Assembly (NCBI GenBank): GCA_949126835.1
Contig: OX421502.1
Location: 39,560,563 to 39,624,562, forward strand
Length of the DNA stretch: 64,000 bases
Source of the DNA: Anisus vortex
Lineage: Eukaryota; Mollusca; Gastropoda; Planorbidae
Direction: 5' to 3'
Positions 1-64,000 of the stretch are shown here, one piece after another (the stretch's first letter is position 1; each line of letters opens with the position of its first letter). The notes below the pieces were generated by a model that saw only the letters and a program-made list of their open reading frames with translations, was not told where the DNA came from and made no database searches. The position numbers were made by a program, and so were the translations under genes.

Positions 1-693
1 TTGTCATTTGTTTAACTCTTCGTCATTTGTTTAACTCTTCGTCTTTTGTTTAACTCTTCGTCTTTTGTTTAGCTCTTCGTCTTTTGTTTAGCTCTTCGTC
101 TTTTGTTTAACTCTTTGTCATTTGTTTAACTCTTCGTCATTTGTTTAACTCTTCGTCTTTTGTTTAACTCTTTGTCTTTTGTTTAGCTCTTCGTCTTTTG
201 TTTAGCTCTTCGTCTTTTGTTTAACTCTTTGTCATTTGTTTAACTCTTCGTCTTTTGTTTAACTCTTCGTCATTTGTTTAAATCTTTGTCTTTTGATTAA
301 GCTCTTTTTCTTTTGTTTAAGCTCTTTTTCTTTTGTTTAAGCTCTTTGTCTTTTGTTTAAGCTCTTTGTCTTTTGTTTAAGCTCTTTGTCTTTTGTTTAA
401 GCTCTTTGTCTTTTTTTAAGATCTTTGTCTTTTGTTTAAGCTCTTTGTCTTTTGTTCAAGCTCTTTGTCTTTTGTTTAAGCTCTTCGTCTTTTGTTTAAC
501 TCTTTGTCATTTGTTTAACTCTTTGTCATTTGTTTAACTCTTTGTCTTTTGTTTAGCTCTTTGTCTTTTGTTCAACTCTTCGTCTTTTGTTTAACTCTTC
601 GTCTTTTGTTCAACTCTTCGTCTTTTGTTTAACTCTTCGTCTTTTGTTTAACTCTTCGTCTTTTGTTCAACTCTTTGTCTTTTGTTTAGCTCA
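1..693. repeat. Minisatellite, 19-20 bp unit
   Basis: Tandem copies of a T-rich unit of the form TCTTTTGTTTAACTCTTCG run from the first base of the window to about 693, so the left edge of the array is not seen. Units are 19 bp in most of the array. Around 285-480 they become a 20-bp variant with AAGCTC in place of AACTC. Blocks of variants (CATTTG versus CTTTTG, CTTCG versus CTTTG) alternate, which suggests block duplication. No coding potential is apparent. Confidence 0.93.
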
Positions 694-2000
694 TCATACA
701 TTTCAGTAATTAATAAACAATGGATGAAGCCGTTTCCACATCATTTTATAACCTCAGTATACATGGGCAATGTGTGCAAAAGACAATGAATCTACACTGG
801 GGGTTCAGTTAATACGTTTTGAAACGGTCAATCACAGTTTTCGGATGGTTAGCGTTTTAAGAATCTAATAGCCCCCAGTTATCATGATCAGCAGAGACTG
901 CCCCACTAGCGTGTGACAAATATAATATTATGAACAATTGTATTTAAAATGAAAAAAATACAACTTGTCCTTAAATGTAACAATGTCACTCATTATACTA
1001 AAAAAGAGGCCCAAAATTATTGGCCTCATTGTGGTTCTGAGTGTATCTCAGCTACAGCCAAGATATTAACACTTTAAATCGATTCAAGGACAAACAACTG
1101 GTTGATAACCGATTGTTAATACGACGGATAATATCTGATAGGCGTTATCTCCCGTGGATTAAAGAAGGAAAAAAGAAAAAAGGGGGGGGGGTGAATGTTG
1201 ACAATCTCTTAAGAAGTGACGAGCAATTTCTGACTCGTTGAGATTTTGAAACACGGCGACTAGCTCGTTGTTTGTGTTTACTTAATACTTGCACTGTGAA
1301 GTGTTCACGAGTGGTACCAACAAATACCTTTCAATTTTATTGTATCAAAATTTAAGAACTACAAACTATTTTTTTTATTGTATTTTCGGTTCAGTTTTAT
1401 ATGTTTTCTTCCAGTTATATTATAGTCTACTACAAATTGTGTATAGCCAAGTACATTATAAGTTTGTAGCCATTAGTAGTCGCATGATAAAGAGAGGAGA
1501 ACTGTGGGCTTTTGTCGGCCATTCACTGAAACTTTCGTTACTCTAATATTAGAGATCTAATATGAATTTGACTTTCCTCTCCCGACCCATTAATATGTTT
1601 TTTTTAAGTTTGACAGTTTCTATACCCCCCCCCCCCCCCCCCACGACAAAAACAAACACATCTCGTCGTTGTCCCTGTGTTGAAACATTCAGCAAAGTCC
1701 TGACAACTTATCATATTAAACTTGGGGACACGGCCGTTTGTGTTTGCAATCTTTTATTGAAAAAAAACAACATTAAAGAAGCCATAATGAATTTACGTTC
1801 AGTAATTTACGAGAGAATGAAATCGATTCAACTTACAGTACATTTCAAGACACACAAACATACACACCAGCGTACAGCTATAAAAGTTCTATATGTTATA
1901 TCGGGATGTATTTTATGTGTTGTGGACTGAATTATGTTTTTAAACGAGTGTATTTTTTTAGACCAAACCAATTCATCAACGCGCGAGACCACGAGCTATT
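694..2000. other. No recognisable gene
   Basis: AT-rich sequence with scattered short open frames that lack recognisable domains. It contains a poly(G) run near 1181-1190 and a poly(C) run near 1625-1642. I see no transposon ends or conserved exon here. It may be downstream intron of the cadherin gene, but that is inference. Confidence 0.5.
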
Positions 2001-2006
2001 AAATTT

Positions 2007-2110
2007 TTACTGTGTGTATGTGTGCATTTGTTGTGTGTGTGTGTGCATGTGTGTAGTTGTGTGTGTGTGTGCATGTGTGTAGTTGTGTGTTTGTGTGTTG
2101 TTGTTGCGGT
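2007..2110. repeat. TG-rich microsatellite
   Basis: Imperfect (TG)n with GCATG and TAGT interruptions. Short ORFs on the minus strand here are translations of the dinucleotide repeat. Confidence 0.8.
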
Positions 2111-2202
2111 CTTGTGTACATAACAAAGTGTTATTGTAGTGTGTTTTTAACACGTCCAGTGGGTGGCGTCGTGATTTATTTACAGCTGTGTGTGCCGAGG
2201 TA

Positions 2203-2383
2203 CAGGTGGGAGAGAGAGAGAGAATAATAGGCACAGTTGAAACTCAGAGAGCACCAGATAAGAGAGATAAGAGAGTGAGAGCTTGGAGTACAGGTGAGAA
2301 AAACTCTTACTCGCAGGTGAGATAAACTTCTTAGCACACAGGTGAGAGTCATCGAAATTGACAGGATCGGGACAGTACAGGTG
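2203..2383 (+). other. Cluster of five CAGGTG motifs
   Basis: CAGGTG occurs at 2203, 2291, 2314, 2339 and 2378. Three copies (2291, 2314, 2339) continue as CAGGTGAG. The hexamer is both an E-box and the core of a plus-strand 5' splice site consensus. The spacing is irregular, so a decayed tandem duplication is also possible. Function is not shown. Confidence 0.4.
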
Positions 2384-2670
2384 TGTGCTTGTTTCTCTCA
2401 TGTCCGTTGTAGCTTATGAATTTCTTCATTTGATATTTTCCAGCTTCCAAGAAGCCAGTCTTAAAAAGTGACAAAATTGTGTGATAATCAATTTGTTTTT
2501 TTTTTTGTATTGGCTGCCTTTTTTATCATGGGAATGTTGATTGTGAATGTTATATCAAATAGGCCATAGCTGTGTTGTTGTTGTTTTTTTTAATTGGTTT
2601 GCTTTATAAAATCCACGTTTTTAAATTTTGCATTTACAATATAACACCAACGGTTTTTATGCACATATTA

Positions 2671-4034
2671 GTAGTAGTGTGTTATGTTTTTACCGAACTC
2701 AAATAGAGGCGGGCAGTAGTGTGTTATGTTTTTACCGAACTCAAATAGAGGCGGGCAGTAGTGCGTTATGTTTTTACCGAACTCAAATAGAGGCGGGCAG
2801 TAGTGTGTTATGTTTTTACCGAACTCAAATAGAGGCGGGCAGTAGTGCGTTATGTTTTTACCGAACTCAAATAGAGGCGGGCAGTAGTGCGTTATGTTTT
2901 TACCGAACTCAAATAGAGGCGGGCAGTAGTGTGTTATGTTTTTACCGAACTCAAATAGAGGCGGGCAGTAGTGTGTTATGTTTTTACCGAACTTAAATAG
3001 AGGCGGGCAGTACTGCGTTATGTTTTTACCGAACTTAAATAGAGGCGGGCAGTAGTGTGTTATGTTTTTACCGAACTTAAATAGAGGCGGGCAGTAGTGT
3101 GTTATGTTTTTACCGAACTTAAATAGAGGCGGGCAGTAGTGTGTTATGTTTTTACCGAGCTTAAATAGAGGCGGGCAGTAGTGTGTTATGTTTTTACCGA
3201 ACTCAAATAGAGGCGGGCAGTAGTGTGTTATGTTTTTACCGAACTCAAATAGAGGCGGGCAGTAGTGTGTTATGGTTTTACCGAACTCAAATAGAGGCGG
3301 GCAGTAGTGCGTTATGTTTTTACCGAACTCAAATAGAGGCGGGCAGTAGTGCGTTATGTTTTTACCGAACTCAAATAGAGGCGGGCAGTAGTGCGTTATG
3401 TTTTTACCGAACTCAAATAGAGGCGGGCAGTAGTGTGTTATGGTTTTACCGAACTCAAATAGAGGCGGGCAGTAGTGCGTTATGTTTTTACCGAACTCAA
3501 ATAGAGGCGGGCAGTAGTGCGTTATGTTTTTACCGAACTCAAATAGAGGCGGGCAGTAGTGCGTTATGTTTTTACCGAACTCAAATAGAGGCGGGCAGTA
3601 GTGCGTTATGTTTTTACCGAACTCAAATAGAGGCGGGCAGTAGTGCGTTATGTTTTTACCGAACTCAAATAGAGGCGGGCAGTAGTGCGTTATGTTTTTA
3701 CCGAACTCAAATAGAGGCGGGCAGTAGTGCGTTATGTTTTTACCGAACTCAAATAGAGGCGGGCAGTAGTGTGTTATGTTTTTACCGAACTCAAATAGAG
3801 GCGGGCAGTAGTGTGTTATGTTTTTACCGAACTCAAATAGAGGCGGGCAGTAGTGCGTTATGTTTTTACCGAACTCAAATAGAGGCGGGCAGTAGTGCGT
3901 TATGTTTTTACCGAACTCAAATAGAGGCGGGCAGTAGTGTGTTATGTTTTTACCGAACTCAAATAGAGGCGGGCAGTAGTGTGTTATGTTTTTACCGAAC
4001 TCAAATAGAGGCGGGCAGTAGTGCGTTATGTTTT
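2671..4034. repeat. Minisatellite, 42 bp unit, about 32 copies
   Basis: Near-perfect tandem copies of a 42-bp unit containing TTTTTACCGAACTCAAATAG and GAGGCGGGCAGTAGTG. Because 42 is 14 codons and the unit has no stop in one frame on each strand, it makes a long open frame in both directions: a 14-residue periodic peptide with CFYRTQIEAG on plus and HYCPPLFEFG on minus. Variants are patterned: an ACTTAAAT variant clusters at about 2990-3165, and a TATGGTTTT variant occurs at 3271 and 3439, exactly four units apart. I treat the open frames as by-products of unit length. The array abuts the surviving part of an hAT transposon on its right. Confidence 0.95.
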
Positions 4035-4126
4035 CCAATCGATCACTACATTGTAAAAGCCTTATTCGCTTCTTACTTTTTCAACTTACGTCTACATTCA
4101 ATGAGATGATATAACGCCATCTAGTA

Positions 4127-5397
4127 GCGGAGTATGGCACTGTTACTGGACATGATGTATTCAAAGACATTTGCAGATTATAACTTGGACTGGACTAGCC
4201 TCAGTTGCCTCAGTTGCCTGACTGTTGATGTAGGAAAGAACATGAGTGGCATACAGACAGGCTTTGTTGGACAAGTGATGCAGGTGTGTAAAGAGAAAAA
4301 ACATTCCACAGTCAATGTTTCTCTGTATTATTCACCAGCAAGCTTGGTGCGCTAAATATTTGGACATTAGAAGTGTGCTTACTTCTTTGATGAAGATGGT
4401 TATCTCAATAAGGTCAAACGGGCTCAACCATACACAGTTCAGAGACATGTTGAAAGATACAGACACAGAATCGCAAGATTTACCATATTACACAGCACTT
4501 AGACTTAGATGGCTAAGTTCCGAGCAGAGTATTTAAGTAAAGAAAGGAAACATGTGATTTCCTGGAAAATGAAGGCAAGCCACAGCCATTACTGTCTGAT
4601 GAAGAATGGGTATGGAAATTAGTCTCTACTTTTCTGAGCCTAAAACTACAATGATAGGAAAATCTAGCTTTTGATCTATACATCCACCTAAGGGCCTTTA
4701 GATTTTAGATTTTCTGAACAATTACAGGCCGACAACTTGACGCACTTTCAGCAGTGCAAGGTCTTCAACGTCATGGCTGAAGCAACAGCTGAGTTCCGCA
4801 TGTCATTTTTGCATGCGAGATCAGGAGCGGTTTTCTGAATAGGATTCAAAGCCAGAAGAAGTGAGACTGTTTCAAAACCCATTTGAAACAGATGTGGCCA
4901 GTTGCCCAGATAAACTGCAGTTGGAGGTCATTGAGTTGCAAGCAAATGATCTCCTTGGGGACAAGTTCAAAGAAGGACTGGTGGGTTTTTACCAGTTTTT
5001 GCCCAAGCAAGACTTTCCTAATGTCAAAACTTTTGCATCAAGGTACCTTTTAATTTTTGCAACTACATACCTACGTCAAAAACAATTTGAGAGAAAACTT
5101 GTCCGATGATAATCTCAGGTCAAAGTTGATGTAAGGGACATCAAATCTAAAGCCAGAAATGTCTGCTTTTTTGGCATCCAGGAAACAATTAATCTACATT
5201 TCCACTAATACAGGTGTTCATGTGTAGTGTAACAGTTTGTTATTAAATATTAAGTGAATAAAATAATATTAAATAAATAATTAAAAACAACATCCATGTT
5301 TTGATTATTTTTTATTCGGACCGAGTATGTAGTCAACCCCCGAACTGCTGTTTAATAGTTAATGCGGCCCCCGGGCTAAAAAGTTTGGAGACCTCTG
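4127..5397 (+). pseudogene. Decayed hAT transposase, ZBED5/GTF2IRD2-like
   Basis: Broken coding blocks in the order expected of an hAT transposase. The catalytic-core part near 4134-4325 includes GKNMSGIQTGF. After a frame change it continues near 4315-4530 with IRSNGLNHTQF and LPYYTALRLRWLSS. A C-terminal dimerisation-type block lies at 4861-5109 with LQANDLLGDKFKEG, FYQFLPKQDFPNV and a degraded form of the usual ST-Y-CE-F signature. Vertebrate ZBED5, FAM200 and GTF2IRD2 share this lineage by established knowledge. At 5361-5397 the sequence GGCCCCCGGGCTAAAAAG runs into GTTTGGAGACCTCTG, which looks like the right terminal inverted repeat of such an element. The left end and N-terminal BED finger were not found; the 42-bp minisatellite occupies that side. 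Frameshifts and stops make it non-functional. Confidence 0.8.
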
Positions 5398-5625
5398 GGT
5401 TAGACCAAGAGAAAAAAAGAGAAAGAGAAAGTGAAGAGATGTTTAGGTCGTTATCACCAACCCACTGCGTTTGTTACACGTGCCTGAGATCGAGGGCTTT
5501 TATTTTCATTTGAGACTACGACTAGTTTTAAGTGGCGACAGTTGAGAAAGTTATGCGAGAAAGATGTTATCCGATTCTTAAAGAAAAAAATCTGCGGTAT
5601 TTCTAAAACTGCTGCATTATTATAA

Positions 5626-5821
5626 CATGGGTCGCCAGCCTACGACACGCATGCCACACTTGGCACGCAGAGTGATTGTCAGTGGCACGTGGAAGCCTTC
5701 TAAAAAGACAATTAAAGTTTCTTCTTTAAAAAAGCGCATGATGGCTTTTAGGCTGTTGGCACGCTGAATGAATTAGAAATCCTACTTTGGCAGCGTATTA
5801 TCAAAAGGTCGCTGACTCCTG
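5626..5821 (+). mobile_element. hAT-type MITE, family 1, copy 1
   Basis: About 196 bp, starting CATGGGTCGCCAGCCTACG and ending GGTCGCTGACTCCTG, a degraded form of the CAGGGGTCGGCAACC-type terminal repeat common in hAT elements. The flanks TATTATAA and CTTTATAA match at 6 of 8 positions, fitting a decayed 8-bp hAT target duplication. Related copies lie at 13038, 27030 and 44142. Confidence 0.75.
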
Positions 5822-5889
5822 CTTTATAAGATTTGTTTCATGTGCATACATTTTAATGCTGTGTGTGTAATAGATGTAGTAAGTCAGTC

Positions 5890-6112
5890 AAGTATTCCGT
5901 CGGGCCAAATTGATTACAGGGCCGGTGAAGCAGCGTTCAACAGTTTCTGTGGCCACGGCATACTAGGGGATATGTTGCTAGCAACATGCCCAGCCGTCTT
6001 TACTTTACCCCAACTAATGTCAGGTACCCATCAGAGTTAGGTTCATTCAGGTTCACCCTCGAGTCCATGGAAAAAATCGTAGCCATCACCAGGATTCGAA
6101 CCCATGACCAAT
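5890..6112 (-). mobile_element. tRNA-derived SINE family B, copy 1
   Basis: Minus-strand SINE: the reverse complement of CCAGGATTCGAACCCATG (6089-6106) carries a Pol III B box GGTTCGAATCC. The body shares AAGCAGCGTTCA, TTTCTGTGGCCACGGCATAC and CAGGTACCCATCAGAG with seven other copies in this window. The tRNA-like 5' head is cut off after the B box. Confidence 0.85.
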
Positions 6113-6184
6113 AGATGCTTCAATATTATAGTATTCGTCTATATATGATATCAATAGATAAGTTATGTTACTAATGCATATATA

Positions 6185-6554
6185 CAGGGTTCTCACATTT
6201 GAAAAAAAAAATTCAAGGCTCTTTCCAGACTATTTCAAGGCTATAAGTACCAAATTTCAGGCTGCTGGAACACGTTATTTGGAAAATGGTCACACGCCTC
6301 CTCCTCCTAAGTGACCTAAATATTGCGTGAATGAGGTATTAATCTTAGGCTCGGTCAGTGGGCATTTATGGCGTATAAAAATGGGATTGACCTTCATTTT
6401 TATAATAAATTTAGATATAAATATAGATAAATTTCCAGGCTGACAGGCTATTTTTCCACGCTAACATGCCAATATTCAAGGTTGTCCAGGTCTTGATTTG
6501 TTTTTTTTTTAATTTCAGACTTTTCCAGACTTTCCAGACTGTGTGAGAACCCTG
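6185..6554. mobile_element. hAT-type MITE, family 2 (370 bp)
   Basis: Perfect 13-bp terminal inverted repeats, CAGGGTTCTCACA at the left and TGTGAGAACCCTG at the right. Both flanks are TA-rich (CATATATA and TATATATA), compatible with an 8-bp duplication though low complexity weakens this. The subterminal regions repeat TTCAAGGCT and TTCCAGACT words. There is no coding capacity, so it would depend on a transposase elsewhere. Confidence 0.85.
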
Positions 6555-7403
6555 TATATATATATATATATATTCCTGAAACAGATGTGTTCAGTTACTA
6601 CATCATTCATTTCTATGAATAGATCATAGAACATAATAGTTTCAGCACTACTCGCTTCAATATCTAACGAAGTACTTAAAAACTAATCTTGCTTTTACCT
6701 TACGTTTAAGATCGTGTGTGTGTGTGCCTGTGTATCTATGTTGGTGTATGTGTGTATGTCTGATTCGATCCCACATGTTTATCTAATACACATGAAGTAT
6801 GCTAAAAAAGAGAAAAATCAAAACTGTATCAAAAAATAACTCCCCAGTTTTCAACTGATCCTTGTGGCCTCGAAGGGCTAATCTATTGGGCACGGTGAGG
6901 TTGAATGTGTAGCAGTTAACTCACTCTTACCTTAGATAACAGTACACAGTAGACACACACACACACACAAACAAAAACGATACATTTGTCTTATTTAAAC
7001 TAGTCTTACATTTTGTCTTATCAGAAAAAACACTGACTGCTGGACGAATTGTTCGGGAAATCCCAGCATTAGACAGGGATTTATGGCGTAATGCTACTAG
7101 ATGTTTGGTGATACAACTTTATAATAGGGGGGAAATGATAGGTTGTGATTTGGGTGGCGTGGGGGGGGGGGGGGGTGCTTTCTACTTGTCAAAAGTAAAT
7201 GTCAAACTAAAACATCTGTCCGACAGGCAGTGGCGTAGCTAGGGTAACGGGGCGACAGGTCAGGGAGTCTCAAGCTATCAACAGCTGTCCGATGACCAGG
7301 TAAATATTGATCTGTGGTCAAGGGTAAAAAAATGAATTTTTGATTTTACTTAAGTAGGGCCTAATATACACAGCTATAATACCATTATATTAAATTATTT
7401 CGG
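6555..7403. other. No recognisable gene
   Basis: Begins with a TA run, then contains (TG)n near 6715, (CA)n near 6953, and a poly(G) run near 7161-7176. No exon or element ends recognised. Confidence 0.5.
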
Positions 7404-8691
7404 CTGTATTGTATCACTTATATATAACTAGATATTCATTATGTGTATTGTATCACTTATATATAACTAGCTATTCATTATGTGTATTGTATCACTTATA
7501 TATAACTAGCTATTCATTGTATGTATTGTATCACGTATATATAACTAGCTATTCATTATGTGTATTGTATCACTTATATATAACTAGCTATTCATTATGT
7601 GTATTGTATCACTTATATATAACTAGCTATTCATTATGTGTATTGTATCACTTATATATAACTAGCTATTCATTATGTGTATTGTATCACTTATATATAA
7701 CTAGCTATTCATTGTGTGTATTGTATCACCTATATATAACTAGATATTCATTATGTGTATTGTATCACTTATATATAACTAGCTATTCATTATGTGTATT
7801 GTATCACTTATATATAACTAGATATTCATTGTGTGTATTGTATCACTTATATATAACTAGCTATTCATTATGTGTATTGTATCACTTATATATAACTAGC
7901 TATTCATTGTGTGTATTGTATCACTTATATATAACTAGCTATTCATTATGTGTATTGTATCACTTATATATAACTAGCTATTCATTGTGTGTATTGTATC
8001 ACTTATATATAACTAGCTATTCATTGTGTGTATTGTATCACTTATATATAACTAGCTATTCATTATGTGTATTGTATCACTTATATATAACTAGCTATTC
8101 ATTGTGTGTATTGTATCACTTATATATAACTAGCTATTCATTATGTGTATTGTATCACTTATATATAACTAGCTATTCATTGTGTGTATTGTATCACCTA
8201 TATATAACTAGATATTCAATGTGTGTATTGTATCACTTATATATAACTAGCTATACATTGTGTGTATTGTATCACCTATATATAACTAGCTATTCAATGT
8301 GTGTATTGTATCACTTATATATAACTAGCTATTCATTGTGTGTATTGTATCACCTATATATAACTAGATATTCAATGTGTGTATTGTATCACTTATATAT
8401 AACTAGCTATTCATTGTGTGTATTGTATCACCTATATATAACTAGATATTCAATGTGTGTATTGTATCACTTATATATAACTAGCTATTCATTGTGTGTA
8501 TTGTATCACCTATATATAACTAGCTATTCAATGTGTGTATTGTATAAATTAATATATAACTAGCTATTCATTGTGTGTATTGTATCACCTATATATAACT
8601 AGATATTCAATGTGTGTATTGTATCACTTATATATAACTAGCTATTCATTGTGTGTATTGTATCACCTATATATAACTAGATATTCATTGT
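7404..8691. repeat. Minisatellite, 39 bp unit, about 33 copies
   Basis: Tandem 39-bp unit with TATTCATTATGTGTATTGTA and TCACTTATATATAACTAGC. Thirteen codons per unit keep one plus-strand frame open (repeating YHLYITSYSLCVL). Variants such as CACCTATA, CTAGATA and TTCAATG are enriched in the right third and often co-occur, indicating local block expansion. One unit near 8545 carries an irregular TATAAATTAATATATA. No evidence of a real protein. Confidence 0.95.
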
Positions 8692-9261
8692 AAGAAGAAG
8701 AAATAATCATTCAATCGTATAAATAAAAAGTGCTAGACTACTATTTAGAACTAAAAATGGCGATGCAGCAAGTAACAGAATAAACCAAGTCTCATCGAGC
8801 CATTGTTAATCTCCAAATCTATGCACATAGAATGTTGTCTGTTTATTTCCCCCATTGTCATTTATTCCGAAAACGTCATGTCAATTCTCGGTAACCTTTC
8901 TATCTCTCTACAATCTATCTCACTGTATATGTCTCACACTTTGTCTACATTCTAGCTGTCTTCGTTTGACAATAAGGAAGAAAATTAAAAAAAAATTGCA
9001 AGACTGTATTGTTTTTCATTTTTGTACAAAGATCTAAGCCTTTGATATAGGGGGCAGGGGAATGTAGGGGGGGGGGGCTACCAGCAATCAATGGCATTTG
9101 ATTCAAACGTGGCCACTCCCCGCTGAGAGGGCGCCATGAAAATGGAAAAAAAGAATTAAATTTTGCTTTTTCTTCTTCTTGTGTGTTGGATTTGGAGTGA
9201 TTCAATTCAGGTCAGTTTCTTTAGGGGCCGGCGCTCTAAATTAAACTATGATCTCGTAGAG
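8692..9261. other. No recognisable gene
   Basis: Short non-repetitive spacer between two minisatellites. It includes a poly(G) run near 9067-9077. Nothing recognised. Confidence 0.5.
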
Positions 9262-9800
9262 CACGGGTGTGCATGTGTCTTGTGTGTAGCCGTGCATGTG
9301 TCTTGTGTGTAGACGTGCATGTGTCTTGTGTGTAGACGTGCATGTGTCTTGTGTGTATCCGTGCATGTGTCTTGTGTGTAGACGTGCATGTGTCTTGTGT
9401 GTAGACGTGCATGTGTCTTGTGTGTAGACGTGCATGTGTCTTGTGTGTAGCCGTGCATGTGTCTTGTGTGTAGACGTGCATGTGTCTTGTGTGTATCCGT
9501 GCATGAGTCTTGTGTGTAGACGTGCATGTGTCTTGTGTGTAGACGTGCATGTGTCTTGTGTGTATCCGTGCATGTGTCTTGTGTGTAGCCGTGCATGTGT
9601 CTTGTGTGCAGCCGTGCATGTGTCTTGTGTGTATCCGTGCATGTGTCTTGTGTGTAGCCGTGCATGTGTCTTGTGTGTAGCCGTGCATGTGTCTTGTGTG
9701 TAGCCGTGCATGTGTCTTGTGTATATGTGCATGTGTCTTGTGTGTAGCCGTGCATGTGTCTTGTGTATATGTGCATGTGTCTTGTGTGTAGCCGTGCATT
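9262..9800. repeat. Minisatellite, 23 bp unit, about 23 copies
   Basis: Tandem unit GTGTGTAGCCGTGCATGTGT plus CTT, with A/C and T/C variants. As 23 is not a multiple of three and the unit has no stop in any minus frame, all three minus frames stay open and encode the same peptide family (THKTHARLHTRHMHGYTQDTC type). This shows directly that open frames over these arrays are not evidence of genes. Confidence 0.95.
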
Positions 9801-10140
9801 AAAATAATAAAACCAATTAACATGTTTGTGATTTTCATCTATTTTCTAATTGATAGCAAATAATAAATATCACAAATTTCACATTAAGAATTTTAGTTAA
9901 TATTGTTATTTAATTAACAGACTGACCATGCTCGTGCCAATTTGACCACCCTCTGAAATCAGAGAGCCGAGAAGCTATTACATTACAGTGACAAGTCTTC
10001 CCACACATTATGTAAAATGATATATATCTATAAAGATCGTGTTTGTGTCCCCACGGATCCCCATTGGTCAATTTGAAAACACGTGAGTTTGTGTCACTGA
10101 CCTATATACTGTCTAATAATTTTTCAAATCGGACATGTGT

Positions 10141-10206
10141 CTTCGCTACCTTAGTGGTTAACGTAGCGGACTGCTATGCGTGCGACCCGGGTTCGATTCT
10201 CCAGTT
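10141..10206 (+). mobile_element. tRNA-like sequence, probable SINE head
   Basis: Contains an A-box-like TTAGTGGTTAACG (10151) and a B-box-like GGGTTCGATTC (10189) at tRNA-like spacing. Terminal acceptor pairing is poor, so a tRNA-derived repeat or tRNA pseudogene is more likely than a working tRNA. Confidence 0.55.
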
Positions 10207-10638
10207 AGACTATTCTTTTTTGTCTACAATTTTTTTTTTCAAACTTTTAAAAATGAAAGACCCTGTAAATTTACATGCAATTTAGATTTTTGTTAAATAA
10301 AAATACTTGCCTATTTTTTTTACCCGATTACAATATTAACAATTTATTTTAAATAACTTTCCTAAAAGACTTCAGTAAAAAAAAATTATTTTAAATATTA
10401 GATTTATTATATTTTTAATTTCTTTCAATTGTAGTTTATAAATTTTTGTATCTGCACCTTATACAATCCAGTTTTTTTTTCACCCGAGCAACGCCGGGCA
10501 ATGTAGCTTGTATTATTATATTATTATTATTTGGATCTCAGCCTTACTGAGATTTCGCTTAACTAAATATGAATGTGGTACCTTTAAGTCATTAACGTTA
10601 AGCAGTATGGATGGATTTTAATTTAAATAAATGGGTAG

Positions 10639-10852
10639 TGAAGCCGGCTGGTCCAGCGGTTAGAACACCGGACTGTCTACCAAAAACCATCGGACAGGTC
10701 GCGGGTTCGAGCCCTGCCACCGGCGGATCCCTGTCGCCCTGCAGGAGTTTTGGGACTAGTAGACGTAATAATCTACTAGCGCACTGAGCATGCTAATAGA
10801 ATGATAGAAGCGCTATATAAAAAGAATTATTATTATTATTATTATATTATTA
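10639..10852 (+). mobile_element. tRNA-derived SINE family A, copy 1
   Basis: tRNA-like head with A box CTGGTCCAGCGGTTAG (10648) and B box GGTTCGAGCCC (10704). This is followed by a unique body with GATCCCTGTCGCCCTGCAGG, a 3' segment AGCGCTATATAAAAAG and a (TTA)n tail. This is the usual SINE plan: Pol III promoter, body, LINE-like 3' end, simple-repeat tail. A diverged second copy lies at 16567. Confidence 0.88.
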
Positions 10853-11330
10853 TAGTTAATGTCATGTTTTAAAGTGTACCTACAAATTCTTTAGTCTTAT
10901 AATATTTACATAATTTTCAACTGTTTTTTTAAAGTTTGATCATTTCAAATTTAAAAAATGAAAAATATAAGCCATTTATAAATTTATAATATTCAAAATA
11001 TTAATAAATAAAATATAAGAAACCTATTAATACTAGAAATTTTAACATAAGAAAGCGGTCTAATTATCTCCCTTTAAATAAATTAAAGTTTCCAAATTGA
11101 CTCTAGCGATGCCAATGTTATGTTTTGTAATTTAACTAATATTACGTACATATTATTATTTCGTTTTATAAATCCAGCATTACGGTATTCATTTTAAGAT
11201 TTAATTAGAGGTATAAAATTAGTTTACGTTGTAAATAAACATTTCCTACATAATTGTTTTAAATCGATTTAAGGCGTCTACTTTTTAAACATTAATAATT
11301 ACAATTACATAATATAATGCTAGTATAGTA
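10853..11330. repeat. AT-rich dispersed repeat, copy 1 (~480 bp)
   Basis: Collinear with 16765-17235. Shared blocks include AATTATCTCCCTTTAA, GTAAATAAACATTTCCT and AAACATTAATAATTACA in the same order and orientation with intervening divergence. No ORF or terminal repeats seen; the class of element is unknown. Each copy has a family A SINE shortly upstream. Confidence 0.7.
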
Positions 11331-11519
11331 TAGCCTCTTATATTTATGACAACGATAAAACAAATAAATTTATTATAGAATTAATTATATTTATGCTTTA
11401 TAAAAGAAGAGAAATAAATTTACCAAAATATCTATAGAGATAAATAAACATGTAAAGTAGAAATACAGATAAATAGATACGTAAGAAAGATATATAAATA
11501 GATAGGTAAATAGAGAGAT

Positions 11520-11720
11520 ACTTAATAGATTGATAGAGATAGTATTGATTGACAGAGAGAGGGAGACAGAGAGAGAGAGAGAGAGACAGGCAAAGAGAGA
11601 GAGAGATAGGACTATATGGATAGATTTATAAACTAGTGCAGAGATTAAGTCGTAGATTACTCTTTGTTGTTTCTCTCCCCCTCTCTCTCTCTCTCTCTTT
11701 CTTTCTCTCTCCATGTTACA
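11520..11720. repeat. GA/CT simple repeats
   Basis: Interrupted (GA)n at about 11550-11610 and (CT)n at about 11680-11710, giving an imperfect inverted arrangement. Minus-strand ORF here is a translation of low complexity. Confidence 0.75.
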
Positions 11721-11910
11721 GACATGCCTAACTCCACAAATAAAAATGAGGAACATGGGTACAAAATGAGGAACATAAGCGCAAAGGAAGCATTTTCGAG
11801 TTAATATATATATACGCTAAATAATATTATTGAAATACATAAGAAAAATGGGTTCACTTACAGTAATAATTTATAATATTTATAATAATAAAGATGCTTA
11901 TAAAGAGCAT

Positions 11911-12172
11911 ATCCCGTTGACCAACTATGTCCTTATGGCCGGTGAAGCGTTCAGCAGTCTCTGTTGCCACGGCATACTAGGGGATTGTGTGGCCGGCACA
12001 ACGCCCAGCCGCCTTTAGTTCACCCCAACTAAAGTCAGCTACCCATCAGAGCTGGGTAGACTCAAGAACACCCCACCCCTAGTATACACCAGGATTCGAA
12101 CCCAGGACCTTCGGTACGCCAGCCGAACGCGCTGCCGCTATGTGTGCAGTGTATACCTGGCCATAGTGCCCC
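11911..12172 (-). mobile_element. SINE family B, copy 2
   Basis: Same body as the copy at 5890, with a better kept 5' end: minus-strand B box within 12088-12106 (reverse complement of CCAGGATTCGAACCCAGG) and a tRNA-like head that reaches TGGGGC at about 12172. The head has a short insertion near 12141-12160. Confidence 0.87.
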
Positions 12173-12616
12173 AGTATAAAACATTAAGGAATATAGTTAT
12201 AGAATAAAACAAAATTCAGCTGAGACTATAAAGAGTTACAATTCATTTAATTTAAGTTGTTGCAGTTAACGCTTCCTTCTTAATGTGGTTTTTCTTTGGT
12301 TTAGTGTTACATGCCCTTGTCGTCTGCTTTAGAACCAATGCAAAAAGAGAGCCCTCATATTTGACGCCAGTTTCAAGCCCCGATATGACCTCCCTTTTTG
12401 TTATATGGGTACGAGTCGATAATGATGTACGACAGCTCTCAAGATTGTATTGCGTCAACAAGTTACACCGGCACACACACACACATACATACATAAACAC
12501 AAGCACACATACACACAAGCAAGCAAGATCGGCCGGCCCCTTAACAACAAAACCAAGCATTCTAGCCCCAATTGCTGATTACCAAAGATTCATTCTTTTC
12601 ATTCAATACCTTATGG
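12173..12616. other. No recognisable gene
   Basis: Open on both strands for about 100 codons but with no recognisable domain and a (CA)n microsatellite near 12473-12490. Considered non-coding. Confidence 0.45.
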
Positions 12617-12822
12617 TAAACAGAGAAATAGTAAAAGTACTTTACTAAAACTAAATAATAATAAAAGTACTTAGTTAACTAAACCTAGAAATAGTAAATA
12701 TACTAGAAAAAAAATGAAAATTAGTAAAAGTACTCAAATCAATATATTGAGAGATACTAAAAGTACTAAAGTAAACGGAGAAATAGTATGAGTACTGTGA
12801 AGTAGAATGAGATATAGTAAAA
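12617..12822. repeat. Degenerate AGTAAAAGTACT repeat
   Basis: Loose tandem recurrence of words such as GAAATAGTAAAAGTACT, ending immediately next to the 5' splice site of the cadherin exon at 12831. Old and diverged. Confidence 0.55.
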
Positions 12823-12830
12823 CTACTCAC

Positions 12831-12901
12831 CTCCAATGCATGCTCGTCCTGTTTCTCTCTGTCCAGTGAGCGAGCTGTACGGTTTGTTGTGCTGATCACT
12901 C
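12831..12901 (-). CDS. FAT-like cadherin, exon (third seen)
   Basis: A 71-bp minus-strand exon. Its acceptor is TTCCCAG before 12901 and its donor is GTGAGTAG after 12831. It supplies two bases of a split Gly codon and then 23 codons, VISTTNRTARSLDREKQDEH followed by ALE. G-V/I-I-x-T and LDRE are standard cadherin repeat landmarks; LDRE holds a calcium ligand. It joins in frame with the exon at 43950-44079, whose last base is the first base of the Gly codon. The next exon should start in phase 0 with the Val-x-Ala-x-Asp strand but was not found below 12831, so that intron is at least 12.8 kb long or the exon was missed. The text resembles the FAT1-3 class more than classical cadherins; orthology is inferred. 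Confidence 0.87.
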
Positions 12902-13037
12902 CTGGGAATACACAAAAGGGACATTGGTCATAACCACCATTACCAATACACCAATACACGTGAGTAAATTGTCATAATGCCCATTGCAATACAATACACA
13001 AACGCACAGACACACTAACACGTTGAGTCTATTGCGG

Positions 13038-13237
13038 TGTGGGGTCGGCAACCATTTGATAATAGTGTGCCAAAGTAGGATTTCTAATTCATTCAGCGTG
13101 CCAACAGCCTAAAAATCAACCCTACGCCAACAATCATTTTCTTGCAGAAGAAACTTAAATTGCAGTTTCATGAGACGTCCGCGTGCCATTGAGGAGTGCT
13201 CTGCGTGCCAAGTATGGCAGTCGTGCCGTAGGTTACC
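13038..13237 (-). mobile_element. hAT-type MITE, family 1, copy 2
   Basis: Reverse orientation relative to the 5626 copy. Begins near GGGGTCGGCAACC, shares CCAAAGTAGGATTTCTAATT and CATTCAGCGTGCCAACAG, and ends at CGTGCCGTAGGTTACCG. The outer bases of that right end are lost. Confidence 0.75.
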
Positions 13238-15565
13238 GTACCGAAAGTTATGCATTGACTTTCGGCCAAAAACCGAAAGTTTAACTACACCTTCGGTCGA
13301 AACCGAATAGATAATCCGATATTGCCAAACTGTGTGGGGGGAGGGGGATATAGAAAGAGAAACGTATTCAAATTATTTTCTCATATCGCTAAATACAATA
13401 ATCCAATAAACCTGTTATTTAAAAAACAATTTTCTAAAGATAAAACTTTGACTAGTTCATAAATCTGCAGGCTATAAAGAAATATGAAAACAGTTTTCAT
13501 ACATTTGACAATTTATATCTTTCTGTCAACACATCGAGTGCATTCACTCAAATTGTTGGGTTGGCATTCATTCAAATGTTCAATCCCCGGACAGGATAAA
13601 CGGACATTTTGTCAATGTTATTTCTATCTATTGCTTTTCTGTTCTAGTTTTTTTTTTTTTCAAATTACATCTATGATCTATTCTAAGCTTTTGATAGAAT
13701 AGAAACGGTATAAAAAAAAATAAGGCAAATAAAATTAGGGAAATAGTTTTGCCTCCAACTTTGTCATCGCTGAAAAGACGCAGACGACGAGACCCTCGGG
13801 ATACGTCTGGTACATGGCAGGAAAATGAAAGGATTATATTAGCGTGAAGTGGAATTTCTTTCCAACCTGTGACGTAATAAAGGGTTTGTTTTATTTTTTC
13901 TGCCCTCAGACAGGCCTCGGTGAAAACGTCTCCTCCCCTCCCCATTGACGTGACATGCCGCTGGCTGATCAAAAAGAAAAGTGTTGATTCTGTTCTAAAC
14001 AAATACTGTATGCATCAAATAAAGGGTTTTTAATACGTTGGAAGTTGGAATACGACGGTGGGTGTCAGACTAGAAGCAGGTGGAAAAGAAACAGGGGAGA
14101 TTAGAGGCAAGGTAGATTAGGGGATACGGGCAGATTAAAAGCTATGTAGAATGTAGAAGGTCCAATGTGCAGAGAAAAAACGTGGAACGTTGTGTTTTTA
14201 CATTTGTTGTTGTCGTGGGGAATGAAATAGAACTTACGAACAGTGTCCTACTGCGTGTTTGTAAGTATGTGGGTGTCTGTGTGTGAGATAGAGAGAGAAA
14301 TCGAGATAGTGAGAGAGAGAGGGAGACAGACAGAGAGAGAGACAGAGAGAGACAGAGAGAGAGAGAGAAAGTATGACTGTGTGTTTATTGTAAAGGTATA
14401 AAAAATAACAGCAAGACAGAAATAGTATCAAGGTCTCTGACATTCAGACACCAGCTGCCTGGGTCATTAACATAAACGGAAGTAAAATACTGCATGAATT
14501 ATTCAGTAGTTAATACTAAATTATGAAATAAAACTACTAATTTTCAGAAACATTGTTGGATAAACGGTTGCCATGACAACATTGACAACAACTATTGACG
14601 TGTACGCGTCAACTCCTCCTCTAATGTAACAGAGCTCCCTACTCCCCCCTGCTCACTCCACTAGTGCCAAAAAACCCCACAAAAAAAAACAAGTTCAGTT
14701 AATGGCCACTCTTTGCGGCGGCTACTAAATTCAACACGGACCGACGCCACTCGCTTGACTTCTTTGGACACGGCGGTGAGATCAATTAAAACCTATCCTT
14801 GGGTCGTCTCGCTGACTTCTTCAGGACCATTCCACACAAACGTGGAACATGATAACCGTTTTGTGTGGCACGAGTAGATAATCAAATAAAACAAATCGCG
14901 AGCGCAGCGTCGAGGGCGACTGGAGAATGTTTCTCAGTGGACAATTATTAACTCTTTCCGATCAACAATTATTTGGAGCTCGACCTAAACGTCCAACAAT
15001 AAATACTTATCTAAACTTTTTTCGTTTCATTAGGGTTAAGAATGTTGGGTGTTTATTGGCAACATAAAATAGACTTACAACAGCAGTGGGACGGTAGCAG
15101 CGCTCGTCCGTTTGTCAGTGACACTTCCGTGCTAGTAGTAGTAAGTCCCTGCAATCAAAACGTCGCCAGTTCTCAACGATTTACACTGCAGACACGTAGA
15201 CTGACAGACAACAGGTAGACAGACTGAATGGCAGACGTACACAGACAGACAGGCAGGCACACTACTGACACGATAACTTTATTGTAGCTGTAAATCTTGT
15301 TTCATCTTTTCAACAAAAGCTTGTATTGTTGATACTGTAACATGTAGCAGACGACTGGCTCAATAAGTCAATAGTCTGGTCTAGGATCGTACAGAATGAC
15401 CTTTTTTTTAAAAACCTAGTGACATTCTTAGGTCATGTTACGAAATATGTGACAATATATTATGTCACAGACTGCGCAGTTTAAACTCTCTTTCTTACAA
15501 AGAATAATAATTCACCACAATCACTTTGTCCACTTTTATTCTTTTATAAGAAACGTTCAATATAG
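13238..15565. other. Intron sequence without recognised genes
   Basis: Contains a small T/A-rich stretch near 13655, GA-repeats at 14285-14370 and a moderately GC-rich stretch at about 14580-15260 with no recognisable exon. Short ORFs lack domain signatures. Confidence 0.5.
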
Positions 15566-15790
15566 ACGGATTCGATTCCTGGTGAAGACTATGATTTTTT
15601 CCCGGGATCGGAAGGTGTCTCTGAGTCTACCCAGCTCTGATGGGTACCTGACCTTAGTTGGGGTAAAGTAAAGGCGCTGTGCATAATGCTGGCCACACAG
15701 TCACCTAGTATGCCGTGGCCACAGAAACTGGTGAACGCTGCTTCATCGGACCTATGGATCAATTTGGCCCGACGGGATACTTTAGAACAA
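15566..15790 (+). mobile_element. SINE family B, copy 3 (plus strand)
   Basis: Opposite orientation to copies 1 and 2. Starts inside the B box (GGATTCGATTCCTGG, 15569) and runs to the 3' end signature TTTGGCCCGACGGGATACTT. The tRNA-like 5' part is missing. Two short ORFs over it are incidental. Confidence 0.85.
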
Positions 15791-16017
15791 CTGAATCACT
15801 TGATGTGGAATCTATACCAGGTAATACACACGCACATAAAACCTCTCCCCCCCACCCACTTTCAGTTTTGGCTGTGTTGTTTTGTTTTATCTTACTTTAC
15901 ATGTAATGAGATAAGTTATTGTTATGAAACTGATTTATTTATCGACTAAATATTGTGTTATCAGATGCGGTAAACTAGCGACAGAGCGCTGAATTCTCTT
16001 TCCAAAGAGGTCTTGAA

Positions 16018-16108
16018 GTTATATACTGTTTATATACTGTAGTTATATACTGTAGTTATATACTGTAGTTATATACTGTAGTTATATACTGTAGTTATAT
16101 ACTGTAGT
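16018..16108. repeat. Short tandem repeat, about 14 bp unit
   Basis: About six copies of AGTTATATACTGT. Confidence 0.85.
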
Positions 16109-16300
16109 CTCTTTTGTTATTTCTTGTGTTTTTCCTATTCTCTGCTACCTGAAATATGTCTTAACCCCTTCAAGACAGTTGTTGTTCAAAGAGTAAATAA
16201 ATTATGTCGAGAAAAGTGGATTCAATGTACCAATCAGGTGGAAAGGGTTAAAATTATTAGCGGAAAAGGTAATCCCAGTGTATGCCTCGGCCCAATGAAA

Positions 16301-16500
16301 NNNNNNNNNNNNNNNNNNNNNNNNNNNNNNNNNNNNNNNNNNNNNNNNNNNNNNNNNNNNNNNNNNNNNNNNNNNNNNNNNNNNNNNNNNNNNNNNNNNN
16401 NNNNNNNNNNNNNNNNNNNNNNNNNNNNNNNNNNNNNNNNNNNNNNNNNNNNNNNNNNNNNNNNNNNNNNNNNNNNNNNNNNNNNNNNNNNNNNNNNNNN
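16301..16500. other. Assembly gap (200 N)
   Basis: A run of N of a round 200 bases, typical of a scaffold gap of unknown or estimated length. ORFs spanning it are meaningless. Confidence 0.99.
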
Positions 16501-16566
16501 GGAATCGAGCTTCACTTTCAGTGACTGCGCATATAGGGATTGCGCATTCTGTTCTATACCTATTCT

Positions 16567-16655
16567 GTGGCTAGTCCTGTGGTTAGTTCACTAGACTGTC
16601 AACCGACAAGTCGCGGGTTCTGTCCCTGCCGCCGACCGATCCCTGTCGCCCTAAC
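16567..16655 (+). mobile_element. SINE family A, copy 2 (head only)
   Basis: Shares the A-box region, ACTGTC, CAAGTCGCGGGTTC and GATCCCTGTCGCCCT with the copy at 10639, but is diverged and lacks the 3' tail. The B box is damaged (GGGTTCTGTCCC). Confidence 0.7.
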
Positions 16656-16764
16656 CTCTTCTAATATTAATGATATTTTGTTACTGAGATATTACCTAAG
16701 ATTTATTTCGAATTTGTCAATGTTATGTTTCATTCCGTTATCGTTTAACGTAATAGATATGTAG

Positions 16765-17235
16765 TAATCATACACACTGGGTAGTTAATGTAATGTTTGA
16801 AAATATACATATACATTTTTAGCCAATATAATATTTATATAATTTTAAAATACTTTTACAGTTTAAAAATGTTAACGTTATAAATTAAAAGCCATTATTG
16901 TTCATAAAAGAAAAAAAACAACAAATTAGCTCAAATGAAACGGGTCAATTATCTCCCTTTAATTAAAAAAATGTTTCCACATTTGATTCAATAGTGATGT
17001 AATAGTAAGTTCTGTTTTTGTAATATAACAATTAATAGTACTGACTAATTATTATTTATTGATATAGTAATTCTCAACATTATGGTATTCATTACAATAT
17101 TTAATTATTTTAGGATTGAAATAATTTATGTTAAACAGTTGTAAATAAACATTTCCTGCATTAATTGTTTGTCCATTTAAAGAGTTTTTATTTTAAACAT
17201 TAATAATTACAGAAATTACATAATTTAGTGCTATT
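16765..17235. repeat. AT-rich dispersed repeat, copy 2
   Basis: Collinear, diverged partner of 10853-11330. It is followed directly by a family B SINE at 17241. Confidence 0.7.
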
Positions 17236-17240
17236 AAATT

Positions 17241-17468
17241 AAATTGATCCATTGGACCAATGAAGCAGCGTTCACCAGTTTCTGTGGCCACGGCATACTA
17301 TGTGATTGTGTGGCCAGCACTACGCACATCCGCCTTTACTTTAACCCAACTACAGTCAGGTACCCATTCGAGCTGGGTAAAATGAAGGAAAATGTGCTAG
17401 CCTGCGCCAGGATTCGAACCTACTGAGCGCCAGTCGAACGCGCTGCCGCTCGACCACCGTTTCCCCGT
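17241..17468 (-). mobile_element. SINE family B, copy 4
   Basis: Nearly full length: 3' end at the low coordinate (AAATTGATCCATTGGACCAA), B box in the reverse complement of CCAGGATTCGAACC (17407), and a tRNA-like head with GAACGCGCTGCCGCTCGACC reaching 17468. Confidence 0.87.
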
Positions 17469-18321
17469 TTCCTGTAGAAAAGCTAGATTATCTTCGTTTT
17501 AATGGTTTCCTTTTCGACACGTGTTGTTGTTGTTTTTTTACGACAATTATTGCGAGATAAGCAGAAAAAAAAATTGTCCACCCATCGAGCTTACAATCGA
17601 GGGCAGTTCCAAGGCTTGAAATGATTCCTTCGTCCATGGAAGTTTGATTTTCTCTCAATAGAGAAATAGAGATGTGCAAAGGGGAATAAGTTATTTTGCT
17701 TATTTCCCCTTAGAATTGGGCTTGATCAATTCAGCCAATCAGGAAAGACACGTCGAAAGAGGGAGGGAAAAAAAAAGAATAAACTTATTAACATATAGAA
17801 GGTTCTAGTGAATAGCGATCTCCAGTTATGAGAATCAAAACACATTGAAGACTCTAGTATAAAAACGCTTATGGTTTTACAATATAAAACAATTCTACAT
17901 TCCGTTTCTTAAAATACCACACTTTGCGTTATAAGAATGAATGACGAATGCATTTGTACATGCAGACATATTGAGTGGACAAATGTCGTTAGTGCTAACT
18001 TACAACACTCAGGAAGTCTCGCGGAGGATGTTAATGACAAGCATGAAAGAAACTTGTATAAATGTTTGAAAAATCTTTGTGCAAAAACTTTTGTCCATAA
18101 TCTATTACACTAGAAAAAAAAATCTATATAAACAACAACAACATTAGATGAAATAAAACTTTACTTTTGTTTTTATATCTTTTTTGCTCATTTTGATAGA
18201 AACTATACTCAATTACGACAAAGTATACATGTGATTTTTTTTATTTTATTTTGCTATTAGAACCGCCCGCTCAGTAATTTGTTGACAAACGATGCCACAA
18301 AATAAACCAACAAAAAACAAC
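17469..18321. other. Intron sequence without recognised genes
   Basis: AT-rich, no domains or element ends recognised. Confidence 0.5.
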
Positions 18322-18664
18322 ATGGCGTCTAGATACATCAGCACTGATGTGTTAGCTGTGTTTGACCAATGGCGTCTAGATACATCAGCACTGATGTGTT
18401 AGCTGTGTTTGACCAATAGCGTCTAGATACATCAGCACTGATGTGTTAGCTGTGTTTGACCAATGGCGTCTAGATACATCAGCACTGATGTGTTAGCTGT
18501 GTTTGACCAATGGCGTCTAGATACATCAGCACTGATGTGTTAGCTGTGTTTGACCAATGGCGTCTAGATACATCAGCACTGATGTGTTAGCTGTGTTTGA
18601 CCAATGGCGTCTAGATACATCAGCACTGATGTGTACTGATGTGTTAGCTATGTTTGACCAATGG
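18322..18664. repeat. Minisatellite, 48 bp unit, seven copies
   Basis: Unit begins ATGGCGTCTAGATACATCAG and ends GTGTTTGACCAA. Each contains the perfect inverted repeat CATCAGCACTGATG, able to form a 6-bp-stem hairpin. The last copy has an extra ACTGATGTGT duplication. Confidence 0.93.
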
Positions 18665-19300
18665 CACAGTAAATACAACTGTCGATTTCTCAACTGTTTG
18701 CTCTCAAATATTCGTTCAATTAAGAATGATTTTGATTTTAATCTCTTTCATTATCGAACTGTCAATACTTCGACCATGAAATGATAAAAGATGTACAGAT
18801 ATTTGACAAAGAACTTCGCATTAAGCAATATATTCATTGAAATGAACAAACTTTCGAACATAATTGGTGTAGTTTTTTTTTGTAATTCTGTGTGTGTGTG
18901 TGTGTGTTATATTTTGTTTTAACATGCAGAACAAAATACATTTAAAAAAAATGGTTTGCTTTAATTGAATGTCATTATGACCTTCATCAAGGAAACAGTG
19001 GAGGGAGGAAGGGGGCGGTGTGTGTGTGGGGGGGGGGGTATTCAATCAGTGAGATGAAAGAGCAACAGAGAGGGAAAAAAAGAAGTGGCTTAGGAGGAGG
19101 GTGGTAAAACAGTGACAGAGAGAAAGAAAGAGAGAGAGAATAAGAGTGAGAGTATGAGAGTGAAAGAACCAGTGAGAAGTTCTAAACCTGGCCTGATACA
19201 GGCTGATTTTTTATGTCCAGCATAGAATCTAATCAACGATGGCCGGGGTGGGATGACACAGTCGGACTATGTGTGGGAATGAGAAGAACAATGATTTGAA

Positions 19301-19338
<38 letters not shown>

Positions 19339-19676
19339 CGACAGAGGGCAGTATGTCCGCATGTGTGTGTGTATGTGTGTGTGTATGTGTGTGTGTATGT
19401 GTGTATGTATGTGTGTATGTATATGTTTGTGTGTGGTTAAGGCATTTTAAGGGGCGAGATACAGCCAGGATTAATTTAAGAGAATTATTGTATCGATTTT
19501 ACCTACGCCCCAGGTAATGCCAAGGTATGTTTAGGAAGGTGACTAGAGAAACGGAAGATGTAGCAGAGTTAAACTCTGTAATAATAATAATGGGCAAATG
19601 TACAATACCAATGGACAGTGGACAGATAGGAGGCAGAGACCGCAATGAGACACTTAGACATTTGTAGGTAGGGGTA
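18665..19676. other. Low-complexity intron sequence
   Basis: Holds (TG)n at about 18891-18907, poly(G) near 19029, GA-rich stretches at 19060-19150 and 19300-19335, and (TG)n at 19363-19430. No gene recognised. Confidence 0.6.
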
Positions 19677-19975
19677 TGTTGAAATGCACTGTCATTAGAC
19701 TGACACTGTCAGTAAATAGTAGTGACACTGACATATTTTTATTTTCGTCTGTTGTTGTCGTTTCAGCGCATAGAACTGTTATCGACGTTATATGCGCCAT
19801 ATAAGCATCTTTATTATTATTATTATTATTATTAATATTAGTGACACTGACACTGTCAGTCAATATTAATAACACTGACACTGTCAGTCAATAGTAGTGA
19901 CACTGTCATTGTCAGTCAAAAGTAGAGCCACTGACACTGTCAGTCAATAATAAAAACACTGATATATCGCAAGTA
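19677..19975. repeat. Palindromic repeat ACTGACACTGTCAGT
   Basis: Four or more imperfect units of about 28 bp built round ACTGACACTGTCAGT, an inverted repeat with 7-bp arms and a one-base centre. Units are separated by CAATA-type spacers. The series is split by a SINE tail at 19735-19837. Confidence 0.85.
19735..19837 (+). mobile_element. SINE family D fragment
   Basis: Segment CAGCGCATAGAACTGTT, ATATGCGCCATATAAG and a (TTA)n tail, matching 52706-52775. It lies within the palindromic repeat series, so it inserted after that series formed. Confidence 0.7.
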
Positions 19976-20867
19976 ACTACTTTAAAAAAAAAAGATAAAT
20001 TCCTTCTACTCCATTCTTAACTTTTTATTAAAAACCTTTTTATTTAAAAGTAGTATTACTACAGAAAAACTAGACAAACCTTTTTGCTGTTAATAACTAA
20101 CGCCGTAAATATATGTTATATTATCGCAGTACGAGCTCGCGAATCGCTCGCGCTTTCAGTATTGACCACAGGTCATTCTAAAGTGCAGCTGTGTGGGGTG
20201 GACACTGGACGGCCAGTTTCCCAGATATATTGATCTAATTATCTTCGGCCATTAAGGCCTAATGGGGAGATAATTGAGAGAGAGAAAGCGAAAAAAAACT
20301 GACAGGAAGTTTTAACTCGGAGAATATGTTCGTTTCCATGGTGATCAAGACCCAGCGACGCTTGCTGGGAAAGTATGGCCAGAGTGATGGGAATTTGGTC
20401 GCTTGGGCGATTGGTGTTGAAGATGGACTAACTCATCATTGATGTTTAGGCTTATGAGTCACGCGTGGCCGACACGTACAAGTCCGCCGTCCATTGTGTG
20501 TCCAAGTCTCCTTAGTTTTGCTTTTAAAATGCTTTCATCAAAGTACGAGCCTTGGATTGAGGGTCTTGTTCTGCGCAATAACATTAGCTGACGTGATGGC
20601 CAAAAAGGATATTTATCCTTTGATTGTGATGGAAATACTATAGATCTATATGTATATTAATTTAATTGAACCTACGTATAAATGTGTCAGCGGGAATCGG
20701 TAACGTACGTCACAGACACTAGTTTCCGACAAATTGACAAGACATTATGTCAATTCTCGGACTCACCAAGATGGCGGCAGTCTTTCCAAAGACGTAAGTT
20801 CGTGTCAGTTTTAAAAGTCGCTGTTTTGTAAAAGGCTGGATCGGGTTTCCTTATACAGCCCCACCCC

Positions 20868-20900
<33 letters not shown>

Positions 20901-22068
20901 GGGGGGTGATGGGGAAGGAATTCGATCACACACACACACACACCACAAACGAAAACCACACGCACCACACTCATCTATTTTTTTAAAATCCCATACTTCT
21001 TTGCCAACAGGAAACCATTGTAAACTTACCGCAACTCTGTAATACTGTAACTGATCTAGTCCATTAGTCGGGGGGCAACTTGCGGAAAGACGCGAAGCGG
21101 AAGCGTGAGTCAAAACTCGAAACGAGGGGGGAGGAAAAGATACAAGGGCAACTACTCTATGTGTCTCTGTATGTTTTATAAGCTTTTACTTTCAAGGTAC
21201 AAAACTGTTTCACGGCTTGAACAACGAAATGCAGCTCCCCGTTATTTGCATTGCCTTATCGGCGCCTGATGGCGTGAATGGCAGCAAAAGTAATGCTGTG
21301 CCCTCGTACCTGTTGAATGGATATATAATATGGCGCCCAGCGACTCACCTCAGACTTTATGGAATATCCGATTCATATTACAATGCTATTCGATACCATC
21401 CTCCACCTTAAACAAATAATTACTTTAAATCGATGACGTTGTAAAGATATGTGCAATAATGTCATTCAAGACTAGAATCAGTGCACTCACACTCACACTC
21501 ACACACACACACACACTCACACACAAAAACAACTAAGTACTAAGTGATATAAGTCAGGAAACACCAAATAAATGACATAATACATCTAACATCCGGGTTG
21601 TTTAGTTCATATCTTGCGAGGAGGTTTTGCCAAGTAAAAAAAATGTAACCGAAGTCGCTTTTATAAATAAATTAATGTTGACGCATAAAAACAACTTACT
21701 AAGTTCTTTCCAATCGTGGGTTATATATTCCATCAAAAGTCTATTATGCACTAATAACGAAGCATTTCGTCCATGCACGGAGAGAGAGAGATTATCTAAT
21801 GCGCATTGATACACCATACACCAACTGCATTTATAAATAATCTATAGGGCAGTGGTTTCGTTTCAATTCTCACTGCAATTGAATGTTGAAGAAAAAAACA
21901 AACAAAATGGAATTCTGAGTTTGGATGGCGATATTTCAAATCGATTTTTCTTTTTAAAGGAAATTGTGCAATATGCCACAAATGCAAAGCTGTGCCATCA
22001 GAACATGTCAATCAATGTATCCTCATTTTAGTGTATGTGAAAGGATAGAGAGAAGCAGGGAGAAAGAG

Positions 22069-22103
<35 letters not shown>

Positions 22104-23507
22104 GAGCGACAAAGAGAAAGAGGAGTATATCTTATACAACATTTACTTTAAAACACGTGGTCACCAAATAAAAAAAAAAATGCATTCTGTTGAACTAAAT
22201 TGTTTTATTATAATACATGTATGGAGAAGTATAAAACAAAACATAGCCAAACGAATGTTGACTACAATGAAAGAATGCCAGGTTGGCATATTTCTTGCCA
22301 CCAGACTCCTCTCCCCCCCCCCCCCTTTCCTGTGTAGAAAAGTACCATGCCTTACTTCGCCCCCCGTGTAGAAAAGTACCATGCCTTACTTATTTACCCA
22401 AGAGAAGTCAACAGATTTGTTTGACGTCTGCGCGTGGATTGTTTCTCCCAATGGTCTCAACTCCTGGCGTTACTTTTTGCCGCTTTTTTTTTTTAACAAT
22501 CCAATAAAATAGTTTTTAACGACAAGTTGTTTTTTCTAAAGCCCCCCCCCCCCCCCAAAAAAAAAAAAGAAGGGTTGGTGGAGATGAATAGTTCACCACT
22601 GTTCCAGCTCATTTATCGCCCTCGCCTGATCGCTCGCAGTATAACTTTAAAAAAAAAAATCTGAATAGGCTACTCGTGAAGGTCTCGCTTCACGCACCCC
22701 CAGTGTCGACTCTTGCGGTTAGTACTGGATGACCCAGTAAAGCGTACGACTTTTCACCACAAGGGAAATAAAAAAATATATAAATACCGGTATACAACAA
22801 TACCAGAAAAACCACCAAAAGGTAAGTTGGTTGGTTGGTTGGTTGGTAGTAAAGGACAGATGTTTGTGTTGAAAGTTGAAATATTAAAAAAAAATGACTA
22901 GGGGAGGAAAGGGAGAAAGGGAGGGGGCGGGTAAGTCTTAAAAGATCTGTTTTTCTGATAATTTAAGGGGCAGGTAATTGAACGCTTTTATTGTGCTCAA
23001 TGTATAAATATTGCGTTACGGGTAATCTCCCGTTTAAAACTTTATTCCTACACTCGACTTTTAAAAAAACATTGAAAAAGAGAAGAAAACGCTTCCGGTA
23101 TTTCAGGCACTGTTGGCTGTGGCACTTGACTGATAACCCTGCAGTCAAGGTTACTCTGGAACTCTAGATCGATTGCAGGGGCGTGTCAAGCCATCGATAG
23201 AGTGGGTACACATTCCTTTGGTGTAAGCTTACTTGTTTGTTGTTTTTTCTGTAACAATTTGTCATGACGAGAAAAAAATATACGGAGAGTGGTGGGGTGG
23301 GGATTAAATAGCGATGACGAAAATACATGTATATGTGTACACATATCTGTATATAAACAGAGATAGATCGGCAGACGGACAGGCAGGCATATAGACAGAT
23401 GATAGATAATAGATAAGAAGACGGATACGCAGACATATAAATAGAAAGATAGATAAATAGACAGACACAGAAAGACTGATATACATACATATAGTCCATA
23501 TAGATAA

Positions 23508-23513
<6 letters not shown>
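19976..23513. other. Intron sequence without recognised genes
   Basis: Includes (TG)n at 20872-20900 opposite (CA)n at 20928-20943, which could pair; (CA)n near 21485-21525; GA-rich 22045-22120; a poly(C) and adjoining poly(A) run near 22541-22570; and (GGTT)n near 22828. None of the short ORFs shows a domain. Confidence 0.5.
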
Positions 23514-23538
<25 letters not shown>

Positions 23539-23893
23539 TAAAAGATAGATAGATAAGATAGATAAGATAGATAAGATAGATAAGATAGATAAGATAGTTA
23601 AGATAGATAAGATAGATAAGATAGATAAGATAGATAAGATAGATAAGATAGATAAGATAGATAAGATATTTAAGATAGATAAGATAGATAAGATAGATAA
23701 GATAGATAAGATAGATAAGATAGATAAGATAGATAAGATAGATAAGATAGATAAGATAGATAAGATAGATAAGATAGATAAGATAGATAAGATAGATAAG
23801 ATAGATAAGATAGATAAGATAGATAAGATAGATAAGATAGATAAGATAGATAAGATAGATAACATAGATAGCATAGATAGCATAGATAGATAG
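23514..23893. repeat. GATA-type array, mostly 10-bp AGATAAGATA unit
   Basis: Starts as (GATA)n, becomes a long AGATAAGATA array and ends as imperfect (GATA)n. The 10-bp unit is free of stops in several minus frames, giving poly-(LSI/LSY) ORFs that are not genes. Confidence 0.93.
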
Positions 23894-24572
23894 TTATCAC
23901 GTTCTTATTATTGCTCTATACCAGTATCCACTAATCTGTTGATATCAATGAAATTGAATTCAGAAGACAAAGCAGTCCCAAGCGGTAAGTAAACAAAAGA
24001 ATTCATCCAATCAGGCCAGTAACGAGGGATGGGCAATCAACTCATATCTACATGTCACCATGACAACAACCAGACTAACCTGTCACAACGTCATTTCCTG
24101 TTTCTGGCAAGCAGACTTCCTTCCCTCTCTCTTAAACAAACAAACACATACACACTAGATTCTACTTGTAGCTTGCATTCGGGCACATGTTATATTTCAT
24201 TAGTCTCAGCACAAAATTTGCTGGCAGTTGATAAAATAAAATATGAAAACCACCCAAGGTATAGTTCCAATATTATTGCAATATAAACGCTTCTTTCTTC
24301 TTTTTTTTTTAACCAACAAAATGTAGAAGTACTTTAGTCAAAGTTGTAACAATACACAAAGTCCTTACTTGGACTAAGCGGCGACTAAGCCCCAAGTTAG
24401 AAATACAATGACTTATGATAAAAATTACTTTCAAAGAGATGGAGAGACATATTTTTAAACCTATCTCATTCCCAGTGCAATGGGGGAAAAGTGTATCCTT
24501 TTATCGAATGGCGTTTGGAGATGGAATGGGTTATCTGAAATATTCGGGAAAACCGACACCTTTATAATAATA

Positions 24573-24642
24573 ATAATAATAATAATATTTTTATAGCGCT
24601 GCCAACAAACATAATGTAAGCTCAGAGCGCGTTTAACATACA
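24573..24642 (-). mobile_element. SINE family C 3' end (minus)
   Basis: Reverse complement reads GCGCTCTGAGCTTACATTAT, GTTTGTTGGCAGCGCTATA, then AAAATATTATTATT. Nearly identical to 25905-25962 in the opposite orientation. Confidence 0.75.
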
Positions 24643-25904
24643 ACTAAGAATACGAATATTACCCTAGGCCAGGTGACAGAGCTAAATTGATGATTAAAAA
24701 AGACAAAACACATATAAATGTAGTATAACCGACCCAACCCATAAATAAGACAGTAAGTTTCTAAAGCATGTTGAATGTTATCTAAGGTAAATACAAACAC
24801 TTAATATAACAATTATATAAAAACTAATAAACCTTTAAAATAACATCAAATATAAATACATATCAGAATGCAAGACAAAATTTCAACCGTGAATATAGGT
24901 AAGACGCAATAATAATACGTCACGTCTGTTAAAATTCAGGATTAAAAGATAAATGTGCATTGTACAGGTTCACATACTTGTCTTTTTTAAATAAAGAAAT
25001 AGATGGTCATTGATACTCATTATTATAATTCACTATAGATCTAGTGAAGTTTTTCAAGTCTGCTATTTAACACTAGCATTGTATATTTACTTAAAGGGAA
25101 ATTTAAATTTGAAAGCCGGTGTGTTTTCGCGTCCCTTCCGTTTTCCCAGAGTTCATAAAAATACATATTTTAAAAGTTGGTTCGGCTTAAAATTTGCATC
25201 TCTTTATTTCACGTGTTTTCTTTTCAAATAATTGACAAGCTTTTTCGTTTTTATTTATTGTTCACTTCTTTTCAATCTCTTCTTTCTTGTTCATTTTTTT
25301 TTGTTCATTTTCATTCTTTCGGCGGGAAATCAAAGGAGGGGCCTGACATTAGCACTCACTTAGTGTAAGCTTCAAACCCTCACACACACACAGCCTCGCC
25401 CAAGCACTCGTTGGGTGATAAAATAAAGGCAATTAGCACATGTGTCAATAGAGGGGGTTCTTTTCTTTGCATGTCCTGTGTTGTTCTGGGCGTAAAAGCG
25501 GAAGTGGATTTGTGGGAGGTCGAATATAAAGAAGATCATCTTAAAGTATTGCTAATTTCAGAGCGAGGCTCTTTTTTCCACGGGGTTCTCATAAACATTT
25601 CAATTTAATAAATATATTTTTTTAAATATCGCAGATAAAATCTTGTAACGGCCCCACCTAAATTTTTATTTTTAATCTATAGCAAATACTTGTACAATTA
25701 CATGTTATAGTATTACAATAAATGGCTTGTTAAAAATCACTTTCCAAAATCTATAAAGATATAATGTAAAATATAATTATTTTGTGAACGACATTTATAT
25801 TTGCTTCATTTATTGATTTGTCCTATGTTTGTAAAGTTTTAAAATATCAGTTAGTTTAATATTTTCTTAGCCTATAGATTATATCCGTGTTCTTAGTTGT
25901 GTGT
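24643..25904. other. Intron sequence without recognised genes
   Basis: AT-rich with a (CA)n near 25381. It separates two oppositely oriented family C tails. Confidence 0.5.
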
Positions 25905-25962
25905 TAAATGCGCTCTGAGCTTACATTATGTTTGTTGGCAGCGCTATACAAATATTATTATC
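25905..25962 (+). mobile_element. SINE family C 3' end (plus)
   Basis: GCGCTCTGAGCTTACATTAT followed by GTTTGTTGGCAGCGCTATAC and ATATTATTA. The 5' part is not recognisable. Confidence 0.75.
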
Positions 25963-25985
25963 ATATAAAACTTTTGAAATGTATG

Positions 25986-26066
25986 TTAACCCTTACAGTC
26001 CCGGGCGCGTATATAGCGGAACTGAAGGCAGCATAGATAGAAGTAGGTCGGTACGGGAAGGGTTAA
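25986..26066 (+). mobile_element. piggyBac-like micro-MITE, copy 1 (81 bp)
   Basis: Flanked on both sides by TTAA with ends CCCTTACAG and CGGGAAGGG. TTAA targets and CCC-type ends are piggyBac hallmarks. An inverted copy with the same ends and TTAA flanks is at 45794. Inside is GGGCGCGTATATAGCGG. Confidence 0.75.
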
Positions 26067-27029
26067 TAAATCATTCAATCGTCACTTTTCTTTTGTATTT
26101 GTTTCTTTCTATATTTCAAGTTCTTTCCACACGAAACATGGCAGCAAATTGTTGTCACACATAATATAGCCTAAATATATTCCTTTCTTCAAAACTGGTA
26201 AGTCGAATCTCTCAGTGCATGCGGCCGACTCTTCCGCCACTCCTAGCTAGATTTCAACATGAAGGCGAAGCTTTGTTTCACAGCGACACCATCTTTCCTC
26301 TCATAATGGGAACATTGATGACGTACTTCCGGGGAATGCCTAGCAACGGCGTCTCACACAAGTTGAATCTTTCTTTCTTTTCGCCTTTTTAAATTGTCAA
26401 TACATTTAAATGAGATTTTATGTTGTTATTCCTTTTTTACCCTTTCGTCTTTCCGAAAGTAAATTGGAAATTTTGTATTTGGCTGCTTCACAATGGAGGG
26501 GTTTGTTTGAAACGTGTAAATGGATTTACAGGATAAGATAAGTTGGGAAATCCCAAAAAGAAAAAAGCTATTTGGATTTGTATATCTAACCTTAACCTCA
26601 TAGAAATTAATTGCATGTGCGAATATCAAATTTATTCGAGAATGGAGATTACAAAACTTAGCTAGCGAGTTTTTAGAAAAAAAAAAGAAAAAAAATTTTG
26701 ACAGCGATACATGTTATGACACTGAGAGGTCACTGTGACCAGTGTTTGTTGGTGGAGTCATAATATGATATCATACATCTGTAACACAATGTGTAGCATT
26801 AGGTCTAGTAATTCATAGAACACCTGGTACTGAATACAACCGCTATTCACTACTAGAGGAGAACTCATTCAGAAACCGACCTCTGACTAAATCTCGGTCT
26901 AAAACATATTGAGTTAGAAAAGTTTCGTTAAGAATTTGGAAGAGTGCGAAATGTCAATTAGTTTATAGTAAAATATCAAATCGTTTGATATAAGGCTTCT
27001 TATTTTAAAGTTTGTTGTAACACACTATA
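26067..27029. other. Intron sequence without recognised genes
   Basis: No domains or element ends recognised. Confidence 0.5.
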
Positions 27030-27201
27030 CCACTAGTACCAAAGTGGGATTTCTAATTCATTCAGCGTGCTAACAGTCATCCTTCTTTAGCATTCAATTT
27101 CTTGTTGAAGAGACTTGTATTGCTTTTTTGGGGGGCGTCTTTCGCGTGCTATTGAAAATTACTCTGCGAGCCAAGCCTGGCACCTGGGCTGCCGACCCCT
27201 G
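27030..27201 (-). mobile_element. hAT-type MITE, family 1, copy 3
   Basis: Shares AAAGTGGGATTTCTAATTCA, TTCAGCGTGCTAACAG and the right end GGCTGCCGACCCCTG with the other copies. The left terminal repeat is worn away. Confidence 0.72.
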
Positions 27202-29370
27202 AACTATACTACATTCTAATCTTCTCAACTTATTTGCCCTCGCGTTTGGCTTGTGCAGGACTGCGGACACCAAAATTCTTCCTCGTAGACTCCATTTTCT
27301 CCGCTGATCTTTCAGTGAACACCAGCACAAATTTAGTGTTTCATTCAACCCGTTTGCCTGAGTCTTTCACGTGGTACAGGCGGCTTCCATATCAGCTTTG
27401 AGCTTCGATGTATTGCCTCGCGTGACTTGGGTATATTTACATTGTTAAATAGCCTGCGCTGTTGCCCGACGACCGCCCGCCCACCCCTTCCCGCTGGTGG
27501 AAAAATTATGGTTTTATCCCAGGGAGAATTTTTTTTATCCATTTCAAGGTGACCTCTGTAGCTAGTGTAAGGTCACCATGACATTTTTTTCTCAATATCT
27601 TACAGTCAAAATTGCATCGTATCGATCTCTCTTCCTATCTCTCTCTCTCTTTTTCCCCCTTCTCTGTATCTCGCTTTCTTTATATATATTTCTCTCTCTT
27701 CTCTCTCTCTCTCTGATCTATCTTTAACCTTATATTCCTTCTCCCCCCCCCCTCTCTTCCATTTCATAAAAGTGCTGTTCTGTGTTTATAGTCACTGCAG
27801 AAACACTGAGTGAGGGGGGGGGGACACAGATCTGATCACCATGGGGATCAAATCCAGATGACGTGGACAGGACAAAGAGTGGCCGCTATGACCAACACTG
27901 CGGACGGCTGTGTGAAAGTGACCGAGTTATTGGATTACTGGATTCCCCCCCCCCCCTCCGCCTACAAATCCTCTCGATCAAATTTTTCTCCCTTTAAACA
28001 ACAACCATCTTTCCCCCTCCCCCTTCGCTCCAACCGATTACTGTCCTTTACGTGGCGGTCAGAAATGAGGTCGGGTCATTTCAACTCCACCACAAAGACA
28101 TAAAACGGCCAACTGGGATTGGGGGGGGGGGGGGGGGGTGTTGGTAGGATCACAAGGTAGTTGCGTGTTTAGCTTCATCCGCTCACATACATATTTTATT
28201 AGTGTTTCTGTCGTTTATCTAATATCATTTGATTCCCACAAAAAACTATATTAAGTGATGAAACCATAACCAATACTAGAGTTCTAAAAAATTGTCAATG
28301 AACCATCACATGGGGGGGGGGGGGGTTAATGTATGTTCTGATCCGGGTGTTTCTAAGACTCGACGTTCGTCTCACCAGACTGATTTTACACGAGAGCAAT
28401 GTTTACTAAACGCAGGCTATGTGAAAGTTGAGCCTTCCCGCCATTCCCACCTGTTTAATTGAAATATTTTGTTTACTCTCAAGGTCTTCATCAACACGCC
28501 ATCATCAATTGGAGCTTTCAATATTTACTTAACATGTAGACTTGTGTTGCAGTGAATACGTATAAATATATAAGGTATAACATAAGGACATAAATGCATA
28601 GATAGGGGTAAACTAATGGCTGTGTATACATGTGTTCTTGTTGTGTGAGTGTAAACTATTGGCTGTGTATACATGTGTTCTTGTTGTGTGTTGTGTGTGT
28701 GTAAACAAGGCTATTTTACCAGATTAAGTAGCATAATCGGCTTAATCCAAAATAAGACTAAGACAGAGAGAGAGGGGGGTGGCAGGGAGGAAAGAGACAC
28801 GGCAGACAGAGAGAGAGAGGGGGGGGAGTGGAAAGCGGGGAGAAAGGAATGATAGGATAAACGAGAGAGGAGAGATGAGATAGGAAAGAGAAGAAATGGA
28901 GGAAAGAGAGGAGACAAAAAGCAGAGAGAGGAGAAGAGGGGAGAGAGGAGAAAGAGGGGAGAGAATTTGGGGAAAGGAGATACAGAAGGAATAAGTGTGC
29001 TGTGGTATAGAAAGATATAGGATGTTTATCAGGCCAGGCAGTAAAAATAACAATATATTTTATGGTTTAGTTCAGGACTTGTGTCTTGGGTTTAAGGCTC
29101 ATGAATTTGAGAAAGATAAAAATCACAAGTCATCCCCGATTTCTTTTTTGTCACCTCGACCACACCCCACGTTGGTATCAGGTGTAACTAAAAACGGTAT
29201 TTCCAGGTGAGCCCCCCCCCCCCCCCAGACAACAGAAGGATAGATGCAAGCATGGTGGTATAGTTTCTGTAGTTTATTGCTGGCCTCCGTGGGTCACTTT
29301 ACACTTGTTCTGAAACTTTTACCTGGTGTATCTGTTACATCTTTTACAACTATATTCATACTGAAGATAG
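27202..29370. other. Low-complexity intron sequence
   Basis: CT-rich at 27625-27755, several poly(G)/poly(C) runs (about 27743, 27813, 27947, 28121, 28313, 29213) and a GA/GGAGA-rich block at 28758-28990. A duplicated GGCTGTGTATACATGTGTTC lies at 28618 and 28661. No gene recognised. Confidence 0.6.
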
Positions 29371-29874
29371 TGTTATAAAGTTGCACCAATGCCCCTTCCT
29401 GACCTTTTAAACTAATCTAGATTCCAAGGGAAAGTTTGAGCCCGTTGTGTTTTTATAAACTAATTAGATTTCCCACCCTCCTTTCCTGCTATCAATTACA
29501 AATTGTTTAGCCATCGTAATAAAACTACACTGGCATCTACAAGTCGTGACGCTGAATTGTAATCGTAACTACAACTGCCCCACCTACACCCTTTCTTCAA
29601 TTACCTCTCACCCACTTGCATAGATACTTTAATTGGAAGCGTCTCCAATAGCGCCTCAATGTCTATTTTGATAAGGTTTAAGGACACCCTGAGGTCTGGC
29701 ATGATTGTTACTGTAATTAAGTAAGATTAATGTTTTCAAGCTAAACCCTGACTTAGCCCCGCCCACCTAGTTTTCGAACAAAGAGGAACGGAAATGTTGT
29801 TCTATTAATTAAACGACATTCTTACCAGACTTGTGTCTGTGTTTTTGGGAGTGGAAGTTTTTCCCCTAGTTACG

Positions 29875-29976
29875 ATTGGCTGTACCCTAACCAATGAGTA
29901 CTTCTGGGTAATGAGAAGATAGACTTTAAAAAGCCATGTTTCTCCCTTCAGACTCCAGTTGAGTTTAAGTTCAGTT
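29875..29976 (+). promoter_or_regulatory. Candidate LTR promoter
   Basis: An inverted CCAAT (ATTGG, 29875-29879) and a direct CCAAT (29891-29895) lie upstream of a TATA-like TTTAAAAAG (29925-29933). CA at 29949-29950 is about 25 bases downstream, and TCAGTT at 29971 fits an initiator. Repeated GTTGAG words follow. The start site is inferred, not shown. Confidence 0.5.
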
Positions 29977-30100
29977 GAGTTCCGAGTTGAGAGTTTATCT
30001 CCGTAGTAGGAACATTACTTGTACATAGTGTTTATCAGGATTAGTTTTGGACTTGTATTTTTTCTTATGTGTCTTCGTCTTGTATTCAAGTGTTATACTA

Positions 30101-30106
30101 AATAAA
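30101..30106 (+). terminator. Polyadenylation signal AATAAA in the LTR
   Basis: AATAAA followed about 20 bases later by a GT-rich stretch (CTGGTGTTG). The equivalent signal in the 3' LTR near 36752 would end the element's transcript. Confidence 0.65.
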
Positions 30107-30297
30107 ATCACAATTGTCGTGCAACTGGTGTTGATCTCAATTAAAATTCAAGGTATTACATGGAATTAACATTGAAATAGAATCATAATTACTGAAGTAA
30201 TCAAGCCCATATAAAAACAAACAACTCTTGGAATATTGAGCCTACACCTAGACAACAGCCAAATACATAATATTGCACGAGTACGTAACATATTTAT

Positions 30298-30315
30298 TGG
30301 GATCTCGTGTCCGGA
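30298..30315 (+). other. Candidate primer binding site
   Basis: TGGGATCTCGTGTCCGG begins 7 bases after the LTR. TGG matches the CCA end of a tRNA. The remainder resembles a tRNA-Pro complement only partly, so the primer is not assigned. Confidence 0.35.
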
Positions 30316-30515
30316 ATATTCCAGTTTTGTCTTAAAATAACTTGCTTCAAGACTCTGCTCATTCAACGTTTACTAATAATTAGTGTCAACTTTGAACTGT
30401 GTTTTACACTGGACTATATTTGATCTGTGGTGTTTTTTTTTTTAAAGAACTTTGTTATTTTTATAACGACTCAAGTAAGTTGGACATTTACTTTAACAAA
30501 CTTTTAACATAAAAA

Positions 30516-33500
30516 ATGGAATCTATTGCAAACATTACAATCAGTGAGCTAGACAAAATGTCACTCACACAACTTAAAGGACTTGCTCAATCTTTGGGCA
30601 TAGAAGTATCAGAAACAACACCAACAAGATTTAAATTAGTAGATGAAATAAAAGAGTGCCTGATAGCACAGGGTAAACTAACCACTGATACTGTTACAGA
30701 AGAGCGTGATGAAGAAGATACAGTTAGTTATCATGAAAGAACACCTGATCGTAATCAAGAATGCCCTGTAATGAATGAACAATTGAAGTTTCAACTTGAA
30801 ATGCAGAAAATTGAAAGCCAGGAGCGTATCCAGATACAACAAATACAACTGGCTAAAATGGAAGCTGAAAGTAGGGAACGCATTGAAATGGCACGCCTGC
30901 AAGGTGCAAGCATTAGCAGAGAAGGTGTTAACGTTGATCTTATCAAATTCAAGAAACATATTCCAGAATTCAAAGAAACACACGTTGATGAATTTTTCTT
31001 GCTGTTCGAAAAGGCATCTGAAGATTACAGTTTTCCAACGGAAAAGAAAGCCTTACTGCTCCGTTCAGCCCTAAATAAAGGTCGAGCCATGGATGTCATT
31101 CTAACCCTGAAAGCTGAAGAAGATAAAAACTACGATGTCATCAAAGACAAAGTACTTAGAGCATACGAGATGGTGCCAGAAAAGTACCGGAAGCTGTTCC
31201 GAGAAGCCAGAAAAGACCACGATCAATCACACGTAGACTTCCTGCGTGTGAAAGAAAAACAACTTGATCGTTGGCTTAGGCCAAGGTACGTTTCAAATGA
31301 CTTTGAGAAATTAAAAAACATTGTCTTGTTAGAAGAATTTTTAGATTGTGTTCGAGTGGATGTTAGAACCCATATAGCTGACAGAGGCGTTGAACAGGTG
31401 CAGGCAGCAGCTCGATTAGCCGATGACTACGTTTTAATACACCCAACAGTAAAAACTTATCAAAATGACAAATTCAAAAGTACAGTAAAGCAGAACACGA
31501 ATGAGTCTTATAGACAGAAACCCATTAATACTATTCACACCAGTATGAGCAACACCAAGAAATACAACGAAACACAAAATACAAAGCCGTATTGCCAACA
31601 CTGCAAAAAAGAAGGGCATACAAAACAGAATTGTTGGACCTTAAACAGAAAAGTCAACAAACCTAAGCAAGAATTAGCTGGTTGCTATGTCTCCAGATCA
31701 ATGATAAACACTGCTACGTATAAGAACAACCCAGAAATAGAACTAGATATACTCAACTCTACTTGCCAGACAACAGCTAGCGCCAGGAAACATTTTGAGA
31801 ACAAAACTAATTCTCAGAAAAGTGCCAGTCGACACAGTACTCCGACAGAGAGCACAGATCAAGACGTTTCAAGTCACCGTTCGTCCATGAGAAAGGCCAT
31901 CTCTAAGAGACAAAAGACGGTTGTCTTTGAAAACAGTCTGTTGAACCCTAACCAGAGTTTACAAACAACTCCCGTTTGCAGCCTAGCTTCAAGTTCGTCA
32001 CAATTTGGCAGTAATTTAGAACAGGTCACCAATAAAGATCCTGAGAACACAAACCTCAAGGACTTTATGCCTTTCATTTCAGATGGCTATGTGTCGTTAC
32101 CAAACGATACACTCGGCAGAAAGCATATCAAAATCCTCAGGGACACAGGTGCTTCCTTAACTGTGATCCTAGAAGGAACCATCCCGTTGTCTGAAAAGAC
32201 ATACACAGGACAAAATGTACTGCTGAGAGGTGTAGAAATGGGGAACATGGAAGTTCCTCTACACAGGATACAACTTCAATCAGAGTTGATATCTGGACCT
32301 GTTACTGTAGGTGTACAGCCTGCTTTGCCTTTTGAGGGAATATCTCTACTCATAGGCAATGATTTAGCTGGGGGAAGAGTAAAACCTGAACCCATCATGA
32401 CTCGTGACCCCGACCTGAATGATAAGCCAACAGAAGATGCTTACCTATATCCTGTGTGCGCTATCACCAGGGGCATGAGCCGAAACAACGTTGAGTCCAA
32501 CGAGACCACCGCCAAATCCTCACGAGAACTACCCGAAGTAGACTTAAGCGCAACATTTTTTGCCCGTCTCCTCGAAGGTCCGTCGTTAGAGACCAACGAA
32601 AATAGTCTGTCCCCGAGACAGCTATTGATCCAAGAGCAACAGAACGACGTAGAACTCGCCAAGCTCAGGGAAGAAGCAGTTACTGCTGCTGAATCAGAAA
32701 ATGTAGCTGAATGCTATTACCTAAAGGATGATCTCCTAATGAGAAAGTGGAAACCACGAGAAGCAACAAGTGACAGCAACTGGGAAAACGCCCACCAGAT
32801 TATGGTACCAGCTAGATATCGCAACGATATTCTACACATCGCCCATGATCTACCGTTTGCCGGTCATATGGGAGTCAACAAGACCTATCATCGGGTCCTC
32901 CCTTACTTTTATTGGCCAGGCCTACGTAGAGACGTCGCATCATATTGCAAGTCTTGTCACACCTGTCAAATGGTTGACAAACCGAACCAAACCATACCTG
33001 TTGCCCCACTACAACCAATCCCAGCGTTTTCTGAACCGTTCAGTAAAATACTGATCGACTGTGTGGGACCCCTACCTAAAACCAAGGCGGGTCACCAATT
33101 TCTGTTCACTATAATGTGTTCATCAACCAGATTCCCTGAAGCCATTCCGCTGCGTAGCATAACAGCTGACAAAATAGCGGACGCCTTAACCGGTTTCTTT
33201 ACTAGGTATGGCCTCCCACGGACTGTTCAATCGGACCAAGGGACAAACTTCACGTCGAAACTGTTTGGTCAAGTCCTCAAGCGTCTAGGTATCCAGCACA
33301 ATGTGTCTAGTGCATACCATCCAGAGAGACAAGGAGCCCTTGAAAGGTTCCATCAAACACTCAAGTCCATGTTAAGGACTTACTGTTTCGAACATTCGAA
33401 AGACTGGGACAGAGGAGTACCCCTCGTACTCTTTGCTGCTCGCGAGGCTGTACAAGAATCCCTCGGATTTAGTCCTTTCGAACTAATATTTGGCCACACT

Positions 33501-35399
33501 GTTAGAGGACCTCTGAAATTGCTCCAAGAAACTTGGACAACGTCAACAGAGACCACGGGACTGTTATCTTATGTTGACAAATTTAAAAACCATTTATTTG
33601 ATGCTTTTAATTGTGTTAAATCTAATTTGTCACAGGCTCAAGGCACAATGAAGACCTGGTATGACAAGAAAGCAAGAATAAGGAGTTTTGACACCGGAGA
33701 CAAGGTTTTAGTTTTCCTTCCTATCCCTGGTCAACCACTGAGTGCAAAATTCTCAGGACCATATGAGGTTGAGAAAAAAATCAGTAGTGTAAATTACCTG
33801 ACAAAAACCCCTAACCGCAGAAGGGAAAAGAGGTTATGTCACATTAATATGTTGAAACCTTACTTCCATAGGGAAAAGGGTACATCTCAGGAAAATCCTC
33901 CTATTGTTCCCATGACCCCTATCACTCAGATACCTACTGATCTCCATAAAATTGAACACAAATTTGCAGAATGCAAATTGCAAAACTCCTCTACCTTGAA
34001 CAATTTTGATGCTAAGATCAATCATTTATCTTTGACTGAGAAAAGTTCAATAAAAAATTTGATTTCAGATTTTCCACAGCTATTTAGTGATGTTCCTAGA
34101 AGGACTCACCTCATTGAGCACGACATGGTTCTTGTTGAAGACTGTAAACCGCTTAAACAACACCCTTATAGGGCTAACCCTTTTCAACTTCAACACATAA
34201 GGCAGGAAGTTGGATACATGCTGAAGCATGACATCATAGAGCCCAATGCTAGTGACTGGAGTTCCCCATGCGTGTTAGTCCCAAAAGCAGATAACTCCCT
34301 CCGCTTCTGCACTGATTACCGGAAGGTAAATGCGGTCACTAAAACTGATTCCTACCCAATACCCAGAATAGATGACCTCATTGACAAGATTGGTGATGCA
34401 AAATTTGTAACCAAAATTGACCTCTTGTCTGCATATTTTCAAATCCCATTATCTCCTAGGGCCCAAGAAATTTCTTCTTTTGCAACCCCTGACGGTTTGT
34501 TTAAATACAAAGTAATGCCTTTTGGTTTGAAAAATGCACCAGCTACCTTTCAAAGATTAATCAACTCAATTGTACAAGACATTTTTCAATGCAATGCTTA
34601 TCTAGATGATATTGTCATATACAGCAATGATTTTCCAACCCACGTAAAACAATTGAGACATTTGTTCACCAAGTTAGACAATGCAAACTTAACAGTAAAC
34701 TTAGCTAAAAGTCAATTTGGGCACGCCACAATTGAATATCTAGATCATATTGTTGGCGGTGGAAAAATTAAACCAGTCGATGCCAAAATAACTGCCATTC
34801 AGAATGTCCCTACCCCTCAAACAAGAAAACAGGTTAGAAGTTTCCTTGGGATGGCAGGGTATTACCGTAAGTTCTGTGCAAACTTTTCTACCATAGCATG
34901 TCCACTCACAGACCTTCTGAAGAAGAACTCTAAGTTCAAATGGGCTGACGAGTGTAATAAAGCATTTGAACAACTTAAGCTTATATTGTCCCATGCTCCT
35001 GTGTTAGTAACACCTAAGTTTGAAAAACCCTTTAAGATAGCAGTAGATGCATGTGATACTGGAATGGGAGCTGTCCTATTTCAGGAAGATGATGACAAGA
35101 TAGAACACCCCATATGTTATCATTCTCAGAAGTTTAATCCCCATGAGAAAAATTACAGCACTATTGAAAAAGAACTGCTAGGTATTATACTTGCTCTGAA
35201 GCATTTTGACTTTTATGTGAATGGTTCTCCATATCCCATAGAGATATTTACTGATCATAACCCACTAACCTTTTTGACTAGGGTTACTCAGAACCAAAGA
35301 CTTCTCAGATGGAGCTTGTTTCTGCAGTCATATGATCTAATCATAAAGCACATTAAAGGCAAAGATAATGTTATTGCCGATGCTTTATCTAGAATGTGA
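30516..35399 (+). CDS. Gag-protease-integrase-RT-RNase H polyprotein
   Basis: One 1627-residue ORF starting at AAAAAATGG. Domains in order: SAP/Rho-N-like helical segment (11-50); charged coiled coil (85-130); capsid-like region (140-310), whose C-terminal part (about 240-306, with WLRP at 253-256 and LLEEFLD at 271-277) looks like a SCAN domain; CCHC knuckle C360, C363, H368, C373. Protease has DTGAS at 543-547 and IGND at 613-616. Integrase zinc ligands are H777, H784, C814, C817, and the catalytic triad is D848, D907, E943 (D-35-E). A GPY/F module follows (about 1060-1117, FSGPYEV); no chromodomain seen. RT motifs are near D1302, FGLKNAPATFQ (1336-1346) and YLDD (1362-1365). RNase H has D1511, the E1551/E1553 region, D1580 and D1622, ending in ADALSRM. 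All catalytic residues seem intact. Gag and pol are fused without frameshift or stop. It makes the virus-like particle, copies RNA to DNA and integrates it. Confidence 0.97.
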   Translation: MESIANITISELDKMSLTQLKGLAQSLGIEVSETTPTRFKLVDEIKECLIAQGKLTTDTVTEERDEEDTVSYHERTPDRNQECPVMNEQLKFQLEMQKIESQERIQIQQIQLAKMEAESRERIEMARLQGASISREGVNVDLIKFKKHIPEFKETHVDEFFLLFEKASEDYSFPTEKKALLLRSALNKGRAMDVILTLKAEEDKNYDVIKDKVLRAYEMVPEKYRKLFREARKDHDQSHVDFLRVKEKQLDRWLRPRYVSNDFEKLKNIVLLEEFLDCVRVDVRTHIADRGVEQVQAAARLADDYVLIHPTVKTYQNDKFKSTVKQNTNESYRQKPINTIHTSMSNTKKYNETQNTKPYCQHCKKEGHTKQNCWTLNRKVNKPKQELAGCYVSRSMINTATYKNNPEIELDILNSTCQTTASARKHFENKTNSQKSASRHSTPTESTDQDVSSHRSSMRKAISKRQKTVVFENSLLNPNQSLQTTPVCSLASSSSQFGSNLEQVTNKDPENTNLKDFMPFISDGYVSLPNDTLGRKHIKILRDTGASLTVILEGTIPLSEKTYTGQNVLLRGVEMGNMEVPLHRIQLQSELISGPVTVGVQPALPFEGISLLIGNDLAGGRVKPEPIMTRDPDLNDKPTEDAYLYPVCAITRGMSRNNVESNETTAKSSRELPEVDLSATFFARLLEGPSLETNENSLSPRQLLIQEQQNDVELAKLREEAVTAAESENVAECYYLKDDLLMRKWKPREATSDSNWENAHQIMVPARYRNDILHIAHDLPFAGHMGVNKTYHRVLPYFYWPGLRRDVASYCKSCHTCQMVDKPNQTIPVAPLQPIPAFSEPFSKILIDCVGPLPKTKAGHQFLFTIMCSSTRFPEAIPLRSITADKIADALTGFFTRYGLPRTVQSDQGTNFTSKLFGQVLKRLGIQHNVSSAYHPERQGALERFHQTLKSMLRTYCFEHSKDWDRGVPLVLFAAREAVQESLGFSPFELIFGHTVRGPLKLLQETWTTSTETTGLLSYVDKFKNHLFDAFNCVKSNLSQAQGTMKTWYDKKARIRSFDTGDKVLVFLPIPGQPLSAKFSGPYEVEKKISSVNYLTKTPNRRREKRLCHINMLKPYFHREKGTSQENPPIVPMTPITQIPTDLHKIEHKFAECKLQNSSTLNNFDAKINHLSLTEKSSIKNLISDFPQLFSDVPRRTHLIEHDMVLVEDCKPLKQHPYRANPFQLQHIRQEVGYMLKHDIIEPNASDWSSPCVLVPKADNSLRFCTDYRKVNAVTKTDSYPIPRIDDLIDKIGDAKFVTKIDLLSAYFQIPLSPRAQEISSFATPDGLFKYKVMPFGLKNAPATFQRLINSIVQDIFQCNAYLDDIVIYSNDFPTHVKQLRHLFTKLDNANLTVNLAKSQFGHATIEYLDHIVGGGKIKPVDAKITAIQNVPTPQTRKQVRSFLGMAGYYRKFCANFSTIACPLTDLLKKNSKFKWADECNKAFEQLKLILSHAPVLVTPKFEKPFKIAVDACDTGMGAVLFQEDDDKIEHPICYHSQKFNPHEKNYSTIEKELLGIILALKHFDFYVNGSPYPIEIFTDHNPLTFLTRVTQNQRLLRWSLFLQSYDLIIKHIKGKDNVIADALSRM

Positions 35400-36010
35400 T
35401 TTATGCATGTTAACTTTTACCAGAACACCTATGAATTGATTTACAGATGTGTATTATATCAAATGAATCATTACTTATTTACTGAAACCTTATCAATATT
35501 TTTATATTGGTAAGATGCAATTTTAACTTTTTCTTAAAAGTTTTGATAAATATATATATATACTTCACATTTATTGGTAACTCAGAAAAATATATATATT
35601 ACCCTCATCTTACATTTAAATATTTTTATGCATGACTACATTATTATTAAGTCATTGATATTCAATTACTACAAGTACTGTTGAAATAACTATACGATTT
35701 TTCTTTCTTATATAATTACTTTACATGTGTATTATGCAAACTTATATGTTTTTGTTTTTTTGGAACAACTAGTTCCCACCTATCTTGTATTTTTACAGAA
35801 AAATGTAACCTTACTTTTAAAAGCCTTTGCACTTTATGAGTGAAGCTACAGAAATAATATTAGTTTTGTAAGGGACTTTTAAAACTCAACATGATTCCCA
35901 ATTCATGATTTGAATTTTATTATTGACATTTGTAAACTTTTTGAAATGTACATAAGTTTGACCAAAGCAAATTTCCCATTTTAGATTATGGTTAATTTCC
36001 TTTTTCCTTT
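35400..36010 (+). other. 3' untranslated region of the retrotransposon
   Basis: About 610 bp, AT-rich, with TATATATA tracts and no ORF. No env-like reading frame is present. Confidence 0.85.
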
Positions 36011-36021
36011 AGGATGGGAGG
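36011..36021 (+). other. Polypurine tract
   Basis: AGGATGGGAGG directly precedes the 3' LTR, where plus-strand DNA synthesis is expected to start. One T interrupts it. Confidence 0.8.
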
Positions 36022-36941
36022 TGTTATAAAGTTGCACCAATGCCCCTTCCTGACCTTTTAAACTAATCTAGATTCCAAGGGAAAGTTTGAGCCCGTTGTG
36101 TTTTTATAAACTAATTAGATTTCCCACCCTCCTTTCCTGCTATCAATTACAAATTGTTTAGCCATCGTAATAAAACTACACTGGCATCTACAAGTCGTGA
36201 CGCTGAATTGTAATCGTAACTACAACTGCCCCACCTACACCCCTTCTTCAATTACCTCTCACCCACTTGCATAGATACTTTAATTGGAAGCGTCTCCAAT
36301 AGCGCCTCAATGTCTATTTTGATAAGGTTTAAGGACACCCTGAGGTCTGGCATGATTGTTACTGTAATTAAGTAAGATTAATGTTTTCAAGCTAAACCCT
36401 GACTTAGCCCCGCCCACCTAGTTTTCGAACAAAGAGGAACGGAAATGTTGTTCTATTAATTAAACGACATTCTTACCAGACTTGTGTCTGTGTTTTTGGG
36501 AGTGGAAGTTTTTCCCCTAGTTACGATTGGCTGTACCCTAACCAATGAGTACTTCTGGGTAATGAGAAGATAGACTTTAAAAAGCCATGTTTCTCCCTTC
36601 AGACTCCAGTTGAGTTTAAGTTCAGTTGAGTTCCGAGTTGAGAGTTTATCTCCGTAGTAGGAACATTACTTGTACATAGTGTTTATCAGGATTAGTTTTG
36701 GACTTGTATTTTTTCTTATGTGTCTTCGTCTTGTATTCAAGTGTTATACTAAATAAAATCACAATTGTCGTGCAACTGGTGTTGATCTCAATTAAAATTC
36801 AATGTATTACATGGAATTAACATTGAAATAGAATCATAATTACTGAAGTAATCAAGCCCATATAAAAACAAACAACTCTTGGAATATTGAGCCTACACCT
36901 AGACAACAGCCAAATACATAATATTGCACGAGTACGTAACA
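36022..36941 (+). repeat. 3' LTR
   Basis: Same length as the 5' LTR and, by eye, two substitutions. Followed by the target duplication ATAG at 36942-36945. Confidence 0.97.
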
Positions 36942-36945
36942 ATAG

Positions 36946-37037
36946 GAATGTGTAAAAAGGTTATTATATTTCTAAACAATTATCTTCTTGTTTATAAAAA
37001 GAGAGAGATAGATAGATAGAAAGAGAGATACAGGGAA

Positions 37038-37072
<35 letters not shown>

Positions 37073-37928
37073 CTAATACTTATTCTACCAAACGTAAAAT
37101 ACTACATTTCTCACAATTAAGACCAACGCGGTCATTCTTTTTGTCTTCGATCAGTAATTCTAAAAATGTAGCCTCCATCAAATTGGTTCAATGAAGAAGA
37201 ACAATTTGCAAACACTTAGATCTACTGAAGTCTTGAATTAAAAAACAATAACGGTAAAATAAGTGGACGTTAAACTATAAAGTACAATAGTAATTTACGA
37301 TAACTCACTTATGATTTCAGCCCTCGCTAATTAAGTTCGGTTTAAGAATCACGTGGGCGACATGAATGGGCGGTCCACATTGCCTCATTATGCAAACAGA
37401 TAACTAATTTCTGTTCTTATGTGGTAGGCCTACATGTGTTTCTGATAAATGTTAATGTGTTGCATAATAATTTGAATTATTTGACCGTAAACAATAAAAA
37501 GGTTTTGTGCCTTGACCTGGCCAACTAATGTGAGAACTGCTGCAGCTAACACTACTATAGACTATAGATGAATGTTGGGAACGCAACAAAAAATAAATAC
37601 ACTCTCTGGGGCGGGGGAGAATAATTACTTTTAAATAAGTAGGTCATTGTATGGCGGTGGCCTTCTAATCAGATCCCGTAGTTAGAGAAATTAGTTTAAA
37701 TTCAATTCTTAATCTATACCCCCCCCCCTCTCGTACCGGTACGGCGGTACTCCACATTTGACAATAGAGATTAGAACCCCATACCGTCCGGGCATACGCC
37801 ACTAAAGGGGAAAACCACTAGTCTACAACTCTAGTGGGAAATCATTTAATATCCACCTTTTACCTTTATATACCTGGAGGGTAGTATAAATCTGATCAAC
37901 TTTGTTGTTTGCTCTATAATGTTTAAAG
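36946..37928. other. Intron sequence without recognised genes
   Basis: GA-rich block at 37000-37073, then AT-rich sequence and a poly(C) run near 37720. Nothing else recognised. Confidence 0.5.
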
Positions 37929-38195
37929 TAAAGTATCCCGTCAGACCAAACTGATCATGGGAGCCGGTGAAGCAGCGTTCGTCAGTTTCTGTGACCACGG
38001 CCATACTAGGTGATGTGTGTGGCCAGAACAATGCACAGCCGCCTTTACTTTACCCCAACTAAGGTCAGGTACCCATCATAGACTCAGGGACACCCTCCAA
38101 ACCCGAGAAAAAAAAATCTTAGCCTTCACCAGGATTTGAACCCAGGACCTTTGGTACGCAAGTAGAACGCGCTGTCGCTCGGCAACCGTGCCCCA
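37929..38195 (-). mobile_element. SINE family B, copy 5 (near full length)
   Basis: The most complete copy: 3' end near AAGTATCCCGTCAGACCAAA, body, B box in the reverse complement of CCAGGATTTGAACCCAGG (38129), and tRNA-like head ending near TGGGGCACGGTTGCCGAGCG when read on minus. The head resembles a class II tRNA (Leu/Ser-like GCCGAGCG). Confidence 0.88.
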
Positions 38196-41100
38196 CTATC
38201 TATAATGTGTAGAGCTAAGACAAATAGCAAAACCTCCTTTTAAACGAACATAGAGACTGACAAAATGTTGGGCTGCTCTTGTTTTTCCACATTGAAATAT
38301 ACATTTAGACAGACCTGATTTTTTTGGACCAGTTCACTCTTTATAGAGACTATACATAGTAGCCTATACCTAGCATAAGTTTGTGTCTATACTGTTAGTT
38401 CTCTCATACGATGCGCAGGTAATGTGCCATTTTAAACAAGGAAAACTTGAACTGTTTATGTTGATTAAAGTCGAGAAGCTAGTTAAAAATACTCCCAGAA
38501 AGTGCGGATCTAGTCATTTCAAGATGGCTCAGAATAAACCGGTGCTCCTTCTAGACCACAAAGAAAACTATTGTGGCACGTGCTATTTTGGTTTACCAGG
38601 TAAGTGACGTGACGCTGGTCAATGGATGTAGAAACAATAACGCTTCTGTTAGAAATGTACATTTCATCCTAAATGAGGACACTCCGAGTGCAAAAAGTTT
38701 CCAAAAAAACATATATCTATTTATACATCTATTTCATTTGGTTTGATTGTGGAAATAATAGATTGGAATTCGTACTATTTTTAGTTGGAATTGCTTCTCA
38801 TAGTTCAACAAATGAAGAAAAATGTGTATGCTGTGTGTACCTGGCCGGCCTTTGAGGAGTACAAAAACTACACATTATAATTTTTTACTGAAATCTACTT
38901 TCCAATATCAAAACCTAGTTCTATGTTTAAAAACAATAACTTCTCAGGGGAGGTAATTTTTTAAAAAAAGGTCGAAATGAAGAATAGATTAATACTACAA
39001 TGTGATAAGGAAATGGTCATGGTGATATGTAAGTTTGGACGAGGAATACAGCACTCATGATTGAACTGGTCAACCGACATGTCCAGTGATAAGATAAACA
39101 CGTTTAACTTGATGACATATCTTTCAGTCTTCTGGTCACCACCTTTACTAAACCTACACTTTTCTCACGGTATTAATCGGCATTCCGTAGAACTGGGCAT
39201 GACAACTTAATCCACTGGATGGGGCCCCGGACACTTAAATCCACAAGGATAGTTGGCCAGCTCCTAATCAATTTGCAAGAGTAATGTTTAACTCTTTACC
39301 CCCCCCCCCCCCACACACACACAGAAATTCCCCCAACAAAACGCACCATACCGCTCTTTTCCCCACCGTGACCTGGGCATGACCTTTATACTCTGCGATT
39401 GACGGACTTTTTAGTATCCAACATGCCGCGACCGTTTAGAGCTCGTTTTTCTTTTTAATTTAATTCAAGGTCTGAGATTATTTTTTTAAGTCAGCTCAGC
39501 TATGGACAGTGACCTTGCTCCCCCCCCCCCCCTCTCACCTCCCCATCTCCTTTTACCTGGCGACAGACGAAAAGCTGCTAATGGTCATTTAGTATTCTGG
39601 ACGGTCGTACGGGCGTGCAACACATTAAAACAACAACAAATAAATCCCGTAAGCCCGAACCGAATCTCCCCTCGTTATACGTCTCGCCGAAAGATGTCCC
39701 GACTCGTGATGTATGCTTACTTGGGAGGGTGGACCGGCATACTAAGTGTCCCGCTGGGGGCTTGTTAAATGGAAAATTTCACCTGTACAAAATTTACACG
39801 TGTACACAAAGTGTGTCTTGTTTTCTCAAAACACTGTCCAGGTGGCACCCCAGACACCAAGGGTTCTAAGAGTGTTGTGCATCGGGGTACACTCTGTTAT
39901 CATTTCCTTTCTTGATGGGATGTTACTTTAAATACCCATCTACAAATTAAGTACAAATACAGATTGTTTTTTAACACACGAGCGCTCATCGAGTTCTAGA
40001 TTTGCAAAAAATGGCGACTGCGAGTCTTGTTTCTCAGAAGAATTGTTAAATATAAACAGAAGCAAACAGAAATATAAATCACTTGTAAAACTGCAACTGC
40101 TACCGTATATAAGTTTGTATAGGATATAAATATAAAAGAATAAATCTATTCACAGAAATAGATTCTATTAGTTTGTCAGAAGACAAAAAAATAATATGTC
40201 CGTGCTACTTTAGACATTATACAGCACAAGCCAGCAGTTCATTCTTCAGCTGTTTGGTGTACCCTTGACGTTTTAGCAGCGTTTATGATACAATGTACAC
40301 AAAAAACAATTGCAAACCAATAAGACCAAGTCATAAAAGACTTATTGGACCCACACAAAACGACGTATTCAACAAAATGACTCCCCCCCCCTTTTTCCCC
40401 CTTTCCCTAACATAAAAAATAATTGAGAAACATTGTAAACTAAACAGATAACGAAAAGTAATGTACAGTTAAATTTGATGGTTAGGTGTCTAATGGTATA
40501 ACGTCCTAGATGACCTTTGAGCAGAAGGGAAATAAAACAAATATCTTGGCATTTCTATCTTAAACCAAAATAAGAGGGACAAAAACTGACATTTAAAATG
40601 TTTCGATTTATAACTTGGTTATAGTAAACTTGACTTTGTCAGTAAGTTTATGGTTAATGACTTCTGGACGAAGCCTCTCGGATTTATTCACGCACTCGAC
40701 GGTAGTCTCGATAGAGGTAGCCAGCGGATCAGCCACATGTCCTCAATTAAATCTCACGTACGTTATAATTGAAATGGACACAAACAAATGAAACCTCATT
40801 CCCCCCCCCCCTTTCCACAAAACACAAACAATACTCCTTTTTCTACTACAACAGTCTCACAAAAGATGGTTAGCATCCCATGAAACGTTCAGGGTTTACA
40901 ACGTAAGAACCATTGGGAAGCATTACTACCAGGTCATGTGTTAACATGTTAATGTATGGAGCGCTGTGAGGGGGGCAATTTTTTTGTATCTATCATAGTG
41001 CCAAGTTTTATGTGAGGGCATTCACGTGCAAGAGTCAAAAACACACGAGCATATACTGACGCTCGGAATTATTGAAGCCCCTCATGTTTGTGGTGAAGCC

Positions 41101-43949
41101 CTCGCTGTCAGAACGTCCAGAGCTCACATCGTAGATTGAATCTGACGAAAACAACAGCCATGTTGACTCGTGGATGGTGGGTGAACTTGTCGGTCCGTAA
41201 GCGCCATCTGTGGGCGTGCACGAGAAGGACAACTCTGGATGGAAATAACTACACAGCGCGTTCCTCTAAAATCATTGCCCAGTCCCCAAACTGTTCACAA
41301 GTCTTTTCCCAAATAAAACTGGGGGGAATACAATTCACTAACCACTACACAACGATATGTGTCAGAGCGTATCTTTTTCTTTTAAAACTTTAAAGATCTT
41401 TTATACCGCTTTTGTCCATTAGGCCTACGGCACAATTCACGGACTTTACCAAACTTTTTCCCTAAACTCGACCCAAAAATAATTTTTTGTTTTGAAACTT
41501 CCTGAACCCTTATGAACAATGCTTAATACAAATACAACCGCATTATACGTTAGAAGTGGATAGTGCGACTCAATAAAAATATATCTGATTTCCAGACCCG
41601 TTAAAGAGTTCAATGTCATGTGCTAGAGACATTTTTTTTCTTAATTTTAGACGAAGTAAAAAAAATAAAACAGCAAGATTTAAATTATAACGTTTTCAAT
41701 TATTTAGTCTGAAAGTCACGCCCTCGTGTAAAGCCCTGAACAAATATGCTAACTGACAATGAAAGCTGATGTACCTGTACCACACGAGTTTTTTTTTTAA
41801 TGAAACGAAGTGGGTGATTGAGTTGGCAGCTAATTGTCAAGTGACGGCCGCGTCAAAGTTTAAGCCCTCGGTAGCCGAAACAAGCCTCGGTGTGGCTGGT
41901 ACCCGGTGTTGTGTCAACACCGAAGCTCCAGAATATATATCTATTTTTCTTTTGGTAACGGTTAACGTAGGCAAACAGAATGCCATCAGCGAACATGTAC
42001 AAGTTCAACAGCGGAGCGATAGCAAGACAACCGTAAGTATTTACGATGGTCTTGGCAATAGTCGCTATATTGGAGAGTGGGTAAACAAGGTAGACGGGTT
42101 GGGCTTCAATTGAAATTAACTGTTGGGATTAATGGCGCCACAATAATTTAATGTTTTCTGGTATAGTTATAAGGAAAAAAAAGAATTAGCCTTAAAACAT
42201 GTCGATCAAGTAGACTTTTGGTTGTTATAGTCGAACTCTATGACGTAGTTAACTCAATGGCGCCTCGAGTAAGATTAAAGACACGAGCGTATTAGGACAT
42301 CTTTAAAAAAAAAACGTTATTGTCCTAAGATGTAGATCTCCATAAGAAAGAAGAAAAGACAATTCCAACCCTGGATTCACCATCCAGTGATGCTCTCCCC
42401 TTTCCAAAACAGATTCATTGGCATTCATAATAAGACTAACTATTAACAACTTAAATCTAAACCATAACCCCTGGGTTCAAAGTTGTTGCAATAGATAATT
42501 AGGTGAAAGTAATTAAAAAAAAAAGACAGTTAAGGGCCAGGGACAAATGGAGACGTAAGCCTTTATGGCAGACTCATTAACACGTCAGGGAAAGTCACGT
42601 GTCCTGAGGACTTTTTTACCCGAATGGCTTGACGGATGGCTGGATTAAAGGGATGCTCGCCGTGACCTCGAATGACCCAGGCCTGGTGGTTACTGTGATA
42701 GATGGAAGGACTGACCAGAGCTGAAAGGTTTTCTGTGTCAATCGGTAGAAGTCACATTTGACGTCCTGTATGCCGATTGGATTGGTTAAAGAGATAGATC
42801 TAAAGATTGAGACTGGTAGCGAGGGCGTGAACACAAAAGAAATCACTTGTAATTTTTTTGTTCAGTACAAGTAAGAATTTGTCTAGTTAACAACACATAT
42901 TTTCGTACTGTTTTTTCTTTGTTTGTTTGTACAAGTCAAGAAAATTGTGAAACATTGTACGTCCAATTTTGTATTAATTAACAAATCCATTTCAAGTAGA
43001 TGTATAGGCCTACAAAAATATAACATAGAACATTTTAAATTTGACAAAGAAGAAATCTAGTTACGGTAAGAAAGAATGCATGATACAACGGAGCTAGCGA
43101 GCTACAAAATATTTCTCGTATTCCGCATGGCAATTAGCATACCAGAAATATCATCAAACAGCACACTCACTCACTCACTCAGACCCTTTCAAACGTGAGC
43201 ACACAATATCAACATGCATAAAACCTACACGGTTCCTAACGGCGTCCATACATTATTAGAAATCTCGCGTGGTTTATCCTAGATAGCGTAAAGAATTTAC
43301 GCTAAACCAAAGTTATTGAACGGTAAATCAAGTTATACCAGCCTTGACCATAAACACGGGGATATTTCTTTTTTTTTATTATTTATTTTTAGTGCTTCTT
43401 CCTAGATTCTTCTTCTTCTTCTTCTATCCCATAACCCGGGCGAGGGTCGTTGGGGTACCATTTTTTGATAGTTGGATTATGTCCTAGATTATGGACATGT
43501 AATTTAAAAAAAAACAATTTTGCCTCTTTACAACTGTAAACTATAAATTAAAAAAAATCAATTAAATTATTACTAGTTTCAATAACAAATGTATAACTAT
43601 ATAATTTTTATGTTTCAAGATTTAAAAAAAAAACTAACCACCCATTTTTAAAATAACAACTTTTAAAGTTATCTTCCCTTTTAGTTTTCTGGTACATTTT
43701 GTTTTGATTGGATGGTAAAGTAGACTTTCCTCCTGAAAACATTACATCATTAAATATTCTAACCGCGCAACTGTCGCAGTCATCAAAGTCAAATATTCAT
43801 CAAAGAATATTTTAATTCAATTAACGAATCCACATCTTAGCATATATTTGTGCGTGCTTGTGTGTGCGTGCGTGTGTGTGTGCTTTTGTGTTGAGCCAGG
43901 AGGGACGTGGTTTAATTAAAGAAAACAAAATGTCAACTACAACACTCAC
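38196..43949. other. Intron sequence without recognised genes
   Basis: Mixed AT-rich sequence with poly(C) runs near 39300, 39520, 40384 and 40801, (CA)n near 39313, (TTC)n near 43410, and (TG)n near 43855-43880. Short ORFs, for example near 39502 and 41769, lack recognisable domains. No host exon seen between the retrotransposon and the exon ending at 43950. Confidence 0.5.
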
Positions 43950-44079
43950 CCGTTAAAGGGTCAATCTCAAACAGGTTCTGTGCATTCCCACTGGAGATGG
44001 CGAACGTTGGCCCTAGACTGTGGTCATCTCCGTCCGTTGCCTGGACCTGGACCACTCTCTGCTTCACGGACACATTCTC
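43950..44079 (-). CDS. FAT-like cadherin, exon (second seen)
   Basis: A 130-bp minus-strand exon with acceptor TGTTTCCAG and donor GTGAGTG. It starts in phase 0 with ENVSVKQRVVQVQATDGDDH and goes on through TFAISSGNAQNLFEIDPLT, ending with one base of a Gly codon completed by the exon at 12901. These are classic cadherin features: the EN opening motif, V-x-V-x-A-x-D with a DxD calcium site, and F-x-I-D-P-x-T-G. It continues directly from ASVE of the upstream exon. The wording and the S-G-N-x-Q-N-x-F segment closely resemble FAT1/FAT3-type repeats. A FAT-like product would be a giant single-pass adhesion and planar-polarity protein; that role comes from the family, not from this fragment. Confidence 0.9.
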
Positions 44080-44141
44080 CTGGAAACACACAAGCGAAAT
44101 GAGTAACCGTTAGTATAAACCAAATAACTGCTCATCTTACT

Positions 44142-44334
44142 CAGGAATCAACAACCTACGGCATGCGTGCCAGACTTGGCGGTTTTAAATGGCACGCGAC
44201 AGGCCACAAAAACAAAAGGAAATTCACGTCTCGTTTACGTGAAAAGATCAGGATGACATTCAGGGCTGTTGGCACGCTGAATGATTTAAAAATGCTACTT
44301 TGGCCCAATATTATCTAAAGGTTACCGACCCCAG
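44142..44334 (+). mobile_element. hAT-type MITE, family 1, copy 4
   Basis: CAGGAATCAACAACCTACGG at the left and GGTTACCGACCCC at the right, with GCGTGCCAGACTTGGC and GGCTGTTGGCACGCTGAATG inside. Lies in the 2.6-kb cadherin intron, 60 bp upstream (in gene sense) of an exon. Confidence 0.78.
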
Positions 44335-44828
44335 GTCTAACTCATTCATTCATCCAATAAAAACAGCCTAGGGAGTGGGGGTAAATGGGGAGGTGGGGGA
44401 AAAACGGAGAGAAAGGGGGGGGGGGGGTCTTTAATAATCAGAGTTTTAGTTTTAAGACAGCTGATCACATAGTCTCTCGCCAAACAAAAATATGTTTCCA
44501 CCGCTCCCTTATGAATATGTAATTAATCCCGCCGGAAGTGTGGACCAACGCCATTTTTTTCACTTCGCTTCCGGTTCCGGAAGTCCGGGTAGTCCTTCAG
44601 TGTGAATAAAAGAACAAACCTTATTACTTATTAAAGCAAAGAAATCGTAAGTCAATTACAAAGACTCTAATAGTCTTTTGGTCAATATAATAAGCTTGGG
44701 CTGATTAGTGTAATTCCCGTTTCTATTTTTAAACTCTATGAAATGAAAGTGTAGGCTATCTTGAGTCTAAATGGCACGCCAAGAGGTGGAGCGAAATCGA
44801 CCTATGCTTCACATTCCTTTCAGATAAT

Positions 44829-45045
44829 TTTGGTCCATATAGCTGGTGACGCGGCGCTCACAATACGATGGGATGGTGTGGCCAGCACAATGCCAAGATG
44901 ACTCTACGCCACCCTCCCTAATTGTAAGGCACCCAGCAGAGCTAAGCAGATACAGGAACGCGATTCCAAACCTTAAGAAAAATTCTGACCTAGTAATTTG
45001 GTTATTGTGACCGGGTCATTAGGGAACCGCTGGCTGAACCGAATG
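44829..45045 (-). mobile_element. SINE family B, diverged copy 6
   Basis: Recognisable by TGGTGTGGCCAGCACAATGC, GGCACCCAGCAGAGCT and the overall order of blocks, but the B box is lost. Older than the other copies. Confidence 0.6.
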
Positions 45046-45793
45046 ACTTACATTTATATATATATTTAAAATATATATGCCAAGCACGCAGTGACCAGTC
45101 CATTGCTATCTCTATATAATAATACGTTATGTTATCGCCTTCAACTGGACGAAACTCCCCACCCACATTTCTTGCCCCCACAACACAGCCTTGTCAATGT
45201 TATCACACGATCAGGCACTCAATGAAACCCCCAAAAACATAGACCCGTTACTACATCCGTGACATCTTAATACCAGGAGATAAGGGGCGCGGGCTGGTTG
45301 GGATATAAAACTGATAAACCCCAGGGTTCACGTCAGGGCCTTCGAAAGCTTTATCCCTCCCCTCCCCCCCCTGCCCCATCAGAACTGTCAGTCAAAGCCC
45401 AGCCACCGTGTGCGATCGCCAGGCGTAACGGGTGGTGGAACCTACAGGGGCGTCACCTTTATTCATTATAGAAAATAAGTCAAGGGAGGGGCCCAGGGGT
45501 TTAACAAGATAAACAACAACAACAACACGAAAACTCCATCTTGGCTAATCCAGAGTATACATTCTCAAAATCGTGTTTTCTTTTTCATTTAGCAGTTTGT
45601 CACGTTTACCGATTTAAAGATATCAAATGTTTATTGTTATTATAACTCATAGTCTAGCTAGATCTAAGCCTAGAAGGCCACTGTAGACAAATGACAATAA
45701 AAACCATTTTTTGAACACTTCAAAAAGAATTGATAGCCTATTGTGATTTACAAGCTTCATAGTTATTACTTTGTATTGATTTTATTTGATTTA
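45046..45793. other. Intron sequence without recognised genes
   Basis: TA-rich near 45055-45075, a poly(C) run near 45360, otherwise nothing recognised. Confidence 0.5.
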
Positions 45794-45873
45794 TTAACCC
45801 TTCCCGTACCGACCTACTTTCCCATGCACACCTTCAGTCCCGCTATATACGCGCCCGGGACTGTAAGGGTTAA
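45794..45873 (-). mobile_element. piggyBac-like micro-MITE, copy 2 (80 bp)
   Basis: Inverted partner of 25986-26066: TTAA, CCCTTCCCGTACCGACCTAC, then CGCTATATACGCGCCCGGGA and GTAAGGG, TTAA. Confidence 0.75.
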
Positions 45874-46726
45874 CGCACCTCTACTGTCATTTTTTTTTCT
45901 TTTAGAAACTGGGTGGGTGAGGTTTAACAAGAAGTTTACAGTAAGGCGGTAAAATAATAGGGAACGCTATGGTGCTTTTTGATGTCCTTCTTTGGAGAAG
46001 CAGACTACACGAGCCGTGTCGAGGGCTTTTTCTGTAGCGTTATTTTCTTTACTTCTTACGCCTTATATTCATCAAAAAATGTAAGGAAGTACTTACTAGT
46101 TACGATATTGCAGTAGATCCGGAATTTATACGAAATAACAGAAGGTGGTTAAAGTATATATTAATGAGTAATTGAGAGTATATGCGGCGTATTCACATGT
46201 ATAATCAGTAAAGTATATATTGGTGTGTATTTCACAGTATAATAATATGCGCTGTATTTACATGTAAACTCAGTATATATGGTATAGTGTATTGTTAGCG
46301 TTTTCTACAAAAATAATTCCTGACCGGAATATTTGCATGATTATATTTCGTGACCCGCGAACGTTTACCAACATATTGCACATACGTATGATTATGTGGA
46401 GGAAGGAATAAGGGCAACAGTACCCGTTTCGCCAAGCCCGGTGTCCTGATGACCAGTCCTATAGTCTGATATTTGTACTACCGGTCGAAAGTGCATTTAT
46501 ATGAGTTAATGCCACCTCGTTTATGATCTGAGAGAATTCCTTGGGGAGGGGGTGCTACGGGATACTTATTAATTCCCCTTCAGCGGCATGCCAGGGACAG
46601 GATCTCAAAGGTGTGGATGAATTGACGCCACTTTTCCTTTTTTTTTACACGTTACGCCCTGGACTCGAGAGCCGAGAGGAGGGCTCCTCTGCAGTAAAAG
46701 ACCTTAATAAATTCAGCAGTGCGTAC

Positions 46727-46908
46727 CTCAACAGAGGCGTAGTAGGCGGGCTCCACGCTCTGGGGGATGTTGTCGTTCACATCCGCCACGTCGATCAGGA
46801 CCTCCAGCCGGGCGAACTTGGGCACCAGGGCTCTGTCCTGCGCCAGGATCGTCAACCAGTAGTGGGGGGTCGTCTCCCTGTCCAGGACTTGGCTAGTGCG
46901 GATGGTAC
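46727..46908 (-). CDS. FAT-like cadherin, exon (first seen)
   Basis: A 182-bp minus-strand exon with a pyrimidine-rich acceptor TTTCACCAG and donor GTACGCAC. It starts in phase 1 (two bases of a Gly codon) and has 60 codons: TIRTSQVLDRETTPHYWLTI, then LAQDRALVPKFARLEVLIDV, then ADVNDNIPQSVEPAYYASVE. LDRE, A-x-D and DVNDN-x-P are calcium-binding cadherin motifs; DVNDN marks the linker to the next repeat. The YWLT...EPxYY stretch is like the FAT1-3 class. It ends in phase 0 and joins in frame to the exon at 44079. The preceding exon, which must end in phase 1, was not found up to 64000. In vertebrate FAT genes a very long exon encodes the N-terminal repeats; whether the same holds here cannot be seen. 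Confidence 0.92.
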
Positions 46909-47170
46909 CTGGTGAAACGAGAAAACAAAATATTTGTAACACATGAAATACTTGTAAATAGCTATGATGCATTTGAAAGATTCATGATTTTTACAAAGTA
47001 AATAATGTGTGAATGTCTTTATCTATTGAGTTATTTAGCAGGTTTATAAAGGTAAGCCCCATGAAAGAGAAAAACATATTTGCTAAGCCCAATGCTAAAG
47101 AATGAGCAACGACAGTGTAAGTTAAAAAAAAAAATAATTGTAAATGATATTACTACAATAAAAGTTGGCA

Positions 47171-47206
<36 letters not shown>

Positions 47207-50200
47207 CAGCGGGGGGGGGGGGGGGGATGCCTTTATTTCAACTCCTAATACTCCAGCATCGGAACCCGAAATGGAGATGAGCAGGAAGTGTCGTTCATAG
47301 TTGGGGGTTACTGTTACCGAATTTCGTGTTTCTACTTTCTACAGCCATGTCCCCCCCCCCCCCCCCCCCCCACCTGTCAATTGCCAGCATCAATCATATT
47401 ATGGTAAATTGTATGAAAATGTATCTTAACCATACAACCTATTGACAATATTGTAAGAAATTGCTTTAAAAAAATATATTTGGATGTTTTGTAAGAAAGA
47501 CAGTAACACAAGAAGGCATGTTGTTGATTTTGAAAACTTTGAAGTGACGGGGGGGGGGGGGGGGGCTGTTCAAACCCGCGCCTTTACTTCATGTTGCCAA
47601 TAGACAACCACCACAAAAATGCTTCAAAGAAGTCTTTTGTCATGGTTGACGTAACTTTTATCTTTTTCCATCGCCCCACCCCCTTAAACCCAGAACATCA
47701 AAGATATGAGTGTATGTATGACAAGTGGGTTACACAGTTACACGGAAAGGGGGATTGCATTTATAAATCAAAGAAAATATGTTTCTGTGAATTGCGCAGT
47801 AAGAAAAGAAGAGGGCGATGAATTGCAGCAACCCCTTTGATATAACTTGCAACAGTAAGCCAGAGAAAGAGAGAGAGAGAAAGAGAGAGAGAGAGTGGGA
47901 GAGAGAGAGAATCAGTATAGGGAGAAAACTATTGGAGGCACGTAGAATGAAATGAGGAAGTGACAGAAATATACGTGTGTATCCATAATATTGAAATCAA
48001 TTTGTACAATTATATTAGGAGGGAAGATAGAGTTATTGAGTGGGTTTATAGCCAACATATTAGATCTGGTTAGTGTGTGTGGTGTGTGTGGTTTGTTTTC
48101 TATGGGGTCAGGACGACCCCGAACTATTGCACCCCTCTCTCTCCCCAAGCTCTGGTGGTAACAAGAGATTATTTTTTTTAAGACAAAAAAAAGGTGGGAG
48201 GGGCGAGGGGTCAGGTGGAAATTATTCTATCCTCGCTATCTGATTAATATCCTGATAACAGATCCCCCCACCCACAAATAAATGGGGTTTATCCAAGAAA
48301 CAAGCAGGTTACTATATGCATTGTCTTCGCCACAGAAATCGTTTGTAAGTCGAGACAAGAAAAAATACATTACTTGGATAACACACCGATAATCCCTTAT
48401 ATAGAGAAAACAATAACACTTTATTTATTGTTGTGTTGTTGTTGTTTGTTGGCTATTAGTTTCACCAACAACTCACACAATGCATACGCACAAACACACA
48501 CGCCCAAAAGCATACGCTGCGTCTCCCTCTGCGCCAGTACTACTACAACTGTCTTTTAAAAAATGTCTTAAAGAATTTAATTATCCCCCTCCCCCCCCCC
48601 CCCCCCCAAGAAATATACACTCTCTCTCAATAACTCTCTCGTGCATTCAGTAAGTAAGTAAAAAGCGAGGGCAGAAATGAACATGTAAAACGAGTGAAAG
48701 GGAGGAGGATGGTTTGTGTGGATGTGGAAGGAGGAGAGAGGGGCCATAAGGAGTGAAATTCTATTTTTCAGTAAGCATTCGGTAACTCAATTTGACTTAA
48801 TATTTTATTGCTAAAGAGAAAAGAAACCATGAACCGAGGAAATTGGTGAACAAAAGATTCCCTGGAGAATTTGACCAAGACGGTCATGAGCTGGGAATGC
48901 ACAGTTTTAAGACGCCTGGTCTAGCTTATATCAGCATTAATCGGCGCCAATGAAGAACCCGCCCCGCCCCCCCCCCCCCCGCCCCCGGGGTCATTCACAA
49001 TAAAATATAGCTGACCGCAGTGGTTTTTAGTGTTTAGTGACATAAAGAGTTGGACATCCAAGCAAGGGACAAGTAAACGGGCAAAAAGTCCCGGAAGCGA
49101 GACGTTTCCAAAAATGTCCATACACTGACCTCCAAGGGGTAGCCCGCTGCGTTAAATAGCTTACCGTCTCCCCAGCTTTGTTTGTTTAATTTTAATTTAC
49201 GTAATCATTTATAATGCCCCCAGCGTTTTACATAGTCATGTGTTGTGTTCAATAGAGCCATGTGTTGTGTTAAATAAAGCCATGTGTTAAGTATATTGTA
49301 TGAGCTAAATGTTTCGATATTTTCACGTTCTAGATCTGTGTTTAATGTAGGCTATATCTTTTCTTTTAGATATCCGTGCATTGTGTTTAATATAATCATA
49401 TATTGAGTTTCATAAGTATGTCGAGACCAGGAAGACGCGAGGAGATCTATTTTTAGATATATTTTCCTTGGCCGAGGCGAAAGCGAGGTAATAAACTCTA
49501 TAAGAGTTAGTCTTTGATTCCAGCTAGAAAGGAAGAAGAAAAAGAAGTGAAGCTTTCTCAAAATGTTTACACAAGTAGTTCTAATTGGCCAATCTAAAAA
49601 CAGAAAACTACAAAGAAACGAGCACGTGTGCAGGATGATAATTTCTTTCTTCTTTAACAATGTTTTAACATTCTTACCGTTTTTCTAAGAACTTTTAACA
49701 ATGTTTTAACAATCTTTCCGTTCTCTAAGACAGACTCTTGCTAACATTGCTCTTTGGGGAAAGTATATATGTATATACATATTTATCTATAAAATTATAA
49801 ATAAATACATACATTTATGCGTCTATGTGAACGGGTGAGGGAGTTAGGGAGGGAGAGAGAGAGGCAGTATAAGGGTGTAAGTTGTAATTAGAATGCACGT
49901 TGGGGAAGGCAGAGAGTGAAGTGATTAGATTAAAGGGTGCATCGCTCATCAAAAAGGTTCCATTAAAATTCAGTTTTCAGAATTCAATGCATATAAGAAA
50001 ATAATACAAGGATATTCCATTAGGATTCCCTGAACAAAGATAACACACACACACACACAAACAAAGTATGTTCGGTCTTGAGATGGAGAAAAGAGAACAT
50101 AGTAAACTATAATCTAAACATAATTCTAAACTCTAAACTAAATACTAAACCAAATGACATTTTTTTTTAAACTAAACCATAAACTTAATTCTAAGCTCTT

Positions 50201-50791
50201 AATTAAATCTCAACTAAACTAACCACTAAATTATCATTTAAATTCTAAACAAAATTCTAAATTCTTAACCAAATAGTAAATTTTCAACAGAATCTAAATT
50301 CTAAACTAATCTCTAAAAAAAACTTGAAGACACAAGAACTCTTTCTAACGTAAGAAAAAAACAACATCCCAAACATAGCGTCCGTGCAATGCATCTATAT
50401 CGATTACGTATTTCTGGAATTGCTGTGGCGATCAATGATCAATTATTGATACGCCCGATCGATAACACTATATTATCTTGGGACGTCAGTGCCAGGGGTC
50501 CAGACGCCGCGGCCCAGTGGCCAGACGAGGAAACTTTCCGTAAAAACTAACGGCTGTGTTGGAGTTTACAGATTGGATCTCGGGACTTGTTTGAAATGGA
50601 GATGACAGGGTCGAATGGACAGACAGGCACAGTGTGTGTGTGTGGGGGGGGGGGGGATGAATGTGACAGAATGATCAATGAGTATATTGTCTTGCAGTCT
50701 GGATATAAACATGTTGACTACCTTCAGAACCCAAACTACAACAACACACAAGATTTACATAATATTTATGTTTATTTCTTATTGCCAATAT
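46909..50791. other. No recognised exon; simple repeats
   Basis: Likely upstream intron of the cadherin gene. Contains (TA)n at 47175-47202 followed by poly(G), poly(C) at about 47347-47371, poly(G) near 47550, GA-repeats at 47865-47910, poly(C) near 48588-48607 and 48967, three copies of a 27-bp CATGTGTTGTGTT-type repeat near 49240-49290, and an ACTAAA-rich stretch at 50105-50320. Confidence 0.55.
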
Positions 50792-50855
50792 ACTGGTGAA
50801 CTCTGCTTCACATGTCATATGGATCACTTTGGTCCGACGGGATTATTTACTATAG
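50792..50855 (+). mobile_element. SINE family B fragment, copy 7
   Basis: Only the 3' end is kept: GGTGAACTCTGCTTCACATG to TTTGGTCCGACGGGATTATT. Confidence 0.7.
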
Positions 50856-52705
50856 CTAAGTAAATCAACAAAACTAATTTAAATGTATGAACTTATTAAA
50901 AAACAAATAATAAGAAGAACAATGAGAAATAATGTGCGATAAAACAGAAAGAAGTGGGCATTACTCTTTTTTTTGTTTGTTTCAATTTAAAAAATCATCA
51001 CTGTAGTATTATAGCTTTAGATTTTATTTCATCAAAAAATGGGCGTTTGATACTTCTTCCACCCTTACGCGTTGTAATGCATGGTGGACTGAAGTTAGAA
51101 GGTATTTGTTTGACGTAAATGCAGTCCTGTTGATATAGTACACGTCTTTTCAATGTCCTGGGATTGTGTGGCATGTCGGTAACTATGTGCCATTTTCCAG
51201 AGTCTTCGAGCCCTCGGAAAGCTCATCCAATGTTGTAAAGATATCGGTAATGGTTGATTCCATATACTAAATTTGAAACAGTTATAACTGTTAATTAAAA
51301 CAAAATTGAGATAACCTGGTGTTATCTTACTTATATGTTACGGACGCTCCTATTATAAAGAATATTATTGCGTTCTACGCTTATCCGTGGTCTAATTTTG
51401 ATTAGTGTTTTAAATGATGTTAAGTTACTGGTTTTCCTGGTTTACCAGGTTTGTTCAGGCAACCCATTACATGCCCAGATGCCACTCGCGAAGAAAGAAT
51501 ACTCATATGCATTTGTTCTCGCATAAGAGATAAGAAACGTGCTTTTGTTCTTATGTTCATCTAAACTTTGTAACAGGTTGTTAACTTGTTATTCTGTCGT
51601 ATTTTTAAGTTAGACTTTAATGTCTCATGTCGTATTATTACTACTTTACTCTTTACCCTTCTGTCCTCTAGTGACTAGTGTTTCTAGGTTTATGTAATGA
51701 TGAATGGCATAGCGTCTATCTATAGGGGAAGAGCAGTTGGCATACAGTTTTGTTTACGAGTACAAAAGTGAAGTTGGGGGGAGGAGGGTTGTTGAGTGGG
51801 TGAGAGCTACTTTTGATGGGAAAATGGTTTAAATGGGAAGAAAATTACTCCGCGATGACGTCATTTTCCATAAATATTAATGCCATCAAGGGGAGGCTAG
51901 AAATATCTTCAAAAAAAGGAATCTTCTGTACAGAAAAGTCTTTTTCATCCTTAAGGGAAATTTCCGTTGTCTAGAAATGATAAGCCTTGGCGGTAAACAA
52001 ACCCAGAGGTCTTCAGAAGTGTCTGTATTCCTTTCTCCTTCTTTCTCTCGTTCATTCGGAATAAACCGAACCATTTGATAGCCTTCAGATGTTTCCATAG
52101 CGAGGTGGTCTTCTATTTTTAGCATCACATTCCACATTGCTCTTTTTCCCTTCTTGCTATTGGGTGGGTTTGCGGCCTGCGAGGGCACTGTTCATCCAAA
52201 ACAATGTCCCGGTCTAAATATCAATTATAAGCATGATAAAAAGTTTAGTGCTCGTTTTAGCTGTCGAGGGTCATTAATACAAATTATTGCAAACATAAAA
52301 TCGAGTCATGAAAATGTAATGAAATGAATATTATTGTATTTCAGGCCCATCAACATGGAAGGTTTTATAAGATTTTTTAACGTTGTTGTCATGTTTTTCT
52401 TATATCCATTTTATTGTTCTTAATTCTTTAAATTCTGAGGTAATGTAGGCTAATGATAATGTAATGATAAGTAATGAAAACATGTTTTAAACAGGTTTCC
52501 GTCAGTTCGAAGTGCACAGTGTGCTATTTCTTCCAGTCTGTGCAATGATATGTATTTGTAGCATTCTGTGCACTTGGGTGTTTTTATACACGTCTATGCA
52601 CTTGAATATATTTATGATTATGCATGTTATATATTTTATTTTATTATTTTTCATTTATACATATTTGTCTTTCATTCGCTGTCTGTACTATGTCTGTAAC
52701 TGTTG
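50856..52705. other. No recognised gene
   Basis: AT-rich, with short unconvincing ORFs only. Confidence 0.5.
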
Positions 52706-52775
52706 ACAGCGCATAGAACTGTTCCCAACGGGATATGCGCTATACAAGTCTTATTATTATTATTATTATCATTAT
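52706..52775 (+). mobile_element. SINE family D fragment
   Basis: CAGCGCATAGAACTGTTCCC, GGGATATGCGCTATACAAG and (TTA)n, matching 19778-19837. The 3' motif GCGCTATA resembles that of families A and C. Confidence 0.7.
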
Positions 52776-55700
52776 ATTGATATAAAGAGGTGTTTAGGAA
52801 ATAGAATGGACTATAGTGGATAGCAGATGTTATAGTTATAGTTATAGTGATAGAAAGTGTTATAGGCTTTGGAAAAAAATGTGCTACTAAGGAATTTTTG
52901 AATTCACAGCTATTACCCGTTAACTCTGCGCGTATTTTATTTAACACGTTAGCACAAAAGAATTTCAAGGTTCTGCCCATACAAAGGTATAGTAGGCTAT
53001 CGTTTGTTTCTGCCCCCCCCCCCCCTTAACCAATGCTGTTTTAAACATGCCTCCCCCTACACACCTTACCCTAGAGAAAACCTTAAAATGGGGTCAATCT
53101 ACAAACCGCCTCTTTACTCTTTACCACCCCTTCCCTTCCCTCCCTCCCCTCCTTTCATTCACTCCACCTTTACCGTTCCATCTTCCTGGACCAATCCAGG
53201 TCATTAGGTCGATCCGATTCCGAGGATAAACAGGAAGCCCAGCATGTGCCTGCTCAAAGTTATCTATAATGGGAAATCAGGCGCGCCCCCAAATTGACGA
53301 AGCAACAATAGGCGGGCGCCCCATTGCAGGAATGTGCTTCCGATGTAAATCTCCGGCATAGTTTCAGAAATCGATCAGCTGATCAGAACTGACGAGTGTA
53401 TCAGCGTTCAAAGATAGGCCGAGGCTTAGGCGAGTGCATAATGCTTTTAATTTTTTTAAACTCCACAGTATCGTTAAAATTGAAATGATATGTATATGCA
53501 ATGATTGTGGGTTCTGCTGAATGTGATACGCCATATTTACCGCCATATTTACCGCAATATTTACCGCAATATTTACCGGTAGTCCTAAATCTTATCACAT
53601 ATCATGAAATTCTGTGAATTTCTTCTATCATAAGTGTGTCGGTTTACTGCAGATATAAAAGCACTGAATGAATGGTAATGTTAGAATGGCAACCAGGAGA
53701 ATATTCAATTGGTTTTTCAAGTAAACATAGGTTACATACACATAACATATTGACTAAGTTTCCAAGCTACAAAGCCAACACTTGATAGATAGAATGGCCT
53801 TTAAAGATATTAAATCATAACAAAATATACATACCGTAAGGTGGGGGGGGGGGAGTGCGTTATTGACATTTCATATGTTCCAAAATAAGACATCAATATA
53901 CGACATCGTTTTAAAAATGTAAATGAAACAAATTCACCGTTTCAGCTCCCCCCCCCCCTCGCCTTTTCCAAATCTTTTCGACCCTCGCATTAGTCTCAAG
54001 TGAGATGGGTGCAAATTATTTCCAATTCCACACTAAGAAGATCAAAACGAAAGCAGATTTTTATTTCCTTCGGTAAAAGTTCAAGACGCCATCATGGAGA
54101 GCCGTGTTCAAATAGCTGTATAGTACTTGAGTTGCGCATGCGCGTCACAATGTCCTTAAGTCTGTGTGCTTATGACTCACTTCAGCCCGGTCAGTTGAAG
54201 ACGGTGAGTGCACAGATTTAAAATGCACCCAACAGAAATGTAACGGTGGGATGGACCAGCGTTTGATGAAAGTAAGGGGGAGGTGGGGGTGGGGGCACGG
54301 TGAGGGAGGGGGGAGTGGGATCGAAAAAGTCAGAAAGTTCTGCGCATGGTTTTGTATGGTTAGAAAAAACAAGGCTCTATATTATATATGTTATTGCTAT
54401 TTTGGCAATACGAAAAGGGGAATAATTCGAATTTTCCCTGCATTATCCAATTAGAAATGTAGTGTCAGAGAAAAAGAGTGTTGTGGAGAGAGAAAGGGGG
54501 ATAGAGGGAGATTGGAGAGAGAGAGAGATATATATAGAGAAAGAGAGAGAGATAGAGAAAGAGAGAGAGAGAGAAAGAGAGAGAGTAGAGCATTAAAAAA
54601 TATTCAACAATGGGCCGTTATTCATCTGCTTTCTTTCATCGTTAGGGAAATCTTACTTTCAACGTTCCATATTATTTGCTAGTTTGGCCAGTGATACCCG
54701 GATGAACGCGCGTAGTCGGCGAATGAAAGCCGCAACCCAGGGTTGGTCTCGAAAACTTGTAGACCTCACTTGAACCGATTCAACCGAAGACTATTTACTA
54801 CTGTCACTACGACAACCTAGAACTTACTTAGTGAATTGAACAAGATTGATGAGTAAAAGAAAAACCTAAATTTACAAAAGAACTGATTCAAATTTTTGTA
54901 TGTTAAGCACACTTAGCTCAACATCTCTGCATGATATATTCAACAAGAGGGAAAAGAAAGCGAAGATTGTTAATAGAAATTTTCGAATATTATACGGATA
55001 TAGTAAAATGTCTCAAAAGTATAAAGAAAACCCCGACAGTTAGATTAACGTCAAATTTCTTTTTGAAAATAAAACTTGATGAACATCTCATAGCATTTCG
55101 GACACTTTACTCGTAAATCTTATCTTATATATTACATATATCATTGAGAGTTCATTTACATACAGCTTCTTATACAAATTCATAAATTTTTTCTTCATCT
55201 CAACGTGATCTTGAGTCGAAAAGTTTTAGTACGCCAATATCTAGATCTAGTTATAAATCTCCAACCATTCTTTCCTTGTTAAATCTGTCCCAACATTCTA
55301 CTAATGGCAAATCAGTTAAATGCTATTTTAACCTACTGGAACTAATGACACACACATAACCCGACTATCTTAACTGTCAAAATGTCTATAATGTCCCACT
55401 CCTGAATGGTTTACTGCGGTTTCACGGCAACCTCCATCGAAACATCAGTGGTTCCCCAAACCACGACCCGAGGACCCTATTTGACCCGACAAGATTCTAT
55501 ATCAGGTCAACCAGGGCTAAATACGAGATATATGCAGAGTGCTTTGGAATTCTTTAAAATGTTATAAACTTAGGGAGGAACTTCCTAAGACTCCCAAATA
55601 TTGTTAAAATAACATGAGCTTGACTTTTGTCTTAAAAAGTATGAGGACCTTTGATCACAATACTGCTACACTAAACTTACGAAATCGGGAGTCTTTATCC

Positions 55701-58700
55701 TCGAGCTAAAGAAAAACAAGTCAAACTGGGTAGAAAACATGGAGCCCTGGTACGTGATGTGGAGAAGGAGAGGTGGGAGAGGGGGTATAAAGGGGGCAAA
55801 TACTACGCCCCGCATAGTGTCCCGGCCATCAATCTCCAGCGTGTCAACTTCAGCCCTGGTACTTTGTTTTGACGCCCAGTAATCCATTTTTTGACACACG
55901 TAAAGGCGTCCCTCGCCATGCTCTCGTCGAGTGCTGTGGTCTTGAAGCTACAAAACTTGGCTCTTATTGTGTATATTGTTGTTTGTTTTCTGATGTCTTT
56001 TTTGTTTTCTAACACAGTAACAATAACAGTAACAACAACACTTCCGTCTCGTCAGCAAGCATCGTGTGACTCGCGCTCTCGGACGAGTTGTACTCAACTG
56101 TTGAGCTCTACAGCGAGAGCTCTGAAAAAAACAACGTTCTTGCAAGTTTTGTTTTTCATGTTTCCAGCGATGGTGATCAATTCTATGTTATGTTTTTGTG
56201 CAAATATTGTTCGTTTTTTACTGCCTTGGTATTTAGAAAGCTTGCGGAATGTATCACACATACAAAAGAAAACCATTGTGTGAGAGAGAGAGAGAAATAA
56301 TAACCTAAACCACCGTCTCGTAGTGCATAAAGGGAATGATCTCCCCCCCCCCCTGCTCACCCCTTTTACAATAATTATGTTATGACATTTCCAAATTCAA
56401 CAATGTTGTCGTATTCCGTGCACACCAAGACACGCCTAAAAATAATTCCGAGGCGACGACGGGGTGCCAAAAGAAAACAAATCATGGGGAGAAGTGGAAG
56501 AGAATAATGTATGCATACTCGAAAGACTCCCCTCCTACCCTTTTTTTTAATTTTTTTTTTAGCCGAAATAATTTTGACACCGTTACACAAAGAGAAAGAA
56601 TGCGTCCCCACCTCCAAACACACAAATATACACCGATATAATGAAAGTATCAATTATCGATTCTTCCATAGATACTTTGTAAACAGACCAAATGTTCCGA
56701 TATGCTTCTGGAATGTTTATATGAAAACATAATAATATTCATACACCAAGAAACGAGGAAATAGCGAGGGCGGCCATTAAGAATCAGTGACATGTTGACC
56801 TAAACATGACATTCTAAACACGTGTATGAAACAACAAAGCCTGCATACCTAGCAGACGATCAGATCGAGATTCATAGATTACTTAGCCGCGCACGTCTTC
56901 CTGTAGGGAGGGGGCAAGGAGGGGCGGCATTTCTTTAGGGCTCGTTTAACTACGGTAATTGTCCAGAAACTCTTTAGAGAATTGGTCTACCGGATACCCC
57001 CCCTCACCCCCCCCCCCCCCACCGAGACATACACCTATGAAACTAGAAACGGACAATTTCGGACAGGTGTATATATACAGACTGTTGATATATACAGACT
57101 GTTGATATAGTCGAGTGGAAACATTGAAATTCTCCACCGGCCCTCGCCTTCCACTCGTGACCAGCTCGTTCTTTCATCATCAATCTCCAGACATGAACAG
57201 CACCGCGTGAGATGTTTATGAACTTCAGGGCTCATTAGGGCGCCATTATCACTGCGGGATTGGGGCACTGAATACATCCCTGGGAGCGGTACGTACGTGT
57301 GCCTTTCGGGGGAGGGGAGAGCGGGCTAGGTGGGTACCCCCAGCAATCCGCCCCTCCACCCTGTAATCTCTGGCTCTTGATTTGACCCCCTCGACAGAAC
57401 ACCTTAAAATGGCTCGGGCAGAATATGGCAGAATAGGGCAGATGAAATATGTGTTTTTATATACAGCCAAGACCGGCGCGGTTAGTGTTTATGGTTAGTA
57501 CCAGATCCTCACCGAGGCCAGACACGAAGGAAGAAAAGTTCTACTATCAAAATATTTTTTTGTTTTGTAAATTTTAGATTAAAATATTTGCCTCGGTAGT
57601 GCATCTATGATGATGAAGAAATCAAAGGACGAGGTCGCGGGCAACAAGCTCATTACGTTGGGCGAACAGAAACCCAAGCACCGTAATGAATTCCAATTAG
57701 AATCATTCTGAGCATCGAGTACGTGACGCAGAATAATTTGTTCCTTTAGTGAACCTTTGAAAGAATTATAACTTTACAGAGGAACAAGTGCCTTATATTC
57801 ATAAGGTAATCAAAGAAACAAACACGTTTTCCGAATTTCTTTTATTTTTTAAAGTGTGCCGAGAATAAATAATTTGGACAGAAGTCTTCTTCGTGTGATA
57901 TACTTTAGTGCATTTAGCCGCACCTTATGATGTTCATTTATTTGTTTATATACTTTAAAATTAGTGCGTTACCTTGCATTTTTGTCACAGCAACAATTGC
58001 TAACCGAATTGACATAATATGGTTAACTTAATAATGAACTTTTTTTACACTGTCCAATTCACCAAAGATAACCAGTCCCACACGCTTTATTGCAAATTCA
58101 CAACCTGAAACCCCTTTTCTTCAACCACTCCCTCCTTTTTTTGTTAAATATAAAGTGTTGCTCACAATGGACTGGTCAGGGCAGGGGGAGGTCAGTGCAT
58201 CGAAGCGAGATGCCCAATTAATCGCTGGGAGAAGCAAAGAGCTGCAGCCGGTTTTCACTGTCCATCAGTTTATTGGCCACTGTCCGGTGACACGAGGCTA
58301 GTGGAAACTTAAGGGTGGGCCCAATAAAAGGTCAGCATTAGTCAGCCGCTCGAAGAAATCAATCTGCAGACTGATTCGGCACTCAAGAAAGGAAGAATAT
58401 CAATCTCCTGGACATAATGACGTAGCATCTCCCGAAGAAAATGAAGCGTTGTGACAATGTCGCTCAAGTAGGGGGCAGTTACCAACTGCAGACCTCAATG
58501 GCACAAACAGTAAATACATGAATCATCATGGGCCCTGGTTGGGAAATTAAAATTCCCACAAATCCATCCGTCGTTTGCCTGAAAGTTTTCTTCAAGAGAA
58601 GTGCTAACCATCGCGCATACCAATTCACCCCCTTTTTACTACATTATGTACTTTGAACACTAAACACTTCGTTCGACCAGAGAATTTATTGGCCCTCGCT

Positions 58701-58972
58701 TTAGTCCTCGGGATTTAATCAGTTTTCATTGCGTCCAGTCCATACATTTCACAATATAAATATATTTTTTTTATCATTCAGTATTTCAGAGATATTTTCC
58801 CCATGTAGCTTATATAACTGCCTACAAACAGGATATTTTAATATGGTTTTTTCACTTGTTATTATTAGTTCGGGATGAGGGGTTGGGGTAACACAGCGCT
58901 CGGTTTATTTAAAATTGTCAGTTTGTGCGCATGCGTGCGTGCTCGTGGATACAGATGTCAGCAGTGGGTTTA
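52776..58972. other. No recognised gene; simple repeats
   Basis: Includes poly(C) runs near 53014, 53948, 56343 and 57010, poly(G) near 53842, a CCGCAATATTTA-type triple near 53535-53578, and a GA-rich block at 54485-54585. A minus-strand ORF near 55666-55900 and the GC-richer interval 57120-57420 were inspected and not assigned. Confidence 0.5.
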
Positions 58973-59100
58973 AAACAAACACAACCGTTATTTTAGTGGG
59001 TGGATCGCCATAATAAACAAACACAACCGTTATTTTAGTGGGTGGATCGCCATAATAAACAAACACAACCGTTATTTTAGTGGGTGGATCGCCATAATAA
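58973..59100. repeat. Three tandem copies of a 42-bp unit
   Basis: Unit AAACAAACACAACCGTTATT plus TTAGTGGGTGGATCGCCATAAT, three nearly perfect copies, then (AAAC)n. Unrelated in sequence to the 42-bp array at 2671. Confidence 0.93.
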
Positions 59101-59885
59101 ACAAACAAACAAACAAACAAACATGTGTTTACACAGTTCTAGGTTTCTACACCCTCCAGTTTTGTTCGTTTCACATTCCACTGCAATACTTGCACGAGAA
59201 ATTAAATGTCCTAGTATCTATGATATCTACATTTGTGTAGGTGTGTGTAAATCTAGTCTTAGGACTTTCGTGTGAGCCAAAACGGGGGAGAAGAACCTCG
59301 GGATGTCCCTACACATCCCTCTTGGATGTCTGATGTTACACTGATGTCACGGCGCCATTGTTTGAATAGGTCTTGAGTCCCCTGGTTGATTTAGTAAAAG
59401 ATATCACCACACGAAATGTCCTCGTGGAAGATTCATCCAAGACTTTCCCCCCTCGTGTCGACGACATGTTGATTTATGGACAAATACAACCCAATAAAAA
59501 ACAGCTCTTCGTCCTCAGACGTTGGTATAGCAGTCCCTTTTAATTTATTATTTTATTTATTTTAAATCCATTTTCCCTCAAATTCCCCCGGGACATTTAA
59601 AATCGTTGACCAACAGTTTTTTCAAGCAGACGAGAAGGATTGATTTTTATATCTTTCTTCATAATGTCACGTTGCTACTATTTTCCCAGCCAGCTTTAGG
59701 CGAGATCAGCTACAACGACCTTCGGGGAAAGCTTTTGGAAGTTATAAAGAGAATTTTTCCCCCTTCTAAAATAAAAAAAATAAATCTCGAAATTCTGAGG
59801 GTAATTCGGGGTTACCAATGAAATTTATGAGAATCGAGACTTTTTAAAACGACTCAAGGATGTTTATCGAGACAAGATGGCGGTT
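59101..59885. other. No recognised gene
   Basis: No domains or element ends recognised. Confidence 0.5.
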
Positions 59886-60215
59886 GAGATTTTAACAAGA
59901 AAGAGAGACAACGAGAATGAGAGAGAAGAGAAAAGAGAGAAAGAGAACAAGACAAATAGCGAAAGAGAGAGAGAAAAGAATGAGAGTAAAAGAGAGATGA
60001 AACAAAGAGAAAGTTAGGAGAAATAGTAAGAGAAAAGAATGAGAGTAAAAGATATACATTATAGAGAAAGTTAGGAGAAATAGTAAGAGAAAAGAATGAG
60101 AGTAAAAGATATACATTATAGAGAAAGTTAGGAGAAATAGTAAGAGAAAAGAATGAGAGTAAAAGATATACATTATAGAGAAAGTTAGGAGAAATAGTAA
60201 GAGAAAAATAGAGAT
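59886..60215. repeat. GA-rich tract with 57-bp tandem repeat
   Basis: Purine-rich sequence with about 3.5 copies of a 57-bp unit (GAGAAAGTTAGGAGAAATAG to AAAAGATATACATTATA) at about 60004-60205. Being 19 codons long, the unit keeps a minus frame open. Confidence 0.9.
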
Positions 60216-61490
60216 AATAACAGAATTGGGAAAGTCGGAGAGCAAACGAGTCTCGTAAGTTAAACGTTGTGAGTTATTGATACAATATTGGAAAACATAA
60301 TTTGGAAGATTATCAAACTCCGTGTAAAAGGGCAATTCACAAATTTGTGATTCAAGTTGTAATAGAACACATCAAAAGAAAACCTTTACAGTATAAAAAA
60401 AACAAAAAACTTTTCCCGTGGATTGCAAACGTTCTTTGAAATGTATTGAACCTTTACCGCAAAAAACGAACACTGTTGGTGTCCTTGATAGTCAATTGAA
60501 TTTTTGTTGATTGAACAGACTCTATAAGAACTACTGGAAAACTAACCTATTATACAAAATCTAATTTAAAAGAGAACTAGAAAAAAACAACTGAAGTACT
60601 GAGAAGAACATTTCCATATTGCTCCACTTCTGCTCCCTTCCCCTATGTTACTCCTTTATCTCTCATCTCCCTACTTCCACCCTCTATGGCAAGCTCGTAT
60701 TAAGACTACCCGAGTCCGATGTCGAATACCACGAGAGTTGAGCCGAACATCGATCCATCTCTGTCCATAATCATCATCGGCGGCATGTTTTTGTTGAGGT
60801 GGGGGGAGGGGGCTCGGCGTTCCATTGCCGGATCTCTGCAAATATTTCCAGAATCGGAATGGTTGTGGCCAGTGTCTCGAGTTTTTTGTTGTTTCTTCCG
60901 GAAGTGTTGTTTGCACAACATTCGTACTGCTGGTTAAGCACATCCGGCTTTAAATAGTTTTTTTTTTGTTTTTTTTTGTTGTTTAAAAACTGAATCCAAA
61001 ATTTGCTTGTCCGCAAAGAGCTTCCATTTCCGGTGTTCATTGAAATAACAATAAGATACTGAAATATATATATATATATAATGTTTAAGTCGTAAACTGT
61101 TAGAGGTCATATGTCAAGATGATAAAGGTCACCACCAAACAAGTGCACATAAAAAGTGTAGAGGAAGGGGGAGTAACCAGGACGCCAAAAAGTCAAGGGA
61201 TAAACGAGTAATTTGTCCATATGCGTCCGACTTTGCGACTGACTCCATGAGCTGAACTACAACACGAATGACGCCGTGTGAGTCTTTAGTCTATACACGC
61301 AACTTTAGCAGTCACAGGGTAGCCTGCCAGCACGTTTGAACTGCCCCCAGGAGATCGGGGGTTCAACCTTGTACCAAATTAAAATGGTCGCTAAAGCTCG
61401 ATTAGAAGTCAATTTTTCTAATTACTAGAAGAAGGAACTGCGCGAGAATTTTTTTCTCTCATATTGTCACCAACAAAATAAAAATATCAC
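60216..61490. other. No recognised gene
   Basis: Several overlapping short ORFs at 60671-61040 on both strands share no recognisable domain. (TA)n near 61063. Confidence 0.5.
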
Positions 61491-61697
61491 CCTCTGTCTA
61501 TGCTATATACTATATACTACTATACCCCCTCTGTCTATGCTATAGACTATATACTACTATACCCCCTCTGTCTATGCTATAGACTATATACTACTATACC
61601 CCCTCTGTCTATGATATATACTATATACTACTATACCCCATCTGTCTATGCTATATACTACTATACCCCCTCTGTCTATGATATATACTACTATACT
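61491..61697. repeat. Tandem repeat, variable 28-40 bp unit
   Basis: About six copies of CCCCCTCTGTCTATGCTATA plus one or two TACTATATACTACTAT segments; unit length varies by loss of a 12-bp segment. Confidence 0.88.
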
Positions 61698-63668
61698 CGT
61701 CTCTGATGACACTTTATTCACCACTACATCACCCTTAAATACGCCCTACCACGCCGCCATGTTCCAAGGTCCGCCAGATCCGCGTCAGCGTGAGTACACA
61801 GACACAAGTCTGTGAGAAAAGAGCCGCCTGTAACGCAGGGGTCGCCTGAAGGTCAACATCAGTCAGGGAGCAAGCTAGGTCATCAGTAATAATTGTATGC
61901 CGTAAAATTGGTCGGCTTGTAGGAAATGTTACAACGATAGGGAGGAACAAATATAAACTAACAACAACAGTGTTACCAAACTATTTGGACGGTGAAACTG
62001 TAAGCTAACAGTCTACAGCTTTGACTCGTTTTTTTATATGTAATTAAAGGCTGAGAGCGTTGTCGAGTGTCTTCTTATAAACTTTTAACGGAAAGCAAAA
62101 TGTTACATTGAGACTCTAGGCCAGGTTATTGATTTATTATATAAAAAAAATTAGTTAATTAATGAAAAGAAAATATTTATATTGCCATCACTAACTTTAA
62201 TTATGAAGAAGAAAAACATTTTTTTTCAAATGACCTTTAGGTCACAAAATGTAAATACATTATAAATGTAAGAAGTATTTTAATGTTGTTGTTTTTTAAA
62301 CCTTCATACTCTGAGTCCATTATCCAAATAATTAAATCAAGTTATTTACTTTTTAAATTTGTGTTAAGTTTATTTATTTATGTATGTGTGTGTGTTTGTT
62401 TGTGTGTGCATATAATAGCAAGATAATTGGCTTTCAAAAAGTAAAGGTGAGAAAACGGGGTCGTGAAGAGGGCAAGACACAGGAAGTAGAAGTTGAAGCT
62501 GCAGGAGCGCAGACGATAAGGATGATTAGATCAACGAGCGAGTACTCGTGCGTATCTGTGTGTGTATATATATATATATATGTGTGCGTGTCTGTATCTG
62601 TGTCTGCGTGTGCCAGACACTGCAACGACGTGAGTACTACCCCTTAATAAATTGCCGGGACACCCGTGGCCCGGTGAGAAATTAAATGACCATTAAGGGT
62701 CCACCAGACGATTGATTGCTCGGGCGGGACCGGAAAAAAAGGTAAGAGGGGGTGAGAAAAAAAAAGGATTGATAGTTTTTTGAAAACGAAATCTACACCG
62801 TCAAGTCTAGGCCTTCGGATTTCAGGAAACATTGTGAATGGAACTTGACGTACGGGAAGTAATAGATCTTCTACGTCTGTGTGATTTATTGGGTTTAGTC
62901 TATAGGCACGCGTGCTTCTAACAGGCCCTCGATATAGGGCTCGGTGTTCGAATGACAATGAAAGAGACTCCACTGACGCAGTGACTCCTTGACTGTACAA
63001 TTAGTATTCAGCACAGCGTGTCATGCTTAGTGCTACACAAATGAAACGCTGCTTAAGCACATCATTTGAGATCCATGTGTTAATAATATTTATTTTAAAA
63101 AACAACAACTTGAAAACTCCTTGACTCAAGAAGTCCCCAAATGTAACAATACCGGCCACATGGTCCTCGGCCTTTTGTGTTCTTGATGAGAGCTTCGACA
63201 AGAGGGGTTTTTCGGCTAAGCAGCACCCCACCGCCGTGTCTCGCTTCACTGGATGACAATGTCACCGTAGCGTAAACGGCACGGACTGAGTCACTGCACT
63301 ATAGTGGAGGCATTCGTGTTAATACCCTTGACTGTTAAGTGCTGGAAATGAGCCGCCCCGAGGCCAGCTCGAGAGAATAAACCTATTTATGTATTGACGA
63401 GTGCATCAGCGGTAGAGAAATGAATTATAAATGGGGCACTTTGTGCTTCCCTAATACACGCAAACAGTATATCAACCCCGTTTACAATAGATGAAACCAG
63501 AAAACCGTTGAAAAGCTTAAAGGTCAAAGACCTAACAAATTTATATAGGTCTACTACTTTTTTTTTTCCTTTTCGGTTAATGGTGAAACTACGCCCAATT
63601 TCACACTAATAAGTTTACATTCCGTAACGTTAGTCGACCGAGGAATTCGACCAAGACTTCCCTTCTAG
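61698..63668. other. No recognised gene
   Basis: Contains (TG)n and (TA)n near 62385 and 62567. Minus-strand ORFs at 61735-61950 and 62644-63000 have no recognised domain. Confidence 0.45.
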
Positions 63669-63728
63669 CTGTTATAGTAACGTATAGTTATAGTAACGTA
63701 TAGTTATAGTAACGTATAGTTATAGTAA
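63669..63728. repeat. Tandem repeat, 16-bp unit
   Basis: GTTATAGTAACGTATA repeated almost four times. Confidence 0.9.
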
Positions 63729-63858
63729 ACACCATGGTGTTTAGTAGAATGGCACCAAACAATATAATTTATTTATTCATTTTTATTAAACTATGTTATA
63801 TTAAAAAATATAATAGTATTAAAAAGCAATTTTTTTTAGCTAGGAATATTAATGTAAA

Positions 63859-64000
63859 GTAAAGTACCATTCGGACCAAACTGATCATAGGGCTGGTGAT
63901 GTAGCGTTCACCAGTTTCTGTGGCTACGGCATAATAGGGGATGTGTGACCAGCACAATGCCCGGTCGCCTTTATCCCAACTAATGTCCGAGCTGAGTAGA
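63859..64000 (-). mobile_element. SINE family B, copy 8 (cut by window end)
   Basis: Starts at the 3' end (AAAGTACCATTCGGACCAAA) and continues with the family body to the last base of the window; the tRNA-like head would lie beyond 64000. Confidence 0.85.

Follow-up and report, generated by a model that had tools for sequence, protein, structure and literature searches.

A young, intact Gmr1-like LTR retrotransposon with integrase ahead of reverse transcriptase and a variable primer-binding site in the gastropod Anisus vortex

The window analysed here, a stretch of 64,000 nucleotides from the genome of Anisus vortex, carries a complete LTR element on the + strand (29371-36941, 7571 bp) in which integrase (IN) is encoded upstream of reverse transcriptase (RT). 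We consider it very probable that this is an autonomous LTR retrotransposon of the Gmr1-like lineage of Ty3/gypsy, complete and recently inserted. An earlier note, made from the letters of the sequence, had placed the element at 30516-35399; these coordinates are correct for the open reading frame, but the element itself is larger.

The 5' LTR (29371-30290, 920 bp, TGTT...AACA) and the 3' LTR (36022-36941, 920 bp) differ at two positions. Both lie on the + strand, as do all internal features described below, and they are flanked by the target-site duplication ATAG (29367-29370 and 36942-36945, read directly from the sequence). A putative primer-binding site in a mismatched form (TGGGATCTCGTGTCCGGAAT, 30298-30317) starts 7 nt past the 5' LTR, and a putative polypurine tract (AGGATGGGAGG, 36011-36021) is located 5' of the 3' LTR. 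A single ORF (30516-35399, stop TGA) encodes a Gag-Pol protein of 1627 aa. The LTR pair, the target duplications and the reading frame, which is open throughout, bear out the earlier description of a complete and intact copy. No candidate for env was found as an ORF of at least 100 aa (ATG, GTG or TTG start) between RNase H and the 3' LTR (35400-36021), and blastn with the LTR and the interior did not reveal a second copy in the window. Rfam (at gathering scores) and ARAGORN gave zero matches within the window, and a scan of viral contigs did not find a relative of the element.

The Pfam matches in the protein follow the order SCAN, RVP, Integrase_H2C2, rve, Integrase_p58_C, RVT_1 and RNase H families. 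The SCAN-type capsid domain of Gag (31176-31433; residues 221-306, E 7e-10, 39 bits against a cut-off of 27) is followed by a CCHC zinc knuckle detected by pattern (31593-31634; residues 360-373) and by an aspartic protease with DTGA at residue 543 (32112-32366; residues 533-617), whose RVP match of 20.0 bits is slightly below the cut-off of 20.7. Integrase consists of the zinc-binding domain H2C2 (32805-32978; residues 764-821, E 8e-22), the core (33033-33323; rve, residues 840-936, E 8e-12) and the C-terminal domain with GPY at residue 1081 (33756-33860; Integrase_p58_C, residues 1081-1115, E 8e-9). Its acidic triad is D848, D907 and E943, the latter two separated by 35 residues (D-35-E); D848 and D907 are inside the Pfam stretch and E943 is slightly past it. 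Next come the reverse transcriptase with YLDD at residue 1362 (34278-34742; RVT_1, residues 1255-1409, E 2e-31) and RNase H (34941-35333; RT_RNaseH and RT_RNaseH_2 within residues 1476-1606, best E 6e-35), right behind which the ORF ends. Pfam and motifs together thus confirm the order that had been read by eye: Gag, protease, integrase (H2C2, D-35-E, GPY), RT (YLDD) and RNase H.

Among solved structures the top relative of the RT is Ty3 (306 bits), followed by a chain named "enzymatic polyprotein" (169 bits) and a "peptidase A9/RT/RNase H" chain (126 bits). Ty3 is also the top relative of the integrase (137 bits), with PFV next (103). Because RT and IN both find their top structural match in Ty3, whose chain has RT before IN, the swapped order is not a matter of chance. 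A Ty1/copia origin was rejected: the Pfam listing (11 families, E up to 1) contains neither of the copia-type families, RVT_2 and the pre-integrase domain.

Copies of the element were sought in the same genome (863,417,759 bases, 159 contigs) with the window's protein, and 29 of 13,066 first-look candidates were scored. At least 27 places, including the window, are collinear with the protein at 96-100% identity, and 21 of the 27 have no internal stop. Two further places match at 94%, with the first 86 residues matching separately. Ordinary order among the genomic copies, which would have refuted the earlier note, is seen in none of them: all 29 scored places keep the order of the window protein, and 23 have no stop inside the match. 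It might be argued that IN before RT reflects faulty assembly, or that an ordinary gypsy element was rearranged in this single instance, yet we give these ideas virtually no credence. The 26 collinear places outside the window show the identical domain order at 96-99% identity and are spread over many contigs, so that the same arrangement at no fewer than 27 places refutes an assembly error. Against a one-off rearrangement, 153 of the 154 relatives listed in two Gmr1-type searches (described below) share the order; the one that does not is a gene model in which conventional units are repeated.

The window element and 20 other copies (L009-L028; n = 21 in total) were compared with each other. 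The two LTRs of a copy differ at 0-2 positions in 20 of the 21, and at 8 of 963 in L028; for L027 the comparison of the 3' LTR covers only 741 positions, and this copy was excluded from the duplication count. Target duplications, read from the flanks, are present in all 20 evaluable copies; they measure 4 bp in 19 copies and 5 bp in the remaining one. The purine-rich 17 nt preceding the 3' LTR are identical in 20 of the 21 copies, with one change in L021. Since the LTR pairs are nearly identical, the family is young, and the window element is a young, intact and recently inserted member of this multi-copy family.

Some copies elsewhere in the genome are arranged head to tail, as a trio (C5:20298443-20316656, 6677 bp apart) and as a pair (C9:40899960-40911488, 6669 bp apart); both distances are near the LTR-to-LTR spacing of 6651 in the window. 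The surroundings of the window element were inspected as well. Of ten candidate host ORFs scanned with Pfam, eight had no match and two matched Cadherin, which identifies the host as an animal. The two are minus-strand exons at 43936-44109 (28.9 bits) and 46655-46981 (28.2 bits; cut-off 28.8), the nearer about 7 kb from the element, which is on the downstream side of the exon. Tandem arrays with a score of at least 400 occur at 1-692 (unit 19 bp), 2673-4034 (42 bp), 7405-8691 (39 bp), 9269-9799 (23 bp), 18322-18634 (47 bp), 23500-23893 (9 bp) and 59970-60207 (57 bp), and those with units of 42 and 39 bp yield long repetitive ORFs. An interspersed repeat at 15560-15800 has five further matches in the window that are 79-90% alike (near 5890-6103, 11910-12072, 17241-17379, 37929-38143 and 63860-63987), and 16301-16500 is a run of 200 N, either a gap in the assembly or a withheld stretch.

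Three protein searches define the kinship of the element. The first used the IN-RT-RNase H region of the window (best 120 of 6392 hits), the second a segment of conventional pol taken from a pseudoscorpion gene model (best 120 of 6990) and the third a relative from Pecten (best 120 of 2811, including 34 new ones). IN precedes RT in 119 of the 120 proteins of the first set, in 0 of the 120 of the second and in all 34 new proteins of the third. The one protein of the first set that departs from this is P0014, a gene model with three conventional units. In the conventional set, 102 proteins have RT before IN, 15 have repeated or mixed orders and three are without a domain. For the trees, the 68 conventional proteins with full domains were reduced to 23 diverse ones, of which 14 entered quick trees and 8 careful trees, all of them thus deriving from the one pseudoscorpion-query search; 32 IN-before-RT proteins plus the window were used in both. 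Ty3 pieces were added in the quick trees and omitted from the careful ones because of their long branch.

In the careful trees (41 rows: 33 IN-before-RT, 8 conventional) the IN-before-RT proteins are all separated from the conventional ones by a branch with support 100/100, for IN as well as for RT. The quick trees (48 rows, Ty3 included) concur (support 98 and 99); Ty3 drew a long-branch warning. RT and integrase falling in unrelated clades, the outcome that would have contradicted the earlier note, was not seen: each groups with the IN-before-RT rows. The nearest sampled row to the window is P0001 in both trees (88% identity in IN, 95% in RT). The window sits within a 13-row sublineage, delimited once the first search and the quick trees had been completed; this sublineage has support 100/100 for RT and 94/99 (unstarred) for IN and is unresolved in the quick IN tree. 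In the RT tree its nearest neighbours include Pinctada and Pecten, weakly (80/77). A SCAN match was found in all four IN-before-RT relatives that were scanned.

As both domain trees give one IN-before-RT clade, RT and IN have a common history, and their order is not a local construct. A possible objection is that IN before RT evolved here independently, by convergence outside the Gmr1 lineage, and the trees were indeed drawn without the original Gmr1 sequence. We nevertheless regard convergence as very improbable: it is rejected by the single, fully supported clade in the two trees, and the SCAN match shared with the four scanned relatives also argues against it. The swapped order is inherited from the ancestor of the group, and local rearrangement is not its source. 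Judged by structure and kin, the window element is almost certainly Gmr1-like Ty3/gypsy, its tie to cod Gmr1 running via shared structure and relatives. Domain order, the Ty3 structure matches and both trees thereby support the earlier assignment as a gypsy-type pol with IN before RT of Gmr1-like type.

The hosts of the group are diverse. Among the matches listed, IN-before-RT proteins come from the bivalves Pinctada imbricata and Pecten maximus, the shrimp Penaeus vannamei, the echinoderms Amphiura, Holothuria, Apostichopus, Lytechinus and Diadema, and the hemichordate Glandiceps. Echinoderm, hemichordate, shrimp, bivalve and sponge proteins are all among the rows of the IN-before-RT clade. 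The sponge protein (P0262, Dysidea avara) has SCAN and IN before RT and lies on a 65-Mb contig. Four Gmr1-like proteins (P0050, P0074, P0090 and P0265) are filed under Campylobacter, Thiodiazotropha and Heimdallarchaeota genomes; these are probably animal DNA in the respective assemblies.

Gmr1-like Ty3/gypsy elements were reportedly treated by Goodwin and Poulter in 2002. In the excerpted texts, the first such elements in protostomes are reported from crustacean hosts (PMC3587641, 2013) and an annelid Gmr1 family is described (PMC8220671, 2021), while another paper counts Gmr1 as one of five clades occurring in several phyla and places an annelid Gmr1 element in a clade that is absent from its own analysis (PMC8556966, 2021). 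A 2018 paper, again as excerpted, notes in its Background section that Gmr1 departs from the usual domain order; the 21 Gypsy clades that it names for molluscs do not include Gmr1 (PMC6238403). The excerpts of published papers also associate a SCAN-type Gag with Gmr1-like elements. No clear naming of a Gmr1-like element from a mollusc or a sponge was found in the excerpts of a mostly open-access literature. Given the crustacean and annelid reports and the bivalve, shrimp and sponge members in the databases, the group is neither new nor confined to deuterostomes, and the IN-before-RT order itself is already described and settled. The expectation that a protostome copy would be new evidence on the age and spread of the group is thus overtaken by these reports. 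What the window adds is a young multi-copy family in one more animal, and the database searches extend the hosts by two bivalves and a sponge. The bivalve and sponge members suggest that the group is either ancient in animals or moving between them. Mollusc members, if confirmed by name, would close a gap in the 2018 survey of molluscs.

The copies differ in their primer-binding site. A TGG block stands 7 nt past the LTR in all 29 copies read. The mismatched 20-mer TGGGATCTCGTGTCCGGAAT is identical in 22 of them (the window, 15 of L009-L028 and L039-L044), whereas five (L012, L015, L018, L026 and L047) have the exact 18-mer TGGGGGCTCGTCCGGGAT. We take the latter to be of tRNA-Pro type, complementary to the 3' terminus of that tRNA, its end presumably being the position of the known stop before methylated A58. 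L009 has the exact 18-mer plus one extra G and L046 a second mismatched form; L046 and L047 are in a subfamily with LTR pieces 87% like those of the window. Against the implied tRNA end the mismatched form reaches -20.1 kcal/mol (7 of 1000 shuffles were as low) and the exact form -41.8 kcal/mol. Self-priming is disfavoured: at 9-14 nt, complementarity between the first 70 nt of the leader and the LTR amounts to one 9-mer only. This 9-mer, at 30315-30323, shares 3 nt with the end of the primer site.

The site type does not follow the relationships of the copies. On a tree of the 21 copies (IN-RT region) it needs five changes, at least three of them forced by starred branches, and is unclustered, as 500 of 500 shuffles were as low; 4 of the 18 inner branches are starred. 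The ten pairs of exact-type copies include two within a lineage, which differ by 8 and 30, and eight others, which differ by 99-139. L011, with the mismatched form, has no mismatch over 850 bp upstream to either L012 (exact) or L009 (exact plus G), and over 5400 bp downstream it has 12 and 6 mismatches, respectively.

This alternation of site forms between copies that are identical over 850 bp upstream suggests tRNA-templated rewriting. The simplest reading, which we hold tentatively and at a little less than even confidence, is that some new insertions receive a primer site newly copied from their tRNA-Pro primer, as retroviruses do. At the same tentative level, an inherited mismatched form and a tRNA-copied perfect form would coexist in near-identical copies, in two subfamilies. 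If this is the true explanation, Gmr1-like elements would show that such renewal of the primer site is not confined to Retroviridae. Several points weigh against rewriting: recombination does happen in the family (L026), the tree on which the argument rests has few starred inner branches, and rewriting accounts neither for the extra G of L009 nor for why the mismatched form persists.

An exchange of site forms among copies by recombination (template switching) instead of tRNA copying appears unlikely, though it deserves consideration. At least one recombinant, L026, is present: compared with L009 it has 1 mismatch in the 850 bp upstream of the primer site and 98 in the 5400 bp downstream. The upstream identity of L011 with L012 and L009, despite a different site form, speaks against exchange. 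The informative sites flanking the block show no difference among L009, L011 and L012, whether upstream or downstream of it, and L010 deviates only at the far downstream end. With matching flanks on both sides, an exchange would need to be confined to a short block.

Less likely still, and rather doubtful in our opinion, is that the mismatched form complements a second host tRNA, the family thus using two primers. The uniformity of the mismatched 20-mer across 22 copies would fit such a use. A 15-mer of this form, however, occurs exactly 29 times in the 863 Mb, 28 times in element copies (22 beside protein-search copies by coordinates and 6 in further copies) and once elsewhere, in an 815-bp stretch in which ARAGORN finds no tRNA; being an exact-match search, it could let a mitochondrial, unassembled or slightly different tRNA escape. 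The seven protein-search copies without the 15-mer are the seven with other site forms. The primer-site polymorphism makes the inheritance of gypsy primer sites testable with existing genomes.

Summarizing, the following life cycle may be proposed for the element. Its RNA would be translated into one Gag-Pol polyprotein, the SCAN-type Gag would assemble into a particle, and the protease would presumably release IN and RT-RNase H, which stand in inverted order. Reverse transcription of the RNA by RT would then start at a tRNA, tRNA-Pro being the likeliest primer, and the DDE integrase is expected to insert the DNA, the target duplications being usually 4 bp.

The design of the element is that of known Gmr1-like elements: in the excerpted literature these likewise combine IN upstream of RT, gypsy-type RT and IN, a SCAN-type Gag and one Gag-Pol ORF. 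We see no difference in design; the window falls in a sublineage of its own within the sampled rows. According to the excerpt of PMC11117352, Gmr elements of Tetraodontiformes similarly have Gag-Pol in one ORF (1506-1634 aa), but they measure 6058-6465 bp with LTRs of 337-518 bp, against 7571 bp and 920 bp here. Yeast Ty3, to which the closest solved RT and IN belong, differs from the window element in having RT before IN. Strict inheritance of the primer site was reportedly the subject of a 1994 Ty1 paper, judging by its title. A review describes the primer site as strictly inherited in both Ty1 and Ty3 (PMC7472051). The same review describes the mouse ETn/MusD elements, in which perfect and mismatched primer sites are dispersed over the family tree as they are here, and for which copying of the tRNA has been proposed to explain the mixed pattern; these elements differ from ours in belonging to Retroviridae and in using a Lys tRNA.
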